Source: Pseudooceanicola endophyticus (GTDB lineage: Bacteria > Pseudomonadota > Alphaproteobacteria > Rhodobacterales > Rhodobacteraceae). Taken from it: a stretch of DNA of 64,000 nt. This document shows positions 1-64,000 of the stretch, in pieces. Position numbers and translations under genes: made by a program. The notes under the pieces are model-generated. The model was not told the DNA's origin and did no database searches. It saw nothing but the letters and a program-made list of their open reading frames with translations. Every line of letters begins with the position of its first letter. Position 1 is the first letter of the stretch. The stretch spans positions 62,001 to 126,000 of the forward strand of contig NZ_JAHIAB010000005.1 in NCBI RefSeq assembly GCF_018760365.1, read 5' to 3'.

Positions 1-1
1 C

Positions 2-493
2 GTGCCCGGTGCGCCCTTCGGCTTCCAGTGGTTCCCGATCCCCTGGATGGATGGCTCCTCCGAGGAGGAATCCGAGCGCGGCCTGCTGGCGGCGGTCGAG
101 GACCTGAACGCCTTCCTCGATGCGCTGATGGTGGACGAGGACCTGCTGCCCGAACAGGTGGCGCTGGTGGGTTTCTCGCAGGGGACGATGATGTCGCTGC
201 AGGTGGCGCCGCGCCGCGAGGATCCGCTGGCCGGGGTCGTCGGCTTCTCGGGGCGGGTGCTGCGCCCGGAACTGCTGGAGGACGAGGTGCAATCGACCTT
301 CCCGGTGCTGCTGGTGCATGGCGACATGGACGAGGTGGTGCCGCCGCAGAACCTGCCCGTGGCCATCGAGACGCTTCAGGGTGCCGGCTTCAAGGAGGTC
401 TTTGCCCATGTCGAGAAGGGCACCGGCCATGGCATCGCCCCGGACGGGCTGTCGGTGGCGCTTGCCTTCCTGCGTGACAAGTGCGGCTTCTGA
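2..493 (+). CDS. Phospholipase/carboxylesterase family alpha/beta hydrolase (5' truncated by window edge)
   Basis: C-terminal part of a serine esterase of the YpfH / carboxylesterase type, which hydrolyses short-chain esters in the cytoplasm. The nucleophile elbow GFSQG is at visible residues 57-61. The acid lies in HGDMDEVVPP (about 106-115) and the catalytic histidine in GTGHGIAPD (about 140-148), so the triad is complete. Family members are about 210-220 aa, so roughly 55 residues are missing; the frame is open to the left edge and the GTG at base 2 is not a real start. The physiological substrate cannot be told from sequence. Confidence 0.85.
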   Translation: MPGAPFGFQWFPIPWMDGSSEEESERGLLAAVEDLNAFLDALMVDEDLLPEQVALVGFSQGTMMSLQVAPRREDPLAGVVGFSGRVLRPELLEDEVQSTFPVLLVHGDMDEVVPPQNLPVAIETLQGAGFKEVFAHVEKGTGHGIAPDGLSVALAFLRDKCGF

Positions 494-511
494 GCCGCGC
501 TTTCCGGTGAT

Positions 512-533
512 CCCGCGGCCGCCGCGCCGCGGG
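512..533. terminator. Possible weak hairpin after the esterase gene
   Basis: Eight-base perfect arms CCCGCGGC / GCCGCGGG with a 6-nt loop, 18 bp after the esterase stop. No T-run follows, so it may be an mRNA-stabilising or rho-linked hairpin rather than an intrinsic terminator. Confidence 0.35.
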
Positions 534-580
534 GGTACGGCGCTGTTGCACGGTGTCCGGGCCGGGGATAGAACTCCCGC

Positions 581-1084
581 ATGACGATAAACCTGGATAC
601 CATCCTCTACCGTTGGATCAACAGCGTGGCCTTCCTGTCGCGCAAGCACATGGCCGAGCTTTTCGGTGCCAACGGGCATGACGTGACCCATGAGGAATGG
701 GTCTACCTGCTGATCCTGTCGGTGGAGGGCGAGCGCAGCGCCAGCGAACTGGCCGAGGCCACGGCACGCGATCGCACCACGGTGACGCGGATCCTCGACG
801 GGCTGGTGCGCAAGGGGCTGGTCAGCCGCAACCAGGACACCGGGGACCGGCGCCGCTGGGTGACCCAGCTGACGGAGAAGGGCCGTTCTTCCATGGACGA
901 GCTGCTTGTGCTGGCCCGCTACCTGGACGGCCACACGATGCGCGGCGTCTCGGCCGAGGACCTGGAGGTCACGGTGCGGACCCTGCGCCACATCACCGGC
1001 ACCCTGTCCGAACCCGCCATGGCGCTGCTGATGCGGCGCGGCGATGTCCTGCGGCTGGATCCGGACCCGGGCCCGGCGGATTAG
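581..1084 (+). CDS. MarR family winged-helix regulator
   Basis: A 167-aa dimeric DNA-binding protein. N-terminal helices 1-45 form the dimer region. The winged helix runs about 50-118 and includes the recognition-helix stretch ARDRTTVTRILDGLVRKG and the wing DTGDRRRWVTQLTEKG, a good match to the MarR D-R-R...L-T-x-x-G pattern. No strong Shine-Dalgarno is seen before ATG 581, and no palindrome was found just upstream. It follows the esterase by 87 bp and is convergent with the VOC gene, so its target is not obvious. Family certain, ligand unknown. Confidence 0.88.
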   Translation: MTINLDTILYRWINSVAFLSRKHMAELFGANGHDVTHEEWVYLLILSVEGERSASELAEATARDRTTVTRILDGLVRKGLVSRNQDTGDRRRWVTQLTEKGRSSMDELLVLARYLDGHTMRGVSAEDLEVTVRTLRHITGTLSEPAMALLMRRGDVLRLDPDPGPAD

Positions 1085-1114
1085 CTGCGCCGGTTTGCCT
1101 GCGCAGCCTAGGGA

Positions 1115-1543
1115 TCAGGCATCGGGGAACCACAGGCGCGGTTCCGAGAATTCCAGCGAATTGCCGGCGGGATCGCGGAAGTAGATCGAACGCGCGCCGT
1201 TCGGCCAATGGAAATCCGCCTCGATCGCGATGCCGCAGGCCGACAGGCGATCGGCCCAGGCCTGGATCTCGGGGGCGGTGGCGGCGAAGCAGACGTGGCC
1301 TTCGCCCGTGGCGCCATGCGGCGGCACCGGCAGCGACAGGTCCGAGGCGCCCAGCTGCGTCGCATCGGCCCGGAAGATCAGCAGCATCATCGGCCCGATG
1401 CGGAAGAAAACGTGGCGCCCCTCGGCGCGGGTGACGCGCTGCAGGCCCAGGACCGTACCGTAGAAATTCTCGGCCGCGCCCAGGTCGTCGGCGTAAAGCG
1501 CGGCTTCCAGCAGGGCCTGCGGGGCAGGGATCGTCTCGGTCAT
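1115..1543 (-). CDS. VOC (glyoxalase/bleomycin-resistance fold) family protein
   Basis: A 142-aa protein with the paired beta-alpha-beta-beta-beta modules of the vicinal oxygen chelate fold. Module 1 contains ALYADDLGAAENFYG (residues 13-27); module 2 contains GHVCFAATAPEIQAWADRL and ends in the typical YFRDPAGNSLEF. The start is the second Met (MTETIPAPQ): an AGGAG box lies just upstream of it, inside the longer open frame. The family includes glyoxalase I, dioxygenases and resistance proteins. The substrate cannot be assigned. It stands alone, convergent with the MarR gene and divergent from the HNH gene. Confidence 0.85.
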   Translation of the reverse strand: MTETIPAPQALLEAALYADDLGAAENFYGTVLGLQRVTRAEGRHVFFRIGPMMLLIFRADATQLGASDLSLPVPPHGATGEGHVCFAATAPEIQAWADRLSACGIAIEADFHWPNGARSIYFRDPAGNSLEFSEPRLWFPDA

Positions 1544-1788
1544 GGCAGCGTCTCCTGGCAAACTGCTCCTGATGTAGGCGGGACAGCGGGCATTTCAGCC
1601 CCCGGGACATGCGCATTACCGGAACGTTTGTCATTTGTGCGTTACCAGGGGAGGATAGGTGTTCCTGCGGATATCTATATATCATGAGGCTTGTCAGGTT
1701 ATTGCCGCGATATATAGTTGAACCAAGCTGGGGCGGGTTCCCCGCTCTGGTGCCAATGCAGGCAGACAGGGCAGGAACGGAGTCGCAG

Positions 1789-2376
1789 ATGGACGGAGAT
1801 TTCAGAACGGAATTCGTGAGAGAGCCAGCGGCTCTGAAACAGCACCCGGCCTTGGTGCTGAACGCGGATTACCGCCCCCTGTCATATTATCCCCTCTCGC
1901 TCTGGCCCTGGCAGGAGGCGATCAAGGCCGCCTGGCTCAACCGGGTCGACATCGTGGCCGAATACGATGCCTGGGTCCGAAGCCCCAGTACCGAGATACG
2001 GATCCCCTCGGTGGTCGTCCTGAAAGATTTCGTCCAACCCAGAAAGCGCGTGGCCTTCACGCGCTTTAATCTTTTTCTGAGGGATGAATTCCGCTGCCAG
2101 TACTGCGGATCGAAGGGCGATCTGACCTTCGATCACGTCGTGCCGCGCGCCTCGGGGGGCATCACCTCCTGGGAGAATGTCGTGGCCGCCTGTGCGCCCT
2201 GCAACCTGCGCAAGGGCTCGAAAAGCCTGCGCAAGGCCGGCATGTCGCTGCGCAAGCCGCCGCGCGCGCCCGTCGCCGACGAGCTGCGCAACCAGGGCCG
2301 CAAGTTCCCGCCCAACCATCTGCACGAAAGCTGGATGGACTATCTCTACTGGGATGCCGAGCTGGAGCAGACCTGA
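1789..2376 (+). CDS. HNH endonuclease
   Basis: A 195-aa metal-dependent nuclease-fold protein. The HNH core is clear: CQYC at 103-106, the catalytic DH pair at 115-116, the Asn in WENVVAAC (about 129-136) and CAPC at 135-138, giving a Cys4 zinc site around the active site. ATG 1789 was chosen over the upstream in-frame ATG at 1609 because it has an AGGAACGGAG-like Shine-Dalgarno and homology-like sequence begins here. There is no methylase, integrase or phage gene nearby. This looks like the stand-alone chromosomal HNH protein common in alphaproteobacteria, whose role is not established, rather than part of a restriction system. Confidence 0.85.
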   Translation: MDGDFRTEFVREPAALKQHPALVLNADYRPLSYYPLSLWPWQEAIKAAWLNRVDIVAEYDAWVRSPSTEIRIPSVVVLKDFVQPRKRVAFTRFNLFLRDEFRCQYCGSKGDLTFDHVVPRASGGITSWENVVAACAPCNLRKGSKSLRKAGMSLRKPPRAPVADELRNQGRKFPPNHLHESWMDYLYWDAELEQT

Positions 2377-2411
2377 GGCGCGCCGCGCGGGCTCCCAGGG
2401 GGGGCGCCACG

Positions 2412-2439
2412 AAAAGGGCCGCCCCCGAAGGGACGGCCC
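2412..2439 (-). terminator. Intrinsic terminator of the yitT transcript
   Basis: Read on the minus strand, a GC-rich stem (GGGCCGTCCC / GGGGCGGCCC with one mismatch, loop about 4 nt) is followed by four T. It lies about 25 bp past the YitT stop and also sits just after the plus-strand HNH gene. Confidence 0.7.
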
Positions 2440-2463
2440 GGATCCAGGGCGGCGTGCGCGGGA

Positions 2464-3084
2464 TCAGGCGGCTTCGGCCGCAGCTTTGCCCTGCACCTGG
2501 TGGATGCGGAAGTTCCAGGCGATCACCGCGTTCAGCACCACGGCGCCGATGAAGGAATAGATCACCGCGCCGAGCGGCAGGAAGATCAGCGCCAGCAGGA
2601 AGATCACCGCGTCAAAGCACATCTGGAACCAGCCGGTCTTGAAGCCGGTCCTTTCCTCGATCACCAGTGCCAGGATGCCCAGCCCCCCGGCCGAGGCATT
2701 GTGGCGGAACAGCGCGATCAGCCCGACGCCGCAGCAGCTGCCGGCCAGGATCGCCGCCAAGAGCGGCGGCAGGTGGTCATAGGTGATGGTGCGCGACAGC
2801 AGCGGTGTCAGCACCGCGATGCCGATCACCGCGACCATTGTGCGCAGGGTGAAGGTGGCGCCGCGGCGGACCCAGGACAGCCAGAAGAACGGCAGGCTGA
2901 CCAGCAGGAACAGCACCCCGAAGTTCAGCGGCAGCAGGTAGGACAGCAGCACCGACAGGCCCGCAGTCTGCCCGGTGACCAGGCCGCAGGCCTTCAGGAA
3001 GGACACGCCGAGGCTGGTCAGCAGGATGCCGAAGGCCAGGCCCTGGGCATCGTAGAGGGAAATCGGGGAACGGAAGTTGGGCAT
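2464..3084 (-). CDS. YitT/YczE family inner-membrane protein
   Basis: A 206-aa polytopic membrane protein with five or six hydrophobic helices (about 12-36, 43-70, 80-100, 105-128, 150-172, 174-195). The signature region around residue 120 reads SAGGLGILALVIEERTG. This is the YczE/YitT (DUF161) domain; members are transporter-like, but no substrate is established. The gene starts 8 bp after the GntR regulator stop, so the two are very likely co-transcribed and the regulator may respond to whatever YitT moves. A terminator follows at 2412-2439. Confidence 0.82.
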   Translation of the reverse strand: MPNFRSPISLYDAQGLAFGILLTSLGVSFLKACGLVTGQTAGLSVLLSYLLPLNFGVLFLLVSLPFFWLSWVRRGATFTLRTMVAVIGIAVLTPLLSRTITYDHLPPLLAAILAGSCCGVGLIALFRHNASAGGLGILALVIEERTGFKTGWFQMCFDAVIFLLALIFLPLGAVIYSFIGAVVLNAVIAWNFRIHQVQGKAAAEAA

Positions 3085-3092
3085 CTGTACTC

Positions 3093-3863
3093 TCAGAATT
3101 CCAGCAGCACATCGTCCGCATGGGCGAAGATGGCCTGCTGATAGAAGGGGCTGCCGTCGCTCAGCGCGGTGCGCGCCTCGATCCGGAAGACCGTCGCTTC
3201 GGGTTTCATGTCGAACATCGCCGCCTGGCGCAGGGGCAGGGGCTCCATGGAGACGCGGGTGGTCAGAAGATGCGCCCGCTGTCCCAGCTGTGCCTCAAGA
3301 TACGTCCTGAGATTGACGCCTTCCAGTTCCGAGAGCTCAATGTCGTCGATGTGAAGCAGGTCTGCCCTGAGGTACATCTCGGCGCCCAGGCTGACGCCAT
3401 CTCCGGACAATCTGCGGCGGATCACGGTATGGGTTCCGGGCCCCAGATGCGTGCTCCAGGGGCCGGTGTCGTTCGTGCGCAAAATCTCCAGCCGCGTGTC
3501 GGTGATCCGCAGCGGTCGGTCGGTCGCGCGCAGCCGGAAGCGGAAGTGCCAGATATTGGGGCCGATCGGTTCGCCATCGGCAACGCGGGTGCCGTCCCCG
3601 CGCCGCCGCAGGATCAGGCCAAGGTCCTGAAGCTGGCCGAGGGCGCTTTGCACCGTGCCGAGCGAGACCTGCAGGCGGCGGGCCAGCTCGGCCTCGGGGG
3701 GCAAGCGATCCCCGGGGCCGACCAGGCGGTCCCGCAGCGCCGAAAGCAGGGCCTGGCGCAGGGCGCTGCGCTTGGTCTCGCGCGGGTTGCGTTCGCGTTC
3801 GTGCTCCATCCGCTCGCGCAGCGCGTCGCAGAGGTCCGGGGCTTCGCTCGGGGGGGCTGTCAC
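3093..3863 (-). CDS. GntR family regulator with UTRA ligand domain (HutC/PhnF-type)
   Basis: A 256-aa regulator. The winged helix at about 30-97 holds the recognition segment LARRLQVSLGTVQSALGQLQ and the wing RRRGDGTRV. Residues about 115-250 form the chorismate-lyase-like UTRA domain that binds small effectors, ending TALSDGSPFYQQAIF. I chose the GTG start at 3863 (V-T-A-P-P-S) because an AAGGA box precedes it; in-frame ATGs further up (3926, 3995) give a basic, low-complexity leader. It is the first gene of the GntR-YitT unit and is divergent from the fused ABC ATPase, so the shared 3864-4185 gap may carry its operator. Confidence 0.85.
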   Translation of the reverse strand: MTAPPSEAPDLCDALRERMEHERERNPRETKRSALRQALLSALRDRLVGPGDRLPPEAELARRLQVSLGTVQSALGQLQDLGLILRRRGDGTRVADGEPIGPNIWHFRFRLRATDRPLRITDTRLEILRTNDTGPWSTHLGPGTHTVIRRRLSGDGVSLGAEMYLRADLLHIDDIELSELEGVNLRTYLEAQLGQRAHLLTTRVSMEPLPLRQAAMFDMKPEATVFRIEARTALSDGSPFYQQAIFAHADDVLLEF

Positions 3864-4185
3864 GCGGCGCTGTCCTTCTTCCTGGTGGCCTGGGGCTGTC
3901 CGGGCTCTGGGGGATCTAGATGCCATCAACCTGGCGGGGCGGCAATGTTTGCCGCGGCAGGGAAGGGCGCGCCCCGGATCTGCCCGCCGGGGCAAGCGGC
4001 AAGGTCACTGCGGCAGGCCGGCCCGGCGGGGTCCGGCTGAGGCATTTTTCGGCGATCCGCCCTCCGGTGCCGCATTCGCGGGCGGGCGGGGCCGCGCCGG
4101 GGCGTGCCGCGCAGGCGCCCGTTGCCATCGCGGGCCGGGCGGCCTTGGCTGGCGGGGCATAATAACAATAGACGACGAGTATCCG
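3864..4185. other. Divergent intergenic region, GntR regulator / ABC ATPase
   Basis: About 320 bp with no supported gene. GC-rich except for an AT-rich patch (cataataacaatag) at about 4158-4171, just before the ABC ATPase start, which could hold its -10 region. No clear palindrome was found. Confidence 0.5.
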
Positions 4186-5811
4186 ATGACCTCCAATGCC
4201 ACGGGCCCCGCGCCCGTCCTCTCGGTGCGCGACCTCTCTGTCGCGCTGCCGGGCAACCATGACCGACCCTTTGCCGTCCAGGACATCAGTTTCGATCTGA
4301 TGCCCGGAGAAATCCTGTGCATCATCGGCGAAAGCGGCTCGGGTAAATCCGTCACCGCCAATACCGTCATGGGGCTCTTGCCCGATGTCATGACGGTTGC
4401 GCGGGGCAGCATCGATTTCCGGGGCCAGGCGCTGCTGTCGCTGCCCGAGGATGCGCTGCGCCGGCTGCGCGGGCGCGCGGTGTCGATCATCTTCCAGGAC
4501 CCGCTCTCGGCGCTGAATCCGCTGATGACCATCGGCGACCAGATCCGCGAGGTGCTGGACGCCCATGACGTCGGATCGCCCGAGGTCCGCGCCGCCCGCG
4601 TGGTGGAGATGCTGAGCGAGGTCGGCCTGCCCGATCCGGCGCTGATCCAGCATCAATACCCGTTCCGGCTGTCGGGCGGGCAGCGCCAGCGGGTGATGAT
4701 CGCCATGGCCCTGGCGCTGGATCCCGACGTGCTGATCGCGGACGAGCCGACGACGGCGCTGGACGTCACCACCCAGGCCCAGATCCTGGAGCTGATCCGC
4801 CGGATCCAGAAGCGCAAGAACATGAGCGTCATGTTCATCACCCATGATTTCGGCGTCGTGGCCGAGATCGCCGATCGGGTGATCGTGATGGAGAAGGGCC
4901 GGCTGGTCGAGCAGGGGACCGCTGCCACGGTGCTGCAGGCCCCGGCCCATCCCTATACCCGCAAGCTGATCGCCGCCGTGCCCACAATGCGCGAGACCGA
5001 CCGCGACCGCGCGCAGACGCGCCCCGTCGCGCTGGAGGTGAAGGGGCTGCAGAAGACCTACCGTACCCGCAGCGGCTTTCTGGGCCGGATGCGCGAGGTG
5101 AAGGCGGTGGACGACATCAGCTTCACCCTCCACAAGGGCGAGACCCTGGGCATCGTTGGCGAAAGCGGCTCGGGCAAGTCCTCCATGGGCAAGGTTCTGA
5201 TGAAGCTGATCTCGGCGGATGCCGGAGAGATCCGCTTTCAGGGCGAGAACACGCTGGCGCTGGACGAGGCCGCCTTCCGCCCGCTGCGGCCGCGCATCCA
5301 GATGATCTTCCAGGATCCCTATGCCTCGCTCAACCCGCGCTTCACCATCGGTCAGGCGCTGACCGTGGGGCCGACCGCGCACCGCCTGCTGACCCGGCAC
5401 GATGCCCGCCGCAAGGCGGAGGGGCTGCTGGAACAGGTGGGGCTCGATCCTTCGGCCTTCGACCGCTACCCGCACGAATTCTCCGGCGGGCAGCGCCAGC
5501 GCGTCGGCATCGCCCGGGCGCTGATGTTCGATCCCGAGGTGATCGTGGCGGACGAGGCGGTCTCGGCGCTGGACGTATCGATCCAGGCGCAGGTGCTGGA
5601 ACTGCTGGACCGGATCCGGAAAGAGCGCCGCCTGGCGATGATCTTCATCACCCATGACCTGCGGGTCGCCAGCCAGATCAGCGACGAGATCCTGGTGATG
5701 CACCGGGGTCGGATGGTGGAATACGGGCCGCCGTCGCAGATCTTCCATGCGCCCCGGCATGACTACACCCGCTCGCTGGTCGCGGCGATCCCGGGGGCGG
5801 CGGCGGCCTGA
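4186..5811 (+). CDS. Fused oligopeptide-type ABC transporter ATPase (DppD-DppF fusion)
   Basis: A 541-aa protein with two complete nucleotide-binding domains that powers uptake through a Dpp/Opp-type permease pair. NBD1: Walker A GESGSGKS at 48-55, signature LSGGQ at 162-166, Walker B LIADEP at 183-188. NBD2: Walker A at 325-332, signature FSGGQ at 432-436, Walker B VIVADE at 452-457 with Ala in place of the usual Pro (DEA). Each domain is followed by the oligopeptide-type HPYTR / HDYTR C-terminal motif. ATG 4186 is taken where the domain begins; its Shine-Dalgarno is weak. The partner permeases and binding protein lie 3-8 kb downstream, beyond a MarR-led operon with its own operator, so the ATPase may be expressed separately. 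Confidence 0.92.
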
Positions 5812-5918
5812 GGCCGCCCGGCCCCGGCCGGGGCGAGTCGTCCGGTCGGGACCCGGGACGGATCCACCCTGCCGCCTGCGGCCTCGAAGGCCGCCGGTTT
5901 GCGCGAAAATTGCGCTTT

Positions 5919-5956
5919 GGTTGTTTTTCACAATTAGATGGTTGTGAAATGCAACC
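5919..5956. promoter_or_regulatory. 38-bp inverted repeat, probable MarR operator
   Basis: Outer arms GGTTG / CAACC and inner 8-base perfect arms TTTCACAA / TTGTGAAA, separated by 2-nt steps and an 8-nt centre. It lies 67-104 bp before the MarR gene start in an AT-rich island. MarR proteins usually autoregulate at such palindromes, so this is the best candidate operator for the MarR-SDR-oxidase-transporter operon. A second short repeat (GCGC N7 GCGC) lies at 5901-5915. Confidence 0.65.
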
Positions 5957-6022
5957 TTATGCTTGCCAGGCGCATGGGCTATCGGTCGTCATGACAGCAA
6001 CATGATACGGAGATCCTCTCCC

Positions 6023-6520
6023 ATGACCCCCGAACACCCCCCTGACGACGATCCCGACATCGAGATCCGCGGCCTCAGGATCGACATCCTCGAGGGTGCC
6101 TTCAGCTGGTACATCCGCACGCTTGATGCCGTGGTCTCGCGCGATCTGGATCGCCGCATGGCGCATCTCGAGATCGCGCGCGGCAAGGGCAAGATCACGA
6201 CGCTGCTGCTGGTTGACGACTATCCCGGCATCCGCCCCTCGCAGATCGCCGACGTGCTGATGCGTGACCGGCCCGCCACGGGCCGGATCATCGACCGGCT
6301 GGTGGATGCCGGCACCATTCGACGCGAGGCCGCCCAGGACGACCAGCGCGCCCAGGCGCTGTTCATCACCGACAAGGGCCATGCCCTGGCCGACGAGGTG
6401 CGCGAGATCATTCGCTGCCAGGAAGAGGAGTTCTTCGACTTCATAGAGCCGGAGGACCGCGATCAGTTCATGCGCCAGCTCAAGCGCGCCTACCTGAAGA
6501 TGAGGACCAAATGGGACTGA
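6023..6520 (+). CDS. MarR family regulator of the transport/oxidase operon
   Basis: A 165-aa winged-helix protein. An acidic N-terminal leader (1-15) precedes the dimer helices; the winged helix runs about 55-125 with IRPSQIADVLMRDRPATGRI as the HTH and a wing ending ALFITDKG. Start ATG 6023 has a GGAG box 11 bp upstream; the ATG at 6002 has none. The stop overlaps the SDR start by 10 bp, so it is translationally coupled to the operon it probably represses. The 38-bp inverted repeat at 5919-5956 lies in its promoter. Confidence 0.88.
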   Translation: MTPEHPPDDDPDIEIRGLRIDILEGAFSWYIRTLDAVVSRDLDRRMAHLEIARGKGKITTLLLVDDYPGIRPSQIADVLMRDRPATGRIIDRLVDAGTIRREAAQDDQRAQALFITDKGHALADEVREIIRCQEEEFFDFIEPEDRDQFMRQLKRAYLKMRTKWD

Positions 6521-7221
6521 ATTCCGAATGCGTTGCCCTGATTTCCGGTGCCGGACGCGGGATCGGCGCCGCCGCGGCCCGGACCCTGTTCGAGGCCGGC
6601 TGGGTGGTGTCCCTGGGGATGCGCCGGCCCGCGATGCCGGACTGGGCCGCCGCCGCGCCCGAACGTGTGCACTGCTTTGCCTACGAGGCCACCGACCCGG
6701 GCGCCGCCACCGGATGGGCCGCCGACGTGATGGCGCGGTTCGGTCGGATCGATGCGCTGATCGCCAATGCCGGGGTCATGGTGCCGAAGACCGCGGTCGA
6801 GGTCACGGATGCGGAAATGGCGCATCTGCTGGAGGTGAACGTGCAGGCGCCGCGCCGCCTGGCCGCCGCCTGCTGGGAGCCGCTTGCGGCCTCGGGCCGG
6901 GGGCGGGTGGTGCTGCTGGGCTCGCTCTCGGGCAAGCGGGTGAAATCGCCGGGCTCGGGCGCCTATGCGGTGTCGAAATTTGCCGTCGTCGGCCTGGCCC
7001 ATGCCCTGCGCCATGCCGGGTTCGAACGCGGCATCCGCGCGGTGGCGGTCTGCCCGGGCTTCGTGGCCACCGACATGGCCGCCGGGATCACCGACCGGCC
7101 CGCTGAAACCATGACCCAGCCGGAAGATCTGGCGCGGGTCATCCACATGCTGATCGACCTGCCCAACGAGGCCAGTGTCGCGGAGTTCTGCGTTAACTGC
7201 CAGATCGAGGAGTCCTTCTGA
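6511..7221 (+). CDS. Short-chain dehydrogenase/reductase (SDR)
   Basis: A 236-aa NAD(P)-dependent oxidoreductase. The Rossmann glycine motif GAGRGIG is at about 13-19, NAG at about 86-88, catalytic Ser in LLGSLSG and the YAVSKFA (Y-x3-K) pair at about 151-157. It is slightly shorter than the classical 250 aa but complete. It overlaps the preceding MarR gene and ends 1 bp before the first oxidase, so it belongs to the same operon. It would interconvert an alcohol and carbonyl in the pathway that handles the imported compound; the substrate is unknown. Confidence 0.88.
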   Translation: MGLNSECVALISGAGRGIGAAAARTLFEAGWVVSLGMRRPAMPDWAAAAPERVHCFAYEATDPGAATGWAADVMARFGRIDALIANAGVMVPKTAVEVTDAEMAHLLEVNVQAPRRLAAACWEPLAASGRGRVVLLGSLSGKRVKSPGSGAYAVSKFAVVGLAHALRHAGFERGIRAVAVCPGFVATDMAAGITDRPAETMTQPEDLARVIHMLIDLPNEASVAEFCVNCQIEESF

Positions 7222-7222
7222 A

Positions 7223-8554
7223 ATGCCCGGTCCCTTTGTCAATCCGTTCCACGGCGATACCGACCTGCCGAAAAAGGTCGACGTGGTCGTCATCGGGGGC
7301 GGCATCATCGGCACCTCGACCGCGCTTGAACTGGTCGAACGCGGCTTCAAGGTGGCGCTCTGCGAAAAGGGCGGCATCGGTCACGAACAGTCCAGCCGCA
7401 ACTGGGGCTGGGTGCGCATCACCCGCCGCGACCCCCGCGAAGTGCCGCTGATGGCCGAGGCCCTGCGCCTCTGGCCCGGCATGGCGGAACGCTGTGGCCG
7501 CGACCTGGGCTACCGCCGGTCTGGCATCGCCTTTGCCTGCGCCACCGAGAAGGACTTTGCCCAGCACGAGAAATGGCTGGAGAACCTTCAGGACTACCAG
7601 ATCGAAAGCCGCATGGTGACGGGGCAGGAGCTGGAAGACCTGTTCCCCGGCAACAAGATGAAGATCAGCGGCGCGCTCTATACCGCCGCCGATGGCCGGG
7701 CGGAACCGCAATGGGCCGCCCCGGCCATTGCCGAGGCGGTGCGCGACCGTGGCGGTCATGTGATGACCGAATGTGCCGTCCGCGGGATCGAGACCCAGGC
7801 CGGCCAGGTCTGCGGCGTGGTCACCGAACGCGGAGAGATCGCCTGCGAACAGGTGGTGCTGGCGGGCGGTGCCTGGTCCAGCCTCTTTGCCCGCAACACC
7901 GGGCTGCGGCTGCCGCAGCTCAAGGTGAAGAACTCGGTCATCCGCACCAAGCCGCTGGAAGGCGGGCCCGAGGTGGCGCTGTGGAACGAGGGCTTCTCGA
8001 TCCGCAAGCGCTCCGACGGCGGCTATACCATCGCCGACGGCTTCCGCAACGTGGTCGACATCGTGCCCGACAGCTTCCGCTTCATGCGCGATTTCATGCC
8101 CGCGCTTGGCGCCGAATGGAAATCGCTGCTGCTGCGCGCCGGCGGGCGCTTCTTCGACGAGGCGCGCATCCCCAACCGCTGGAAACTGGATGAGGCAAGC
8201 CCCTTCGAATACTGCCGCGTGCTGGATCCGAAACCTGCGTTCAACCTTCAGGACCAGGCGCTGGACAACCTGCGCAAGGCCTTCCCGGTCTTCGAAAAGG
8301 CCGAGATCGCGCAACGCTGGGCCGGTGCCATCGACGTGACGCCCGATGCGGTGCCGGTGATCTCCGGCATCGACAGCGTGCCGGGCTTCTTCATCGCCAC
8401 CGGCTTTTCGGGGCACGGTTTCGGCATCGGGCCGGCGGCGGGACGGCTTGCGGCCGATCTGGTCAGCGCCCGTGCCCCGGTGGTCGATCCCGCGCCCTTC
8501 CGCTTCTCGCGCTTCAGCGACGGCTCGAAGATCGAGATCATCAGCGGCTTCTGA
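7223..8554 (+). CDS. FAD-dependent amine/amino-acid oxidase-like protein (DAO superfamily), copy 1
   Basis: A 443-aa flavoprotein of the DadA/glycine oxidase superfamily. The ADP-binding motif VVVIGGGIIGTSTALELVER is at 21-40, followed by SSRNWGWVR, where the superfamily usually has a S-G-R-N-like FAD loop. The C-terminal TGFSGHGFGIGPAAGRL closes the flavin site. It is a clear paralogue of the gene at 13636. Such enzymes oxidise the C-N bond of secondary amines or D-amino acids. With a peptide-type importer and an SDR in the operon, the likely job is deaminating or demethylating the imported compound. No signal peptide, so cytoplasmic. Confidence 0.88.
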   Translation: MPGPFVNPFHGDTDLPKKVDVVVIGGGIIGTSTALELVERGFKVALCEKGGIGHEQSSRNWGWVRITRRDPREVPLMAEALRLWPGMAERCGRDLGYRRSGIAFACATEKDFAQHEKWLENLQDYQIESRMVTGQELEDLFPGNKMKISGALYTAADGRAEPQWAAPAIAEAVRDRGGHVMTECAVRGIETQAGQVCGVVTERGEIACEQVVLAGGAWSSLFARNTGLRLPQLKVKNSVIRTKPLEGGPEVALWNEGFSIRKRSDGGYTIADGFRNVVDIVPDSFRFMRDFMPALGAEWKSLLLRAGGRFFDEARIPNRWKLDEASPFEYCRVLDPKPAFNLQDQALDNLRKAFPVFEKAEIAQRWAGAIDVTPDAVPVISGIDSVPGFFIATGFSGHGFGIGPAAGRLAADLVSARAPVVDPAPFRFSRFSDGSKIEIISGF

Positions 8555-8560
8555 ACCCGG

Positions 8561-8582
8561 TGCCGCCCCCCTCGGGGCGGCA
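8561..8582. other. Intercistronic hairpin between oxidase and binding-protein genes
   Basis: Perfect 9-base arms TGCCGCCCC / GGGGCGGCA around a 4-nt loop, 6 bp past the oxidase stop and without a T-run. It probably acts as a partial terminator or mRNA stabiliser setting the binding-protein level. Confidence 0.45.
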
Positions 8583-8653
8583 TCCTTCCGGCGCCTGAAA
8601 GCGGGCGGGGGCCGGGGGCAGACAAAACCCGCATGCCAACAGGGAAAGCGACA

Positions 8654-10306
8654 ATGACAGAGAAGAAGAATGCGACCTTCATGAACCGCCGTCAGGCGAT
8701 CTCTCTCCTCGGGGCGGCGGGCGTCATGGCGCCGGCGATGATCGGGCGCGACAAGGCCTTTGCCGCCAATGCCGATCCGTCGGGCCAGCTGACGCTGGCC
8801 TTCTCTCAGGAACCCACCGTCTTCAACCCCCTGATGCCGCATATCGAGGTCGACGAGGGGGTCTACTACGCGGTCTTCGATCCGCTGTTCGATTTCGATC
8901 CCGATGGCAATTTCTTCCCGATCCTGGTGGCCGAGGTCCCGACGGTCGCCAATGGCGGCATCTCGGCCGATGGCCTGCAATGGAAGGTCAAGCTGAAGCC
9001 GGGCGTCACCTGGCATGACGGCACGCCGTTCACCGCCGAGGACGTGAAATTCTCGCTCGAGCTGACGATGGACCCCGATTTCCGCTCGTTCCGTTCGACC
9101 GGCTACAAGTTCATGCAGAACATCACCGCCGTTTCCGACACGGAGCTGACCTGGGAAATGAGCGAACCCTTCGCGCCGATGGCGGCGATTCTGGCCTCGA
9201 CCTACATCATCCCGAAACATGCCTTCGACGGGGTGGCCGACAAGAACACCGCGCCGTTCAACAATGCGCCGATCGGCACCGGGCCGTTCAAGTTCAAGCA
9301 GCGCATGGCCGGCGATCACATCGAGTTCGAGGCCAATACCGACTACCACATGGACGGCCCCTACCTGAAGACGCTGATCATCAAGTACGTGCCGGATCTG
9401 AACGTCATGTACACCCAGTTCAAGTCGGGCGACATCGACGTGATCGGCCTGCAGTACATCAGCCCCGACCACCTGGGCGAGGCGGAAAAGCTGCCGGGCA
9501 AGGTGGTCAAGCTGGCCGGTGCCGCGACCTTCGAATCCATCGGCCTGAACATGACCAAGCCGCAGTTCCAGGACCCGGCGGTGCGCAAGGCGCTCTACAT
9601 GGCGCTCGACAAGGCCTCGATCATCGACGCGCTCTATTACGGCGTGCCGAAACCGACCGAAACCTACATGCCGCAGCAGTCCTTCTACTACAATCCCGAC
9701 CTGCCCAAGCACGAGTTCAGCATCGAGAAGGCCAATGCCCTGCTGGACGAGGCCGGCTGGAAGAAGGGGGCCGACGGCATCCGCGAAAAGGACGGCGTGA
9801 AGCTGGCTTTCACCAACTCCACCACCGCCGGCAACCACCTGCGCGAACAGGCCCAGCAGTTCTTCCAGCAGACTTTTGAGCAGATCGGCGTCAAGGTCAC
9901 CATCAAGAACTTCCCGCCGGCCGTGATGTGGGGCGACTACTGGATGAATTCCGAGTTCGACTCTGTCGTGGTCGGGCTGAACTGTCTGGCCGGTGCCGAT
10001 CCCGACACCTCGGACTACTTCATGTCCACCATGTCGCCGATCCGGGGCGGTTCGGGGCAGAACACCTTCGCCTACCAGAACCCCAAGGTCGACGAACTTC
10101 TGGTCAAGGGCGCGGCCAGCTTCGTGCCCGAAGAGCGCAAGCCGATCTACCAGGAGATCCAGCAGATCATCCGCGACGACCTGCCGTTCCTGCCGGTCTT
10201 CCAGTACGCGCTGATCAAGGGCTGGAAATCGGATGTCAGCGGGGTGGAGCCGAACGTGAACAACCGGATCGACACCTGGAACGTGCGCGACTGGAAGCGC
10301 AGCTGA
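8654..10306 (+). CDS. ABC transporter substrate-binding protein, family 5 (peptide/opine type)
   Basis: A 550-aa periplasmic receptor. Residues 11-39 form a twin-arginine-like signal (NRRQAISLLGAAG, then AFA cleavage), suggesting export by Tat. The mature part has SBP_bac_5 hallmarks: EPTVFNPLMP near the N-terminus, the LKPGVTWHDGTPFTAEDVKF block at about 112-131 and a C-terminal DLPFLPVFQYALIKGW. Start 8654 has an AGGGAAAG box; an in-frame ATG at 8633 does not. This type binds oligopeptides, opines, nickel or glutathione; the oxidase neighbours make an amine-containing ligand most likely. It feeds the permeases at 10411 and 11373. Confidence 0.9.
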   Translation: MTEKKNATFMNRRQAISLLGAAGVMAPAMIGRDKAFAANADPSGQLTLAFSQEPTVFNPLMPHIEVDEGVYYAVFDPLFDFDPDGNFFPILVAEVPTVANGGISADGLQWKVKLKPGVTWHDGTPFTAEDVKFSLELTMDPDFRSFRSTGYKFMQNITAVSDTELTWEMSEPFAPMAAILASTYIIPKHAFDGVADKNTAPFNNAPIGTGPFKFKQRMAGDHIEFEANTDYHMDGPYLKTLIIKYVPDLNVMYTQFKSGDIDVIGLQYISPDHLGEAEKLPGKVVKLAGAATFESIGLNMTKPQFQDPAVRKALYMALDKASIIDALYYGVPKPTETYMPQQSFYYNPDLPKHEFSIEKANALLDEAGWKKGADGIREKDGVKLAFTNSTTAGNHLREQAQQFFQQTFEQIGVKVTIKNFPPAVMWGDYWMNSEFDSVVVGLNCLAGADPDTSDYFMSTMSPIRGGSGQNTFAYQNPKVDELLVKGAASFVPEERKPIYQEIQQIIRDDLPFLPVFQYALIKGWKSDVSGVEPNVNNRIDTWNVRDWKRS

Positions 10307-10350
10307 TCCGATCCGACGCTGGGCGCCGCGGGGCCTGACCCGCGCGCCCG

Positions 10351-10376
10351 GGGCCGCCGTTTCCGGGCGGCGGCCC
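10351..10376. other. Intercistronic hairpin between binding protein and permease
   Basis: Nine-base perfect arms GGGCCGCCG / CGGCGGCCC with an 8-nt loop, 45 bp after the binding-protein stop. This is the usual place for a hairpin that protects the abundant binding-protein mRNA and lowers read-through into the permeases. Confidence 0.5.
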
Positions 10377-10410
10377 GCCTTGCCACCCCACGTCGCAAAG
10401 GGCATCCGGC

Positions 10411-11361
10411 ATGTTGCGCTATATCACCTCCCGGCTCGGCCAGAGCCTTATCCTGCTGGTCATCGTTTCCTTCATCGGCTTCGCGGTGCTGACCCTTGCA
10501 CCGGGCGGGCCGCTGTCGCAATTCGCGCTGAGCCCGGGGATGACTCAGGAACAGATCGCCAAGATCGCCGCGCAGATGGGCCTCGACCGGCCGCTGCCGG
10601 TGCAGTATTTCGACTGGCTGCGCCACCTGGTGGTGGGCGACTGGGGCACCTCCTACCGCGACGGCCAGCCGGTGCTGGCGGTGATCGGCAGCCACCTGTT
10701 CGCGACATTGCTGCTGATGGGCACGGCCACCGTGATCTCGGTCAGCCTGGGCAGCGCCATCGGCATCGCCAGCGCCCTGCGGCGCGGCACCGCCTTCGAC
10801 TACACCATGGCGGTTCTGGCCATGGTGGCCCTGTCGATCCCGACCTTCTGGTTCGGCCTGATCGCGATCTACGCCTTCTCGCTGCAGCTGGGCTGGCTGC
10901 CGGCGGGCAACATGTACACCGTGGGCGACGGATCGGTGCTGGATTACCTGCGCCACCTGATCCTGCCGGCGGTGGTGCTGGCGCTGGTCGATGTCGCGGT
11001 CTGGAGCCGCTACATGCGGACCTCGACGCTGACGGTGATCAATCAGGACTTCGTGCGCACCGCGCGGGCCAAGGGGCTGACCCGGCGCCGCATCCTCTTC
11101 AGGCATATCGTCGGCAATTCGCTGGTGCCCATGGTGACGCTGGCGGGCCTGCAGCTGCCGACGGTGCTGGGCGGCGCGCTGGTGACGGAGACCGTCTTTA
11201 CCTGGCCGGGCATGGGGCGGCTGTTCCTCGATAGCCTCGGCTATTCCGACTACCCGGTGGTGATGGGGCTGCTGATGGCCTCGGCCATCCTGGTGCTGCT
11301 GGGCAACCTGGCCGCCGACCTGATCGTCGCGCTGATCGACCCGCGCATCCTGCTGGACTGA
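10411..11361 (+). CDS. ABC transporter permease, DppB/OppB type
   Basis: A 316-aa inner-membrane subunit with six predicted helices, the first at about 10-30. The family N-terminal region includes LAPGGPLSQF and MGLDRPLPVQY. The EAA coupling loop that contacts the ATPase is QDFVRTARAKGLTRRRILF, and TETVFTWPGMGRL is the typical DppB C-terminal motif. It pairs with the DppC-type gene 11 bp downstream to form the channel driven by the fused ATPase at 4186. Confidence 0.92.
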   Translation: MLRYITSRLGQSLILLVIVSFIGFAVLTLAPGGPLSQFALSPGMTQEQIAKIAAQMGLDRPLPVQYFDWLRHLVVGDWGTSYRDGQPVLAVIGSHLFATLLLMGTATVISVSLGSAIGIASALRRGTAFDYTMAVLAMVALSIPTFWFGLIAIYAFSLQLGWLPAGNMYTVGDGSVLDYLRHLILPAVVLALVDVAVWSRYMRTSTLTVINQDFVRTARAKGLTRRRILFRHIVGNSLVPMVTLAGLQLPTVLGGALVTETVFTWPGMGRLFLDSLGYSDYPVVMGLLMASAILVLLGNLAADLIVALIDPRILLD

Positions 11362-11372
11362 AGGAGGCTGAC

Positions 11373-12254
11373 ATGACCGCCATGACCACCGAACCCGCCC
11401 GTCGCCCTCCGTTCCTGAAATCCCGCGCGCTGCGCCGTTTCGTCCGGCACCGCCTGGCGCTGGTGGGCCTGGTCATGGTCGTGCTGCTGAGCACGGCCTG
11501 TTTCCTGGGGCCCCACCTGCTGGCCTATGACGAACTGTCGATCGACCTGCGCGCCCGTTTCGCGCCGCCCTTCAGCGGGGCGCATATCTTCGGCACCGAT
11601 CCGCTGGGCCGCGACATTGCCGCGCGGCTGTTCCATGCCGGGCAGATCTCCATGGCGGTGGGCTTTTCGGTGATGATCATCGCCACCTGCTTCGGCTCCG
11701 TCATCGGGGTGGTCTCGGGCTATTACGGCGGCAGGACCAGCGCCGTGCTGATGCGGGTCGTCGATGCCTTCCTGTCCTTCCCCTCGGTCTTCCTGCTGCT
11801 GGCGCTGGCGGCCTTCATCCAGCCGGGGCCGGTGATGATCGCGCTGATCATCGCCTCGACCAGCTGGATGGAAGTGGCCCGCATCGTCGAGGCCGAGGTG
11901 AAATCGCTGCGCAACCAGGACTTCGTGCAGGCCGCCCACATGCTGGGCCTGACGGGCCGCTGGATCATGTTCCGGGAACTGCTGCCCAACGCCATCGGTC
12001 CGATCATCGTCGCCGCCACCCTGACGGTGGCCCGCGCCATCCTGCTGGAGGCCTATATCAGCTTCCTCGGCTACGGCATCCAGCCGCCGCTGCCCAGCTG
12101 GGGCAACATGCTGAACGGCGCCCAGCAATACCTGCAATCGGCGCCCTGGCTGGCGATCGTGCCGGGCCTTGCGATCACCATCGCGGTGACCGGGTTCAAC
12201 TTCATCGGCGACGGGCTGCGCGATGCCTTCGACAGCCGCACGCAGGAGCACTGA
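11373..12254 (+). CDS. ABC transporter permease, DppC/OppC type
   Basis: A 293-aa partner permease with a cytoplasmic N-terminus rich in Arg, a first helix at about 32-52 and five further helices. Typical DppC landmarks are HIFGTDPLGRDIAARL, the EAA loop QDFVQAAHMLGLTGRWIMF and LSFLGYGIQPPLPSWGNML-like sequence near the C-terminus. It has a good AGGAGG box 8 bp before the ATG. It ends 1 bp before the next oxidase gene, so import and oxidation are translated from one message. Confidence 0.92.
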   Translation: MTAMTTEPARRPPFLKSRALRRFVRHRLALVGLVMVVLLSTACFLGPHLLAYDELSIDLRARFAPPFSGAHIFGTDPLGRDIAARLFHAGQISMAVGFSVMIIATCFGSVIGVVSGYYGGRTSAVLMRVVDAFLSFPSVFLLLALAAFIQPGPVMIALIIASTSWMEVARIVEAEVKSLRNQDFVQAAHMLGLTGRWIMFRELLPNAIGPIIVAATLTVARAILLEAYISFLGYGIQPPLPSWGNMLNGAQQYLQSAPWLAIVPGLAITIAVTGFNFIGDGLRDAFDSRTQEH

Positions 12255-12255
12255 G

Positions 12256-13581
12256 ATGGCGCCACGGTTTTCCGACTTCACCGCGACGCTCTGGTACGCC
12301 ACTGCCCCCGCCGCCCCGGCAACCGGCCCCCTGCAGGGCGAGCTGCGCGCCGATGTCTGCATTGTCGGTGCCGGGTATTCCGGCCTGACCACGGCGCTTG
12401 AGCTGGCGCGGCAGGGTGTCTCGGTGGTGGTGCTGGAGCGGGCAGAGCTGGGTTTCGGCGGCTCGGGGCGCAATGCCGGGCACTGCACGCCCACCTTCAC
12501 CCATTTCAGCCTGCCGGAGCTGCGCAAGGTGCTGGGCACCCCCTGGGCCGAGCGGCTGATCCGGCGCCAGACCCGCGCCAATGACAAGGTTGCGGAGATG
12601 GTGCAGCGCCATGCCATCGACTGCGAATGGGAGCAGAACGGCTATGTGCAGGGCGCGCTGTTCCCCTCGCATCTGAAGACCCTGCGCGGCCACATGGAAA
12701 GCTACAACGCGGTCGGCGCCCGGACCCGGATGCTGGACCGCGACGAGGCGGAGGCGATCACCGGATCGCCCCGTTTCTACGGCGGCTGGCTGCACGAGGA
12801 AGCCGGTGGGGTCAACGCGCTGGCCTATGCGCGCGGGCTGGGGCGCGCGGTGCTGGAAGAGGGCGGGCAGGTCTTCACCGGGTCGGGCGTCACCGGCTGT
12901 ACCCGGGCGGAGGGCGCCTGGCGCGTCGCCACGCCCGGCGGGGCCGTGCTGGCGGAAAAGGTGATCTACACCACCGGGGCCTATACCGTCGCCGGCTGGC
13001 CGAAACTGGAAGAGACCTTCCGCATCATGCGCGTCTTCGTGGCCGCGACCCAGCCGCTGTCCGCGGAAAGCCAGGCGGCGGTGCTGCCCAGGCGCACCAC
13101 CATCCAGGACGGGCGCGGCGACATCTACGTCTACAAGTACAACCGCGAGAACCGCATCGTCGCCTCGATGTTCCCGATGGGCGCGCGGGGCCGCAATCCG
13201 GCCTATACCCGGCAGGTGCTGTCGGACCGGCTGCGCTGGCTGCATCCCGGCCTGAAGGAAGAGCTGCGGTGGGATTTCTTCTGGTACGGAGAGCTTGACA
13301 TGCAACGGCTGACGGTGCCGCGCCTCTACGGGCTGGCGCCGGGCGTGGTGGCGATGACCGGGCTGTCGGGGCGCGGCGTGCCCACCGGTTCGATGCTGGG
13401 CGGCATCCTGTCGGACTGGGCGCTTGGCCGGCCCGAGGCGGATCTCGACCTGCGGCTCGAACCGCTCAGCCGGCAGCCGCTCTACATGAGCGTCGCGCCG
13501 CAGGCCGCCCTGCGCGGCTACCGTCTGCGCGACAGGCTGCGCGCGCTGCGCCAGAAGGCGCCGCTGCCGCCCCATGCCTGA
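12256..13581 (+). CDS. FAD-dependent oxidoreductase, PuuB/OrdL-like
   Basis: A 441-aa flavoenzyme. The ADP-binding segment CIVGAGYSGLTTALELARQG is at 35-54, then GFGGSGRNAGH, the FAD loop typical of gamma-glutamylputrescine oxidase and related enzymes. The C-terminal MTGLSGRGVPTGSMLGGIL completes the flavin site. It is only distantly related to the two NWGWVR-type oxidases in the same operon. Start ATG 12256 overlaps the GAGCACTGAG region that serves as its ribosome site. A role in oxidising an amine or glutamyl-amine derivative is inferred from family and context; the exact substrate is open. Confidence 0.85.
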   Translation: MAPRFSDFTATLWYATAPAAPATGPLQGELRADVCIVGAGYSGLTTALELARQGVSVVVLERAELGFGGSGRNAGHCTPTFTHFSLPELRKVLGTPWAERLIRRQTRANDKVAEMVQRHAIDCEWEQNGYVQGALFPSHLKTLRGHMESYNAVGARTRMLDRDEAEAITGSPRFYGGWLHEEAGGVNALAYARGLGRAVLEEGGQVFTGSGVTGCTRAEGAWRVATPGGAVLAEKVIYTTGAYTVAGWPKLEETFRIMRVFVAATQPLSAESQAAVLPRRTTIQDGRGDIYVYKYNRENRIVASMFPMGARGRNPAYTRQVLSDRLRWLHPGLKEELRWDFFWYGELDMQRLTVPRLYGLAPGVVAMTGLSGRGVPTGSMLGGILSDWALGRPEADLDLRLEPLSRQPLYMSVAPQAALRGYRLRDRLRALRQKAPLPPHA

Positions 13582-13635
13582 TTTCAGGATCAAGACCCAG
13601 GGCGCCCGCGTGGCGCCGAACCAAGGAGCAGACCC

Positions 13636-14988
13636 ATGCCTGGACCGAAGCCGGATCCGGTCGTCAACACCCCCGAATTGCCGGCGCACGCCGATGTGGT
13701 GATCATCGGCGGCGGCATTGCCGGCGTCGCCACCGCGCTGGAACTGGCCGACCGCGGCCTCAAGGTGGCCCTGTGCGAGAAGGGCCATATTGCCGGAGAG
13801 CAATCCAGCCGCAACTGGGGCTGGGTGCGTCTGACCCATCGTGACCGGCGCGAACTGCCCCTGATGGTGGAAGCGCAGCGCCTGTGGCAGGCGATGGATG
13901 CGCGTATCGGCGCCGATACCGGCTACGTGCGCTGCGGCGTCACCTATACCACCGCCACCGCCCAGGCCTTCGAGGCCGAGCGGTCCGCGCTGGAAGACCT
14001 GCAGCCCTACCAGATCCCGGCCCGGCTGCTGAACCGCGAAGAGGCGCTGGCCCAGTTCCCGGGCCTTTCGCTTGATATAACCGGGGCGCTGCACAACCCC
14101 TATGACGGGCGGGCCGAGCCGCAGAAGGCGGTGCCGGCGATGGCTCGGGCGGTGCAGGCGCGGGGTGGCAGCGTGCATCAGGACTGCGCGGTGCGCGTGG
14201 TCGAAACCGCCGCAGGGCGGGTTTCCGGCGTGGTGACGGAAAAGGGCCGCATCGCCTGTTCGGCCGTGCTGGTTGCCGGGGGCGTCTGGTCGCGGCTGTT
14301 CCTGGGCAACCTGGGGATCGCGCTGCCGCAGCTGCGCACCAAGGGCAACGTGCTGCGCACCGATCCGGTGCCGGACGGGCCCGAGGGGACGCTGAAGTTC
14401 CGCGATTTCACGATGCGACGGCGCGCCGATGGCGGCTATACCATCGCCTCGGCGCTGCCCAGCCGCTACCAGCTGACGCCCGACAGCTTCCGCCTGCTGA
14501 AGGCCTTCCTGCCGACGCTGCGCAACGAATGGCGCAATGTCAGCCTGGGCCTGGGTCCGGCCTTCTTCGAGGCGCTGCGCACCCCGCGCCGCTGGAGCGC
14601 GACCGAGGTCAGCCCCTTCGAACGCGCGCGCGTCCTGGATCCGGTGCCGGACGAGACGCAGATCGACCGCGCGCTCGAGGTCATCCGGGAGGCCTATGAA
14701 CCGTTCCGCACTGCCACCGTGGCGCAGAAATGGGCCGGCTACATTGACGTCCTGCCCGACATCATTCCGGTGATCTCCGGGACGGAGGGGGTGCGCGGCG
14801 GAATTCCGGGCCTTTACGTCTCGACCGGGTTCTCGGGGCACGGTTTCGGGCTGGGCACCGGGGCCGGGCGGCTGGCTGCCGACCTGATCACCGGCGCCGC
14901 TCCGATCGTCGATCCGGCGCCGTTCCGGTTGCACCGGTTCAGCGACGGTTCGGGCATTCGCCCGACGGAAGGCGTGATCCAGCGCTGA
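13636..14988 (+). CDS. FAD-dependent amine/amino-acid oxidase-like protein (DAO superfamily), copy 2
   Basis: A 450-aa paralogue of the oxidase at 7223: both start MPGP, share VVIIGGGIAGVATALEL-type Rossmann sequence, EQSSRNWGWVR and the end block TGFSGHGFG...AGRLAADL...VDPAPFR. They look under half to about half identical by eye. AAGGAG precedes the ATG. It is the last gene of the operon, 54 bp after the PuuB-like gene. Two paralogues kept in one operon suggest two chemically related substrates or successive steps such as sequential demethylations; this is inference. Confidence 0.87.
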   Translation: MPGPKPDPVVNTPELPAHADVVIIGGGIAGVATALELADRGLKVALCEKGHIAGEQSSRNWGWVRLTHRDRRELPLMVEAQRLWQAMDARIGADTGYVRCGVTYTTATAQAFEAERSALEDLQPYQIPARLLNREEALAQFPGLSLDITGALHNPYDGRAEPQKAVPAMARAVQARGGSVHQDCAVRVVETAAGRVSGVVTEKGRIACSAVLVAGGVWSRLFLGNLGIALPQLRTKGNVLRTDPVPDGPEGTLKFRDFTMRRRADGGYTIASALPSRYQLTPDSFRLLKAFLPTLRNEWRNVSLGLGPAFFEALRTPRRWSATEVSPFERARVLDPVPDETQIDRALEVIREAYEPFRTATVAQKWAGYIDVLPDIIPVISGTEGVRGGIPGLYVSTGFSGHGFGLGTGAGRLAADLITGAAPIVDPAPFRLHRFSDGSGIRPTEGVIQR

Positions 14989-15410
14989 TCCGGGGCCGAG
15001 GCGCGGCCCGCCGGACGCGGGTCGGGTTCTTCGTCGTCTTGAACGACTCGATAATTCAGCTTATGTTAATACGAGGATCGGCCCGGACACCCGGACGATC
15101 CGGGTACGGAGGGCGCCGTCGCAGGCCGGCCCGCCTGCCCGAAGGGACCTCGGCGATGGATGTCGTCGCAGTCACTGCGTTCGGATGCGGTCGGGGGCAT
15201 AGGCCCTGCGGCCGTCATCCGTATAAGCCGTACCCAGAGCAAGATCCTGGCCCGGGCGACCAAGCCGGGCCGCTTCTCCGATGCGCCGATCCGTCCGCCC
15301 CAGTCGGGACGGCGCGCTTTGGACGCGTTGGCCCGGCCGGCTCCGGACCTAAGGCAACTGTTTGAAAAAAAGAAAAAGGACCGTTCGCAGAGGTGCTGAA
15401 TATGCCCATA

Positions 15411-15428
15411 ATGTGCGAAATTGCACAT
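15411..15428. promoter_or_regulatory. Palindrome ATGTGC N6 GCACAT upstream of secreted-protein pair
   Basis: Six-base perfect arms around gaaatt, 149 bp before the first gene. Its right half (aaattgcacat) is echoed 29 bp later by aaattgtgcat at 15447-15457, about three helical turns away. This layout suits a dimeric or LysR-type regulator. Confidence 0.5.
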
Positions 15429-15446
15429 GAGCTCTAATAATTTGGC

Positions 15447-15469
15447 AAATTGTGCATCAGTGCGAAAAA
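15447..15469 (+). promoter_or_regulatory. Shared upstream box, copy A
   Basis: AATTGTGCAT-CAGTGCGAAAA here matches AATTGTGCATTCAGAGCGAAAA at 49337-49358 with one base change and one indel. Both lie 105-120 bp before the start codon of a paralogous secreted protein, so this is probably a common promoter or operator element. Confidence 0.55.
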
Positions 15470-15529
15470 GTCCTATCAACAAACAGCGGCTAATCACCGG
15501 AACCGTCCGGGTCTATCTCAGCTGCATCA

Positions 15530-15547
15530 GACGCAAACGACCGCGTC
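15530..15547 (+). other. Leader hairpin, copy A
   Basis: GACGC N8 GCGTC stem-loop 29 nt before the start codon, followed by a CCC-AACG-ACGAAGGA stretch. The same stem with the same 8-nt loop length and similar flanks occurs at 49419-49436 before the third paralogue. Possible translational control element. Confidence 0.4.
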
Positions 15548-15576
15548 GCCCCAAACGCAAACGAAGGAACACAGAC

Positions 15577-15885
15577 ATGAAACGCGCAGCTTTTGCCCTT
15601 ACCGCCCTGATCGCCGCCACCACCGCCGGTGCCGCTTTCGCCAATGTCGATGACGCCGCCTACAGCAATGTCCAGGTGCCCGCCGCCTCGGTCTATGCCT
15701 CGCCGGAAAACGAAGGCATTGCCTCTGCCACGGTGACGCTGACCTCCGGCACCACGACGCTGGCCGATGCCTCGGTGCTCAACACCGCCGACCGGATGCG
15801 CCGCAGCCTGCATGTCGGCGACCAGATCAATGTCACCAGCTTCCCGCGCGCCGATGTGCCGCTGCTGGCCACCTCGGGCCGCTGA
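15577..15885 (+). CDS. Small secreted protein, paralogue 1 (unknown family)
   Basis: A 102-aa protein with a clean Sec signal peptide (MKRAAFALTALIAATTAG, AFA cleavage at about 22). The mature ~80 residues are Thr/Ser/Ala/Val-rich, have no Cys and end in TSFPRADVPLLATSGR. I do not recognise a named family. It is duplicated in tandem at 15925 and has a third, diverged paralogue of identical length at 49463. AAGGAA lies 8 bp before the ATG. Likely periplasmic or extracellular; the conserved C-terminus probably matters most. Function unknown. Confidence 0.8.
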   Translation: MKRAAFALTALIAATTAGAAFANVDDAAYSNVQVPAASVYASPENEGIASATVTLTSGTTTLADASVLNTADRMRRSLHVGDQINVTSFPRADVPLLATSGR

Positions 15886-15924
15886 GCCCCGGGCGTTAAC
15901 CTCTAGACAGGAAGGAACACAGAC

Positions 15925-16233
15925 ATGAAACGCGCAACTTTCGCCCTTACCGCCCTGATCGCCGCCACCACCGCCGGTGCCGCTTTCGCCAATGTCGATG
16001 ACGCCGCCTACAGCAGTGTCCAGGTGCCCGCCGCCTCGGTCTACGCCTCGCCGGAAAACGAAGGCATCGCCTCTGCCACGGTGACGCTGACCTCCGGCAC
16101 CACGACGCTGGCCGATGCCTCGGTGCTCAACACCGCCGACCGGATGCGCCGCAGCCTGACGGTCGATGACCAGATCAATGTCACCAGCTTCCCGCGCCCC
16201 GATGTGCCGCTGCTGGCCACTTCGGGCCGCTGA
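15925..16233 (+). CDS. Small secreted protein, paralogue 2 (unknown family)
   Basis: A 102-aa near-copy of the protein at 15577. Differences are Ala5 to Thr, Asn to Ser in AYSSVQV, His to Thr and Gly to Asp in SLTVDDQ, and Ala to Pro in TSFPRPDVPLLA. The Sec signal and C-terminal motif are intact, so both copies look functional. The GAAGGAACACAGAC ribosome site is duplicated with it. A terminator follows at 16279-16341. Confidence 0.8.
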   Translation: MKRATFALTALIAATTAGAAFANVDDAAYSSVQVPAASVYASPENEGIASATVTLTSGTTTLADASVLNTADRMRRSLTVDDQINVTSFPRPDVPLLATSGR

Positions 16234-16278
16234 TCGCCCCATTGATCGCCCCGCCTGAGCCGCGAGGCTCAAGCCAAG

Positions 16279-16341
16279 ACCCCCGGATCCCGTTCCGTTG
16301 CCCCAAAGTCCCGGGGACCGGAAGCGGGACCCGGGGTTTTT
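16279..16341 (+). terminator. Intrinsic terminator after the tandem secreted-protein genes
   Basis: Long GC stem pairing CCCCCGGATCCCGTTCCG with CGGAAGCGGGACCCGGGG, then five T. It closes the two-gene unit 46 bp after the second stop. Confidence 0.75.
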
Positions 16342-16408
16342 CATGTTCGGGGGGCAGAACTGGTAAGGTCTTCCCGCTAGGCTGACCGGGAACCAAAGAG
16401 GATCCGCG

Positions 16409-16840
16409 ATGCCCCGCCGCCTGCTGCCTGCCCTGCTGATGCTGCTCACGGCCGGATGTCTTCCGGCGCCCGGTCCCGCAACGGTGCCGGTTCCGGTGAC
16501 GACGGTCGGGCGTTATTACGAAGCGCTTGGCGCCGGCCGGTACGAGGCCGCCTTCGCGTTCTGGGCCGCAGACACGGCCATGCACCGCGACGGGCCGGAA
16601 CGGTTCGCCCAGGCCATGCAGCCCTATCAGGCGGTCGCCGCCCGGACGCTCAGCCCGATCCGCATCGGCGCCTCCGGCATGGATCTGCTGGCGCGGGTTC
16701 CGGTAGAGGTCGCGCTGACCCGCAGGGGAGAGGCGCTGCAACGCCGCGGAGAGGTGACGCTGCGCTGCAGTCCGCTGCCCGATTGCCAGGGGCGCGAGTC
16801 GGTCTGGAAACTGACAGGCATTACCCTGTCGCCGGGCTGA
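16409..16840 (+). CDS. Small lipoprotein, NTF2-like (unknown function)
   Basis: A 143-aa protein with a lipoprotein signal: RR start, hydrophobic LLPALLMLL and lipobox LTAGC, so Cys17 would be lipidated. The body (VTTVGRYYEALGAGRYEAAF, then a long beta-rich half ending GRESVWKLTGITL) resembles small NTF2/SnoaL-like folds, but this is only a structural impression. Two Cys in RCSPLPDCQG may form a disulfide in the periplasm. It abuts the stop of the convergent GGDEF-EAL gene with no gap. Confidence 0.7.
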   Translation: MPRRLLPALLMLLTAGCLPAPGPATVPVPVTTVGRYYEALGAGRYEAAFAFWAADTAMHRDGPERFAQAMQPYQAVAARTLSPIRIGASGMDLLARVPVEVALTRRGEALQRRGEVTLRCSPLPDCQGRESVWKLTGITLSPG

Positions 16841-19027
16841 TCAGGTCCGCGACCGGTTCGGGGCCTGGGCCGGGAACGGGTCTCCGGCGGGTTGCGGCGC
16901 GCAGAACAGGAAGCCCTGCATGTCGGTGCAGCCCAGTTCGGTCAGGATCCGGGCCTGGTCCTCGGTCTCGACCCCCTCGGCGGTCGATTGCAGGCCGAAG
17001 GCCCGGGCCAGCTCGATCATGCTGCGCACCACCGCCAGGTCCTCGGGGCGCAGCAGCAGCCCAGAGACGAAGCTGCGGTCGATCTTGATCCGGTCCACCT
17101 TCATCGCCCGCAGGCGCACGAAATTCGAGAAACCGACGCCGAAATCGTCCAGTGCGAGGGACACGCCCAGGGCCCGCAGTTCGTGCAGGGTCTGGAAGGA
17201 AGGATCCTGGCTTTCCGCCAGCAGGGTCTCGGTGATCTCCAGCTCCAGCCGGTGCGGCTCCAGCCCGGTTTCGGCCAGCACGGCGCGGACGCCGTCGGCA
17301 TAGCCGGGCTGGTTCAGTTCCCGCACCGAGACGTTCAGCGCGATCCGCACGCCCGGCCAGCGGCGCGCGGCGCGACAGCCCTCGCGCAGAACGTAGCGTC
17401 CCAGCTCGACGATCAGGTCGCTTTCCTCGGCCAGTGGCACGAAGAGAGAGGGCGGCAGGCGACCGCGCCGCTCATGGGTCCAGCGGATCAGCCCCTCGAC
17501 CGAAACGAGGCTGCGGTCGCGGGTGGCGTAGACCGGCTGGAAATACAGCTCCAGCCCCTCGCCGCCGGCCTCCAGCGCGGCGCGCAGATCCTGTTCCAGC
17601 CGCTTGCGAAAGCTGATCTCGCGGTCGAGGCGGGGATCGTAGGGTTCGGCGCGGTTGCGTCCGCCCGCCTTGGCGGCATAGAGCGCGGCATCGGCGCGGC
17701 GCACCAGCTCTTCGCGGCCAATGGCGGCGCGGTCGCAGGCATAGCCCAGGCTGGCCCCCAGACGCAGGCTGTGGCCTTTGACCTCGAAGGCCGGCTGCAG
17801 GGCGCGCAGCAGCTGCTCTCCCTGTTGGGCCACGGCCTGCGGATCGGAGGCATCGGGCAGGAAGATGATGAATTCGTCGCCGCCCAGCCGGGCGATCCGG
17901 GCCCCCGGCGCGGTCTGGGTCAGCCTGCGGGACACCTGCCGCAGCAGCTCGTCCCCGACATGGTGGCCATAGGTGTCGTTGGCCAGCTTGAACCGGTCGA
18001 GGTCGATGTAGAGCATGGCGACCTCTTGCTCCGGAGCGGCGCGCAGCAGGGCATCGACGCTGCTGGCAAAGCCGCTGCGGTTCCATAGGCCGGTCAGGGA
18101 ATCGTGCCTGGCCATGGTCTCGATCCGGGCCATGTCGGCGCGTTCGCGCTGGCGGGCGCGCAGGATCAGCCAGCCGGCGACGCCGACCAGGATCAGCCCG
18201 GCGGCCATGAAGCCCAGCAGGATCGGCAGGATGTCGTGGAAGACCCGGTCGCCGGGGCGGGGCGCATTCCAGGTGACATAGGCCAGGGCCTGGCCATTGG
18301 CATTCTGCAAGGGCAGCGCAGCGGGGCCATGGGGGGCGCCGGCGGGCAGGATCCTGGTGGTAACGCCGGGTCGCGACGCCTCGATCTTCGGCAGGAAGTC
18401 CCTGGCGAGGTTGTAGATCGCCACATGCAGCACGGCATCGTCGCGGTCCGAGGGCAGCACGTCGCGGCTCTCGGGCAGGATCGGCCTGAGGCTGATGACC
18501 ACGGGGGCGCCTTCCAGCAGCGCGATTTCGGTCAGGCCGGCGGCGAAATCATCGGCGGGGCGCGCGCGCAGTCGGGCGGCGAACGGTGCCAGCAGCGCCC
18601 GCCGCGCCGCGGAAAGGGGGGCCAGCACCGCACCGGCATCCGACCAGCCGCGGATCAGCCTGGGCCCCGGGGCCAGCAGGAACACCTCCTGGTAGTCGAA
18701 ATAGTCGTGCGGCCATTCGAGCAGGTTGTTGTCGAGCCAGTCGGTATTCTCGGGTCGGGCCACGGCGGCATAGGCATCGTCCCAGGGGGTGATGCTGGCC
18801 TGTTCGTGCAGGATCTGCGCCTGCACCTGATCAAGTTCGTTCGCGATCGAGCGACGCAGCCAGTCCGAGGTCGCAAGGTCGGTCCGCCCGGTGGCCCAGT
18901 GAACCAGGCTGAGCGTGAGCGCGCACAATCCGACCGCGAGGCACAGCAGGCCTCCGAGACGGATGGCGTAGTACCGCAGGCGGCGTGCTCGTGGCAGACC
19001 GGTCAAGATTTGGAAATGTCCAGGCAT
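16841..19027 (-). CDS. CHASE4-GGDEF-EAL membrane protein (c-di-GMP turnover)
   Basis: About 728 aa from the ATG chosen here. TM1 is at about 19-42; the periplasmic part has the CHASE4-like TPWDDAYAAV and WLDNNLLEWPHDYFD; TM2 is at about 258-282. The GGDEF domain has an intact LGGDEFIIF and HDSLTGLWNR but no RxxD inhibition site before it. The EAL domain carries EGLIRW in place of EALLRW, with ELEITET, DDFGVGFSN, KIDRSF and AEGVETEDQ intact, so phosphodiesterase activity is expected. Starts at 19081 or 19126 in the same frame are possible; none has a strong Shine-Dalgarno. The periplasmic signal is unknown. Confidence 0.88.
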   Translation of the reverse strand: MPGHFQILTGLPRARRLRYYAIRLGGLLCLAVGLCALTLSLVHWATGRTDLATSDWLRRSIANELDQVQAQILHEQASITPWDDAYAAVARPENTDWLDNNLLEWPHDYFDYQEVFLLAPGPRLIRGWSDAGAVLAPLSAARRALLAPFAARLRARPADDFAAGLTEIALLEGAPVVISLRPILPESRDVLPSDRDDAVLHVAIYNLARDFLPKIEASRPGVTTRILPAGAPHGPAALPLQNANGQALAYVTWNAPRPGDRVFHDILPILLGFMAAGLILVGVAGWLILRARQRERADMARIETMARHDSLTGLWNRSGFASSVDALLRAAPEQEVAMLYIDLDRFKLANDTYGHHVGDELLRQVSRRLTQTAPGARIARLGGDEFIIFLPDASDPQAVAQQGEQLLRALQPAFEVKGHSLRLGASLGYACDRAAIGREELVRRADAALYAAKAGGRNRAEPYDPRLDREISFRKRLEQDLRAALEAGGEGLELYFQPVYATRDRSLVSVEGLIRWTHERRGRLPPSLFVPLAEESDLIVELGRYVLREGCRAARRWPGVRIALNVSVRELNQPGYADGVRAVLAETGLEPHRLELEITETLLAESQDPSFQTLHELRALGVSLALDDFGVGFSNFVRLRAMKVDRIKIDRSFVSGLLLRPEDLAVVRSMIELARAFGLQSTAEGVETEDQARILTELGCTDMQGFLFCAPQPAGDPFPAQAPNRSRT

Positions 19028-19407
19028 TGGTCCACGCGAAGAGATCGTCCCCACCCTGAATATACCAAAGGTGGTAAACATCGTAGCAACATTATGGATT
19101 TGCCGCTCGATGCGTCGGACTGTCACCGCGCGGCGGTGGTCGGTCGCCGCGTTCGGATTTGACTGGCCACGCCAATTCCTTGACCGGCAGTGCCAATATG
19201 CGGACCGGCGCTTGCCGGACGCCGGGGCGGGGGCAAGATAGGGTGTTTTCTCAGAAGGATGCGTGCCCGATGTTCCTGCCCCTTCGCCTGCCCGATCCTG
19301 CGCGGCCCCGCAGCCTGCTGAGGCCAGGCCGGGCCGTTCCGCAGGTCCGGCCCGCGGCGCCCATCCCGGGGACGCTCTTGCGGGGGGGCTGCCGCGGCGC
19401 GGGACGC
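19028..19407. other. Intergenic region between GGDEF-EAL and maiA
   Basis: About 380 bp. The part next to the GGDEF-EAL gene is AT-richer (gtggtaaacatcgtagcaac) and may hold its promoter, or code for an N-terminal extension if an upstream start is used. The rest is GC-rich with a small CCGGCG/CGCCGG hairpin near 19225. No gene is supported. Confidence 0.45.
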
Positions 19408-20037
19408 TCAGGCGAGGGCGCTGCGGAAATGGTCGGGGTGGGCGGCCCGCACGGCCTCGATCCCGTTCAGCGCTTCGGCCACCGCGCGGATGCGCGGCAT
19501 CGGCGACAGGTCCACCCCCCAGCGGTCGGCATTGTAGAGCTGCGGCACCAGGCAGAGATCGGCCAGCCCGGGCCGGTCGCCATGGCAGAAGCGGCTGCCC
19601 GGCTCCAGCATCGCCTCGAAGGCCAGCAGGCCCGGGGTCATGAACCGGAGCATCCAGCTTTCCATGGTGATTTCGCCGCCCGAATGGCCCGAGGCATGGC
19701 GGGCGACACGCAGGTTGCAGACCGGGTGGATCTCCATCGCGATGGCCTGGGCCAGGGCGCGCACCCGGGCGCGCTCGGCCGGGGCCTGGGGCAGCAGCCC
19801 GAGGTCGCGCGTCTCGTCCAGATATTCCAGGATCGCCAGCGACTGGGTCAGCCGCAGACCGTCGATATCCAGCACCGGCACCAGACCTTGCGGATTGCGC
19901 GCCAGATGCGCGGGCGCGCTCTGTTCCCCCTTCACCAGATCCACCGGCACGGCACTCCAGGCTTCGTCCATCAGGCCCAGGGCGATGCGCACCCGGTAGC
20001 TCGCCGAAGAGCGCCAGTAGTCGTAGAGCGTGATCAT
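19408..20037 (-). CDS. maiA: Maleylacetoacetate isomerase (zeta-class GST)
   Basis: A 209-aa glutathione-dependent cis-trans isomerase converting maleylacetoacetate to fumarylacetoacetate. It begins MITLYDYWRSSASYRVRIAL, containing the zeta-class active-site SSAS, has the GSH-binding PQGLVPVLDIDG and TQSLAILEYLDE, and a C-terminal domain with LADLCLVPQLYNADRWG. The start overlaps the end of the upstream MarR gene by 4 bp, so the two are translationally coupled. It supplies the middle step between the HmgA and FahA encoded divergently. Maleylpyruvate isomerase of gentisate pathways is a close relative, but the hmgA/fahA context favours maleylacetoacetate. Confidence 0.92.
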   Translation of the reverse strand: MITLYDYWRSSASYRVRIALGLMDEAWSAVPVDLVKGEQSAPAHLARNPQGLVPVLDIDGLRLTQSLAILEYLDETRDLGLLPQAPAERARVRALAQAIAMEIHPVCNLRVARHASGHSGGEITMESWMLRFMTPGLLAFEAMLEPGSRFCHGDRPGLADLCLVPQLYNADRWGVDLSPMPRIRAVAEALNGIEAVRAAHPDHFRSALA

Positions 20038-20489
20038 AGATTCTTCTTCTCCATGAGGGTGGTCAGCGCATCCTGGAGGGCCTGGTAATGCGGGCCCAGC
20101 ATGTCACGGATCTGCTGCTGGTAGGCTTCGGCCAGGGGCACGATCTCGGTCAGCAGGGCGCGCCCCTTCGGGGTCAGCGACAGCTTGACCAGCCGGCGGT
20201 CCGCCTGATCGGTGCATTTCGCCAGGTATCCGGCGGCCTCCAGCCGAGCGGCGGCCCGGCTGACCTTGGATTTTTCCAGGCTCACCCGGCGCTCGATGTC
20301 GCGCACCGAGGGGGTGCCGGCATAGCCCACGTTCACCAGCACCCGCCATTCCGCCACCGAAATGTCGAAACGCGCGCGGTACTGGTCCGCAAGGTCCTTC
20401 GACAGATCGGTCGCCAGAACCGCCAGCCGGTAGGGCAGATAGCCGTCCAGATCGAATTCGGGAAGGGGCTTGCCGTTCATCTCGGTCAT
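20034..20489 (-). CDS. MarR family regulator of homogentisate catabolism
   Basis: A 151-aa winged-helix protein. The HTH is at about 55-85 (SVRDIERRVSLEKSKVSRAA) and the wing is TDQADRRLVKLSLTPKG. The start at 20489 (MTEMNGKPL) is preferred because AGGGA lies upstream; the in-frame ATG at 20519 lacks one. It is divergent from hmgA, co-transcribed with maiA, and the gap between has two perfect palindromes over a TTGACA box. It therefore very likely represses both units and is released by a pathway aromatic, by analogy with HmgR-type control; the effector is not shown. Confidence 0.9.
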   Translation of the reverse strand: MTEMNGKPLPEFDLDGYLPYRLAVLATDLSKDLADQYRARFDISVAEWRVLVNVGYAGTPSVRDIERRVSLEKSKVSRAAARLEAAGYLAKCTDQADRRLVKLSLTPKGRALLTEIVPLAEAYQQQIRDMLGPHYQALQDALTTLMEKKNL

Positions 20490-20541
20490 GCAGGTCTGTC
20501 CCTTTTCACGGTATTCCATGAGGTTGCGCGAAACTCATATC

Positions 20542-20554
20542 ATTTGCAACAAAT
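20542..20554. promoter_or_regulatory. Palindrome ATTTG CAA CAAAT in the marR-hmgA gap
   Basis: Perfect 5-base arms with a 3-nt centre, 53 bp upstream of the MarR start. Shares the TTTGCAA core with the neighbouring 20565-20580 palindrome. Probable MarR site near the marR-maiA promoter. Confidence 0.5.
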
Positions 20555-20557
20555 AGA

Positions 20558-20586
20558 TTGACATCATTGCAAATGCAATGAAATAC
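20558..20586 (+). promoter_or_regulatory. hmgA promoter with embedded operator
   Basis: A consensus -35 box TTGACA (20558-20563) is followed by the perfect palindrome CATTGCA AA TGCAATG (20565-20580) and a weak -10 candidate near 20579-20586. The operator fills the spacer, so a bound repressor would block RNA polymerase. It lies 63-91 bp before the hmgA start. Confidence 0.65.
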
Positions 20587-20648
20587 TCGAACCATCAGGA
20601 CCGGGGCCGCATGGCCCGCCCGGAACCGCACTGAACTGGGAGGTAAAA

Positions 20649-22007
20649 GTGTATCATTCCGAACTGAAACGTGCCGACAGCAGCACCGTCACCACGACCG
20701 GCTACATGCCGGGCTTTGGCAATGATTTTGAAACCGAGGCCCTGCCCGGCGCCCTGCCCCAGGGCATGAACAGCCCGCAGAAATGCGCCTATGGTCTGTA
20801 CGGAGAGCAGCTTTCGGGCACCGCCTTCACCGCCCCCAGCCACCAGAACGAACGCACCTGGTGCTACCGCATCCGCCCCTCGGTCAAGCATACGGGCCGC
20901 TTCGCCCCGATCGACGTGCCCTACTGGAAATCGGCGCCCAACGTCGATCCCAAGGTTGCCTCCCTGGGTCAGTACCGCTGGGATCCGGTGCCCCATACCG
21001 AGGACAAGCTGACCTGGATCACCGGGATGCGCACCATGACCACGGCGGGCGATGTCTATACCCAGGTGGGGATGGCCGCGCATGTCTACCTGGTCACCGC
21101 CTCGATGCAGGACGAATACTTCTATTCCGCCGACAGCGAGCTGCTGATCGTCCCGCAGGAGGGCCGGCTGCGGCTGGCGACCGAGCTGGGCGTGATCGAG
21201 CTGGAGCCCAAGGAGATCGCGATCATCCCGCGCGGCCTGCTCTACCGGGTCGAACTGGTCGAAGGCCCCGCCCGCGGTTTCGTCTGCGAGAATTACGGCC
21301 AGAAGTTCGACCTGCCCGGCCGGGGTCCCATCGGCGCCAACTGCATGGCGAACCGGCGCGACTTCAAGACCCCCGTCGCCGCCTTCGAGGACCGCGATGC
21401 CAAAAGCCGCGTGGTGATCAAATGGCAGGGCCAGTTCCATGAGACCTGGATCGACCATTCGCCCCTCGACGTGGTGGCCTGGCACGGCAACTACGCGCCG
21501 GTGAAATACGATCTGCGCAATTACTGCCCGATCGGCGCGATCCTGTTCGATCACCCCGATCCCTCGATCTTCACCGTGCTGACCGCGCCTTCCGGCGTGG
21601 AAGGGACCGCGAACATCGACTTCGTGCTGTTCCGCGAGCGCTGGATGACCATGGAGGACACCTTCCGTCCGCCCTGGTACCACAAGAACGTCATGTCGGA
21701 ACTGATGGGCAACATCTACGGCGAATACGACGCCAAGCCCAACGGCTTTGCCCCCGGCGGCATGAGCCTGCACAACATGATGCTGCCCCATGGCCCCGAC
21801 AACGAGGCCTTTGAAAAGGCGACCTTCGCGGATCTTCAGCCCAACAAGCTCGACAATACCATGTCCTTCATGTTCGAGACCCGCTTCCCGCAGCATCTGA
21901 CCGCCTTCGCGGCGCAGGAGGCGCCGCTTCAGGACGATTACATCGACTGCTGGGACAGCCTGACGAAGCATTTCGACGGCACGCCCGAAGGCAACTGGGG
22001 CAAGTAA
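20649..22007 (+). CDS. hmgA: Homogentisate 1,2-dioxygenase
   Basis: A 452-aa non-haem Fe(II) dioxygenase that opens homogentisate to maleylacetoacetate. It starts at GTG 20649 behind GGGAGG. Family landmarks are [14 protein letters not shown] near the N-terminus, [15 protein letters not shown], and the metal site: His in [14 protein letters not shown], Glu in the same SELMG, and His in [12 protein letters not shown]. Length matches the family (about 430-450). It opens the plus-strand catabolic operon and is followed by a large hairpin and fahA. Confidence 0.96.
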
Positions 22008-22033
22008 CCCTCTCACCCACCTGCCCCAGCCCG

Positions 22034-22079
22034 CAGGCCCCCGGCCCGGAGTCCCCTCCGGCGCCGGACCGGGGGCCTG
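22034..22079 (+). other. Large hairpin between hmgA and fahA
   Basis: Sixteen-base arms with one mismatch (CAGGCCCCCGG... / ...CCGGGGGCCTG) start 27 bp after the hmgA stop and are followed only by TCCCTTT. Likely a partial terminator or 3'-end stabiliser that raises hmgA over fahA. Confidence 0.5.
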
Positions 22080-22109
22080 TCCCTTTCCCAAGACAGCCGA
22101 GACCGAACC

Positions 22110-23369
22110 ATGCCCTTCAAGACCAGCTGGGTCGCCAGCGCCAACAGCGCCCGGACCGATTTCCCCCTCGACAACCTGCCCTACGGCGTCTTCTCGAGCG
22201 CCGGCGCGGCCCCGCGCTGCGGCGTGGCGATCGGCGACATGATCCTGGATGCCGCCACCGCCGAAACCCTCGGGCTTTTGACCCTGCCGGGCGGTCCGCT
22301 GCTGCAGGCGGGCAGCTGGAACGCGGTGATGGCCGCCGGGCCGGCCACCTGGGAAGCGCTGCGCGACCGCCTGGGCGCCCTTCTGGCCGAAGGCGCCCCC
22401 GAGGCCGAGGCGCTGGCGGACCTGCTGGTGCCCCAGGCCGAGGCCACCCTGCATCTGCCCTTCACCGTCACCGAATACACCGATTTCTACGCCTCGAAGA
22501 ACCATGCGATGAATGTCGGCACGATGTTCCGCGGCCCCGAAAACGCGCTGCCGCCGAACTGGTTGTCGATCCCCATCGGCTACAACGGGCGCGCCTCTTC
22601 CGTCGTCGTCTCGGGGACCGACGTGGTGCGCCCCTGGGGGCAGTTGAAGGGCCCGAACGACGATCTGCCCCGTTTCGCCCCCTGCGCCCGCTTCGATCTT
22701 GAGCTCGAGATGGGCGCGATCGTCGGCCAGCCTTCCTCGGGCATGGTGTCGGTCGCAGAGGCGGATCAGATGATTTTCGGCTACGTGCTGCTGAACGACT
22801 GGTCGGCGCGCGATGTGCAGGCCTGGGAATACCAGCCGCTCGGCCCCTTCCAGGCCAAGGCCACCGCGACCACGATCAGCCCCTGGATCGTCACCCGCGC
22901 CGCGCTGGAGCCCTTCCGCACCGCCACGCCCGAACGCGAACGTCCCCTGCTGCCCTACCTCAGCGAACCCGGCCCGATGCTGTACGATATCGCGCTGGAG
23001 GTTTCGCTGACCCCCGAGGGCGGCGCGGAAACCGTGATCGCGCGGACCAATTACGACCAGATGTATTACTCCGCCGCGCAGCAGCTCTGCCATCACACCA
23101 CCTCGGGCTGTTCCATGCGGGTGGGCGATCTGCTCGGCTCGGGCACGATCTCGGGCACCACGAAGGACAGCCGGGGCTCCCTGCTGGAACTCAGCTGGGG
23201 CGGCAAGGAACCGTTGACCCTGCCCGACGGCACCCCCCGCAGCTTCCTGGAAGACGGCGACACGCTGACCCTGCGCGGCGCGGCGCAGGGGGACGGCTAC
23301 CGCATCGGCTTCGGCGCCTGCACCGGCAAGGTGCTGCCCGCCATCGACCTGCCCGACTGGGCGCACTAA
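22110..23369 (+). CDS. fahA: Fumarylacetoacetase
   Basis: A 419-aa hydrolase that splits fumarylacetoacetate into fumarate and acetoacetate. The short N-terminal SH3-like domain (1-115) starts SWVASANSARTDFPLDNLPY. The catalytic domain has EYTDFYASKNHAMNVGTMFR (metal Asp and catalytic His), the DLELEMGAIVG glutamates, and NDWSARDVQAWEYQPLG with the metal Asp. All key residues are present. It follows hmgA in the same operon; the next gene starts 18 bp later. Confidence 0.95.
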   Translation: MPFKTSWVASANSARTDFPLDNLPYGVFSSAGAAPRCGVAIGDMILDAATAETLGLLTLPGGPLLQAGSWNAVMAAGPATWEALRDRLGALLAEGAPEAEALADLLVPQAEATLHLPFTVTEYTDFYASKNHAMNVGTMFRGPENALPPNWLSIPIGYNGRASSVVVSGTDVVRPWGQLKGPNDDLPRFAPCARFDLELEMGAIVGQPSSGMVSVAEADQMIFGYVLLNDWSARDVQAWEYQPLGPFQAKATATTISPWIVTRAALEPFRTATPERERPLLPYLSEPGPMLYDIALEVSLTPEGGAETVIARTNYDQMYYSAAQQLCHHTTSGCSMRVGDLLGSGTISGTTKDSRGSLLELSWGGKEPLTLPDGTPRSFLEDGDTLTLRGAAQGDGYRIGFGACTGKVLPAIDLPDWAH

Positions 23370-23387
23370 CCTTGAAGGACTGACACC

Positions 23388-24338
23388 ATGGCAAAAGCAT
23401 TCGCATCCCAGGGCGACCTGGCCGAAAAGACGATCAGCTTCACCGAGGTCGGCGACGACCTCTATGCCTTCACCGCCGAGGGCGATCCCAACACCGGCGT
23501 CATCATCGGCGACGACAGCGTCATGATCGTCGAGGCCCAGGCCACCCCCCGGCTCGCGCGCAAGGTGATGGAGTGCGTGCGCTCGGTCACCGACAAGCCG
23601 ATCAGCCATGTCGTGCTGACCCACTATCACGCCGTCCGCGTGCTGGGCGCCAGCGCCTACGGCGCGCGTGAGATCATCATGTCCGACACCGCCGCCGCCC
23701 AGGTCGAGGAACGCGGCCAGGAGGACTGGGACAGCGAGTTCGGCCGTTTCCCCCGCCTGTTCCAGGGCCATGAGGAAATCCCCGGCCTGACCCGCCCCAC
23801 CACCACCTTCAGCGACCGCATGACGGTCTATCTGGGCAAGCGCCGGGTCGACATCATGACCCCGGGCCGCGCCCATACCGCCGGCGATGCGGTGATCTGG
23901 GTGCCCGACCAGGAGGTGATGTTCACCGGTGACATCGTGGAATACCACTCGGCCTGCTACTGCGGCGACGGCCATTTCCGCGACTGGCCCGAGACGCTGG
24001 CGAAGATCGCCGCCTATCAGCCGAAATCCATCGCGCCCGGTCGGGGCGACGCGCTGGTGGGGGAAAAGATGGTGGCCGATGCCATCGCCAACACCGCCGA
24101 TTTCGTCTCCAGCACCTACAAGCCGGTGGCGCGCGTGGTGGCCCGGGGCGGCACCCTGAAAGAGGCCTGGGACGCGGTGCGCGCGGAATGCGATCCGAAG
24201 TTCGCCAACTATGCGATCTACGAACACTGCCTGCCCTTCAACGTCGCCCGCGCCTATGACGAGGCCCGCGGCATCGACACCCCCCGCGTCTGGACCGCCG
24301 AGCGCGACCAGCAGATGTGGGCCGCGCTGCAGGGCTGA
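23388..24338 (+). CDS. Metallo-beta-lactamase-fold protein with altered metal motif
   Basis: A 316-aa protein of the MBL superfamily. The usual HxHxDH metal motif is H79-Y-H81-A-V-R84 here, so the Asp and the third His are missing. A later His (GRAHTAGDAV, about 158) and Asp in FTGDIVEY remain. It would therefore keep at most part of the dinuclear site. Its place between fahA and the aromatic hydroxylase, 18 bp after fahA, ties it to homogentisate catabolism. No reaction can be assigned; hydrolysis of a pathway ester/thioester or detoxification of a side product are possibilities. No signal peptide. Confidence 0.82.
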   Translation: MAKAFASQGDLAEKTISFTEVGDDLYAFTAEGDPNTGVIIGDDSVMIVEAQATPRLARKVMECVRSVTDKPISHVVLTHYHAVRVLGASAYGAREIIMSDTAAAQVEERGQEDWDSEFGRFPRLFQGHEEIPGLTRPTTTFSDRMTVYLGKRRVDIMTPGRAHTAGDAVIWVPDQEVMFTGDIVEYHSACYCGDGHFRDWPETLAKIAAYQPKSIAPGRGDALVGEKMVADAIANTADFVSSTYKPVARVVARGGTLKEAWDAVRAECDPKFANYAIYEHCLPFNVARAYDEARGIDTPRVWTAERDQQMWAALQG

Positions 24339-24455
24339 GGATCCCTGCCGCGAGGATGATCAGACAGTGACCCGGAGCGCTGCGGCGCTCCGGCCTAGAC
24401 GCCGGGCGGCCCGCCAGCGGCCTCTTCCGGCATGTCCAATGGGAGGACCCGATCC

Positions 24456-26087
24456 GTGTTTCAGGACAGATACAGCCTGGCCTTCAAGCTTTACCCCTAC
24501 ATGCGCTCGGCCGATCAGGAGGCCGGGATCCCGGTGCGCCATCCCGTGGTGATCGTCGGCGGCGGCCCCATCGGTCTGGCCTCGGCGCTGGATCTCGGGC
24601 GGCAGGGCATTCCCGTCGTGCTTCTGGACGACCATGAAGGCATCGGCATGGGCAGCCGCGCGATCTGCTTTGCCAAGCGCAGCCTGGAGATCGCCGACCG
24701 CTACGGCTGCGGCGACCCGATCGTCCAGAAGGGCGTGGTCTGGAACCTCGGCAAGGTGTTCCACGACAACCGCCAGATCTACGAATTCAACCTCCTGCCC
24801 GAGGACGGCCACAAGTATCCGGCCTTCATCAACCTCCAGCAGCCCTATTTCGAACGCTTCCTGTTCGAGCAGATCGTCGAGGAACAGGCCAAGGGCGCGC
24901 CGATCCAGATCCGCGGCAAGAACCGCGTCGATGCGGTGGAGACCTTCGACGATCACGTCGCGCTGGAGGTGATGACCCCGGAGGGCCCCTACCGGCTTGA
25001 GGCCGACTGGCTGATCGCCAGCGATGGCGCCTCCTCTCCGGTGCGCTCCATGATGGGGCTCGATTTCGAGGGGCGGGTGTTCAGGGACAGCTTCCTGATC
25101 GCCGATATCCGCATGACCAACGGCACCTTCCCGACGGAACGCTGGTTCTGGTTTGAACCCTGGTTCAAGTCCGGCGCCTCGACCCTGCTGCACAAGCAGC
25201 CCGATGACGTCTGGCGGGTCGATTTCCAGATCGGCTGGGACATCGACCGCAAGGAAGAGATGAAGGAAGAGAACATCCGCCGCCGTCTGGATGCGATGCT
25301 GGGCGAGGGTGTGGATTACGAGATCGTCTGGTCCTCGATCTACACCTTCCAGTGCCGCCGGATGCAGAAGTTCCGCCATGGCCGGGTGCTGTTTGCCGGT
25401 GACAGCGCGCACCAGGTGTCGCCCTTCGGGGCGCGCGGGGCGAATTCCGGGATGCAGGATGTCGACAACCTGGGCTGGAAGCTGGGCATGGTGCTGCGTG
25501 GCGAGGCGCCCGAGGCGCTGATGGACAGCTACGACGAGGAACGCCGTTTCGGTGCGGATGAGAACATCCGCAACTCCACCCGCTCGACCGATTTCATCAC
25601 CCCGAAGTCGAAGATCAGCCACATGTTCCGCAACGCCGTACTGGATCTGGCCGAGCGTTACGAATTCGCCCGCCCGATCGTCAACTCGGGCCGCCTCTCG
25701 GTGCCCTGCACCTATGACGGGCTGTCGCTGAACGGCGAGGACGCGCTGCCCGGCGCCCCGGCGCGCACCCGTCCCGGCAGCGCCTGCCCCGATGCGCCGC
25801 TTGGCAACGGCTTCCTGCTGTGCCGGATGGGCGGGGGCGGCTTCAGCCTGCTGACCATCGATGCCGAGGCCCCCGACGCGATCCTCGAGGCGGGCGTCAC
25901 CGTCACCCGCCTCGCGCTGTCCGCCAGCGATGACCCGAGCGGCGCGCTGGCCGCGCGCTACCTCGGCGATGCGCCCTCGGGCGTCTATCTGGTGCGCCCC
26001 GACCAGCATGTCGTGGCCCGCTGGGACCATTACGACGACACCGCCCTGCGCGCCGCCCTGCGCCGGGCCTGCGGCAAGGAGGCCTGA
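24456..26087 (+). CDS. FAD-dependent aromatic hydroxylase (MhpA/PheA-type monooxygenase)
   Basis: A 543-aa class A flavoprotein monooxygenase. GTG 24456 is the start: GGGAGGA lies 8 bp upstream, inside the longer frame from 24432. The Rossmann motif VVIVGGGPIGLASALDLG is at about 30-47, the DG motif in WLIASDGASSPVR, and the FAD ribityl-binding RVLFAGDSAHQVSPFGARG. The C-terminal part fits the thioredoxin-like domain of this class. It hydroxylates a phenolic ring with NAD(P)H and O2. In this operon the sensible role is making homogentisate (for example from 3-hydroxyphenylacetate), but the substrate is inferred. Confidence 0.87.
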   Translation: MFQDRYSLAFKLYPYMRSADQEAGIPVRHPVVIVGGGPIGLASALDLGRQGIPVVLLDDHEGIGMGSRAICFAKRSLEIADRYGCGDPIVQKGVVWNLGKVFHDNRQIYEFNLLPEDGHKYPAFINLQQPYFERFLFEQIVEEQAKGAPIQIRGKNRVDAVETFDDHVALEVMTPEGPYRLEADWLIASDGASSPVRSMMGLDFEGRVFRDSFLIADIRMTNGTFPTERWFWFEPWFKSGASTLLHKQPDDVWRVDFQIGWDIDRKEEMKEENIRRRLDAMLGEGVDYEIVWSSIYTFQCRRMQKFRHGRVLFAGDSAHQVSPFGARGANSGMQDVDNLGWKLGMVLRGEAPEALMDSYDEERRFGADENIRNSTRSTDFITPKSKISHMFRNAVLDLAERYEFARPIVNSGRLSVPCTYDGLSLNGEDALPGAPARTRPGSACPDAPLGNGFLLCRMGGGGFSLLTIDAEAPDAILEAGVTVTRLALSASDDPSGALAARYLGDAPSGVYLVRPDQHVVARWDHYDDTALRAALRRACGKEA

Positions 26088-26090
26088 GCC

Positions 26091-26282
26091 ATGAGCGGTC
26101 TGATCACCACCCCCAACCTCGAGCAGCCCGATGAATTCTACGCCTGCCTTCTGGCGGTCCACGAGGAGCGCAGCGAGGAAGAGAGCCAGGCCCTGAATGC
26201 CCGGCTGATCCTGACGCTGGCCAATCACGTCGGCGCCCAGGCGATCCTCGAAGAGGCATTACAGGTCGCAAAAATGGCATAA
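26091..26282 (+). CDS. DUF2783 family small protein
   Basis: A 63-aa acidic helical protein (EERSEEESQALNARLILTLA, then GAQAILEEALQVA) matching the DUF2783 type that accompanies FAD aromatic hydroxylases. It starts 3 bp after the hydroxylase stop, so expression is coupled. It may be an accessory or stabilising subunit; no activity is known. A terminator follows within 15 bp. Confidence 0.78.
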   Translation: MSGLITTPNLEQPDEFYACLLAVHEERSEEESQALNARLILTLANHVGAQAILEEALQVAKMA

Positions 26283-26292
26283 GATGACAGAG

Positions 26293-26331
26293 AGTCGCAG
26301 GGGATGAGGAGGATCCCCTGCGGCTCTTTTC
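26293..26331 (+). terminator. Intrinsic terminator of the hmgA operon
   Basis: Fourteen-base stem GAGTCGCAGGGGAT / ATCCCCTGCGGCTC (one G-T pair), short loop, then TTTT. It ends the hmgA-fahA-MBL-hydroxylase-DUF2783 unit and separates it from the AraC gene. Confidence 0.85.
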
Positions 26332-26372
26332 GCCGGACCACACGGGCCGGCACGGAACTGAGGGAGGAAACA

Positions 26373-27332
26373 GTGCAAAGTCTCAGCACGCAAAGAATAC
26401 CGTCCAAGGACATCCTGGCCTACTGGAGCGACGTGGTCTGCCGGACCTATGCGCCGGTGACGGCCGATTTTCCCACCGACCGCCCCTTCGCGGCGCGTCT
26501 CGACATCAAGCAGATCGGGCGCACCAGCCTGACCCGGGTGCGTTCCAGCGATGCACTTTACCGGCGTACCCCGGACAATATCCGCACCAGCCAGACCGAC
26601 GATTACCTGCTGGCGCTGCCGCTGAAGGGGCAGCAGGCGTTTTCCCAGGCCGGGCGCACCACCCGCCTGGGGGCCGGCGATCTCTGCCTGATCGACACCG
26701 CCCGCCCCTATGACCTCAGCTGCGAGGATTACGAGGCGCTGCATCTCAAGGTGCCGCGCGCCGAGCTGGACCTGCGCCTGCCCCGCGCCGAGGCGGTCTC
26801 GGCGATGCGGGTGGCGGCGGCGGGGCGCTATGCGCGGCTTGCCTCCACCATGCTGCGCGCCACGATGGAGACGGTGGACAGCAATGACAGCGCTCCGCTC
26901 ATGCTGTCCTCGACGCTGATCGACCTGGTGGCACTGGCCTTCGACGAATGCTTCAACGGCATCAGCGAGGGCGACGGGCGCTACGGGCGCATCGTCGAAC
27001 AGGCCCAGGCGATGATCCGGGAGCGCCTGTTCGATCCCGATTTCGACGTGGCCTGCGTGCCCTCGGCGATCGGGGTCTCGGCGCGCACGCTCAGCCGGGC
27101 CTTTGCCCAGCGGGGCATCACGCCGGCGAAATGGATGTGGGGGCAGCGCCTGGAGGCCGCGCGCACCATGCTGCGTACCGGCAACGGGCGCCACAGCGTT
27201 TCCGAGGTGGCGATGAAATGCGGCTTCAACGATTTCTCGCATTTCAGCCGGGCCTTCAAGGCGCGCTACGGCCAGACGCCAAGCGCGACCCTGGGCGAGG
27301 GGCGCTGCCCCGAGGTCGCGCCGCTGCATTGA
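26373..27332 (+). CDS. AraC family regulator
   Basis: A 319-aa activator. The GTG start at 26373 has GGGAGGAAA just upstream; the in-frame ATG at 26304 lies inside the preceding terminator stem and is unlikely. Residues 1-190 form the AraC-binding-like (cupin) sensor typical of regulators of aromatic catabolism. The double HTH occupies about 215-315 with VSARTLSRAFAQRGITPAKW and MKCGFNDFSHFSRAFKARYG. It lies at the end of the homogentisate region and may activate the hydroxylase operon in response to the aromatic substrate; that target is inferred from position. Confidence 0.88.
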   Translation: MQSLSTQRIPSKDILAYWSDVVCRTYAPVTADFPTDRPFAARLDIKQIGRTSLTRVRSSDALYRRTPDNIRTSQTDDYLLALPLKGQQAFSQAGRTTRLGAGDLCLIDTARPYDLSCEDYEALHLKVPRAELDLRLPRAEAVSAMRVAAAGRYARLASTMLRATMETVDSNDSAPLMLSSTLIDLVALAFDECFNGISEGDGRYGRIVEQAQAMIRERLFDPDFDVACVPSAIGVSARTLSRAFAQRGITPAKWMWGQRLEAARTMLRTGNGRHSVSEVAMKCGFNDFSHFSRAFKARYGQTPSATLGEGRCPEVAPLH

Positions 27333-27346
27333 GCCATCCACCGCAA

Positions 27347-27431
27347 TGCCAAGAGGCGCCCCGGAGCGATCCGGCGGCGCCTGTTGGCATGTTGCGAAAG
27401 GCTGTCCGGCCCGGGAGCAGGGGCCGGACAG
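27347..27431. terminator. Two strong hairpins in the convergent gap AraC / SDR
   Basis: Hairpin 1 (27347-27389) pairs TGCCAA-AGGCGCC with GGCGCCT-TTGGCA. Hairpin 2 (27402-27431) has perfect arms CTGTCCGGCCC / GGGCCGGACAG. Neither has a long T-run, but in a tail-to-tail gap they likely stop both transcripts. Confidence 0.6.
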
Positions 27432-27461
27432 GCCCCGGGGATGGCCCCCCGGGGCGTCCTG

Positions 27462-28229
27462 TCACCGGGCGACGAAGCCGCCGTCGATGGACAGGATGGT
27501 GCCGGTGGTGAAAGAGGCCGCATCCGAGAGCAGCCAGGCAATGCCCTGGGCCATGTCCTCGGGCTCTCCCCAGCGGTTCATCGGGTGGTTGGCGGCGCCG
27601 GCCTTGTAGGCCTCGCTGTCCTTCTGGATCGACAGCCCCTGGTCCGAGATCATCGGCGTGTAGGTGAAGCCCGGCGCGATGGCGTTGATGCGGATGCCCT
27701 GCTCTGCCACCTCGAGGGCGGCGGCCTTGGTGGCCCCCGAGACGCCGTGCTTGGCGGCGGTATAGGCGACGAAGTTCGCCCCCGCCGTCAGCCCCCAGAT
27801 CGAGGAGGTGTTGACGATGGCGCCGCAACCGGCTGGTACCATCACCTTCAGCTCTTCCTTCATGCAGGAGATCACCGCCATCAGGTCGATGTTGACGATG
27901 CTGCGCGCCGCCTCCAGGTCATAGTCCACCAGCGGGCCGATCGGGCCGGTGATCCCGGCGTTGTTCACCCCGTAATCAAGCTTGCCGTAGGTCTCGACCG
28001 CGGTGGTGACTGCGGCGGCAATGTCCTCGTCCCTGGTGACGTTGCAGACCGCGATGGTGGCCATCCCGCCCTCGGCCTCGATCTCGGCCTTCACGACGGA
28101 AAGCTTCTCGGCGTTCATGTCTGCCAGCACCACCCTGGCCCCGCGCCGCGCCAGAAGCTTGGCGGTGGCGGCCCCGATGCCCGATGCGCCGCCGGTGACC
28201 AGCGCGACCTTGTCTTCGAAATCCTTCAT
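27462..28229 (-). CDS. Short-chain dehydrogenase/reductase
   Basis: A 255-aa classical SDR. It has TGGASGIG at 12-19, the NAD-preferring Asp in VVLADMN, NNAGITG at about 90-96, catalytic Ser in NTSSIWG and YTAAKHG (Y-x3-K) at about 157-163, and C-terminal ILSIDGGFVAR. It is the last gene of the five-gene minus-strand operon with SnoaL, OYE, GMC and binding protein. It would oxidise or reduce a hydroxyl/keto group of the imported compound; the substrate is not identifiable. Confidence 0.9.
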   Translation of the reverse strand: MKDFEDKVALVTGGASGIGAATAKLLARRGARVVLADMNAEKLSVVKAEIEAEGGMATIAVCNVTRDEDIAAAVTTAVETYGKLDYGVNNAGITGPIGPLVDYDLEAARSIVNIDLMAVISCMKEELKVMVPAGCGAIVNTSSIWGLTAGANFVAYTAAKHGVSGATKAAALEVAEQGIRINAIAPGFTYTPMISDQGLSIQKDSEAYKAGAANHPMNRWGEPEDMAQGIAWLLSDAASFTTGTILSIDGGFVAR

Positions 28230-28250
28230 CTCTGCTCTCTCCCTCGAAGT

Positions 28251-28676
28251 TCAGAACGGGCTGTCCAGCACGCCGTCAAGGCGCGTGATCAGCCAGGCGT
28301 CGCCCTGCTTGGTCAGGTCGACCTCGTAATAGCCGGCGGTCAGCAGCTTGGTCTGGCCGCCCTCGCTGGAGGACAGGGCGACGTTGCACACGAGGCTCGC
28401 GCTGCTGTCGTCCTGCGCCCGCACGATGACATTCATCGTATTGTGTCGCCGCTGATCGGTCTGGGCGTCGCGGATCGACTTCAGGATCGAGACGATCTGG
28501 TCGCGCCCCTGCATCGGGCCCCACTTGATGTCGGTGCCGGTGACGACGCCGCCGCTGGTGGCGTCCTCGGTGAAGACGCTGCCCAGCATGTCGAAATCGT
28601 TCATGTCATAGCCCCAGGCATAGCGGGCAACGGCCTCGGTCATCAGGGCACGGTCGGCCATGGTCTGCGTGGTCAT
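28251..28676 (-). CDS. SnoaL-like (NTF2 fold) protein
   Basis: A 141-aa cone-shaped NTF2-fold protein. The N-terminal helices MTEAVARYAWGYDMNDFDML are followed by FTEDATSGGVVTGTD and a beta sheet with the histidine-containing RRHNTMNVIV. Families with this fold include SnoaL cyclases, ketosteroid-isomerase-like enzymes and ring-hydroxylating beta-like subunits. Located 21 bp before the SDR, it probably isomerises, dehydrates or binds an intermediate; this is inference from fold and context. Confidence 0.8.
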   Translation of the reverse strand: MTTQTMADRALMTEAVARYAWGYDMNDFDMLGSVFTEDATSGGVVTGTDIKWGPMQGRDQIVSILKSIRDAQTDQRRHNTMNVIVRAQDDSSASLVCNVALSSSEGGQTKLLTAGYYEVDLTKQGDAWLITRLDGVLDSPF

Positions 28677-28715
28677 GGGATACTCCTCCTTGGATGGTCT
28701 GCTGCGCGGGCCGCC

Positions 28716-29825
28716 TCAGGCGGGCTGGGTCTCGGCCAGCGCGGGGTAATCGGTGTAGCCAAGCGCGCCGGCGGCGTACCAGCCCTCGGGGCGCGGATCG
28801 GCAAGCGGGGCGCGCTTGGCGATGCGGGTGACAAGATCGGGATTGGCCAGGAAGCCGCGCCCGAAGGCCACGGCCTGCACCTGTCCGGTGGCCAGCAGGT
28901 CGCTGCCCTGTTCCGGGGTCAGGCCGCCATTGCCGATGATCGGCCCGGCGAAATGCGGGCGCAGCGCCGCCAGGATCCGGTCGCGCGCCGGGTTGCCGAA
29001 CCAGCCGTTCATGTCGGCAAAGTGCATGTAGCCCGCACCCAGCCCCTGCATCCGCTGCGCCAGATCGCTGTAGGTGGCGTGGGGGTCGGCTTCGCGGGTG
29101 TTGTTGTAGGCCGCATAGGGCGATACGCGGATGCCGATGCGGCCCGGCGCAAAGCTTTCGGCGATGGCGGCGAAGCTTTCGGTGAGGAAGCGGGCGCGGT
29201 TTTCCAGCGAGCCGCCATAGGCATCCTCGCGGGTGTTCAGCACGCCCGAGAGGAACTGGTGCGGCAGGTAGCCGTTGGCGGCGTGGATCTCGACCCCGTC
29301 GAAGCCGGCAGCCTTCGCCCGGGCGGCGGCGCGGCCGAAATCGGCGATGGTGCGGTGGATGTCGTCCAGGGTCATGGCACGCGAGGGGGTCGCCATGATC
29401 TTGGCATAGCTGCCGTTCGCCAGCCCGGCATAGACATCCACCATGCCCGGATCATCGTTCACCCCGCTGGGCGACAGCGGCGCCTGCCCGCCCAGCAGCG
29501 CCGCCGCCCCGGCCCGCCCGCAATGCCAGAGCTGGCAGAAGATCCGCCCGCCCTCGTCATGCACGGCCTCGGTGATCGGCTTCCAGGCCTCGACCTGGGC
29601 ATCGGTGTAAATGCCCGGAGCGTATTCGAAGGCGCAGGTTTCGGCGTTGACATAGGTGCCCTCGCTGATGATCAGTCCGGCCGAGGCACGGGCGCGGTAG
29701 TACTCGCGCATGATCGGCTGGGGTACGCCCTCGCGGCTGGCGCGCGCGCGGGTCAGCGCCGGCATGACGATGCGGTTGGGCAGCTCCAGGTCGCCGATCT
29801 TCAGGGTGTCGAAATAGGTGCTCAT
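28716..29825 (-). CDS. Old Yellow Enzyme family FMN alkene reductase (NemA-like)
   Basis: A 369-aa FMN TIM-barrel reductase. It begins with DLELPNRIVMPALTRARAS, has the FMN-site GRIFCQLWHCGR, the active-site GVEIHAANGYLPHQFLS (His and Asn of the OYE pair) and GSLENRARF, and ends with GGLTPEQGSDLL. OYEs use NAD(P)H to reduce activated C=C bonds of enones. It lies 21 bp after the GMC gene and 39 bp before the SnoaL gene. An alpha,beta-unsaturated carbonyl made by the GMC enzyme or SDR would be a natural substrate. Confidence 0.92.
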   Translation of the reverse strand: MSTYFDTLKIGDLELPNRIVMPALTRARASREGVPQPIMREYYRARASAGLIISEGTYVNAETCAFEYAPGIYTDAQVEAWKPITEAVHDEGGRIFCQLWHCGRAGAAALLGGQAPLSPSGVNDDPGMVDVYAGLANGSYAKIMATPSRAMTLDDIHRTIADFGRAAARAKAAGFDGVEIHAANGYLPHQFLSGVLNTREDAYGGSLENRARFLTESFAAIAESFAPGRIGIRVSPYAAYNNTREADPHATYSDLAQRMQGLGAGYMHFADMNGWFGNPARDRILAALRPHFAGPIIGNGGLTPEQGSDLLATGQVQAVAFGRGFLANPDLVTRIAKRAPLADPRPEGWYAAGALGYTDYPALAETQPA

Positions 29826-29846
29826 GGGATCCTCCGGTCTTGTCCG

Positions 29847-31493
29847 TCAGGCGGTTTCGAAGCGCGGCGCGGGGGCCTCGCCTTGCAGGGAGCGGCCGCG
29901 GATCAGGTCCGCCGCCTTCTCGGCGATCATGATGATCGGGGCGGTGGTGTTGCCGCGCGGGATGATCGGCGCGACAGAGCCATCGACGATGCGCAGCCCC
30001 TCGGTGCCGCGCACCCGCAGTTCCGGATCGACCACCGTATCCGCCCCCGACCCCATGGCGCAGCTGGAGGTCGGATGCAGGCCGATCTTGACGTGATCGA
30101 GCACGTAATCGGCGATTGCCGCACGATCCGCACCCACCGCCGGGCCGGGCAGGCTTTCGCTGTCCACATAGGCTTGCAGCGACGGCGCGGCGCAGATCTG
30201 CCGCGACAGCTCGATCCCGTTGACCAGCGCGGTCAGGTCGGTCTCGTGCAGGAAGTTGGTACGCACCACCGGCATGTCGGCGGGATCGGCGCTGCGCAGG
30301 GTGATTTCTCCGCGCGAATGGCAGGTCAGGCACAGCGGCGCGAGCGAAAAGCGGTGATCCTCGGGGATCGGATCGCCCCAGCCTGCCGAAGAGACCGCCA
30401 GCGCGTTCAGCTGGATCTCGGGGCGGCCATCGCCGTCGAAGTCGAAATAGCCCCCCGCCTCGACCACGTTGGAGGCCAGCGGCCCGTGCCGGAACAGCAG
30501 CCATTCCAGCCCGTTGCGGATGCGGTTGAAGCCACGGTCCTGCCCGTAGAGGCTGACCGGCTGCTTCAGTGTCATGTCGTAGGGCACCATGGAGTGATCC
30601 TGGTAGCCGCGCCCGACGTTCTCGGACGCCACGCGGACCTCGATGCCGTGGCGCTTCAGCTGATCCACCGGGCCGATCCCGGAAAGCATCAGCAGTTTCG
30701 GGGTCATCAGCGTGCCGGCGCTCAGGATCACTTCGCGCGCCGCCCGCACCACCTCTTCGGAGCCATCGGGCCGGTGCAGCGCCACGCCGACCGCCCGCCG
30801 CCCCTCCAGCAGGATGCGGTTCACCCGGGACGAGGGGCGCACCACAAGGTTCTCTCCGCCCCGCGCCAGGAAGCTGCGCGCGGTGCTGGAACGCTCTCCG
30901 CGATAGCTCATGGTCTGGTAGTAGCCCGCACCCTCCTGGATGGCGCCGTTGAAATCATGGTTGAACGGGATCAGCTGGTTGCGCCCCGGCAGGGTGGTTT
31001 CCTGGGCGGCGCGCACGAAGGCTTCGGTCAGGACATGGCGATGCACCCCGTCGGAAACCCGCATCGGCCCGCTGGCGCCGTGATAGCGCCCCGACAGCCT
31101 GGCATTGCTTTCCGAGCGGCGGAAATAGGGCAGCACCTCCTCGTAGCTCCAGCCCGTGCAGCCCATTGCAGCCCAGTCGTCGTAATCCGCGTGCTGGCCG
31201 CGCGAATAGCACATCGCATTGACCGAGGTGCCCCCGCCCAGGGTCCGCCCCTGCATCACCACCAGTTCGCGGTCGTGGCAGCCGGGTTCGGGTTCGGTGT
31301 GGAACAGGAAGGTGCGCTCGGTGCCATGGGTGCGGAAGAAGCCGCCATTGGCCTTGATGAACAGGCTGCGGTCGTCGGGGCCTTCCTCCAGCACCAGCAC
31401 GCGGGTGCCGGGATCCTCGGCCAGGCGGGCCGCGACGACGCTGCCCGCCGCCCCCGATCCGATCACGATGTAGTCGTATCTTGCGTCGCTCAT
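29847..31493 (-). CDS. GMC family FAD oxidoreductase (choline/alcohol dehydrogenase-like)
   Basis: A 548-aa flavoprotein. The ADP-binding DYIVIGSGAAGSVVAARLAE is at about 6-25, GMC signature 1 lies in GRTLGGGTSVNAMCYSRG, and signature 2 in SAGTLMTPKLLMLSGIGP. The C-terminal active-site histidine is in GLHPTSSCAMG, with RGNTTAPIIMIAEKAADLI last. It oxidises a primary or secondary alcohol. No signal peptide. Directly downstream of the binding-protein gene, it probably acts first on the imported substrate. Confidence 0.92.
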   Translation of the reverse strand: MSDARYDYIVIGSGAAGSVVAARLAEDPGTRVLVLEEGPDDRSLFIKANGGFFRTHGTERTFLFHTEPEPGCHDRELVVMQGRTLGGGTSVNAMCYSRGQHADYDDWAAMGCTGWSYEEVLPYFRRSESNARLSGRYHGASGPMRVSDGVHRHVLTEAFVRAAQETTLPGRNQLIPFNHDFNGAIQEGAGYYQTMSYRGERSSTARSFLARGGENLVVRPSSRVNRILLEGRRAVGVALHRPDGSEEVVRAAREVILSAGTLMTPKLLMLSGIGPVDQLKRHGIEVRVASENVGRGYQDHSMVPYDMTLKQPVSLYGQDRGFNRIRNGLEWLLFRHGPLASNVVEAGGYFDFDGDGRPEIQLNALAVSSAGWGDPIPEDHRFSLAPLCLTCHSRGEITLRSADPADMPVVRTNFLHETDLTALVNGIELSRQICAAPSLQAYVDSESLPGPAVGADRAAIADYVLDHVKIGLHPTSSCAMGSGADTVVDPELRVRGTEGLRIVDGSVAPIIPRGNTTAPIIMIAEKAADLIRGRSLQGEAPAPRFETA

Positions 31494-31512
31494 GAAATCC
31501 TCCTTCGGGATG

Positions 31513-31551
31513 GGGCCCGGGCAGCCCCGAGGGGGCGGGGCGCCCGGGCAT
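31513..31551. other. Intercistronic GC hairpin between binding protein and GMC genes
   Basis: Repeats of GCCCGGGC at 31515-31522 and 31542-31549 can pair across a GC-rich loop, about 30 bp past the binding-protein stop on the minus strand. Likely a stabiliser of the binding-protein message, as at 10351. Confidence 0.4.
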
Positions 31552-31580
31552 CCGGCCCCCGAAGGGACCGACTGCGGGGC

Positions 31581-32702
31581 CTACTGGCCCAGCATCGCCT
31601 TGAAGGCCTCACGGCTGAGGTAGGAGGAGCCGAAAGAGGCATCCATCGGCAGATCGCGGTCGCAATGCGGCGCCAGTTCGGGATCGTCGGACAGGCTGTC
31701 GGCAATCACCGTCGGTTCGATGATGCTGGGTTCGGTGTCGTCGATGCCGTTGTGATGGGCGAGGCCCTTGCGCAGCGCCAGACGGGTCTGCCAGGTGCCG
31801 CCGCTGAGGGTCAGGAACTGGAAGCCGGGCTCCTTGTCCTTCACGTCCTCGTAAAAGCAGTGCACCTCGTTGGCATCAACACCGGTGACGGCGACCAGAG
31901 GGCGCCCGGCATTCTGGAAGGCGCGCACCGCCCCCATGACGCCGGTGATGTAATCCGACAGCAGAAGGTCGATATGGTCGTACTTGCCCAGCAGCGCCGA
32001 GGTGGCCGAGGTATATTGCGCCGGATCCCAGTTGGTCACCACCGGGTCCTGAAGCACCTTGATATCGGGGTTCGCATCGAAGACCGGCTGCCAGCCCTCC
32101 CGGTAGCTGAGCGTCGGCTGGGCGCCGGGCGTGCCGCCAAAGGGCAGGACGTTGCCCTTGCCGTGCAGGTACTTCACGGCCCATTCGCCCCAAAGCTTGC
32201 CCTCGGCCTCAAGGTCCAGGGTGACGCGGGAATCGTAATTCACCCCCAGCTTCGCGGGCAGCGTGGTGCCGGTGTTGTACAGCACGACAGAAGCCCCGGC
32301 CCGGCGCGCCGCCTGCATCGCCCGCAGGTTCGACTGCACGAAGTCGAAGGACACCAGGATCACGTCGTAGCCCTGCGCGGTCAGCGACTGGATGTCCTGG
32401 ATCTGCTGCTCGGGGTTGCCGCCGGCATCGGTATAGGCGACCTGGGTGATGTTGGGGCACTTGGCGGCCTCGTCCTCGAACTCGGCTCGGGCGGTCTTGC
32501 GCCAGGTGTTGCCGCCCCAGCCGTCCGACAGGGCGACGCGGATCGGCTTGGTGCCGCAGAACTGCTTGATGTCCTGGAACTCGGCCTCGGTGCCGACCTT
32601 GTCGGGCGCGAGGTCGAGGGCGCGGCCCTGGACCGGTCCGAGCGCCAGAAGGGCGGCGGTGGCACAGCCGAGCGCAAGGCCCGTCCGGCGAATGGATGTC
32701 AT
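31581..32702 (-). CDS. Sugar-type ABC transporter substrate-binding protein (periplasmic binding protein type I)
   Basis: A 373-aa periplasmic receptor with a Sec signal (about 1-28, cleaved after GRA). The mature part shows the RbsB/XylF-like fold: DIQSLTAQGYDVILVSFDFV, an ARRAGASVVLYNTGT hinge strand and VAVTGVDANEVHCFYE. It is longer than RbsB (about 290), closer to binding proteins for larger or non-sugar ligands. It is first in the minus-strand enzyme operon and divergent from its permease and ATPase. The ligand is unknown; the enzyme set argues for a hydroxylated, possibly cyclic, compound rather than a simple hexose. Confidence 0.9.
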   Translation of the reverse strand: MTSIRRTGLALGCATAALLALGPVQGRALDLAPDKVGTEAEFQDIKQFCGTKPIRVALSDGWGGNTWRKTARAEFEDEAAKCPNITQVAYTDAGGNPEQQIQDIQSLTAQGYDVILVSFDFVQSNLRAMQAARRAGASVVLYNTGTTLPAKLGVNYDSRVTLDLEAEGKLWGEWAVKYLHGKGNVLPFGGTPGAQPTLSYREGWQPVFDANPDIKVLQDPVVTNWDPAQYTSATSALLGKYDHIDLLLSDYITGVMGAVRAFQNAGRPLVAVTGVDANEVHCFYEDVKDKEPGFQFLTLSGGTWQTRLALRKGLAHHNGIDDTEPSIIEPTVIADSLSDDPELAPHCDRDLPMDASFGSSYLSREAFKAMLGQ

Positions 32703-33049
32703 GGTGGTTCCTCCCGTTGCATTGGCAGCCCCCGGCGCTTCGCGGCTCCTCCAGAGCGTTTCGGCTCTCCGCTTTTGGGAAGGCCGGGATGCGGCTGCCT
32801 CCTGACGCTAGTGCGGGTCGGGGGCGGGGCGCTTGACTGACGCCGACAGTCGCTTGATCGCGGCGGCCAATCTCGCAGAGCGGGAAATACGTTTGCGTAT
32901 GGTCCGGAGGGCTGTCCGCGCCAGTCAAGGGAATGACGGCGCCAGACAAGCGGGGCCACAACCTCAGGGCTAGCCTTGCAGATCATGCCGGGTCCGACAG
33001 GGGCCCGTTCGCACCCCGGGAGGACGGGGCGCACCCCAGGGAGGACAAC
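32703..33049. promoter_or_regulatory. Divergent promoter region of the orphan importer
   Basis: About 347 bp between the binding-protein and permease genes, with no gene. It contains GACTG N7 CAGTC (32835-32851), next to TTGACT and CTTGAT boxes, and ATACG N4 CGTAT (32887-32900). A CGTAT half-site also occurs just before the MarR gene at 36652. These are candidate sites for that regulator. Confidence 0.4.
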
Positions 33050-34057
33050 ATGACAAACCAGACGACAAGGGCCCTGTCGGGTTCCGGAACCGCCGATGCG
33101 GCGGACAGCGGACAGTGGCTGCGGGCCTTCTTTCGCCGCCCGCTGGGGCGCGCGCTGGCCGGGCTTGCCGCGCTGCTGCTGATCGGCGCGCTGCTTGAGC
33201 CGCGCTCGGTCGCGCCGGCGGTGCTGCTGACGATGCTGCCCTTCGCGGCGGTGCTCTGCGTGGCGTCGGTCGGCCAGCACCTGGTGATCCAGCAGCGCGG
33301 CTTCGACCTGTCGGTCGCCGGCATCATGTCGGCTTCGGCGGTGCTGGTGACGCAGCTGGCGGCGGGTGGCGGCAGTGGCCGCCTGGGGCTGGCAGTGCTG
33401 GCGACGCTGGCCTTTGGCACCCTTGCCGGGCTGGTGAACGGGCTGCTGATCCGGGCGCTCAGGATCACGCCGCTGGTCACCACCATCGGCATGAACGCGG
33501 TGATGCTGGGGCTGGCCTACGGGCTGTCGAACGGGGTGCCCGTCTCGGCGCATCCGGTGCTGGTCGGGCTGATGAACGGTCGCCTGCTGGGGGTGCCGCA
33601 GATCGCGCTGCTGGCCCTCGTGATGCTGGCGGTGGCGGTCTTCGTGCTGGCGCGCACCCGCATGGGGCGGCAGTTCATCGCGGTGGGGGTGAACCCCGCG
33701 ACCGCCCGCGCCCTGGCCTTTCCGGTCGCACGCTACCAGGTGATGACCTATGCGCTGGCGGGGTTCGGCTTTGCCAGCGCGGCGATCCTGCTCTCGGGCT
33801 TTCTGACCACGCCGACGCTGCTGTGCGGGGTGCCCTACATGCTGACCACGGTCGCGGCCGTGGTGGTCGGGGGCAATCCGCTGAACGGCGACAAGGGCAG
33901 CCTGCCCGCAACGCTGATCGGGGCGCTGTTCCTGACCTACCTGAACCAGCTGGTGATCTCTCTGGGCTTCGCGCAGTCGATCCAGAACATCACCCAGGCC
34001 GCCATCATCCTGCTGGGCGTGGCCCTGCCCGCCGCCTTCCGCGGCACCACCCGCTGA
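33050..34057 (+). CDS. ABC transporter permease (RbsC/BPD_transp_2 type)
   Basis: A 335-aa inner-membrane protein with about 8-10 helices. ATG 33050 is chosen for its AGGGAGGA box; the frame extends upstream to 32933 without support. RbsC-like landmarks are the GFDLSVAGIMSASAVLVTQL helix, NGLLIRALRITPLVTTIGMN and GGNPLNGDKGSLPATLIGAL. It is the stand-alone partner of the permease domain fused to the ATPase in the next gene (12 bp away), so the pore is probably a heterodimer of the two. Confidence 0.9.
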   Translation: MTNQTTRALSGSGTADAADSGQWLRAFFRRPLGRALAGLAALLLIGALLEPRSVAPAVLLTMLPFAAVLCVASVGQHLVIQQRGFDLSVAGIMSASAVLVTQLAAGGGSGRLGLAVLATLAFGTLAGLVNGLLIRALRITPLVTTIGMNAVMLGLAYGLSNGVPVSAHPVLVGLMNGRLLGVPQIALLALVMLAVAVFVLARTRMGRQFIAVGVNPATARALAFPVARYQVMTYALAGFGFASAAILLSGFLTTPTLLCGVPYMLTTVAAVVVGGNPLNGDKGSLPATLIGALFLTYLNQLVISLGFAQSIQNITQAAIILLGVALPAAFRGTTR

Positions 34058-34069
34058 GAGGAGGTTGCA

Positions 34070-36550
34070 ATGACCCAGACCCCCGTCATCCGCCTGAGCG
34101 GCATCCGCAAGACCTTCGGGCGCACCGTCGCGCTGAATGGTGTCGACCTGTCGATCCGGCCCGGCGAAGTCCATGCCGTCGTGGGCGAGAACGGCGCCGG
34201 CAAGTCCACCCTGATCAACGTCGCCGCCGGGGTGCTGCGCGCCAGCGCCGGCACGATCGAGGTCGACGGCACCCCGGTTCCGGATCCCGATCCGGTCACC
34301 ATGCGCCGGCTCGGCCTGTCGGTGGCCTACCAGCACCCCGCCCTGCCCGCGCATCTGACGGTGCTGGAATGCCTGGCGCTGGTGAACCCCGACTACGGGC
34401 GCCCCGGCGGCGCCGAGCGTGCCCGCGCGCTGATCGAGCGGGTCGCCGCCCCCGGCCTGCGCATGGCGCCCACCGCCCGCGTGGCCGATCTGTCCCTTGG
34501 CCAGAAGCACGTGGCCGAGATCGTCCGCGCCCTGGCCAGCAACCCCCGCGTTCTGGTGCTGGACGAACCGACCGAACCCTTCAAGGACGAGGACGTGCGC
34601 GCCCTCTTCGAGGTGATCCGCAGCCTGCGCGCCGAGGGGCTGGCCATCGTCTACATCTCGCACCGGCTGAACGAGGTGGCGCAGATTGCCGACACGCTCT
34701 CGGTGCTGCGCGACGGGCAGATGATCACCACACGCCCCGCCGCGGAGCTGAGCCATGACGAGGTTGTCGCGCTGATCGTCGGGCAGTCCCTGGGCCAGGT
34801 GTTCCCCTCGAAGACCCCCGCCGATGCGGACGCGGCGCCGCTGTTCGAGGTTTCCGGCCTGTCCGGTCCGGGCTTTCGCGATGTCTCCCTGCAGATCCGC
34901 CCGGGAGAGATCCTGGGCCTGGCCGGGGTCGAGGGGCAGGGCCAGCGCGAGGTGATGCGTGCGCTCGCGGGGCTGGAGCAGGCGCGTTCGGGCCGGATCG
35001 CCATTGCCGGGGTGCCGGTCGATTGCGCCAGCCGCGACAGTGCCCAGAAGGCCGGCATCGGCTTCGTGCCCGATGACCGCCACAGCGAGGGGCTGTTCCT
35101 GTCGCTCTCCGTGCAGGAGAACCTGGGCCTTGGCAACATGGACGCGCTGGCCCCCGGCGGGCTGGTCGCGGGGCCGGCAGAGGCCCGGCTGGCGGACCGC
35201 GCGATCCGCGACTTCTCGATCAAGACGCCGGGGCGGGGCACGCCGGTTTCCGCGCTCTCGGGGGGCAACCAGCAGAAGGTGCTGATCGCCCGGGAGGTCC
35301 TGGCCGCCCCCCGTGTCCTGCTGATCGACGAACCCACCAAGGGCGTCGACATCGGTTCGAAAAGCGAGGTCTACTTCCACCTGCGCCGCCTCGCGGCAGA
35401 AGGCATCGCCGTGCTGGTCGCCTCTTCCGACGGGGTGGAGCTGGAGGGGCTGTGCGACCGGGTGCTGGTGTTCAGCCGCGGTCAGATCAGCGCCGAGCTG
35501 TCGGGCGATCAGGTCAATGACGAGGCGATCACCGCCGCCAACCTGCAATCGACCTCCCGCCGGGAGGGGCGGGCCGAGGCGCGGCGCGGCCCCTCTCTGC
35601 GTGCGCGCATCGCCGGGCACGATCACTTCCCGGTGCTGGTGCTGACGGTGCTGGCCGCCGCGATTTCGGTCTGGGCCAGCAGCGCGAACGGCAATTTCCT
35701 GTCGGCCTACAACATCGGCATCTTCCTGTCGTTCCTGAGCGTTCTGGCCTTCATCTCCTTCGCGCAGCTGGCGGTGATGCTGGTCGGAGAGATCGACTTT
35801 TCCCTGGGTCCCATGGCCGGGCTGGTGGTGGTGGTCGCCTCCTTCTGGCTGCCGGATGGCAATGGCGCCGGGGCGCTCGGGCTGGGAGCGGTCGGGATCC
35901 TGGCGCTGACCACGCTGATCGGCGCGGTGCAGGGGCTGCTGATCATCTGGCTCAGGCTGCCGTCCATCGTGGTGACCCTGGCCTCCTTCTTCGGGCTTCA
36001 GGGGGTGTCGCTGCTGCTGCGCCCGCTTCCGGACGGGGCCATCGCCTTCGATCTCAGCACCTTCTTCACCTCGAAGCTGGTTCTGCTGCCGGTGGCGGCG
36101 GCGCTGGCGCTGCTGGCCTGCCTGGGCTTCGAATGGATGACCTTCCGCAGCCGCACCGGGCGGGCGCTGCGCGCGATCGGCTCGGACGGGGCCTCGGCCT
36201 TCCGGCTGGGGCTGCGCCGCACGGTGACGGTGCCGGCGGTCTTCGCGCTGGCCGGGCTGCTGACCGGCATCGGCGGGCTGATCCTGGCCGGGGAAGTGGG
36301 CTTTGGCTCTCCGACCACGGGGATCAACTACAGCCTGATGTCGATCACCGCCGTGGTGCTGGGGGGCGCGATCATCAGCGGCGGGCGGGGCAGTTTCCTT
36401 GCGACGCTGTTCGGCGCGATCCTGGTGCAGGTCAATGCCTCGGCCACCTCCTTCCTGCAGCTGGGGACCGAATGGCAATACCTGCTGGTCGGGCTTTCGA
36501 CGCTGCTGGGCGCGGGCTTCTACGCCCTGGCCCGGCGCCGCCCGGCCTGA
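34070..36550 (+). CDS. Fused ABC ATPase-permease (RbsA-RbsC type fusion)
   Basis: An 826-aa protein. Residues 1-250 are NBD1 with Walker A GENGAGKST at about 43-51, LSLGQ and LVLDEPTEPF. Residues 260-495 are NBD2 with a degenerate Walker A (GVEGQGQRE), SALSGGNQQKV and LLIDEPTKGVD, as usual for RbsA proteins. A basic linker (SRREGRAEARRGPSLRAR) leads to an RbsC-like membrane domain (about 520-826) with LMLVGEIDFSLGPMAG-like and GFGSPTTGINYSLMSITAVV segments. RbsA (about 500) plus RbsC (about 310) accounts for the length. Fusion of both subunits in one chain is uncommon. Confidence 0.92.
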   Translation: MTQTPVIRLSGIRKTFGRTVALNGVDLSIRPGEVHAVVGENGAGKSTLINVAAGVLRASAGTIEVDGTPVPDPDPVTMRRLGLSVAYQHPALPAHLTVLECLALVNPDYGRPGGAERARALIERVAAPGLRMAPTARVADLSLGQKHVAEIVRALASNPRVLVLDEPTEPFKDEDVRALFEVIRSLRAEGLAIVYISHRLNEVAQIADTLSVLRDGQMITTRPAAELSHDEVVALIVGQSLGQVFPSKTPADADAAPLFEVSGLSGPGFRDVSLQIRPGEILGLAGVEGQGQREVMRALAGLEQARSGRIAIAGVPVDCASRDSAQKAGIGFVPDDRHSEGLFLSLSVQENLGLGNMDALAPGGLVAGPAEARLADRAIRDFSIKTPGRGTPVSALSGGNQQKVLIAREVLAAPRVLLIDEPTKGVDIGSKSEVYFHLRRLAAEGIAVLVASSDGVELEGLCDRVLVFSRGQISAELSGDQVNDEAITAANLQSTSRREGRAEARRGPSLRARIAGHDHFPVLVLTVLAAAISVWASSANGNFLSAYNIGIFLSFLSVLAFISFAQLAVMLVGEIDFSLGPMAGLVVVVASFWLPDGNGAGALGLGAVGILALTTLIGAVQGLLIIWLRLPSIVVTLASFFGLQGVSLLLRPLPDGAIAFDLSTFFTSKLVLLPVAAALALLACLGFEWMTFRSRTGRALRAIGSDGASAFRLGLRRTVTVPAVFALAGLLTGIGGLILAGEVGFGSPTTGINYSLMSITAVVLGGAIISGGRGSFLATLFGAILVQVNASATSFLQLGTEWQYLLVGLSTLLGAGFYALARRRPA

Positions 36551-36651
36551 GGCAATCGCCGGGCCAGGGCCCCGGGCACCGTCGCCCGGGGCTTGAAACG
36601 GGTGATTTTTCTCGTATACCGGGGGATCTTTTCACCTCCGGATGCTCCGTC

Positions 36652-37116
36652 ATGCTGCAGACCTTCTTCCCCTACCAGCTTGCGGTCACCGCCGAGGCGT
36701 TCTCGCGCCACCTGGTCGAGGTGTATCAGCATGACTACGGCTTCAGCCGCGAGGAATGGCGGTTCCTGTTCCTGCTGGCCGGGGAAGAGAGCCTGTCTTC
36801 GCTGGACCTGGCGCGGCGGTCGTCGATGGACCGGGTGCAGGTCAGCCGCGCTGCCAGCCGGCTGGAGCAGAAGGGGCTGATCCGCCGGACCGTCTCGCTT
36901 CAGGACCGGCGGTTGCGGATCTACAGTTGCACCCCGAAGGGGCGTGCGCTGTTCGAAGAGGCCTATCCCCGGGTCGCGGCCCGGGCCGAGGCGATCCTGG
37001 GGCGGCTGTCGCCGGAGGAACGCGCGGCGCTGGAACTGGGTCTGAATGCCCTGCTGAACGCCGCCCGGGCCGATGCGGTCGCCGCGACGGATGCGGATCG
37101 CGATGCAGCCGAATAG
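36652..37116 (+). CDS. MarR family regulator
   Basis: A 154-aa winged-helix regulator, HTH about 45-75 (SSLDLARRSSMDRVQVSRAA) and wing SLQDRRLRIYSCTPKG. ATG 36652 is used; its Shine-Dalgarno is weak. The AT-rich stretch just upstream has GGTGA N26 TCACC arms and a CGTATACC sequence, so it may autoregulate. Placed 101 bp after the transporter fusion, it likely controls the divergent importer/enzyme units. Its stop codon directly abuts the stop of the convergent gluconokinase gene. Confidence 0.87.
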   Translation: MLQTFFPYQLAVTAEAFSRHLVEVYQHDYGFSREEWRFLFLLAGEESLSSLDLARRSSMDRVQVSRAASRLEQKGLIRRTVSLQDRRLRIYSCTPKGRALFEEAYPRVAARAEAILGRLSPEERAALELGLNALLNAARADAVAATDADRDAAE

Positions 37117-37617
37117 CTAGCCCAGCCGCGCCAGCGCCGCCGCCCGCAGCGCCTCCGGCGCCATGGTGGCATCCAGGGTGCCGCCGGCCTCCTGCGGCCC
37201 CAGCGGTTCCAGCGCGGCGAACTGGCTGTCGGCCAGCACCGGGTTCATGAAATGCCCTTCGCGCAGGGCCAGCCTGCGGCGCACCTCTGCGATCCCGATC
37301 GCCAGGTGCAGGAAGAACACCGGCCCGTCCGCCCGCAGCCGGTCGCGGTAGCGCCGTTTCAGCGCCGAACAGGCCACCACCACTCCGCCCCGGTCCTGGT
37401 CAAGCTGTCGCATCTTGGTGGCGACGGCATCCAGCCAGGGCGCGCGCATGGCATCGTCCAGCGGCACGCCACGGCTCATTGCGGCAATGTTTTCGGGGGG
37501 ATGCAGGCGGTCGGCCTCAAGGAAGGGCAGCCCCAGCCGCCCGGCCAGCGCCTGTGCCAGGCTGGTCTTGCCGCAGGCGGTCACGCCCATCACGACGATC
37601 CGGCGGGGGGCGGTCAT
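37117..37617 (-). CDS. gntK: Gluconokinase
   Basis: A 166-aa P-loop kinase that phosphorylates D-gluconate to 6-phosphogluconate for the Entner-Doudoroff or pentose phosphate pathway. P-loop GVTACGKTS at about 11-19 (Gln/Ser-type variants are common), substrate region EADRLHPPENIAAMSRGVPL, VVVACSALKRRYRD, and REGHFMNPVLADSQFAALEP, all hallmarks of the GntK family. Start 37617 has AGGAGAG upstream; the ATG at 37650 does not. No gluconate transporter is adjacent. Confidence 0.88.
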   Translation of the reverse strand: MTAPRRIVVMGVTACGKTSLAQALAGRLGLPFLEADRLHPPENIAAMSRGVPLDDAMRAPWLDAVATKMRQLDQDRGGVVVACSALKRRYRDRLRADGPVFFLHLAIGIAEVRRRLALREGHFMNPVLADSQFAALEPLGPQEAGGTLDATMAPEALRAAALARLG

Positions 37618-37674
37618 GGCGCTCTCCTGTTTGCCGGCCCGGGCTAGCATGTCCGGGCCGGGGGCGCCAAGGGA

Positions 37675-38229
37675 TCACAGCTCGGCGGTGCTCTTGCCGC
37701 CGATGCGCGGCAGCGGGCGACTGCCATCGGTCACCGCCACCGCGATCAGGATCTCGTTGCCGCGGGGGGCATCGGGGATATGCGCTTCGATGGCATCGAA
37801 ATGGCTGCGCACATAGGCGTCGTCCTTGTGGCCCAGCGGGATGTCGATGGCCGTGCCCGCCCGCCCGCGCTTCTTGGCCGAGGGGATCAGCGCCGGGCCG
37901 CCGCCCAGCACCGCGCGGAACGGCGCGCCCAGCTTCGGGTGCAGCAGCGCGCCGGCATGTTCCAGCTCTCCGTCGGTGCCCACGATCGCGGCCTTGCCAA
38001 AGCTTTCCGCCCGCGCATCGGGACCAAGCGCCGCCAGCGCGCGACGCGGCAGCAGATCACCCAGCTCCTCGCCCATGGCGATCAGCTCCGAGAGGTCCCC
38101 GGCGTAGCGCCCCGCGAAGGGGTTCTCGATCACCGCCATGGCGACGGCGCGGCGCAGCGGCGCGTTCAGCACCACGTCCTGCTCCGAGAGGGTGTCCTCG
38201 ACGAAGGTGACCAGGGTCCGGATCTTCAC
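37675..38229 (-). CDS. DUF1185 / amino acid synthesis family protein, copy 2
   Basis: A 184-aa protein of the Pfam AA_synth (DUF1185) family. Landmarks: MAVIENPFAGRYAGDLSELI, GKAAIVGTDGELEHAGALLH, and DAYVRSHFDAIEAHIPDAPR. It starts at GTG 38229, overlapping the stop of its paralogue by 4 bp (GTGA), so the two are translated together and may form a heteromer. The family name is historical; no reaction is established. The divergent Lrp/aldehyde dehydrogenase/aminotransferase genes suggest a role in amine or amino-acid metabolism. Confidence 0.82.
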   Translation of the reverse strand: MKIRTLVTFVEDTLSEQDVVLNAPLRRAVAMAVIENPFAGRYAGDLSELIAMGEELGDLLPRRALAALGPDARAESFGKAAIVGTDGELEHAGALLHPKLGAPFRAVLGGGPALIPSAKKRGRAGTAIDIPLGHKDDAYVRSHFDAIEAHIPDAPRGNEILIAVAVTDGSRPLPRIGGKSTAEL

Positions 38230-38807
38230 CGCAGCCCGTCCTTCTTGCTGATCTCGGCGGCCTTCAGACCACCGACGCGGGCATGGACCCGGGGGCCGGT
38301 GGTCATCGCCAGCGCCACCACGATCTCATCGGGTTTCGGGGCGTCGGAAATCCCGGCGGTCACGGTGTCGAAATGGCTGCGCACGTAGGAGGCGTTGACA
38401 TGGGTGATCGGCAGGTCGATCTCGGTCCCCGCAGGGGCGACCTTCTTGGTCGAGGGCACGATGGCCAGCGCCTCGCCCAGGGCGCCGCGCATCGCGTAGC
38501 CGCCCGGCACATGCCAGAGCGCGCCATGCTCCAGCTCGCCCTCAACGCCGACGATGGCGCCCTTGCCATAGCCCTCGATGCGCGCCGGATCGCCGCCAAG
38601 CGCGGCCACCAGACGATCCGCCAGCTCAGCGCCCAGCGGTTCCAGCGCCTTCATCATCGGGGTGATGTCGGCCTCGTAATGCCCGGCATAGGGGTTGGCG
38701 ATCACCGCCATGATCACCCCCTTCTTCTGCGGCACCTCGGCCACCGGGCCGCCTTCGTGCAGGATCTCGTCCACCCGGCACATGATCTTGCGCACCTTGA
38801 TTTCCAT
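38226..38807 (-). CDS. DUF1185 / amino acid synthesis family protein, copy 1
   Basis: A 193-aa paralogue of the next gene: VIMAVIANPYAGHYEADITP, GKGAIVGVEGELEHGALWH and ASYVRSHFDTVTAGISDAPK are the same three conserved blocks. ATG 38807 has AGGAGAG 5 bp upstream. The KKVAPAGTEIDLP stretch replaces KKRGRAGTAIDIP of the partner. The pair is divergent from an Lrp/AsnC regulator 216 bp away, which may control it. Biochemical role unknown. Confidence 0.83.
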   Translation of the reverse strand: MEIKVRKIMCRVDEILHEGGPVAEVPQKKGVIMAVIANPYAGHYEADITPMMKALEPLGAELADRLVAALGGDPARIEGYGKGAIVGVEGELEHGALWHVPGGYAMRGALGEALAIVPSTKKVAPAGTEIDLPITHVNASYVRSHFDTVTAGISDAPKPDEIVVALAMTTGPRVHARVGGLKAAEISKKDGLR

Positions 38808-39023
38808 CGCTCTCTCCTTGCCGCCGCCTGCCGGCGTTTTTGTTTGAGTACATCTGAATATCGCCCCGGGCCAAGCCTCTTGGCGCCGGGCCCCGCCGTT
38901 TCGCGCGGAATTTCCGCCCCGCTCCGCGTCCCGGCCCGTTCGGCAGGCGCCGGGTCTACTCTCGGGGCGGGAACTGTGGCAGGAAGGGCGGGCCCCTGCC
39001 CCGGCCAAGGAACCCCGCCTCCC

Positions 39024-39500
39024 ATGCACCCCCTCGATGCGCGAGATCTTGCCATCCTCAAGGCCGTTTCCGCCAATGGCCGCCTGACCAAGACCGAACT
39101 TGCCGCGCAGGTGGGCCTGTCGGCGACACCCTGCTGGACCCGGCTGAAGCGGCTGGAGAGCGCGGGCATCATCGAAAGCTACGGCGCCCGGATCAGCCTG
39201 CGCAAGATCGCCCCGCATGTCACCGTCTTCGTCTCGGTCGAGCTGGCCGAGCACAACGCCGCCAGCTTCCGCATCTTCGAGGAGGCCATGACCCGCTTCG
39301 ACGAGATCACCGCCTGCTGGGCGCTTGGCGGCGGCTTCGACTACCTGCTGCAGGTCGTCACCCGCGACATCGAAAGCTACCAGATCCTGATCGACGAGAT
39401 GCTGGAGGCGCGGATCGGGCTGGCGCGCTACTTTACCTACGTGGTGACCAAGCCGGTGAAGGGACCGGCATTGCCGCCGCTGGACCTGCTGATGCGCTGA
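39024..39500 (+). CDS. Lrp/AsnC family regulator
   Basis: A 158-aa feast/famine regulator. N-terminal HTH 1-55 (DARDLAILKAVSANGRLTKT, then LSATPCWTRLKRLESAGII) and a C-terminal RAM/ligand domain from about 65, with CWALGGGFDYLLQVVTRDIE. Such proteins respond to amino acids and often regulate the adjacent catabolic genes. It lies between the divergent DUF1185 pair and the downstream aldehyde dehydrogenase/aminotransferase genes, so it may control both. Confidence 0.9.
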   Translation: MHPLDARDLAILKAVSANGRLTKTELAAQVGLSATPCWTRLKRLESAGIIESYGARISLRKIAPHVTVFVSVELAEHNAASFRIFEEAMTRFDEITACWALGGGFDYLLQVVTRDIESYQILIDEMLEARIGLARYFTYVVTKPVKGPALPPLDLLMR

Positions 39501-39623
39501 CAGTCCGCCCGGACTGTTCCGCCCCCCTCGGGCAGACCGGACCGGCTGTTCCGGCGCCTTCTTCGGACCAACCCTGCTGTGCAGAGATGCCAGCATGGGA
39601 CCAACCGAGAGGGAGCCTGCGCC

Positions 39624-41096
39624 ATGCAACTGACCGACATCCGATCCCGCATCTGCTCTGACGCCGCGCTGTTTCGCGATGCGTCCCATATCGACGGCCA
39701 ATGGGTCAGCGGCAAGGGCGACCGCCGGATCGCCGTGACGAACCCGGCCGACGGCACGCTGCTGGCGCGTGTCGCCGCGCTGTCGGCCAGCCAGGCGCGC
39801 GGGGCCGTGGATGCCGCCCAGGCTGCCTTCGCGGGCTGGTCCGGCCTGCTGCCCCAGGAGCGCGCGCAGGTCCTGCGCCGCTGGTACGCGCTGATGATCG
39901 CCCACCGGGAAGACCTGGCCCGGCTGATGGTCCTGGAACAGGGCAAGCCGCTGTCGGAGGCGCGCGGAGAGATCGACTATGCCGCCGCCTTCCTGGAATT
40001 CTACGCCGAGGAGGCCCGCCGCCCGAATATCGAGGGGGTGACCAGCCATCTGCCCGACGCCGAAGTCGAGCTGTGGCGCGAACCCGTGGGGGTTGCGGCG
40101 CTGGTGACGCCCTGGAACTTCCCCTCGGCCATGCTGACGCGCAAGGCCGGGGCGGCGCTGGCGGCGGGCTGCACGGTGGTCGCGCATCCCTCGGCGGAAA
40201 CCCCGCTGTCGGCGCTGGCGCTGGCGGAACTGGCGCAGCGGGCGGGCCTGCCGCCGGGGGTCTTCAACGTCGTGACCGGCGAGGCGCCGGAGATCGTCGG
40301 CGCCTGGACCGTCGATGCCCGGGTGCGCGCCCTGTCCTTCACCGGCTCCACGCAGGTGGGCAAGCTGCTGTACCGCCAGAGCGCCGACACGGTGAAGCGG
40401 CTGGTGCTGGAGCTGGGCGGCCATGCCCCCTTCCTGGTCTTCGCCGATGCCGACCTGGACCGCGCGGTTGCCGAGGCGGTGAAGGCCAAGTTCGCCACCA
40501 CCGGCCAGGATTGCCTGGGCGCCAACCGCTTCCTGATCGAACGCCCGCTCTACGAGGCCTTTTGCGCCAGGTTCACCGCCGCGGTCGAAAAGCTGACCCT
40601 GGGCCCGGGGATGGAGGACCGCGACCTTGGCCCGCTGATGAACGAGGCCGCCGTGGCCAAGCAGGAGGAGCACGTTGCCGATGCGCTGGCCCGGGGCGCG
40701 ACGCTTTTGGCCGGCGGCAGCCGCGATCCGCAAGGGCCGCTGTTCTACCGCCCCACGGTGCTGGCCGGGGTGCCGCAGGAGGCCCGGATCATGTCCGAGG
40801 AAACCTTCGGCCCGGTCGCGGCCCTGGCCCCCTTCGACACCGAGGACGAGGCGATCAGCCGCGCCAATGCCACCGAATACGGGCTGATCGCCTATCTGCA
40901 CACCGCCGATCCCCGCCGGATCTACCGCGCCTCGCGCGCGCTCGGCTTCGGCATGGTGGCGGTCAACCGCACCAAGGTCACCGGCGCACCGATCCCCTTC
41001 GGGGGGATGAAGCAATCGGGTCTGGGCCGCGAGGGTGCCCGGCTCGGAATGGAGGCCTTCACCGAGGTCAAGTATCTCTGCCGCGACTGGTCCTGA
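39624..41096 (+). CDS. NAD(P)-dependent aldehyde dehydrogenase, succinate-semialdehyde dehydrogenase-like
   Basis: A 490-aa ALDH. The start MQLTDIRSRI at 39624 has GAGGGAG upstream. Landmarks: VTPWNFPSAMLTRKAGAALA (cofactor site), FTGSTQVGKLL, catalytic Glu in LVLELGGHAPF, catalytic Cys in TTGQDCLGANRF, and EETFGPVAALAPF. The closest style is GabD. With the class III aminotransferase 42 bp downstream it forms a two-step route from an omega-amino acid or diamine to a dicarboxylate, e.g. GABA to succinate; the exact chain length is not known. Confidence 0.9.
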   Translation: MQLTDIRSRICSDAALFRDASHIDGQWVSGKGDRRIAVTNPADGTLLARVAALSASQARGAVDAAQAAFAGWSGLLPQERAQVLRRWYALMIAHREDLARLMVLEQGKPLSEARGEIDYAAAFLEFYAEEARRPNIEGVTSHLPDAEVELWREPVGVAALVTPWNFPSAMLTRKAGAALAAGCTVVAHPSAETPLSALALAELAQRAGLPPGVFNVVTGEAPEIVGAWTVDARVRALSFTGSTQVGKLLYRQSADTVKRLVLELGGHAPFLVFADADLDRAVAEAVKAKFATTGQDCLGANRFLIERPLYEAFCARFTAAVEKLTLGPGMEDRDLGPLMNEAAVAKQEEHVADALARGATLLAGGSRDPQGPLFYRPTVLAGVPQEARIMSEETFGPVAALAPFDTEDEAISRANATEYGLIAYLHTADPRRIYRASRALGFGMVAVNRTKVTGAPIPFGGMKQSGLGREGARLGMEAFTEVKYLCRDWS

Positions 41097-41138
41097 GGAC
41101 CCTGCCGCCGCGGCCAAAGCATAACGAAAGGACGGATC

Positions 41139-42509
41139 ATGCTGAAGAACACCAATCTGGAAGAGTGGGACCGCGCGAACTTCTTCCACCCCTCGACCCA
41201 TCTTGCGGAATTCGCGCGCGGCAACCTGCCCCAGCGGGTCGTGACCGGCGGCAAGGGAGTCCATATCGAGGACAGCGCCGGCAACCGTCTGCTGGATGCT
41301 TTCGCCGGTCTCTACTGCGTAAACGTCGGCTACGGTCGCCCCGAGATCGCCGAGGCCATCGCCGAGCAGGCGAAGGAGCTGGCCTATTACCACGCCTATG
41401 TGGGCCATGGCACCGAGGCCTCGATCACGCTGGCGAAGATGGTGCTGGACCGCGCGCCGAAGGGCATGAGCAAGGTCTACTTCGGCCTTTCCGGGTCCGA
41501 TGCGAACGAGACCAACGTCAAGCTGATCTGGTACTACAACAACATCCTCGGCCGTCCCGAGAAGAAGAAGATCATCTCGCGCTGGCGCGGCTACCACGGG
41601 TCCGGGCTGATGACCGGCTCGCTCACGGGGCTGGCGGCCTTCCAGCAGAAATTCGACCTGCCGCTGGACCGGGTGATCCACACCGAGGCACCCTATTACT
41701 ACCGCCGTCCCGACCTGAACATGTCCGAAGCCGATTTCGTCGCCCATTGCGTGTCCGAACTTGAGGCGCTGATCGCGCGTGAGGGGGCCGATACCATCGC
41801 CGCCTTCATCGGCGAACCCGCCCTTGGCACCGGCGGCCTGGTGCCCCCGCCCGAGGGCTACTGGCCCGCGATCCAGGCGGTGCTCGACAAGCACGACATC
41901 CTGCTGGTCGCGGATGAGGTGGTGACGGGCTTCGGGCGGCTCGGCTCCATGTTCGGCTCCGATCACTACGGGATGCGGCCCGACCTGATCACCATCGCCA
42001 AGGGGCTGACCTCGGCCTATGCGCCGCTGTCGGGCTCCATCGTGGGGGACAGGATGTGGAAGGTGCTGGAAGAGGGCACCGACCGGTTCGGCCCGATCGG
42101 CCATGGCTGGACCTATTCGGCGCATCCGATCGGGGCCGCCGCCGGGGTGGCCAACCTGAAGCTGGTGGACAGCCTGAAGCTGGTCGACAATGCGCGCGAC
42201 ACCGGCGCCTACCTGAAGGCAGCGCTCAAGGATGCGCTTGGCGATCACCCGATGGTCGGGGACATCCGCGGCGAGGGGCTGCTTTGCGCGGTGGAATTCG
42301 TCGAGGATCGCGACAGCCGCACCTTCTTTGCTCCCGCCAAGGGCGTCGGGGCTGCGATCAACACGGCGCTGCTGGCGCGCGGCGTGATCAGCCGGGCCAT
42401 GCCGCAGGGCGACATCCTGGGCTTTGCCCCGCCGCTTTGCCTGAGCGAGGCCGAGGCGGACGAGATCGTCGGCAAGCTGAAGGGCGCGGTGAGCGAGGTT
42501 CTGGGCTGA
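41139..42509 (+). CDS. Class III aminotransferase (omega-amino acid/polyamine:pyruvate type)
   Basis: A 456-aa PLP enzyme of the SpuC/omega-transaminase group. N-terminal FFHPSTHLAEFARGNLPQRV, GLSGSDANETNVKLIWYYNN (phosphate site), RWRGYHGSGLMTGSLTG, LLVADEVVTGFGRLG with the PLP-binding Asp, and DLITIAKGLTSAYAPLSG with the Schiff-base Lys. It transfers the amino group of putrescine, GABA or a similar amine to pyruvate, making the aldehyde for the ALDH upstream. An AAGGA box precedes the ATG. A strong bidirectional terminator follows. Confidence 0.91.
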   Translation: MLKNTNLEEWDRANFFHPSTHLAEFARGNLPQRVVTGGKGVHIEDSAGNRLLDAFAGLYCVNVGYGRPEIAEAIAEQAKELAYYHAYVGHGTEASITLAKMVLDRAPKGMSKVYFGLSGSDANETNVKLIWYYNNILGRPEKKKIISRWRGYHGSGLMTGSLTGLAAFQQKFDLPLDRVIHTEAPYYYRRPDLNMSEADFVAHCVSELEALIAREGADTIAAFIGEPALGTGGLVPPPEGYWPAIQAVLDKHDILLVADEVVTGFGRLGSMFGSDHYGMRPDLITIAKGLTSAYAPLSGSIVGDRMWKVLEEGTDRFGPIGHGWTYSAHPIGAAAGVANLKLVDSLKLVDNARDTGAYLKAALKDALGDHPMVGDIRGEGLLCAVEFVEDRDSRTFFAPAKGVGAAINTALLARGVISRAMPQGDILGFAPPLCLSEAEADEIVGKLKGAVSEVLG

Positions 42510-42529
42510 GACAACGCACCCGGAACGAA

Positions 42530-42562
42530 AAAGCCCCGGACGGTGCGACCGTCCGGGGCTTT
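42530..42562. terminator. Bidirectional intrinsic terminator
   Basis: Perfect 13-base stem AGCCCCGGACGGT / ACCGTCCGGGGCT with a 3-nt loop, flanked by A's on the left and TTT on the right. It ends the aminotransferase operon (plus) and the RND efflux operon (minus). Confidence 0.92.
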
Positions 42563-42583
42563 CTGCATCTTGCGGGCCGCCGC

Positions 42584-43975
42584 TTACTTGGCCGGGGCCT
42601 TGGGCGGCAGCGGCTGCTCTTCGGGGCTTTCGGCATAGCCGGCGCCCGCGCCGATGGCGATCTGCAGCGTCGCCCATTGCTGGGCCGCCTGATTGCGCGC
42701 CGAAGCCGCCGAGATCCGCGCCGAAGCCTCGGAACGGTCGGTATCGAGCAGGTCAAGCAGCGTCATCGCACCGTTGCGGTAGGTGGTCTGTGCCAGTCCA
42801 AGCGCGCGCGAGTAGCTGTCGGCGGCCTGTTGCAGCTGGGCCGCCTGGGCCCGGTACTGCTTCAGGTTCGACTGCGCGACCTGAACATCCTCGACCGCGC
42901 CGGAGATCGTGGAGCGGTAGTCGATCTCGGCCTGCTTTGCGGCCGAGACCTGCGCATCGCGCGCCGCCCGCAGCGATCCCTGGTTGAAGATCGCCTGGGT
43001 GATCGAGGGTCCGAAGCTCCAGCTGGTGGTGGAGCTGGTGCCCGACACCGTCCCCGAGAGCGTCAGCGACGGATAGAGATCGGCCTGCGCGACGCCCACA
43101 TCGGCGACCTGCTGATGCAGCACCGCCTCGTAGTAGCGCACGTCGGGACGGTTGCGCAGCAGATCCGCCGGCACGCCGGTGGCGATGGTGCCCGGGATCG
43201 AGAGCTGCGGCGCGCCCTTCTCCATCTTCTGCATCAGCGGCCCGGCGGGCACGTTCAGCAGCGTCGCGATGGCGAAGACCTGGGCGCGGAACTGCGCCAG
43301 GTAGCTGGGCAGATCGGCCTGGGCCGACTGCAGCGCCGCCTGGGCCTCGGCCACCTCGTAATCGGTGGCCGCGCCCGCGTTCAGCTCCTGCTGGGTGATG
43401 TCCAGCGTGCCCTTGCGGGTCTCGATGGTCTTGCGGGTCAGCTCCAGTGCCTGCTGGTAGTAGCGCGCATCGGCGTAATCGGCGACCAGCTCGGCCAGCC
43501 AGGCCAGCCGCTCGGTGCCGACATTGGCCTGAGAGGCCGCCAGGTTGGCCTTTGCGGCCTCCTGTTCCCGCCGCACGCCCCCGAAGAGGTCGATCACGAA
43601 GCTTGCCCCCAGAGAGGAGGTCGTGCTCCAGCTGGCGGTGCCGCCATCGGTCCCGGCACGGGTCTTGTCGACCTCGGCCGAGCCGCTGAGCGCGGAGTTG
43701 ATTCCGGTCTGACGCAGCTGCGCGCGCGCCTGGCGGATCCGCTCCTGGGCCTGGAGGATCGACAGGGACTGCTTCATGCCGGTCTCGACCAGCTCGTTCA
43801 GCATCGGGTCCTTGTAGTCGCGCCACCAGGGCCGGTAGGCGACCTGGGCCAGAGGCCCGCTGTCGCCGCCGACGAACTGGCGCGTCACCGCGACGTCCGG
43901 CGCCTTGTAGTTCGGCCCGACCGCAGCGCAGCCCGCCACCAGCACCAGCGGGGCCAGTTTCATCAATTGCATCAT
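42584..43975 (-). CDS. Outer membrane efflux lipoprotein (OprM/NodT family)
   Basis: A 463-aa TolC-like outer-membrane channel. The N-terminus MMQLMKLAPLVLVAGC has a lipobox (VAGC), followed by AAVGPNYKAPDVAV, typical of NodT/OprM proteins. Two OEP repeats fill the rest, with long coiled-coil helices (ARISAASARNQAAQQWATLQ near the end). The ATG overlaps the RND pump stop by 4 bp, so the operon is translationally coupled. The longer in-frame extension to 44362 is inside the pump gene and rejected. Confidence 0.9.
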   Translation of the reverse strand: MMQLMKLAPLVLVAGCAAVGPNYKAPDVAVTRQFVGGDSGPLAQVAYRPWWRDYKDPMLNELVETGMKQSLSILQAQERIRQARAQLRQTGINSALSGSAEVDKTRAGTDGGTASWSTTSSLGASFVIDLFGGVRREQEAAKANLAASQANVGTERLAWLAELVADYADARYYQQALELTRKTIETRKGTLDITQQELNAGAATDYEVAEAQAALQSAQADLPSYLAQFRAQVFAIATLLNVPAGPLMQKMEKGAPQLSIPGTIATGVPADLLRNRPDVRYYEAVLHQQVADVGVAQADLYPSLTLSGTVSGTSSTTSWSFGPSITQAIFNQGSLRAARDAQVSAAKQAEIDYRSTISGAVEDVQVAQSNLKQYRAQAAQLQQAADSYSRALGLAQTTYRNGAMTLLDLLDTDRSEASARISAASARNQAAQQWATLQIAIGAGAGYAESPEEQPLPPKAPAK

Positions 43976-46900
43976 GCTGTCGTCTCCTTGCGGCCCTTGC
44001 CGCCCTTGGACCTGCCGACCATGCGGCGGACTGCAACGTAGAGAACCGGAACCATGACGATGCCGAAGACAGCCGAGAAGGCGATCCCCCCGAGCATCCC
44101 GATCCCGATCGAGTTCTGGGCATTTGCCCCCGTGCCGCTGGCGGTGGCAAGGGGCAGCACGCCCAGACCGAAGGCGAAGGTGGTCATCAGGATCGGACGC
44201 AGACGCATCCGGGCCGCGGTCTTGACCGCCTCCAGTAGCTCCATGCCCTCTTCCCTCAGCTTCTCGGCGAATTCCACGATCAGGATCGCGTTGCGCGCCG
44301 CCAGGCCGATGGTCGTAAGCATGCCCACCTTGAAGTAGACATCGTTCGACTGGCCGAACCACAGCGCCGTGACCAGCGCACCCAGCAGGCCCACCGGCAC
44401 CGCCAGCATGACCGCGAAGGGCACCGACCAGCTTTCGTAAAGCGCCGCCAGCGCCAGGAACACCACCACGGCCGACAGGGTATAAAGCATCGGCTCCTGG
44501 TTGCCCGAAAGCTGTTCCTGATAGCTGAGGCCGGTCCAGGCCAGCTGGTAGCCGTTGCCCATCTCATCGACGACCTTCTGCATCTCGTTCATGGCATCGC
44601 CGGAACTGACACCGGAAGCGGCAGAGCCCTGAAGCTCCAGCGCGTTGACGCCGCCGTAGCGGGCGATCTTGGTGTAGGTCTTGCCCCAGGTCTGCGTCGA
44701 GAAGGCCGAAAGCGGCACCATCTCGTCATCGGAGTTGCGCATGTACCAGTCGTTGATGTCGCCGGGCTGCATCCGGTAGGGCTGATCGCCCATGACCCGC
44801 ACGTCGCGCAGCTTGCCATCAAGGGTGAAGTCGTTGACGTAGCTGCCGGCGAAGATCGTCGAGAGGTTGTCGTTGATGTCCGAGATGGTCAGGCCAAGCG
44901 CCTGGGCCTTCTGCGGATCGAGGTCGATCGAGAGCTGCGTCTTGGCATTCGCCTCGTAGCCGCGCACCGAGGTCACCAGACCCGAGGCCTGCGCCTGCTG
45001 TGCGACCTTGGCGGCGGTCTCGCGCAGCGCGTCAAGCCCGTGGTTGCCCTGGTCGATCAGGTACATGGAGAAGCCCTCGGAGGAGCCCATGCCCTGGATC
45101 GGCGGCGGTTGCAAGAAGAACACCTGGCCATAGCGCCCGGAAGCGAAGTGGATGTTCGCCGCCATCGCGATGGAGGCCGCGGTGACACCGGGACGCTCTT
45201 CCAGGTCGCTCAGCTTGACGAAGAGCATGGCGTTGTTCTGCCCCTCACCGTCAAAGCCGAAGCCGATGGCCGAGAAGACGCCCTTGATCTGGTCCTTGTA
45301 GTTGGTCTCCATGAAGTCGGTGATGGCTTCGACCGTCTTCTTGGTCTGGGCCCGGGTGGCGTTCTGCGGCAGGGAGATCGAGGACATCAGCACGCCCTGA
45401 TCCTCGGTCGGCACGAAGCTGGAGGGCAGCTTTTCGTAGACCGAATAGATGCCGAAGCCGACGGCGGCGACCACGATCAGCATCCGGAAGGGACGCTTCA
45501 TCAGCCGCGCCACGGTGCCGGTGTAGCCGGTGTTGAGCCGGTCCATGCCGCTGTTGAACTTGCGGGCGGGCCAGATCTTCTTCTTGCCGTGCTGGTTCTT
45601 CAGCAGGCTGGCGCACATCGCAGGCGTCAGGATCAGTGCCACCAGCAGCGAGAGCACCATCGCCGAGATGATGGTGACCGAGAACTGGCGGTAGATGATG
45701 CCGGTCGATCCCGACATGAAGGCCATGGGCAGGAACACCGAGGACAGCACCACCACGATGCCGACCAGCGCCGAGGAGATCTCCTTCATGGATTTCTCGG
45801 TGGCGGCAACGGCGTCGAGGTGTTCCTCTTCCATCACCCGCTCGACGTTTTCCACCACGACGATGGCGTCATCGACCAGCAGGCCGATCGCCAGCACCAG
45901 GGCGAACATGGTCAGCGTGTTGATCGACAATCCGGTTGCCGCCAGTACCCCGAAGGTGCCCAGCAGAACCACCGGCACCGCGATGCAGGGGATGATCGTG
46001 GCCCGCCAGCTTTGCAGGAAGACCAGGATCACAACGAAGACCAGGATGATGGCTTCGATCAGGGTATGGTAGATCTGGTTGATCGACTCCTGGATGAAGG
46101 GGGTCGTGTCGTAGGGATAGACCACCGACACGCCTTCGGGCAGGGCCGATTTCAGCTTGTCGATGGCGGCATGCACGCGTTCGGAGGTGGCGACCGCGTT
46201 GGCGCCGTTCTGAAGGTTGACGCCGAAGCCGACGGCGTTCTTGCCGTCGTACTGGCCGAGGACGGAATAGGAATCGTCGGCCAGTTCGATGCGGGCGACA
46301 TCGCCCAGATAGACCGAGGACCCGTCATCGGTGGTGGTCAGGACGATCTTGCGGAAGTCGTCCACGGTGGAAAGCTGCGACTGCGCCTTGAGAGAGATGG
46401 TGACCTGCTGGCCCTGGGCACTGGGCAGATCGCCGAGCGAGCCGACGGTGACGTTGGTGTTCTGTTCGGAAACGGCGCTGGTCACATCCGACGGCGTCAG
46501 CCCGTACTTGTAGAGCTTGGCCGGATCGAGCCAGATCCGCATGGCATATTCGGAGCCGAACATCTGGATGGAGCCGACGCCCTCCAGACGCTGCACGGTG
46601 TCCTCCATGGAGTTGGAGAAGTAGTTCCCCAGCTCGACGTTGGACATGGAGTTGTCATCCGAGACCAGCGCGCCCACCATCAGGATGGAGCTGGTCGAAC
46701 GGGTGACCGACACCCCGGTCTGGGTGACCGCGGTGGGCAGAGAGCTCTGGACGAGCTGGAGCTTGTTCTGCACCTGCACCTGGGCCATGTCGGCATCGGT
46801 GCTGGAGTTGAAGACCAGCGAGATCTGGGAGGACCCCTCGCTGGAGTTCGAGGTCATGTAGAGCAGGCCGTCGAGGCCGGTCATGCCGTCCTCGATGACC

Positions 46901-47088
46901 GAGGTCACGCTGTCGGCCACGATCTGGGCCGAGGCCCCGGTATAGGTGGCCGAGATGCGCACGGTCGTGGGCGCCACTTCGGGATATTGCGAAATGGCGA
47001 GCGACTTCAGACCGAAGGCCCCGGCGATCATCAGCAGGATCGCGAGGACCCAGGCGAAGACTGGGCGACGGATAAAGAACTGGGCCAT
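43972..47088 (-). CDS. RND multidrug efflux pump, AcrB/MexB type
   Basis: A 1038-aa inner-membrane proton-driven antiporter, full family length (about 1030-1050). MAQFFIRRPVFAWVLAILLM is the typical first helix. The proton-relay Asp pair is in LAIGLLVDDAIVVVENVERV (near residue 406), and the second repeat has AARNAILIVEFAEKLREEG. Porter-domain sequences such as PTTVRISATYTGASAQIVAD match HAE1 pumps, so the likely substrates are hydrophobic and amphiphilic drugs. It is the middle gene of the adaptor-pump-channel operon. Confidence 0.95.
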   Translation of the reverse strand: MAQFFIRRPVFAWVLAILLMIAGAFGLKSLAISQYPEVAPTTVRISATYTGASAQIVADSVTSVIEDGMTGLDGLLYMTSNSSEGSSQISLVFNSSTDADMAQVQVQNKLQLVQSSLPTAVTQTGVSVTRSTSSILMVGALVSDDNSMSNVELGNYFSNSMEDTVQRLEGVGSIQMFGSEYAMRIWLDPAKLYKYGLTPSDVTSAVSEQNTNVTVGSLGDLPSAQGQQVTISLKAQSQLSTVDDFRKIVLTTTDDGSSVYLGDVARIELADDSYSVLGQYDGKNAVGFGVNLQNGANAVATSERVHAAIDKLKSALPEGVSVVYPYDTTPFIQESINQIYHTLIEAIILVFVVILVFLQSWRATIIPCIAVPVVLLGTFGVLAATGLSINTLTMFALVLAIGLLVDDAIVVVENVERVMEEEHLDAVAATEKSMKEISSALVGIVVVLSSVFLPMAFMSGSTGIIYRQFSVTIISAMVLSLLVALILTPAMCASLLKNQHGKKKIWPARKFNSGMDRLNTGYTGTVARLMKRPFRMLIVVAAVGFGIYSVYEKLPSSFVPTEDQGVLMSSISLPQNATRAQTKKTVEAITDFMETNYKDQIKGVFSAIGFGFDGEGQNNAMLFVKLSDLEERPGVTAASIAMAANIHFASGRYGQVFFLQPPPIQGMGSSEGFSMYLIDQGNHGLDALRETAAKVAQQAQASGLVTSVRGYEANAKTQLSIDLDPQKAQALGLTISDINDNLSTIFAGSYVNDFTLDGKLRDVRVMGDQPYRMQPGDINDWYMRNSDDEMVPLSAFSTQTWGKTYTKIARYGGVNALELQGSAASGVSSGDAMNEMQKVVDEMGNGYQLAWTGLSYQEQLSGNQEPMLYTLSAVVVFLALAALYESWSVPFAVMLAVPVGLLGALVTALWFGQSNDVYFKVGMLTTIGLAARNAILIVEFAEKLREEGMELLEAVKTAARMRLRPILMTTFAFGLGVLPLATASGTGANAQNSIGIGMLGGIAFSAVFGIVMVPVLYVAVRRMVGRSKGGKGRKETTA

Positions 47089-47094
47089 GAGCGG

Positions 47095-48264
47095 TTATTC
47101 CGTTCCCTTGGCGCCAGCTGCGTCCTGGGTCGTACCGTCCTCGGTGATGGTCACCGGCACGGCCTTGACCTCGGCCCCGTCCTGGAGGTTCTTCTGGCCG
47201 TCGACGATCACCTTGACGCCGTCCTCCAGCCCCGAGGTGACGATCCAGGCATTGTCCTGGCTGCCATCAGTGGGCACGCTGACCTTCTTGGCCTTGCCGT
47301 CGTCCCCGACGATGAAGAAGCTGAAATTGCCGTTGGCATCATGTTCGCCGGCGCGCTGCGGCACCAGGAAGGCCTCGCGGCTGCCCAGGGTGACGGTGCC
47401 GCGCAGGAACATGCCCGGCAGGATCACGTGGTCGGGGTTGTCGAAGCGGAAGCGCACGGTGACAGAACCGGTGGTGGTCGACACCGTCGGCGAGGGGGTC
47501 ACCAGTTCGCCCTTGGTTTCGTAGGTTTCGCCGCCCTCGACGATCAGGCTGGCCTGCAGCTGATCGGACAGCTTCAGATCGCCGCTCTGGACCTTCTTGC
47601 GGATCGACAGGATGTCGGCGGCAGGCTCCAGCAGCTCCACGTCGATCGGATCAAGCGTGGTCACGGTGGTCAGCGCGTCGCTCTGGCCCGAGGTGACAAG
47701 ATCCCCGGTCGAAACGTCGGCCACATCGACCACCCCGTCGATGGGCGAACGGATGGTGGTCCAGCCCAGCTGGATGCGGGCATATTTCAGCGCCGCCTGC
47801 GCGGATTGCAGCGTCGCCTTGGCCGAGGCCAGGTCCGACTTCGCGGTATCGACATCGGCGGCGGTATAGCCCGAGCCCTCCAGCTTGACGGCGCGGTCAT
47901 AGGCGGCCTGTTTCACCGGCAGGTCCGCCTCGGCCTCGGCAACCGAGGCGGCATCGGCCTCGACGGTTGCCTGGTAGCTGGCATCGTCAAGCTGGAACAG
48001 CGGATCGCCTTCCTTGACGTCCGAGCCCGGCTTGTAAAGTTTCTTGATCACGATCCCGTCCACGCGCGGACGGATATCGGCCTGTTCATAGGCCACCGCG
48101 CGCCCCGGCAGCTCGACCGTCTGATCAACCTGGCCTGCGTGCAGGGTCACGTAGCCGACTTGCGGAGTCATCATCCCGCCCTGCTGCGCCAGCAGGGCCG
48201 AGGGGGTCACCAGGGCCAGCGTCAGAGCTAGCGTCCGGAGCCCCTGCCCGTGTGTACTTGTCAT
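47095..48264 (-). CDS. RND efflux periplasmic adaptor (AcrA/MexA type)
   Basis: A 389-aa membrane fusion protein. ATG 48264 (MTSTHGQGL) has AGGAACGG upstream, and its N-terminus is a signal peptide ending ALLAQQ; the frame extends to 48387 without support. Lipoyl halves are QTVELPGRAVAYEQADIRPR and the IRSPIDGVVDVADVSTGDLV stretch flanking a hairpin (about 90-170); the barrel and proximal domains follow. It ends 6 bp before the pump gene. It is divergent from the TetR gene, the usual repressor arrangement. Confidence 0.93.
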   Translation of the reverse strand: MTSTHGQGLRTLALTLALVTPSALLAQQGGMMTPQVGYVTLHAGQVDQTVELPGRAVAYEQADIRPRVDGIVIKKLYKPGSDVKEGDPLFQLDDASYQATVEADAASVAEAEADLPVKQAAYDRAVKLEGSGYTAADVDTAKSDLASAKATLQSAQAALKYARIQLGWTTIRSPIDGVVDVADVSTGDLVTSGQSDALTTVTTLDPIDVELLEPAADILSIRKKVQSGDLKLSDQLQASLIVEGGETYETKGELVTPSPTVSTTTGSVTVRFRFDNPDHVILPGMFLRGTVTLGSREAFLVPQRAGEHDANGNFSFFIVGDDGKAKKVSVPTDGSQDNAWIVTSGLEDGVKVIVDGQKNLQDGAEVKAVPVTITEDGTTQDAAGAKGTE

Positions 48265-48358
48265 CAAAAATCCGTTCCTGATCGTGTTTTCCGGCAACAC
48301 ATCGCATCGTGCCATGTGGCATGTATAGCGAATCCTTGCAGAGTGTGCAAAGTTTGCG

Positions 48359-48385
48359 GTCAGTGTAAATCGTGTTATGTCTGAC
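48359..48385. promoter_or_regulatory. Possible TetR operator in the efflux-tetR gap
   Basis: GTCAG N17 CTGAC, with AAGT and ACTT further out on each side (about 48350-48392), in the AT-richer middle of the divergent gap. TetR repressors of RND pumps normally bind such imperfect palindromes. The arms are short, so this is tentative. Confidence 0.35.
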
Positions 48386-48539
48386 ATTCACTTGAGGGGG
48401 CGTTAAGAAGCGGTTTTTCTGTATTGAAAATTCCGGTTTGGGCGTTTGCCGCGCGCGCTGCCCCCTGCGCGGAAGGCTGTCAAGTCGCGGTTCAACCCGG
48501 GCGTGTCCCGGTGTAGAACCGCGCGAAACGGGAGGGCAG

Positions 48540-49124
48540 ATGTCGAATCTGAGGGCGCGCCGCCGTGCCGAGACGGCACGGATGATCCAGAAGGCCACCA
48601 TTGAGCTGGTCAACGAACAGGGCTTCGATGCCGTCACCTCGGAGGCCATCAGCCGCCATGCCGGGGTCAGTCCGCGCACCTTCTTCAACTACTTCCCCAA
48701 CAAGGAAGCGGCGATCTTCGGCGAGGTGCCGAGCCTGCCGGACGCCGATATCCAGGCCTTCCTGAGCGGCAGTGGCCCCGAGCGCGGCGATCTCTACCGG
48801 CTGATGCGGGCCCATACCCTGAAGGCGGGAGAGCGGCGCGACGAGCTGAAGCTGATCGTGTCGCTGGTGCAGACCCAGCCGCGCATGATGGAAATCTACA
48901 TGGCGCAGCGCGAGATCATCGGCGGCGCCCTGGCAGAGCTGCTGTCGCAGCGCTTCCGCGACAGCACGCCGATCTTCCTGGCGATCCTGGCGCACAGCCT
49001 GCTGTCGATGTCCTGGACGGCGATCCAGCACTGGCTGGAGACCGACAGGCCGCTGGATCTGGCCTTCGAAGAGGCCTGGCAGGCGCTGACGGTGGTCTCT
49101 CAGCTGATCCTGAAGGAGGACTGA
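48540..49124 (+). CDS. TetR family regulator of the RND efflux operon
   Basis: A 194-aa regulator. The N-terminal HTH (about 10-55) has IELVNEQGFDAVTSEAISRH and AGVSPRTFFNYFPNKEAAIF, the TetR signature. The all-helical ligand domain follows. The ATG has GGGAGG just upstream. It is divergent from the adaptor-pump-channel operon, so it very likely represses that operon and itself and is released by pump substrates, as known for AcrR/TtgR-type proteins. Confidence 0.9.
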   Translation: MSNLRARRRAETARMIQKATIELVNEQGFDAVTSEAISRHAGVSPRTFFNYFPNKEAAIFGEVPSLPDADIQAFLSGSGPERGDLYRLMRAHTLKAGERRDELKLIVSLVQTQPRMMEIYMAQREIIGGALAELLSQRFRDSTPIFLAILAHSLLSMSWTAIQHWLETDRPLDLAFEEAWQALTVVSQLILKED

Positions 49125-49280
49125 GGCGGCGCGGGTCCCGGGCCCGCCGGTCCGCTCGCCGCGGGCGGATCCCGGCTCCGGGGCCCGTCCCGCACCGCCG
49201 CGTCGCAGCATCCGGAACGAACGCAGACCCCTGCACAGCAAGGCGCCGTCCCTGCCGGGGCCGCCACATTCGCGTCAATG

Positions 49281-49295
49281 ATGACCTAAGGTCAT
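49281..49295. promoter_or_regulatory. Perfect palindrome ATGACCT A AGGTCAT
   Basis: Seven-base perfect arms around one base, 168-182 bp before the third secreted-protein gene. Probable regulator site; the regulator is unknown, though a LysR gene lies 760 bp downstream. Confidence 0.5.
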
Positions 49296-49336
49296 GTATC
49301 CTTTTGGGCATGTGATCCGTCAGCAGAGCGCCGCTC

Positions 49337-49358
49337 AATTGTGCATTCAGAGCGAAAA
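49337..49358 (+). promoter_or_regulatory. Shared upstream box, copy B
   Basis: AATTGTGCATTCAGAGCGAAAA, matching the copy at 15447-15469 except for one base and one indel, at nearly the same distance from the start codon (105 bp versus 108 bp, measured from the box end). Confidence 0.55.
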
Positions 49359-49418
49359 GTGTAAACGGAAAATGACACCTAATGTTCCTGGCGTTCGGGA
49401 ACTATCTCCCCGTCACAA

Positions 49419-49436
49419 GACGCAGACAGACGCGTC
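49419..49436 (+). other. Leader hairpin, copy B
   Basis: GACGC N8 GCGTC stem-loop 26 nt before the start codon, equivalent to 15530-15547; the flanking CACCCGAACGTACGAAGGA also resembles that leader. Confidence 0.4.
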
Positions 49437-49462
49437 ACCCGAACGTACGAAGGAGAATAATA

Positions 49463-49771
49463 ATGAAACTCGCAGCAACTGCCCTCACCGCACTTCTCGT
49501 CGCAACCTCCGCCGGCGCCGCTTTCGCAAACACCGCCGCCCCGGAATCGACCACTGTCCTGGTGCCGACCGACGCCGTCTACGCCGCAGGCGATGACACC
49601 GGCATCGTCACCAGCCAGGTCGAACTGACCTCGGGTACCAACCGCGACATTCCCGCAACCCGCCTGCCGGTCTCGATGCAGCGCTCGCAGAGCCTGGCCT
49701 CGAACGACACCGTCACGGTGACCAGCTTCCCGCGCGCCGACGTGCCGCTGCTGGCCAGCTCGGGCCGGTAA
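49463..49771 (+). CDS. Small secreted protein, paralogue 3 (unknown family)
   Basis: A 102-aa protein, the same length as the tandem pair at 15577/15925. Sec signal MKLAATALTALLVATSAG with AFA cleavage, a diverged middle, and the shared end VTSFPRADVPLLASSGR. The middle keeps VELTSGT and the valine-rich VLVP / VQVP strand. AAGGAGA precedes the ATG. A very strong terminator follows, so it is a single-gene transcript. The strict conservation of the last 16 residues suggests a binding or processing signal. Function unknown. Confidence 0.8.
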   Translation: MKLAATALTALLVATSAGAAFANTAAPESTTVLVPTDAVYAAGDDTGIVTSQVELTSGTNRDIPATRLPVSMQRSQSLASNDTVTVTSFPRADVPLLASSGR

Positions 49772-49823
49772 TCCCGACCGCCTGAGCCGACCGGCGCATA
49801 CGCCCTGACGCCGGTTCCGGCAC

Positions 49824-49892
49824 AAGGCCCCGGTCCTTCCCCGTGCCGCCCCCAACCCGGGGGGGCACGGGTGAAGGTCGGGGCCTGTTTTT
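49824..49892 (+). terminator. Strong intrinsic terminator after secreted-protein gene 3
   Basis: A long stem pairs GGCCCCGGTCCTTCCCCGTGCC with GGCACGGG-GAAGGTCGGGGCC, then TGTTTTT. It isolates the small gene from the LysR gene. Confidence 0.9.
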
Positions 49893-50055
49893 GTTCGGGG
49901 GGCCTTCCGGGACCCCGCGCCCGCCCTGCGATCTGGGCGCAGGGGCGCAAGGAATTGTGCGCAAAGAAAGAGTTCAAACCGACGCCGGACTATCCTATCT
50001 AAGCAGTCCCTTCACACGGCCGTCACGCGGTCGTCATACCAGTGAGACGGTTTCG

Positions 50056-50940
50056 ATGGATACGATCGCGCTGCGCACCTACGCCCTCATCGTCGAGGAA
50101 GGCTCCTTCTCGGCCGCTGCCGACCGCCTCGGCATTTCCCGGAGCATGTGCTCCAAGCATATCAACGACATAGAAGCCAATCTCGGCGCCCGCCTGCTGA
50201 CCCGCACGACCCGTTCCGTCAAGCCCACGGGCATTGGCCTGGATTACTATGCCAAGGTGCGCAAGATCCTCGACCTGCTGGACGAGGCCAACGAGAGCGT
50301 CAAGACCGAGACCAACACCGCCGCCGGCCGGCTGAAGATCGGCGCACCGGTCTCCTACACCCTGTCGATCCTGCGCCCGCACCTGGTGCGCTTCATGCGC
50401 GACTACCCGGCGATCCAGCTGGAAGTTTCGCTCGACGACAAGCTGCATGACATGATCTCCGAAGGTTACGACGCGGTGATCCGCGTGGGCGAGCTCGAGG
50501 ATACCTCGATGCATGCCCGCCAGTTCCACCATGTCAGCACCCATGTGGTGGCCTCGCCCGGATATCTTGAGGAAAACGGCACCCCCGAGGTGCCCTCGGA
50601 TCTCTCGCATCACCGCACGCTCTATTACGCCAACATGCGCGGCGCCGGCACCTGGCCGTTCAAGCGCGGCGAAGAGCTGTTCTACCAGAAGATCCACCCG
50701 GTCTTCTCGGCCAACAACGGTGAGCTGATCGCGACTGCCGCGCTGGATGGGCTGGGCATCGCCTTCCTGCCGGATTTCCTGGTGCGCGAACATATCCAGG
50801 AGGGCCGCCTGAAGGCGCTCCTGTGCGAATACAGCCTGCCCGACATTCCGATCAGCGTGGTCTACCCGTCGCGGCGCAATGCCTCGGCGGCGCTGAAGGC
50901 CTTCATCGATTTCTGCGCGCCCCGGGCCAAGAGCAGCTGA
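50056..50940 (+). CDS. LysR family regulator
   Basis: A 294-aa LTTR. Winged HTH 1-60 with EEGSFSAAADRLGISRSMCS and a C-terminal type 2 periplasmic-like effector domain (about 90-290) with DAVIRVGELEDTSMHARQF and DGLGIAFLPDFLVREHIQEG. It resembles the CrgA/DsdA-like branch in which the HTH domain is followed by AGRLKIGAPVSY. It follows the third secreted-protein gene on the same strand beyond a terminator and could regulate that gene, which has palindromes upstream. The target and effector are not proven. Confidence 0.9.
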   Translation: MDTIALRTYALIVEEGSFSAAADRLGISRSMCSKHINDIEANLGARLLTRTTRSVKPTGIGLDYYAKVRKILDLLDEANESVKTETNTAAGRLKIGAPVSYTLSILRPHLVRFMRDYPAIQLEVSLDDKLHDMISEGYDAVIRVGELEDTSMHARQFHHVSTHVVASPGYLEENGTPEVPSDLSHHRTLYYANMRGAGTWPFKRGEELFYQKIHPVFSANNGELIATAALDGLGIAFLPDFLVREHIQEGRLKALLCEYSLPDIPISVVYPSRRNASAALKAFIDFCAPRAKSS

Positions 50941-50984
50941 GCGGCCTTCATCTTTCCACAAATATGGCGGGGGAGTCTCCGCAG

Positions 50985-51015
50985 GAGACGGGGGCAGAGC
51001 CCCCGCCCCCGTCTC
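50985..51015. terminator. Convergent hairpin between LysR and APC permease genes
   Basis: GAGACGGGGGC pairs with GCCCCCGTCTC around a short GC loop, in the 85-bp tail-to-tail gap. No clear T-run, but the position and stability suit a shared terminator. Confidence 0.55.
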
Positions 51016-51025
51016 CATCCCGCGC

Positions 51026-52642
51026 CTAGAGGTCCTGCGGGAAGCCCTCTTCGGGGCCGGCCAGCACCCGCGCGGTCTCTTCCGCGGGAAGGGCCGCGCG
51101 CAGCGCGAGGCGCACCACGATCAGGCTCCAGACCGCCGTCAGCACGACCCCGGGCCAGAACGGCAGCAGGCCAAGGCCGCCGCCCACGTCCGAAAGCGCC
51201 GAGAGGATCCACATGCCGCCGAACCAGGGCAGCAGCCAGCCGATCCGGCCCCAGCCAAAGCTTTCCGCCGTCCGCCGCCGCAACAGGTGGTGATGGCCCG
51301 CGTAAAGCGCGAAGAGCACGATCATCAGCAGGAACAGCACCGAGTTGGTCTGGAACCCGGTCCAGTAGATGATCAGGTTCGAGCAGATGAAGGCCAGCGG
51401 CGCCAGCACGCCCGCGAAGGGCAGCCGGAAGGCGCGCTCCGCCTCGGGCTGGTTGCGGCGCAGCACCAGCAGCACGATCGGGCCCAGACCATAGGTGATC
51501 ACCGTGATCGAGGTGATGTAGCCCACCAGTTTCTGCCAGGCCGGGAAGGGCAGCAGGAAGAACACGCCGGTCACCCACATCACCGCGATGGCGACCCAGG
51601 GTACGCCGTTCTTCGACAGTTTCGCGAAGGCCGCGGGGCCGGTGCCGGTTTCGCCCACCGCATAGAGGATGCGCGACCCGCCGGTCAGGTAGATCAGCCC
51701 GGTCCCGCCCGGAGAGACATAGGCATCGACGTAAAGCAGCGCCGCCACCCAGCCGAAGCCAAGCGCCGCCGCCAGCCCGGCGAAGGGACCGGCATCGCCG
51801 GCAAAGCTCAGGCTGGCCCAGCCATTGGCCAGGTCACCGGGGCTCAGCGCCAGGATGAAGGCCAGTTGCAGCAGCACGTAAAGCACCGCCGCCAGCAGCA
51901 CGGAGCCGATCACCGCCAGCGGGATCGCCCGACCGGGGTTCGCAGCCTCGCCGCCCATGTCGATGGCGCTGCGGAAGCCCAGGAAGCTGAAGACGATGCC
52001 CGCCGCCGGAAGCGCGGTGAAGATGCCGTCGAACTGGCCGGGCTCGGGATCGGCCTGCCAGACGCCCCAGTGATGGGATCCCGCGATCAGCGCCACCACT
52101 GTCACCAGCGGCACCGCGATCTTCCACCAGGTCACCACGGTATTGACCTTCATCAGCGCGCTGACCGCCTGCAGGTTCAGCGCCGCGATCACCAGCAGCA
52201 GCAGTGCGCAGACCACGAAGCCGGTGATGGTCAGCGTGCCATCGCCCCCCGGTTTCAGCAGGAAGGGCAGGTAGTTGTTGGCATAGGTCACGACCGCCTC
52301 GGTCTCGACCGCCGCCACGGGCGCATAGGCCAGATACAGAAGCCAGCTCCAGATCCGTCCCAGACCGGCGCCATGGCTGGCGTGGCTCATGTGCACCAGC
52401 GCGCCGGACCGCGGGAACAGCGCCGCAAGCTCGGCGAAGCACAGCGCGATCAGCAGCACGATGGCGGCGCCGACGATCCAGCTCCAGATCGCGTAGGGGC
52501 CGGCGATCTTGGCGGCGTGATAGGCCCCGAACAGCCAGCCCGACCCCACCATCGAGGTGGTCGAGACGAAGAGCAGGGCCAGCTTGCCGGCATCGCGCCG
52601 CAGCCCCCCGTCGCCCTGTTGTGAGAAGGTGGTGTCTGCCAT
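51026..52642 (-). CDS. APC family amino acid permease
   Basis: A 538-aa inner-membrane transporter with 12 or so predicted helices. ATG 52642 (MADTTFSQQ) has GGAGG 8 bp upstream; the frame runs to 52774 without support. First helix: LLFVSTTSMVGSGWLFGAYH, where the GSGW stretch is the APC helix-1 unwound region that binds the substrate carboxylate. Helix 3 has GLGRIWSWLLYLAYAPVAAV; helix 6 includes GIVFSFLGFRSAIDMGGEAA. Substrate likely an amino acid or amine; not adjacent to a matching enzyme, so no closer call is made. Confidence 0.9.
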   Translation of the reverse strand: MADTTFSQQGDGGLRRDAGKLALLFVSTTSMVGSGWLFGAYHAAKIAGPYAIWSWIVGAAIVLLIALCFAELAALFPRSGALVHMSHASHGAGLGRIWSWLLYLAYAPVAAVETEAVVTYANNYLPFLLKPGGDGTLTITGFVVCALLLLVIAALNLQAVSALMKVNTVVTWWKIAVPLVTVVALIAGSHHWGVWQADPEPGQFDGIFTALPAAGIVFSFLGFRSAIDMGGEAANPGRAIPLAVIGSVLLAAVLYVLLQLAFILALSPGDLANGWASLSFAGDAGPFAGLAAALGFGWVAALLYVDAYVSPGGTGLIYLTGGSRILYAVGETGTGPAAFAKLSKNGVPWVAIAVMWVTGVFFLLPFPAWQKLVGYITSITVITYGLGPIVLLVLRRNQPEAERAFRLPFAGVLAPLAFICSNLIIYWTGFQTNSVLFLLMIVLFALYAGHHHLLRRRTAESFGWGRIGWLLPWFGGMWILSALSDVGGGLGLLPFWPGVVLTAVWSLIVVRLALRAALPAEETARVLAGPEEGFPQDL

Positions 52643-52854
52643 GCGCAGCCTCCGGTTTGGAACTCGTATCGGGTTCCATTGAAAGCTGGCTTGGGGCACG
52701 GCAAGGGGGTGGCCCCGGGCGGGCCGGGCCCTGCCCGGGGGGCAGGACCCATCAAGATCAGTGATTGCAGGCATTTAGGCTGCGAATGCGTGGGGTTCAC
52801 ATGTCTTCATTTCGGCTCACGCGCCGGTGATCCGGGCGCTGCCGCAGCGACAGT

Positions 52855-53832
52855 TCAGCCCGAGCCGATCAGGATGCCCGCGCCCAGCACCAGCGCCCCC
52901 CCCAGCACCACCTGCAATGCGGCGCGGAAGAACGGCGTGTCCATGTAGCGCTTCTGGATCCAGGCGATCGCCCAAAGCTCGCAGAAGACGACGACGAAGG
53001 CGATCGAGGTGGCGACCCAGAAATGCGGGATCAGGTAGGGCAGCGCATGGCCCAGCCCCCCGAGCGCCGTCATCACCCCCGAGGCGATGCCCCGCTTGAG
53101 CGGCGATCCCCGCCCCGAAATCTGGCCATCGTCCGAGGCCGCCTCGGTAAAGCCCATGGAGATCCCCGCCCCGACCGAGGCCGCAAGGCCCACCAGGAAG
53201 GTCGTCCAGGGATCCTGGGTCGCGAAGGCGGTGGCAAAGATCGGCGCCAGGGTGGAGACCGATCCGTCCATCAGCCCGGCCAGACCCGGCTGCACCCAGG
53301 TCAGCACGAACTGGCGATGCTCGGTCTCTGCCTCGCTGGCGCGGACCTCTCCGGTCAGCTCGTGTTCCGTCAGCTCCTCGGCGCGGCGTTCATGGCCGGC
53401 CTCGGCGGCGGCCAGTTCATGCAGAAGGGAGCGCGTGTCGGCATCGGTGCTGCGCTGCGCGGCGGTCACGTAGTAGCGATGCGCATCGCGTTCCATGATC
53501 TCGGCCTGAGCGCGTATGTCCTCAAGCGAGAGGTTCGCGGTCAGCCAGTCCGGCTTGCGGTAATAGTAGTCCGAGACATGTTCGCGCCGGATCAGCGGAA
53601 TGGTGTCGCCGAAGCGGATCTTGTGGCGGTCGATGAGGCGCTGCATATGCGTCTCTTCTTCCTCGGCCATGGCATCGAAGATCCGCGCGGTCGCCGGGAA
53701 ATCGGCCCGCAGCCTTGAGGCAAAGCCCCGGTAGATCCGGCTGTCATCCTCCTCCGAGGAAATCGCCAGCGCGAGGACTTCCTGTTCGGAAAGCTCGGAG
53801 AAGCGTCGTTTGGAGGTGAGGAATCGGAGCAC
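52855..53832 (-). CDS. mbfA: Membrane-bound ferritin MbfA (ferritin-like + VIT1 domains)
   Basis: A 325-aa iron exporter/detoxifier. Residues 10-160 are a ferritin-like four-helix di-iron domain (SEEDDSRIYRGF, AEEEETHMQRLI and EAGHERRAEEL supply the Glu and His ligands). Residues about 180-325 are a VIT1/CCC1 membrane domain with GLMDGSVSTLAPIFATAF and GAGISMGFTEAASDDG. This two-domain plan is the MbfA family of alphaproteobacteria, which moves iron out and helps survive peroxide at acid pH. Its promoter has an Irr-type iron control element (53843-53857), consistent with Irr repression under low iron. Confidence 0.92.
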   Translation of the reverse strand: MLRFLTSKRRFSELSEQEVLALAISSEEDDSRIYRGFASRLRADFPATARIFDAMAEEEETHMQRLIDRHKIRFGDTIPLIRREHVSDYYYRKPDWLTANLSLEDIRAQAEIMERDAHRYYVTAAQRSTDADTRSLLHELAAAEAGHERRAEELTEHELTGEVRASEAETEHRQFVLTWVQPGLAGLMDGSVSTLAPIFATAFATQDPWTTFLVGLAASVGAGISMGFTEAASDDGQISGRGSPLKRGIASGVMTALGGLGHALPYLIPHFWVATSIAFVVVFCELWAIAWIQKRYMDTPFFRAALQVVLGGALVLGAGILIGSG

Positions 53833-53842
53833 GGCGCAAACC

Positions 53843-53857
53843 TTGGAATCGTTCTAA
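53843..53857 (-). promoter_or_regulatory. Irr-type iron control element (ICE) upstream of mbfA
   Basis: TTGGAATCGTTCTAA, matching the ICE plan TTTAGAA-N3-TTCTAAA at most positions, lies 10-25 bp before the mbfA start. At this position Irr binding would block transcription or initiation. Confidence 0.75.
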
Positions 53858-53891
53858 TGTATTTCCGAAGTAGAGGCAGGCCGGGCGCAGT

Positions 53892-54584
53892 TCAAGCGCT
53901 TTCGCCCTGCCCCTGCCCCGGCGTGGCCTGCGCTGCCGTTCCGATGAGCTGGTCGAGCGGCCCGGGGCCGCTCAGCTCGGCCACCAGCCCGAACAGGCCG
54001 CTGACCGAGGCGACGTTCAGCTTTTCCAGAATCCGGGCGCGGTGGTGGTCGACGGTGCGCGGGCTGATGTCCAGCCGTCGCGCCAGTTCCTTGCTGGAGG
54101 TCTCGGCGGGATGGGCGAAGATCTGGCGGACGATCTCGGCCTCGCGCTCGGTCAGGCGGGCGAAGCGCTGCGCGATGGCGGCCTGGTGATCCCGGGCCGC
54201 GCGCAGCCGCAGCGCGGTGCTGCGGGCGGTGTCGATCCGCTCCATCAGGGCGGCCTGGCGGAACGGCTTCTCCAGGAAATCTATGGCGCCGCCCCGCATC
54301 GCGCGCACCGCTTCGGCAACGCCGCCATGGCCGGTGATGAAGATGATCGGCAGGATATCTTCGCGCCGGGCGATCTCGGCCTGGAGATCGAGGCCGGACA
54401 TGCCGGGCAACCCGTAGTCGAGGATCAGGCAGGCCGGCCGGGCGGGATCATAGGCGGCCAGGAAGGCCTCGGCGCTGGCATGGTCCTGCACCGGCATTCC
54501 GCGTGCAAGCAGTGCCCGGGACAGGGCGCGGCGCACGTCGCGGTCGTCATCGACCAGGTGCACGGTGAAATCGGCGTCGCTCAT
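53892..54584 (-). CDS. FixJ/NarL-type response regulator
   Basis: A 230-aa two-domain regulator. The receiver (1-125) has acidic pocket DDD at 12-14, phospho-acceptor Asp56 (LILDYGLPGMSG), Thr84 and Lys107 (EKPF). The LuxR-type HTH (about 145-205) has LTEREAEIVRQI and RLDISPRTVDHHRARILEKL. The start overlaps the upstream histidine kinase stop by 4 bp. This pair is a FixL/FixJ or TodST-like system; the output genes are not clear from the window. Confidence 0.93.
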   Translation of the reverse strand: MSDADFTVHLVDDDRDVRRALSRALLARGMPVQDHASAEAFLAAYDPARPACLILDYGLPGMSGLDLQAEIARREDILPIIFITGHGGVAEAVRAMRGGAIDFLEKPFRQAALMERIDTARSTALRLRAARDHQAAIAQRFARLTEREAEIVRQIFAHPAETSSKELARRLDISPRTVDHHRARILEKLNVASVSGLFGLVAELSGPGPLDQLIGTAAQATPGQGQGESA

Positions 54585-56926
54585 GCTGTGTCCTCGGTCT
54601 GCGTGGCATCGGGGGCGGGCAGGTCCGCCGCCGGCAGGGTCAGGCAGAAACGGGCGCCGCCGCCAGCGGGACCTTCGTGCCACAGCAGGCCGCCGTTCAT
54701 CTGCACCAGTGTCCGGCAGATCGACAGGCCCAGCCCCAGCCCCTCGGGCTTGCTGGTCTCGAACTGGCTGAACAGGGTCAGGTTGCGCGGCACACCGGGG
54801 CCGTTGTCCTGCACGGCGATCCGGATCCGCCCGCCGAGCGAGCGCAGCTGGAGGCTGACGCTGCGCTCGGGGATGTCGGTGCCGGCGAAGGCTTCCACCG
54901 CATTGCGCAGAAGGTTCACCAGAACCTGGGCGATCTGCACCCGGTTGCCCATCACCGCCAGCGGCCCCGGGCAGTCCAGCCGCAGCGCCACGCCGGCATC
55001 GTCGGCCTCGTGCTGGATCAGGCACAGCACCTGCCCGGCCAGGCTGTCGATGCGGAACGGGGCGCTGGTGCCGGCATCGGGGCGCAGCAGCGCGCGCAGG
55101 GCATTGATCACCTCTCCGGCGCGCAGGGCCTGGCCCTCGATCTCGACCAGGGTTTCCTGCAGAGGGCCGGGCGGATCGCCGCGCTGCTGGAGCAGGTAGA
55201 GCGCGGTGCCGGCATTCTGGGCGATGGCCACCAGCGGCTGGTTCAGTTCATGCGCCAGGCCGTTGGCCAGCTGGCTCATGGTGTTGTCGCGCACCAGCGC
55301 GGTCATGTCCCGGCTCAGCTGGGTCAGCTGGCTTTCCTGTTCATGGGCGTGGGTCACGTCTTCCAGGGTCAGCATCGCATGCAGTGCCTTGCCGGCGCTG
55401 TCCCTGATGCTGATGGCGTTGAGGCGCACCCAGACCACCGTGCCGTCCGGACGGGCCAGGCGCAGTTCCTGGTTGGTGGAGAAATCGCTGGCCGGCAGCT
55501 CCGGTCCGGCGGGCAGGATGCGGCGATCCGCCGGCAGCACCAGATCGGCCAGCGTCATCCGCGACAGCGCCTCGGCGCTGCGTCCGGCAATGTCGCAGAG
55601 CCGCGCGTTGACCCTAAGGAAGCGCCCCGAGACCGGATCGAGCTGCGCCATCCCGCGCGAGGACATCTCGAAGGTCAGGCCGTACTGGCGCTCGGCCTCA
55701 CGGCGGGCGCGGATCTGCTGGGTCAGCGCGGCATTGACCGCCTCCAGCTCCCGGTAGGTGCGCGGCGGCGGGGCGTCGGGGTCGATTTCGCCCTGGGCGA
55801 CCAGCGCCGAGCGCACGGCAAAGGCGCGCACGGGACGGTGGATGCGGTTGGCCAGCGCCAGCCCGGCCAGGCCGGTGCACAGTGCCACGGCGACGGCGAT
55901 CCAGATGTTGGTCGTCCGGTTGTGCTTGATCTCCGAGATGAAGTCATCCTCGGGGGCATAGACGCCGATGGTCCAGGGCAGGTCCTCGCTGGACATCGGC
56001 ATGGCCAGGGCCACGTAGTCGCGTCCCTGGTAGGTGAAATGCCGGTCGACCTCCTGGGCGGGGGGGCCCGTGTCCGGGCCGAACAGGTTGGCGAAGGCGG
56101 CCCGGGCGATCGGGTCGCCATAGCTGTCGATCCGATAGAAATGCAGGTTTCCGGAGGCGTCCTTGGCCTTCAGAAGGCCTTCGTTCTGGCCGGCGATGAC
56201 ATCGCCGTTCTGGTTGATGATGATGGCACGGCCGGTCTTGCCGATCACCAGCCGGGACATGAAATGAGAGATCTCGTCGATCTGGATGTCGACACCGACG
56301 ACGCCGCTGAAACGGCCCTTCTCTTGCACCGGGGCGGCCAGGGTGATGCCAGGTTCGTGGGAGGAGAAGAAGATGTAGGGATCGGCCCAGGTCGCCCCGG
56401 AGGCGGCGCGGGCGCGCTGGTACCAGCTGCGGCTGCGCGGGTCGAAATCGTCAGCCGGGTCCCAGAGTTCGTGCAGGGCGTTAAAGTTGCTGTCCCGCCA
56501 GATCAGGTGGACCTTCCGTTGCCCGCCGGTCATCGTGATGATCTTGGAGCGGAAATTCCCCGTGGTCCCGTCGCGCATGACAAAGACGAAACTGCCGTCG
56601 GTGGCGCCGAAATACATCCCCGAGACCTGGCTGGCCAGTTGCAGCTGCTGGAACAGCAGCTTCTCCATCAGCACCGGGTCGTCGCTGGCGATGATGTCGT
56701 TCTGCGCCAGGCGCACGGCCAGCTCGGCGCCGTCATGGGCCGGCTTCAGGAAGCTGCGGGAATGCTCCATCGTGTTGAAGCCCACGTTGCGCAGCAGGTT
56801 GCGGGCGTGGAACATCAGCACCTTTTCGGAGGTGACATAGGAGGAAAAGACGATGGCCAGCACCGCCACGAGCTGCAGCCCGGCCAGCCCCAGGAACAGG
56901 GGCACCCCCAAAGTCTTCGTCACCAT
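54581..56926 (-). CDS. Sensor histidine kinase with Cache and PAS domains
   Basis: A 781-aa membrane kinase. TM1 at about 8-30; a large periplasmic double-Cache sensor at about 40-330 (FDPRSRSWYQRARAASGATW, GVVGVDIQIDEISHFM); TM2 at about 338-360; a PAS domain at about 415-520; HisKA with His559 in LAHELNQPLVAI; HATPase with NLLRNAVEA (about 672), DNGPGVP (707) and GLGLGLSI (729). Double-Cache kinases bind small organic ligands such as C4-dicarboxylates or amino acids. The cognate regulator overlaps downstream. A 16-bp palindrome lies 97 bp upstream. Confidence 0.93.
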   Translation of the reverse strand: MVTKTLGVPLFLGLAGLQLVAVLAIVFSSYVTSEKVLMFHARNLLRNVGFNTMEHSRSFLKPAHDGAELAVRLAQNDIIASDDPVLMEKLLFQQLQLASQVSGMYFGATDGSFVFVMRDGTTGNFRSKIITMTGGQRKVHLIWRDSNFNALHELWDPADDFDPRSRSWYQRARAASGATWADPYIFFSSHEPGITLAAPVQEKGRFSGVVGVDIQIDEISHFMSRLVIGKTGRAIIINQNGDVIAGQNEGLLKAKDASGNLHFYRIDSYGDPIARAAFANLFGPDTGPPAQEVDRHFTYQGRDYVALAMPMSSEDLPWTIGVYAPEDDFISEIKHNRTTNIWIAVAVALCTGLAGLALANRIHRPVRAFAVRSALVAQGEIDPDAPPPRTYRELEAVNAALTQQIRARREAERQYGLTFEMSSRGMAQLDPVSGRFLRVNARLCDIAGRSAEALSRMTLADLVLPADRRILPAGPELPASDFSTNQELRLARPDGTVVWVRLNAISIRDSAGKALHAMLTLEDVTHAHEQESQLTQLSRDMTALVRDNTMSQLANGLAHELNQPLVAIAQNAGTALYLLQQRGDPPGPLQETLVEIEGQALRAGEVINALRALLRPDAGTSAPFRIDSLAGQVLCLIQHEADDAGVALRLDCPGPLAVMGNRVQIAQVLVNLLRNAVEAFAGTDIPERSVSLQLRSLGGRIRIAVQDNGPGVPRNLTLFSQFETSKPEGLGLGLSICRTLVQMNGGLLWHEGPAGGGARFCLTLPAADLPAPDATQTEDTA

Positions 56927-57267
56927 CCGGCCCCTTCAGCGCGCCCGTCCTGCGCAGTCGTAGGAAACCCGCCGCACCGGCACAACCTCCACGCGGCGAC
57001 CGGGGGCGGAATCGGGCAGCTATAGGCAATATTGCCTAGGCAGAGGCGCGCATAGGCGGGGCGCAGCAGCTTGGGTATGGTGCGCCAATTGAGAGTGCCG
57101 TCCGGCGCCACAGTCCCCACAGGGCCCGGATGGAAGACGAGTGCCGCCATGTCCCGGCGGAGGAGTACCGAATGCCGGCGCCAGGGCTGTCCCGCCCCTG
57201 CGTCGGCATATTCCCTTTCCCCCCAGACATCCTGCCGTCATGCGCCCGCGCGTCGCAGGTCGGCGTT
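56927..57267. other. 341-bp gap upstream of the histidine kinase
   Basis: No gene is supported. It probably contains the kinase promoter, with a perfect 16-bp palindrome at 57023-57038 and an AT-richer centre (gcagctataggcaatattgcc). The 57120-57267 half is GC-rich with no structure seen. Confidence 0.5.
57023..57038. promoter_or_regulatory. 16-bp perfect palindrome upstream of the kinase gene
   Basis: TAGGCAAT / ATTGCCTA with no spacer. It continues into a second overlapping palindrome GCCTAGGC (57034-57041). Located 97-112 bp before the histidine-kinase ATG, it is a likely operator, perhaps autoregulatory for the FixJ-type regulator. Confidence 0.55.
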
Positions 57268-58077
57268 TCATTGGCCCGGCGCATCGAAATCGACCTGGCA
57301 GCGGGTGCCGGCGGGGATTGCCGCCCCGGGGTTGGGCAGTTCCAGCTGCACGCCGAAAGTGCCCGAGGCGGCGTCGAACACCCGGTCCACCGTGCGCACC
57401 CTGGCGCTGAAGCGCCCTGTCAGCGGTGCGGCCTGCGCCACCTCGTAGGTATCGCCCACCGCGATCCGGTCATGGTAGTCCAGCGGCACGAAGACCTCGA
57501 CCAGCAGGGGATCCATCTCGGCCAGGACCAGCATTTCGGCGGTATCGGTGGCATATTCGCCTGCGGCCGCCTCGACCGACAGGACGATGCCGTCGGCGGG
57601 GCTGCGGATCACCCGGCGCTCCAGCATGGCCTGGGCCAGCTCGCGTTCCAGGGCGGCACGGCGGCGCCCGGCTTCGGCCTCGTCCAGGGCAAGCTGGCTC
57701 AGCGTCACCTCGATCCGCTTGTCCTCGACCGCGGTCGAACTGGCGGCCTTGCGTTCGAAAAGCGCCTCGGCGCGGGCCAGTTCCTCTTCGCGGAATTTCA
57801 GGCGGGCGCGGGCGGCGGCCAGCTCTGCCTCTGATCCGGCCTTGGCCTCGGCCATGCGCAGCTGAAGCTGCTGGACCCGGTCCTCCAGCCGCAGCAGCGG
57901 TTGTCCGGCGCTCACGGTATCGCCGCGGCGCACCAGGACCGCCTCGATCCGGCCCTGCTCGGTCGAGGTGAGGGAGACGGTGGCGCGCGGCTCGATCACG
58001 CAGTCGAGCGGGGCCGCCGAAAGCGGCGCGGCCAGCAGCAGCGGCAGCAGGGCAAAGATCGTTCGGCAGGGGGGCAT
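57268..58077 (-). CDS. HlyD/RND-type periplasmic adaptor (membrane fusion protein)
   Basis: A 269-aa protein. Start ATG 58077 (MPPCRTIFA) has AGGAG upstream; an ATG at 58095 gives an 18-base extension. Signal peptide 1-22 (LLPLLLAAPLSAAP). The lipoyl half RIEAVLVRRGDTVSAGQPLL, a coiled coil (about 60-140, Ala/Glu/Arg-rich) and IRSPADGIVLSVEAAAGEYA are the standard MFP parts. It is short for the family (usually 330-400), lacking most of the proximal domain. No pump is adjacent. It is divergent from the methyltransferase and about 1.8 kb from the giant LEPR-XLL gene. Confidence 0.82.
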   Translation of the reverse strand: MPPCRTIFALLPLLLAAPLSAAPLDCVIEPRATVSLTSTEQGRIEAVLVRRGDTVSAGQPLLRLEDRVQQLQLRMAEAKAGSEAELAAARARLKFREEELARAEALFERKAASSTAVEDKRIEVTLSQLALDEAEAGRRRAALERELAQAMLERRVIRSPADGIVLSVEAAAGEYATDTAEMLVLAEMDPLLVEVFVPLDYHDRIAVGDTYEVAQAAPLTGRFSARVRTVDRVFDAASGTFGVQLELPNPGAAIPAGTRCQVDFDAPGQ

Positions 58078-58159
58078 CCCGTCTCCTCTCCTCAAGATGC
58101 GCGATCATGTTGCACGCCCCGGTTGTCTGGCGCAAGCTTGCAGCAACGGAGGGGACGGG

Positions 58160-59146
58160 ATGACGGCAGAGGGGATCCGCGCGGGCGCGCGGCTGGAAGC
58201 GGCGCTGCTGGATGACCTGCCGGCGCTGGTGGCGCTGCGCACGGCGCTGGCCTGCGGCCTGTTCGCGGGCGGCCCCCTGCCCCCGGAGGCGGGCTGGGTC
58301 GCCGACACGCTTCTGGCGCTCGGGGCGCTGGAACGCGGCGCTTCCGGCTGGCAGCCGACCCTTGCCATGCGCGCCTTGCTCGATCCACCGGGGGATCTGG
58401 CGGTGCGGGCCGATTTCATCGCCCGTGCCGCCAGCGACCTGCTGCGCGATGGTACCCTGATGAGCCGCGATCCCGCCGCCTTTCTGGCCCGGGCCGAGAC
58501 CTTTCGCTTCTTCCGCTACGACCGGGCGCGGGGCACCGGCGCCGCCCAGATCGAGGATACCGCCCCCTGGGTCGCCTATGTCACCGCGCTCAGCCGGCGC
58601 GAGGCGCCGCATCTGGCGCCGCTGCTGCCGCTCGCGGGCTGCGCCGACCTGCTGGAGATCGGCGGCAATACCGGCGTCATGGCCGAAACCCTGCTGGCGG
58701 CACATCCCGGGATGCGGGCCTGCGTGCTGGACCTGCCGGCGGTCTGCCACCTGGGGCGGGCGCGGATGCGGGGCCGTTCGCAGGCCGACCGGCTGGACTT
58801 CCTGCCCGGCGATGCCCGCAGCCTGCCCTGGCCCGCCGCCGATGCGGTGCTGTTCAAGTCGGTGCTGCATGACTGGACCCTGCCCGAGGCCACCGCCCTC
58901 CTGCAGCGGGCCATTGCCGCGCTGCGCCCCGGCGGGCGGATCGTGGTCTGCGAACGCGGTGCCTTGCGGGACGACCCGCCGCCCCGGGGCCTGTCGGCAG
59001 CGGCGAACCTGGTCTTCGCGCCCTTCTACCGCGCGCCTGCCGCCTATGCGGCGGTGCTGGAAGCCGCCGGGTTGCGCCTTTGGCCCGCGCGCCAGGTGAC
59101 GCTGGACATGACCTTTCACGTCCTGGTCGCCGAGGCCCCGTCTTGA
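58160..59146 (+). CDS. SAM-dependent O-methyltransferase (hydroxyneurosporene/plant COMT-type)
   Basis: A 328-aa enzyme. The N-terminal winged-helix dimer domain (1-130) precedes the Rossmann methyltransferase domain: LLEIGGNTGVMAETLL (SAM motif I), VLDLPAVCHLGRARMRG, GDARSLPWPAADAVLFKSVL and the catalytic HDWTLPEA loop with the His of O-methyltransferases. AGGGG lies before the ATG. Small-molecule hydroxyl groups are the usual acceptors. The next gene overlaps the stop by 4 bases, so they are coupled. Confidence 0.85.
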   Translation: MTAEGIRAGARLEAALLDDLPALVALRTALACGLFAGGPLPPEAGWVADTLLALGALERGASGWQPTLAMRALLDPPGDLAVRADFIARAASDLLRDGTLMSRDPAAFLARAETFRFFRYDRARGTGAAQIEDTAPWVAYVTALSRREAPHLAPLLPLAGCADLLEIGGNTGVMAETLLAAHPGMRACVLDLPAVCHLGRARMRGRSQADRLDFLPGDARSLPWPAADAVLFKSVLHDWTLPEATALLQRAIAALRPGGRIVVCERGALRDDPPPRGLSAAANLVFAPFYRAPAAYAAVLEAAGLRLWPARQVTLDMTFHVLVAEAPS

Positions 59147-59703
59147 CCCCGCCGGTGATCACGATCTCGGGTCCGCCGGGCAGCGGCAAGACCACCCTGG
59201 CGCGGGGGCTGGCGCGGCATCTGGGCCTGGGTGTCGTGCATTACGATGACCATGAGGTCTTCACCCGCCAGCCCCCCGCCGCCATTGCCGCCTGGCTGGC
59301 ACGCGGCGCCCCCTATGCCGAGATGGAGGCCCCGGGCCTGGCCGGGGCGATTGCCGCGGAATGTGCCCGTGGGCGGGGCCTGGTGCTTGATACGCCGCTC
59401 GGGCCGCTCGACCCGGCGCTGCGCGGCCGGGCCGTGCGCGCCGCCTGGATCGACCTGCCCGCCGATCTGGCGCTGGCCCGGAAACTGCGGCAACTGAACG
59501 ATTCGGTTCAGCCCGGCCAGGCGACCGCCTTTCGGGGCTGGCTGGGCGGATACCTGGCGGCCTACGAGGAGATCGTGCGCCCGGCCTGTGGCGTTCAGGC
59601 CGCACGGCTGGCCCCGCTTTGCCCGATCCGGATCGACGGCACCGCCTCCGCCTCGGCCTGCCTGGACAGCCTAATTCGGGCCTGCAGCGATATGCAGGGA
59701 TAA
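59143..59703 (+). CDS. P-loop kinase-like protein (AAA/zeta-like)
   Basis: About 186 aa. The P-loop GPPGSGKTT is at about residues 10-18, followed by GLARHLGLGVVHYDDHEVFT (a nucleoside/adenylate kinase-like second segment) and LVLDTPLGPLDPALRG (Walker B region). The rest is helical. TTG 59143 overlapping the methyltransferase stop (TTGA) is used as the start; GTG 59155 is also possible. It probably phosphorylates a small molecule, perhaps the same one the methyltransferase acts on, but no substrate is identifiable. Confidence 0.7.
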   Translation: MTPPVITISGPPGSGKTTLARGLARHLGLGVVHYDDHEVFTRQPPAAIAAWLARGAPYAEMEAPGLAGAIAAECARGRGLVLDTPLGPLDPALRGRAVRAAWIDLPADLALARKLRQLNDSVQPGQATAFRGWLGGYLAAYEEIVRPACGVQAARLAPLCPIRIDGTASASACLDSLIRACSDMQG

Positions 59704-59886
59704 ACCCTGAATTGTTATATTAACTAAAAACTATCTCTTTAAGCGTGATTAGCAGTTGCTTGAACGGGAATCCCCCTTCCATAGTCATCTGGCAATTCTT
59801 GCATATGGCGGCTGTCCCGGGCGCGTACTTCCAGCGCGTGTCTTCGGGAGGACCGGGACCTCCGCCCCAGAGATTGGAAGTCTGTC
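59704..59886. promoter_or_regulatory. AT-rich promoter region of the giant gene
   Basis: A sharp drop in GC over 59708-59760 (taaaccctgaattgttatattaact...) before the LEPR-XLL start suggests the promoter. Candidate boxes such as TTGTTATATTAACT are present, but no single -35/-10 pair stands out. Confidence 0.45.
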
Positions 59887-62800
59887 ATGTCGTTTCCGTT
59901 TGCTCATCAGAGCCGCGGCCAGCTGCCGCATATTCCCTACAACCGCCGCACCCGGTCGCGGCTGCGGGGACGGGACAAACGACGTTTCGCCGCGCTGGAG
60001 CGCGCTGCCCGCCGGCTGATGCTGGATCCGCTGGAACAGCGGGTGCTGCTGAACGCCGACGTGCTGGCGCTGGATCTGGCGGCCTATTACCAGGACAACC
60101 GCGACACCGACCTGCTGGTCCAGCTGCATCAGCAGATCGAGGGCGAGGGCGAGAGCGCGACCGAGGTGCAGCGCGTGCAGATCCTCGACCGGGCGGGCGG
60201 CACGGTGCTGAGCTTCGGCGACCTGAGCGAGATCACCGGAGTCTCGATCACCGGCGGCGCGGGGCGCGACCTGATCACCTTCGACGGGCGCAGCTTTGGC
60301 GATGCGCATCCGCTGAACTTCCATTTCGACGGCGGCGCGGGCGAGGATGGCGTGACCTTCGACACCGCCCGCGACACCGGCTGGACCATCGGTGCCCCTG
60401 ACGCCGGTCTGGCCAATGATGGTTTCCTGCGGCTTGATTTCGCCGGGGTCGAATGGCTGACCGGCGCCGATGACAACAGGGACACCTTTACCTTGGGCGC
60501 GGGCGGCGCGCTTGCGGGCGGGCTGGACGGCGGCGCGGGGGGCTATGACAGCCTGATCATCGAGGGCGATCACGACAGCCTGACCTATACCGCCCAGGAC
60601 GAGACCAGCGGCCTGATCACCCTGGACGGCAGCGCGCTGCGCTTCACCGGGCTGGAGCCGGTCAGCATCGCCGGGGCGCTTGCAAGCTATACCGCCGATC
60701 TGGGCGGGCTGGTGGGCAGCCATGAGGCGACGCTTTCGGTTCTCAACAAGGGGAATGCCAGCAACGAACGCTTCATTGTCGACGGGCCGGGCTTCGAAAG
60801 CATAGACTTCCTGGTGCCCACCGACAGCCTTGTGATCCACAGCGACGGGCTGCTCGATCCCGATGTCGGCCTGACGATCACCGACTGGGTGCTGGGCGAT
60901 ACCACGGGAATGGATTTCACCGTGCGCACGGAATCCATCATGCTGGATGCCGGCGTCTCGGTGGGGACGCTGGCAAACCCGGTGAAGTCGGTGACGCTGG
61001 AGGCTTCCAGCAGCGGCTCCGGACTGGGGCTGAGCCTGGTGCAGCTGACGGGCATCGGCCCGGTTTCGGCGCTGCTGGATGTGCAGGGCGCCATCCATTC
61101 CAGCGGCGCGGTGGAACTTTCGGCCCATGCCGAACGGGTGCTTACGGCCACGGGTGATTTCTCTCTGGAAAGTTTCAGCGGGATCAATCCCTTGCAGATG
61201 CCCACGCTGAACGCCTCCGCCTCTGTCGGGGGCGCTTCGGTGATTTCGGGCGGGGCCTTCCGGCTTGAGGCCTCGACGCTGCTTGATGTGCAGATCGACG
61301 GCAGCCAGTCGGTGCTGGGCTCCATCGCCAATGCGGTCGTGGCCGATATCACCGCCCATGCCAGCATCGCCTCGGGGGCCGAGGTTTCGGTGGGCAGCGA
61401 CACGCTGCAGGGGGAAACCGTCTCGGGTCTGGTGCGGGCCAGCGATGCCTCCTCGGTGATCCTGGACGTAACCCCGGACGAAGACGGGACGGAGGGCGCG
61501 GATTCCACCGGCATCCTTGGCAATGCCCTGGAAAGCTTCGAGGTATCGATCGGCATTCTGACCGTGACCCGCGACACCCAGGCCCTGGTCGGCGGCACGA
61601 TCGACGCCCAGGGTGCCTTCGCGGTCGAGGCCAGCAATACCGGCACGTTTGAAAACAAGGTCAGCGCCTCGCTGATCGGTGCCACCTACCTGAACGCCAG
61701 CGATACCGTCCTGGCGAAGGTCACCGGCGACGTGACCGGCACCGACCTTTCGGTCAGCGCCCGCAATACCTCCAGCTACGAGGTGATGGCGAAGATCGCG
61801 GTCAACACGATCTCGGGCAGCACCCGCGCGCTGGTCGAGGGCGGCACGCTGACCCTTTCCGGCGGGCTGACGGTCCTGGCGCTGGACCAGACGCGGCTTC
61901 AGGCGCTCTCGGGCGAATTCGACGCCTATCTGGACGAGCTGACCGAGATCACGCTGAGCGAAAGCGACGGCAGCAAGATCTCTGTCGCCGCCGCCGTGTC
62001 CGAGATGGACAAGGATGTCGAGGCCGCCATCGACGGCGCCGACCTGAGCGCGGCGGGCGATGTGACTGTCACCGCCTCGAACGAGCAGGAGCTGATCTCG
62101 CGCGCAGCCGCGCTCAGCCTGCGCGACACCCGCAGCACGCCCTCCACGGCGACGCTGATCGCCTCCACCAAGACGGTGGGCTTTGGCGGCACCCTTGCCT
62201 TCAACGAGATGCGCGGCACGACCGAGGCCGCGATCCGGGGCGGCGCCCAGGTCTCGGGCGACACGATCACGGTGGGGGCCACCAATGCGGCGATCCTCGA
62301 CAGCCTGTCCGAAGCCTCGACCAAGGTCACCAGTGGAAACAATTCCGCCGTCGGCGTCAGCATTTCCTTCAACCTCGTGGGCTTCGACATCGACGTGCTG
62401 GATGCCTTCGCGCTTGGCCTAGATACGCTGATCGGAATCAACGAGTACCTTGGCAACGAGGATCCTTCGAACGCCCATGCCCATGTCACCGCCTCCGAGG
62501 TCGCTGCGGCCGGCGCGCTGAGCGTCACCGCGAAGAACCAGAGCCTGATCGACGCCACGGTGACCAATGCCGCGACCTCCCATGCCTCGGATTCCGCGAC
62601 CGCGAACCCGCTTTACGATGCCCGCGGCATGGGCTTCGCGCTGATCCTGGCCAACAACAAGATCGCCTCGGATGCGGTGGCCGAGGTGGTGAATGCCCTT
62701 GGCACCGTCACCAGCGGCACCGCGCTTGAGATCGCGGCCGAGGATACCACGACTCTGGCCTCCAACGCCAAGGTCACCTCTGCCTCGGTGACCACCAATG

Positions 62801-64000
62801 ACGGCGGGCTTTCGGGGGTGGATGCGGCGCTTGGCACCATCCTGCCCTCGGATCTGAACACCGATGGCGACAAGGTCTATGACGGCACCGGCACCGAGGT
62901 CGCGGGGGCCAGCTGGTCCGTGGCCTTCGGGGACCGCATCGCGCTGAACCACGACTGGGAAGGTCAGGGCAATGCCAATGGCGAGGCCGGGACGATCTAT
63001 CGCTACATGGGCGGCACCCCGGTCAGCCTGGACCTGCTGGACACCGATTTCGAGGATACCGACTTCTGGCAGCGCGTCCCCGAGACCGAGCTGCTGCCCA
63101 CCGGCACCAACCTGAGCGACAGCGTGGGCGTCGGCGGCATGGCGGTGCGCAACCTCTTCGATGCCCAGGCCATTGCCCGGGTGATCGGGTCGGCCCTGGA
63201 AGCGGGCGGCGATGTCAGCATCACCGCGCTGGAAAATGCCACGCTGACCTCGACCGGGGACATGGCGGTTTCGTCCTCGGGCGGGGGATCGGTGCAGGGC
63301 GACAAGGGCGACAGCCTGGCCGTCGGGGCGCTGATCGTGGTCAATACCGCCAATGCCGGGGCGCTGGCCTCGGTCGAGCAGGGCTCGGACGTGGCCTCCA
63401 CCGCCGGCAAGGTCAGCCTGGCGGCGCGCAACATCGCCAGCCTGAAGGCGCAGCTTGATACCGCGATCAGCGCGGCGGGCGACAGCGTCGGCGTGGTGGT
63501 GGCCTTCAACACCCTGGGCTACGCGGCCGAGAACCTGCTGTTCCAGACCATCGACGCGCTGATCGGTACCGATATCGGCGCGCAGACCCCCTCGGATTCC
63601 GTGGCGCGCATCCTCGACAGCGACGTGAGCGGCCAGACCGGCGTCAGCGTCACCGCCCTCAATGCCGCCGAACTTCAGGCCCGCATCGGCACCGCCGTCA
63701 GCACCGATACGGCCGCCATGCAGGGCGCCTCGGCCATGGCCGCGCAGGGGGTTCTGGCCTCCAACATGCTGGCCGGCAAGGCCTCTGCCCTGATCGACGA
63801 GAGTGACGATACGCCCTCGGATGAAACCGTCGAGGCGCCGGAGGGGATCGTCGCGGTGCGCGCCAGCGATGAAACCGTGCTGAAAAGCCAGACCGTGATC
63901 GACACCGGTGCCTCGCGCACCAACGACCTCGGCCTCGGGATGCTGAATGCCCTCGCGCAGGAGCTGATGGATACCTACCAGTACACCACCCAGTCCGGCA
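59887..64000 (+). CDS. Giant LEPR-XLL surface protein (3' end outside window)
   Basis: At least 1371 codons, open to the right edge with no stop. The N-terminus is basic (residues 20-43), then DPLEQRVLLNAD, a variant of the LEPR-XLL motif found at the start of very large exported proteins. After that come RTX-like Gly-rich turns (GGAGRDLITFDG, GGAGEDGVTFDT, GGAGGYDSL) and a long run of degenerate beta-solenoid repeats with the pattern V-[ST]-A-x-N (VTASNEQELI, VTAKNQSLID, VSARNTSSYE, VTALNAAELQ, LAARNIASLK). No Sec signal; C-terminal type I secretion is likely. Probably an adhesin or cell-surface/biofilm protein. Confidence 0.85.
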   Translation, partial: MSFPFAHQSRGQLPHIPYNRRTRSRLRGRDKRRFAALERAARRLMLDPLEQRVLLNADVLALDLAAYYQDNRDTDLLVQLHQQIEGEGESATEVQRVQILDRAGGTVLSFGDLSEITGVSITGGAGRDLITFDGRSFGDAHPLNFHFDGGAGEDGVTFDTARDTGWTIGAPDAGLANDGFLRLDFAGVEWLTGADDNRDTFTLGAGGALAGGLDGGAGGYDSLIIEGDHDSLTYTAQDETSGLITLDGSALRFTGLEPVSIAGALASYTADLGGLVGSHEATLSVLNKGNASNERFIVDGPGFESIDFLVPTDSLVIHSDGLLDPDVGLTITDWVLGDTTGMDFTVRTESIMLDAGVSVGTLANPVKSVTLEASSSGSGLGLSLVQLTGIGPVSALLDVQGAIHSSGAVELSAHAERVLTATGDFSLESFSGINPLQMPTLNASASVGGASVISGGAFRLEASTLLDVQIDGSQSVLGSIANAVVADITAHASIASGAEVSVGSDTLQGETVSGLVRASDASSVILDVTPDEDGTEGADSTGILGNALESFEVSIGILTVTRDTQALVGGTIDAQGAFAVEASNTGTFENKVSASLIGATYLNASDTVLAKVTGDVTGTDLSVSARNTSSYEVMAKIAVNTISGSTRALVEGGTLTLSGGLTVLALDQTRLQALSGEFDAYLDELTEITLSESDGSKISVAAAVSEMDKDVEAAIDGADLSAAGDVTVTASNEQELISRAAALSLRDTRSTPSTATLIASTKTVGFGGTLAFNEMRGTTEAAIRGGAQVSGDTITVGATNAAILDSLSEASTKVTSGNNSAVGVSISFNLVGFDIDVLDAFALGLDTLIGINEYLGNEDPSNAHAHVTASEVAAAGALSVTAKNQSLIDATVTNAATSHASDSATANPLYDARGMGFALILANNKIASDAVAEVVNALGTVTSGTALEIAAEDTTTLASNAKVTSASVTTNDGGLSGVDAALGTILPSDLNTDGDKVYDGTGTEVAGASWSVAFGDRIALNHDWEGQGNANGEAGTIYRYMGGTPVSLDLLDTDFEDTDFWQRVPETELLPTGTNLSDSVGVGGMAVRNLFDAQAIARVIGSALEAGGDVSITALENATLTSTGDMAVSSSGGGSVQGDKGDSLAVGALIVVNTANAGALASVEQGSDVASTAGKVSLAARNIASLKAQLDTAISAAGDSVGVVVAFNTLGYAAENLLFQTIDALIGTDIGAQTPSDSVARILDSDVSGQTGVSVTALNAAELQARIGTAVSTDTAAMQGASAMAAQGVLASNMLAGKASALIDESDDTPSDETVEAPEGIVAVRASDETVLKSQTVIDTGASRTNDLGLGMLNALAQELMDTYQYTTQSG

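Follow-up and report, generated by a model that had tools for sequence, protein, structure and literature searches.

A CUT2-type importer operon with GMC, OYE, SnoaL and SDR genes beside homogentisate genes in Pseudooceanicola endophyticus

Gene content of the importer locus

The window analysed here is a stretch of 64,000 nucleotides from contig NZ_JAHIAB010000005.1 of Pseudooceanicola endophyticus. Five genes on its reverse strand form a tightly packed operon with intergenic gaps of 21–87 bp. The first gene (31581–32702) encodes a periplasmic binding protein (SBP) of the CUT2 fold with a predicted non-sugar pocket (PF13407, Peripla_BP_4). It is followed by a GMC flavin alcohol oxidase or dehydrogenase of the choline-dehydrogenase type (29847–31493; PF00732 and PF05199), an Old Yellow Enzyme (OYE) similar to NemA and PETN reductase (28716–29825; PF00724, Oxidored_FMN), a SnoaL_4/NTF2-fold protein that is a probable dehydratase or isomerase (28251–28676; PF13577) and, as the last gene, a classical dehydrogenase of the SDR family (27462–28229; PF13561/PF00106). 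The divergent forward-strand genes encode an RbsC-like permease (33050–34057; PF02653, BPD_transp_2), a fusion of an RbsA-like double ATPase with a second RbsC-like permease (34070–36550; two PF00005 domains and PF02653) and a MarR regulator (36652–37116; PF12802/PF01047), which scores below the cut-offs of the Saro_0803- and HpaR-type models. All genes named in the original prediction are present with intact frames and matching Pfam families; the gene listed there as an ATPase was described incompletely, its 826-aa product being the ATPase–permease fusion. Full-length matches of approximately 820–870 aa to this fusion recur in most loci of the SBP family that show the gene. A possible further member of the operon is an AraC/FeaR-like regulator (26304–27332, forward strand; AraC_binding_2 and HTH_18). 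A relative of it (34%) lies between the GMC and SBP genes in Variovorax, and the six hmg regions of genus relatives that we examined contain no counterpart.

By eye, the catalytic motifs are intact in the SDR (Y156xxxK), the OYE (H181-A-A-N-G-Y) and the GMC protein (GxGxxG, H473, and N515 within GNTTAP). The OYE combines PF00724 with the H-x-x-N-x-Y active site of the NemA/PETNR class, and its nearest PDB sequences are PETN reductase and NemA; its score against NF007899 is 338 bits, under the cut-off of 403. The GMC protein is predicted to be of the BetA type but not BetA itself (TIGR01810, 409.9 vs a cut-off of 732.1; subfamily PRK02106, 475 vs 605). The SnoaL protein matches PF13577 with 60 bits (cut-off 24) and has an AF2 model with a pLDDT of 84.6. 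Its residues Y19, D24 and H78 are invariant across eight aligned rows. The profile of its family matches the bile-acid dehydratase BaiE (3e-12), LinA and a scytalone-dehydratase-like protein (3ef8); the window protein as a single query has no BaiE match at E ≤ 1, and close kinship to BaiE was not found.

The open frame of the first permease extends from 32933. The start is probably at 33050 because the ATG there comes after GGGAGGACAAC, and the divergent region therefore spans about 347 bp. This region contains two copies of a putative 18-base regulatory box. Copy 1, CTTGACTGACGCCGACAG, is on the forward strand (32832–32849), 201 bp from the permease start, and the mirrored copy 2 is on the reverse strand (32912–32929), 210 bp from the SBP start. 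The copies form an inverted repeat and are identical at 16 of 18 positions. The genome contains one other near match, so the pair is nearly private to the divergent region, and the mirrored box is absent from the hmgA promoter. The mirrored box suggests that both divergent arms belong to one regulon. An ATACG-N4-CGTAT palindrome in the same region was also considered as a MarR operator, and was dropped as the genome has five other perfect sites. A promoter scan found nothing.

A homogentisate block, absent from the original prediction, lies directly upstream (19408–26087). It comprises maiA for maleylacetoacetate isomerase (19408–20037, reverse strand; TIGR01262, 242.6 bits), a MarR-type regulator (20034–20519, reverse strand; below the cut-offs of the HpaR and BilQ models), and, on the forward strand, hmgA for homogentisate 1,2-dioxygenase (20649–22007; TIGR01015, 647 bits), fahA for fumarylacetoacetase (22110–23369; TIGR01266, 505 bits), an MBL-fold hydrolase (23388–24338) and an FAD-dependent aromatic hydroxylase of the PRK08132 type (24432–26087; NF006002, 746 bits). 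The maiA, hmgA, fahA and hydroxylase scores are above the cut-offs. The hydrolase and the hydroxylase have relatives in the Variovorax cluster (50% and 51%, respectively), and relatives of the regulator (52–54%) lie beside hmgA in three of the six genus relatives examined. In genus relatives the hmg–MBL–hydroxylase block is also found where the operon is missing, so the window by itself could show no more than two neighbours brought together by chance.

Relatives of the operon in other genomes

The SBP as a single-sequence query of genome contigs found no relative; the loci of its family were found by an alignment-based search of the contigs. The original prediction called the importer an orphan, a description that no longer holds: the importer has a larger family of relatives (39 loci), spread over actinobacteria and the alpha, beta and gamma classes of proteobacteria, and relatives of both importer and enzymes lie together in Variovorax J22R133. 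There, one contig holds relatives of the operon genes together with hmgA, fahA, the MBL-fold hydrolase and the hydroxylase within about 38 kb. Identities are 59% for the GMC protein, about 58% for the OYE, 51% for the SBP, 56% for the permease, 57% for the ATPase–permease and 47% for the SnoaL protein; that of the SDR (38%) is at a general level. This stretch also contains a desaturase-type FAD dehydrogenase and a CoA transferase; no relative of the operon MarR was found in the cluster. In the tree, the window GMC pairs with that of Variovorax L013 (support 100), and this pair and the GMC proteins of Celeribacter-type loci form separate lineages, hence GMC was probably recruited twice.

Neighbourhoods of the family were compared with those of control CUT2 loci. 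The family recurs beside homogentisate genes in several lineages, with hmgA or fahA near 8 of the 39 family loci vs none of the 40 controls (hmgA 7/38 vs 0/40; fahA 8/38 vs 0/40). GMC and OYE genes show the same tendency (10/38 vs 0/40 and 12/38 vs 0/40). SDR genes are not enriched (8/22 vs 14/40 in alphaproteobacteria; 21/38 vs 14/40 in all), nor are AraC genes (4/38 vs 1/40); the 38 family loci and 40 controls contain no relative of the window SnoaL protein, and no family locus (0/38) has a hydroxylase relative of at least 200 bits within about 10 kb.

The 38 loci exclude L051, whose SBP is 28% identical. The family counts are lowered because several loci end at a contig edge (L015, L017, L018, L020–L023, L035, L036, L047, L050 and L051). 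Two control loci are also short (L107 and L114). The controls were hand-picked, mainly as the best-scoring, from 87 listed places in 13 genomes, one place being the window's own. Thresholds of the comparison were set by hand, and Fisher values overstate independence because the Celeribacter-type loci are near copies. The SBP alignments omit L023, L036, L047, L051 and the lower-scoring L004–L006; plasmid rows are in alignment A2, not A3.

Plasmids were searched with the GMC and OYE sequences, and five of the matches listed were examined. In Gemmobacter fulvus, hpd and an hmg block precede genes for a TRAP importer, a GMC relative (47%), an SBP named TorT that is a candidate family member, a CUT2-type ABC transporter and an NTF2 protein, an arrangement that supports the importer–homogentisate theme. 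Paraburkholderia has GMC, SDR and CUT2-type ABC genes with no annotated OYE or NTF2 gene, Cupriavidus has OYE and NTF2 proteins with no importer of this type, and the gene set is absent from the Agrobacterium and Burkholderia places.

Possible role in a route to homogentisate

The operon could encode an accessory upper pathway for a cyclic non-sugar alcohol, which would be taken up, altered in its ring and channelled to homogentisate, a reading to which we give an even chance. The SBP, the permease and the fused ATPase–permease would import the alcohol, GMC and SDR would oxidise its hydroxyl groups, the SnoaL protein would dehydrate or isomerise the resulting hydroxy-ketone, and the OYE would reduce or equilibrate the enone. 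The product would become homogentisate directly or via the neighbouring FAD hydroxylase, and hmgA, maiA and fahA would complete its breakdown. MarR may switch both divergent arms together via the mirrored boxes. We infer every reaction, the direction of the OYE, the substrate and MarR as the box-binding protein, and we infer the link between operon and homogentisate from gene neighbourhood.

The operon may instead break down or detoxify a cyclic or aromatic compound, again not a sugar, by a route that does not lead to homogentisate, in which case the hmg block beside it would be incidental; this is a substantial possibility, with a chance well short of even. It agrees with the hmg blocks of genus relatives that stand without the operon and with the lack of the box at hmgA. 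Apart from the window itself, no SBP relative of clade A lies next to hmgA within 10 kb on either side: hmgA and SBP are on different contigs in three of four closer relatives (Oricola, L014; Rhizobiaceae HXMU1421-7, L016; Alloyangia, L048), and in Variovorax hmgA is only reached at 30 kb from the SBP. Marinobacterium lutimaris (L030) has a related GMC–ALDH–SBP–OYE–desaturase cluster and no hmgA at E ≤ 1e-60, hence this cluster must end elsewhere. Members of the importer family are also found beside other pathways, with nitrile hydratase and amidase in Alloyangia and beside MaoC/CoA-lyase/LLM clusters in actinobacteria. Against an incidental hmg block stand the joint recurrence of operon relatives with hmgA, fahA, hydrolase and hydroxylase in Variovorax and the hmgA or fahA genes near 8 of 39 family loci and none of the 40 controls.

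Sugar transporter is the common annotation of CUT2 importers, and the fold would suit an importer of the ordinary kind, for a sugar, polyol or cyclitol, accompanied by oxidoreductases that act on this carbohydrate. The SBP is a CUT2 member with an RbsB-like type I fold (PF13407, 129.5 bits vs a cut-off of 35.1). Its AF2 model (pLDDT 89.7) aligns with CUT2 SBPs with Z of 25–28 over 267–301 residues and an rmsd of 2.2–3.3 in 49 of the 50 matches listed, and the structural matches include a myo-inositol-binding SBP (4irx). The RbsA-type double ATPase with BPD_transp_2 (two ABC_tran domains and BPD_transp_2 in 826 aa) and the separate permease are also those of a CUT2 system, and a gluconokinase gene follows MarR, at 37117. 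However, the sugar-specific NCBIfam models (ribose, xylose, galactofuranose, allose and rhamnose subfamilies) score the SBP far below their cut-offs, the best being YtfQ (47 vs 510), followed by XylF (44.6 vs 389.6) and RbsB (26.5 vs 337). In a joint alignment of RbsB with the SBP family we compared six positions that we take to be the ribose contacts (D89, R90, R141, N190, D215 and Q235). All 37 family members keep none or one of them, the window SBP only D215, whereas 29 of 40 control CUT2 proteins keep 3–6, and XylF, YtfQ and AlsB of E. coli keep 4–5. Polar or charged residues persist at some pocket positions (Arg at the place of F16 in 36/37; Asp or Ser at the place of Q235 in 34/37), a point in favour of a carbohydrate ligand. 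With the RbsB sugar contacts lost throughout the family, this importer probably does not serve a sugar. Around the family, OYE, GMC and hmg genes are enriched, the operon lacks a sugar kinase or isomerase, and gluconokinase follows MarR on the opposite strand, all of which make a carbohydrate importer improbable. A stress or detoxification module, in which OYE and SDR serve to clear reactive enones or quinones and the importer is attached by chance, would suit the similarity of the OYE to PETN and N-ethylmaleimide reductases and is very improbable given the single tight operon of five genes and the grouping of their relatives in Variovorax.

The original prediction is thus partly supported. 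Its preference for a ligand other than a simple sugar agrees with the pocket and the family neighbourhoods. A hydroxylated cyclic compound passing through an enone is plausible, with indirect support from the SnoaL profile relatives and from a desaturase-type FAD dehydrogenase in related clusters. A cyclitol, terpenoid or sterol fragment found no support; the neighbourhoods lean towards cleavage of 2,5-dihydroxyaryl rings, with homogentisate genes in the window, in Variovorax and near 8 of 39 family loci, and with a cluster of the gentisate type about 11 kb from the Shinella relative.

Within the proposed homogentisate route, we speculate that the substrate is a partly hydrogenated C6–C2 ring alcohol, which would undergo import, hydroxyl oxidation, SnoaL dehydration and, with or without a desaturase, conversion to homogentisate; the gene set would have come together two or more times, each time with its own GMC lineage. 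In this full form the proposal is rather unlikely. Plant cyclohexenones, cyclohexyl-ethanoids and p-quinols are examples of such alcohols. If true, this would be an undescribed route in which an alicycle is aromatised upstream of a tyrosine-type lower pathway and an ABC transporter of the sugar type has been adapted to a ligand other than a sugar. The label "sugar ABC transporter" is probably wrong for such proteins, because the subfamily lacks sugar-contact residues and is often beside ring chemistry. The recurring homogentisate neighbourhood makes the question of substrate testable: it narrows the candidates to compounds convertible to a 2,5-dihydroxyphenyl acid, and a colour read-out is available from an hmgA mutant, as homogentisate darkens.

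Comparison with known systems

The titles and abstract openings listed in literature searches describe no such layout. The canonical hmgA–fahA–maiA pathway adjoins the operon with scores above curated cut-offs; to our knowledge, the known homogentisate block has no CUT2 importer, GMC, OYE or SnoaL gene, and these are the window's additions to it.

Bile-acid 7-alpha-dehydroxylation uses an SDR (BaiA), an OYE-type enzyme (BaiCD) and a SnoaL-type enzyme (BaiE). The window contains the same three enzyme types, its SnoaL protein as a probable dehydratase or isomerase, but its OYE is a 369-aa NemA-type protein (150 vs the BaiCD cut-off of 825), and it gives no evidence of steroids. In cyclohexanecarboxylate aromatisation (ChcB, ChcC1 and ChcC2), an SDR oxidises the ring alcohol and desaturation to a phenol follows. 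A ChcC2-like FAD dehydrogenase is present in Celeribacter- and Rhizobium-type clusters (on L009, 566 bits vs a cut-off of 900); in contrast, no such desaturase-type dehydrogenase is found on the window's 324-kb contig (the one searched of the genome's 46), and the window SDR scores 206 vs the ChcB2 cut-off of 350.

Two importers provide precedents by description. In Rhodococcus sp. AH-ZY2, knockout of 4497 in the CUT2-type ABC importer 4497-4498-4499 lowers degradation of several phthalate esters (PMC13188901). Like the window system, it has a CUT2-classed SBP, an ATPase and a permease and serves an aromatic compound; its substrate differs, and the available part of the source mentions no GMC/OYE/SnoaL/SDR operon (PMC13188901). 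CamABCD of Rhodococcus jostii RHA1 is described as an ABC importer of cholate metabolites with an aromatised A ring (PMC8399759). It belongs, as described, to a steroid pathway and not to that of homogentisate, and it resembles the proposed system in the ABC import of ring-containing, partly degraded metabolites (PMC8399759).

Operon structure and the divergent region

The minus-strand arm of the operon starts with a CUT2-type binding protein (SBP, 31581-32702), followed in transcription order by a GMC oxidoreductase (29847-31493), an Old Yellow Enzyme (OYE, 28716-29825), a SnoaL_4 protein (28251-28676) and, as the last gene, an SDR (27462-28229). The gaps between these genes are 87, 21, 39 and 21 bases, with Shine-Dalgarno-like sequence seen inside by eye. 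The plus-strand arm includes a permease whose start is probably at 33050, an RbsA-like ATPase (34070-36550) that carries a second permease as a fusion, and a MarR regulator (36652-37116). All genes named in the original prediction are present, intact and located where it placed them; by eye, the active-site motifs of SDR, OYE and GMC are all intact. A GntK-type gluconokinase gene (37117-37650) is convergent with the MarR gene and, within the genus, was found in 1 of 22 genomes, that of the host (E <= 1e-30).

In the divergent region, an 18-base box, CTTGACTGACGCCGACAG, occupies 32832-32849, 201 bp from the start of the permease gene; a mirrored copy occupies 32912-32929, 210 bp from the start of the SBP gene. 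The pair matches at 16 of 18 positions, whereas the best value among 100 dinucleotide-shuffled versions of the region was 15. Genome-wide, a single additional site exists at up to two mismatches, and all three matches in the window at up to three mismatches fall within the divergent region. This pattern suggests that both divergent arms constitute one regulon. MarR is the predicted binder of the box, an AraC protein (26304-27332) being a less likely candidate.

The importer family and its binding pocket

An SBP alignment scanned against 84,980 species genomes identified at least 39 family loci, the exact-pattern first step making this a lower bound. They come from Alpha-, Beta- and Gammaproteobacteria and Actinomycetota; one family locus lies in a Lachnospiraceae MAG (SBP 28%). 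In Thioclava (L007:13128-16670), a single 1180-aa protein unites both permeases and the double ATPase in an all-in-one CUT2 transporter.

The predicted SBP model (pLDDT 89.7) has the CUT2 fold and aligns with solved CUT2 relatives at Z 25-28 and 13-23% identity among the 50 matches listed. The RbsB positions 89, 90, 141, 190, 215 and 235, six that contact ribose, are kept at 0/6 in 24 and at 1/6 in 13 of the 37 family SBPs, compared with 3-6 in 29 and 0-2 in 11 of 40 control CUT2 SBPs; E. coli XylF, YtfQ and AlsB keep 4, 5 and 5. Family SBPs have chiefly Phe, Ile and small residues at position 89, Thr, Ala or Val at 90, Phe, Gln, Glu or Leu at 141, Tyr (22/37) or a gap (8) at 190, Thr, Asp or Ser at 215, and Asp or Ser at 235. 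RbsB F15 is replaced by Trp in 36/37, F164 by Trp in 37/37, and F16 by Arg in 36/37. Because contact positions are replaced across the 37 SBPs, the sugar signature of the pocket is lost and aromatic residues are common, yet the pocket is not wholly hydrophobic. That no family SBP keeps more than one of these contacts supports the original prediction that the importer serves something other than a simple sugar, and we infer a non-sugar ligand, possibly bearing an acidic or hydroxyl group. Cysteines 49, 82, 282 and 347 are invariant over the 37 aligned SBPs and possibly form two family-specific disulfides.

With the window's proteins as sole queries, the neighbourhoods of 38 family loci were compared with those of 40 control CUT2 loci from Alphaproteobacteria. 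Relatives of GMC (10 loci), OYE (12), MarR (9), hmgA (7) and fahA (8) were found near family loci and each near 0 of 40 controls; Fisher values are optimistic, as Celeribacter-type loci include near copies. SDR was not enriched (8/22 versus 14/40 in alphaproteobacteria, 21/38 versus 14/40 in all), nor was AraC (4/38 versus 1/40), and neither set had relatives of the FAD hydroxylase or, by BLAST, of the window's SnoaL. By Pfam, SnoaL_4 proteins from other lineages occur at L033 and at L067, which shares a contig with L037. A plasmid of Sinorhizobium chiapasense encodes a protein 44% identical to the window's SnoaL (L010:17998-18420) and, some 11 kb away, a distant SBP of this type (28%) with its fused ATPase-permease and an SDR (29604-35267).

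Homogentisate genes near the importer

Directly beside the operon, at 19408-26087, are maiA, a MarR gene, hmgA, fahA and genes for an MBL protein and a PRK08132-type FAD hydroxylase, a block that the original prediction had left out. That the operon feeds the homogentisate pathway is the reading we favour, at about even odds; gene adjacency by itself does not establish function. fahA and/or hmgA are located within 10 kb in eight of the 39 family loci (L029, L031, L033, L035, L037, L041, L042 and L043), all of which belong to clade B of the SBP tree, the window belonging to clade A. At L029 (Mesorhizobium comanense), hmgA is represented in the importer cluster by a 94-aa frame only (12082-12366), beside fahA, and a full-length match is on another contig.

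Within clade A, the closest locus that combines these enzymes is that of Variovorax J22R133 (L013), where an hmgA is about 30 kb from the SBP, with contig identity verified. Roughly 104.7-142.9 kb of this contig holds fahA (47%), hmgA (55%), the FAD hydroxylase (51%), MBL (50%), SnoaL (47%), GMC (59%), AraC (34%), SBP (51%), permease (56%), ATPase-permease (57%) and OYE (about 58%), together with two IclR, CoA transferase subunits, EthD, two more OYE-family genes, SDRs, a maiA-type GST and a FAD dehydrogenase that shares 56% identity with its ChcC2-like counterpart at L009. A second ChcC2-like dehydrogenase is just outside this stretch (~101-103 kb), and L013 yielded no relative of the window's own MarR. 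Given three hmgA-like genes in the 8.6 Mb genome, we estimate a chance of about 2% that one of them is no more than 31 kb from an arbitrary point. For hmgA, fahA, MBL and the hydroxylase, the window's proteins are 47-55% identical to those of Variovorax and 71-89% to those of genus relatives; from this low likeness, either the operon joined local hmg genes on two occasions or their association persisted during divergence. The OYE gene of this Variovorax cluster (L013:14938-16025) is broken into two frames with a 4-base overlap, by decay or sequencing error, just upstream of an ISL3-type transposase (16361-18037).

In Gemmobacter fulvus, the hmg block is accompanied, in a looser arrangement, by a TRAP importer, a GMC (47%), a CUT2-like ABC and an NTF2 protein. 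In clade-A Shinella, about 11 kb from the SBP, are genes for a gentisate-1,2-dioxygenase-like protein (268 bits, below the cut-off of 442), a hydrolase of the FAH family and an isomerase of the maiA type, the last scoring over cut-off.

The operon is accessory to the genus. No SBP relative above 33% was found in 21 same-genus genomes (E <= 1e-40). Among 394 wider-family genomes, 10 match the family SBP alignment at E <= 1e-90, three of them (the host, G103 and G214) with more than 460 bits and the others with 308-322. For SnoaL, a search of 393 other genomes found no relative at E <= 1e-10, and for GMC none at E <= 1e-150 among candidates scored in 384 other genomes of the class. The FAD hydroxylase is present in 9/22 genus genomes, host counted. 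Of six inspected regions from genus relatives, five contain hmgA and five MBL plus hydroxylase, and none the operon; L077 stops at a contig end and L078 has only a generic 32% ABC match.

A search for hmgA in eight genomes behind family loci found it in seven, on the contig of the SBP only in Variovorax and Rhizobium multihospitium (a contig of 189477 bases shared by L031 and L050). In Oricola (L014), Rhizobiaceae HXMU1421-7 (L016), Alloyangia (L048) and, as the full-length copy, Mesorhizobium (L029), it is on a contig of another length than that of the SBP, and in Sinisalibacter (L045) it is at a position greater than the length of the SBP contig. The genome of Marinobacterium lutimaris (L030) has no hmgA at E <= 1e-60; its cluster includes GMC, ALDH, SBP, EthD, an OYE-family gene and a desaturase-type dehydrogenase. 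Since hmgA is elsewhere or absent in such genomes, the importer-GMC-OYE theme reaches beyond homogentisate.

A non-sugar pathway ending elsewhere than in homogentisate is a possibility to which we give limited credence. It is favoured by these placements of hmgA and its absence from M. lutimaris, which shifted weight away from the homogentisate reading, by the absence of the box from hmgA (no match near it in the window scan at up to three mismatches) and by two other neighbourhoods. In Alloyangia pacifica (L048:5427-9919), a clade-A importer stands behind nitrile hydratase, isochorismatase-type and amidase genes, which suggests a nitrile or amide ligand. Actinobacterial relatives (L011, L038, L039, L040, L044, L046 and L049) have a recurrent but varying set of cupin, MaoC, CoA-ester lyase, LLM (F420-type) oxidoreductase, EthD, NTF2 and OYE genes, and there the importer family serves a second, different pathway.

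In Rhizobiales (L015, L016, L018, L020-L023), a minus-strand gene of ~386-414 aa is located just before the SBP; in L021, the one tested, it is Meth_synt_2-like, and a GCV_T/CAF17-like protein is additionally present. Methyl-transfer chemistry is possible in these relatives.

Candidate chemistry and precedents

In the reading that leads to homogentisate, GMC and SDR would oxidise alcohols and OYE would act on an enone. The SnoaL profile retrieves as solved relatives 8abv (SnoaL-like, no stated function), the bile-acid dehydratase BaiE, a scytalone-dehydratase-like protein and LinA, and Y19, D24 and H78 are invariant in eight aligned rows; these features suggest that it is a dehydratase or isomerase. 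Clade-B clusters have an additional FAD_binding_2 dehydrogenase. The best model for that of L009 is PRK06134 (796 bits, cut-off 747), with the ring desaturase ChcC2 among the next models (566 bits, below the cut-off of 900), and relatives of 73-81% are found at L029, L030, L032, L037, L041-L043 and L050. Judged from these matches, it would fit ring oxidation and aromatisation. The window's own contig, the one of 46 that was searched, has no L009-type dehydrogenase, and the compound handled by its operon may already be aromatic.

Loss of the CUT2-classed binding protein 4497 in Rhodococcus AH-ZY2 lowers phthalate ester degradation, a precedent for CUT2-type import of aromatic compounds (PMC13188901). 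CamABCD imports cholate metabolites that contain rings (PMC8399759). At the level of titles and abstract openings, no description of the operon layout was found in the literature. We class the system with peripheral catabolic pathways that have a dedicated importer; its enzyme families are known, and their combination was not found described.

In a quick GMC tree with few background rows and some long branches, the window protein groups with that of Variovorax (100*), nine clade-B GMCs make up a separate group (99*), and other GMCs branch between the two. Because these groups are separate, the GMC class was probably joined to this importer family twice, independently.
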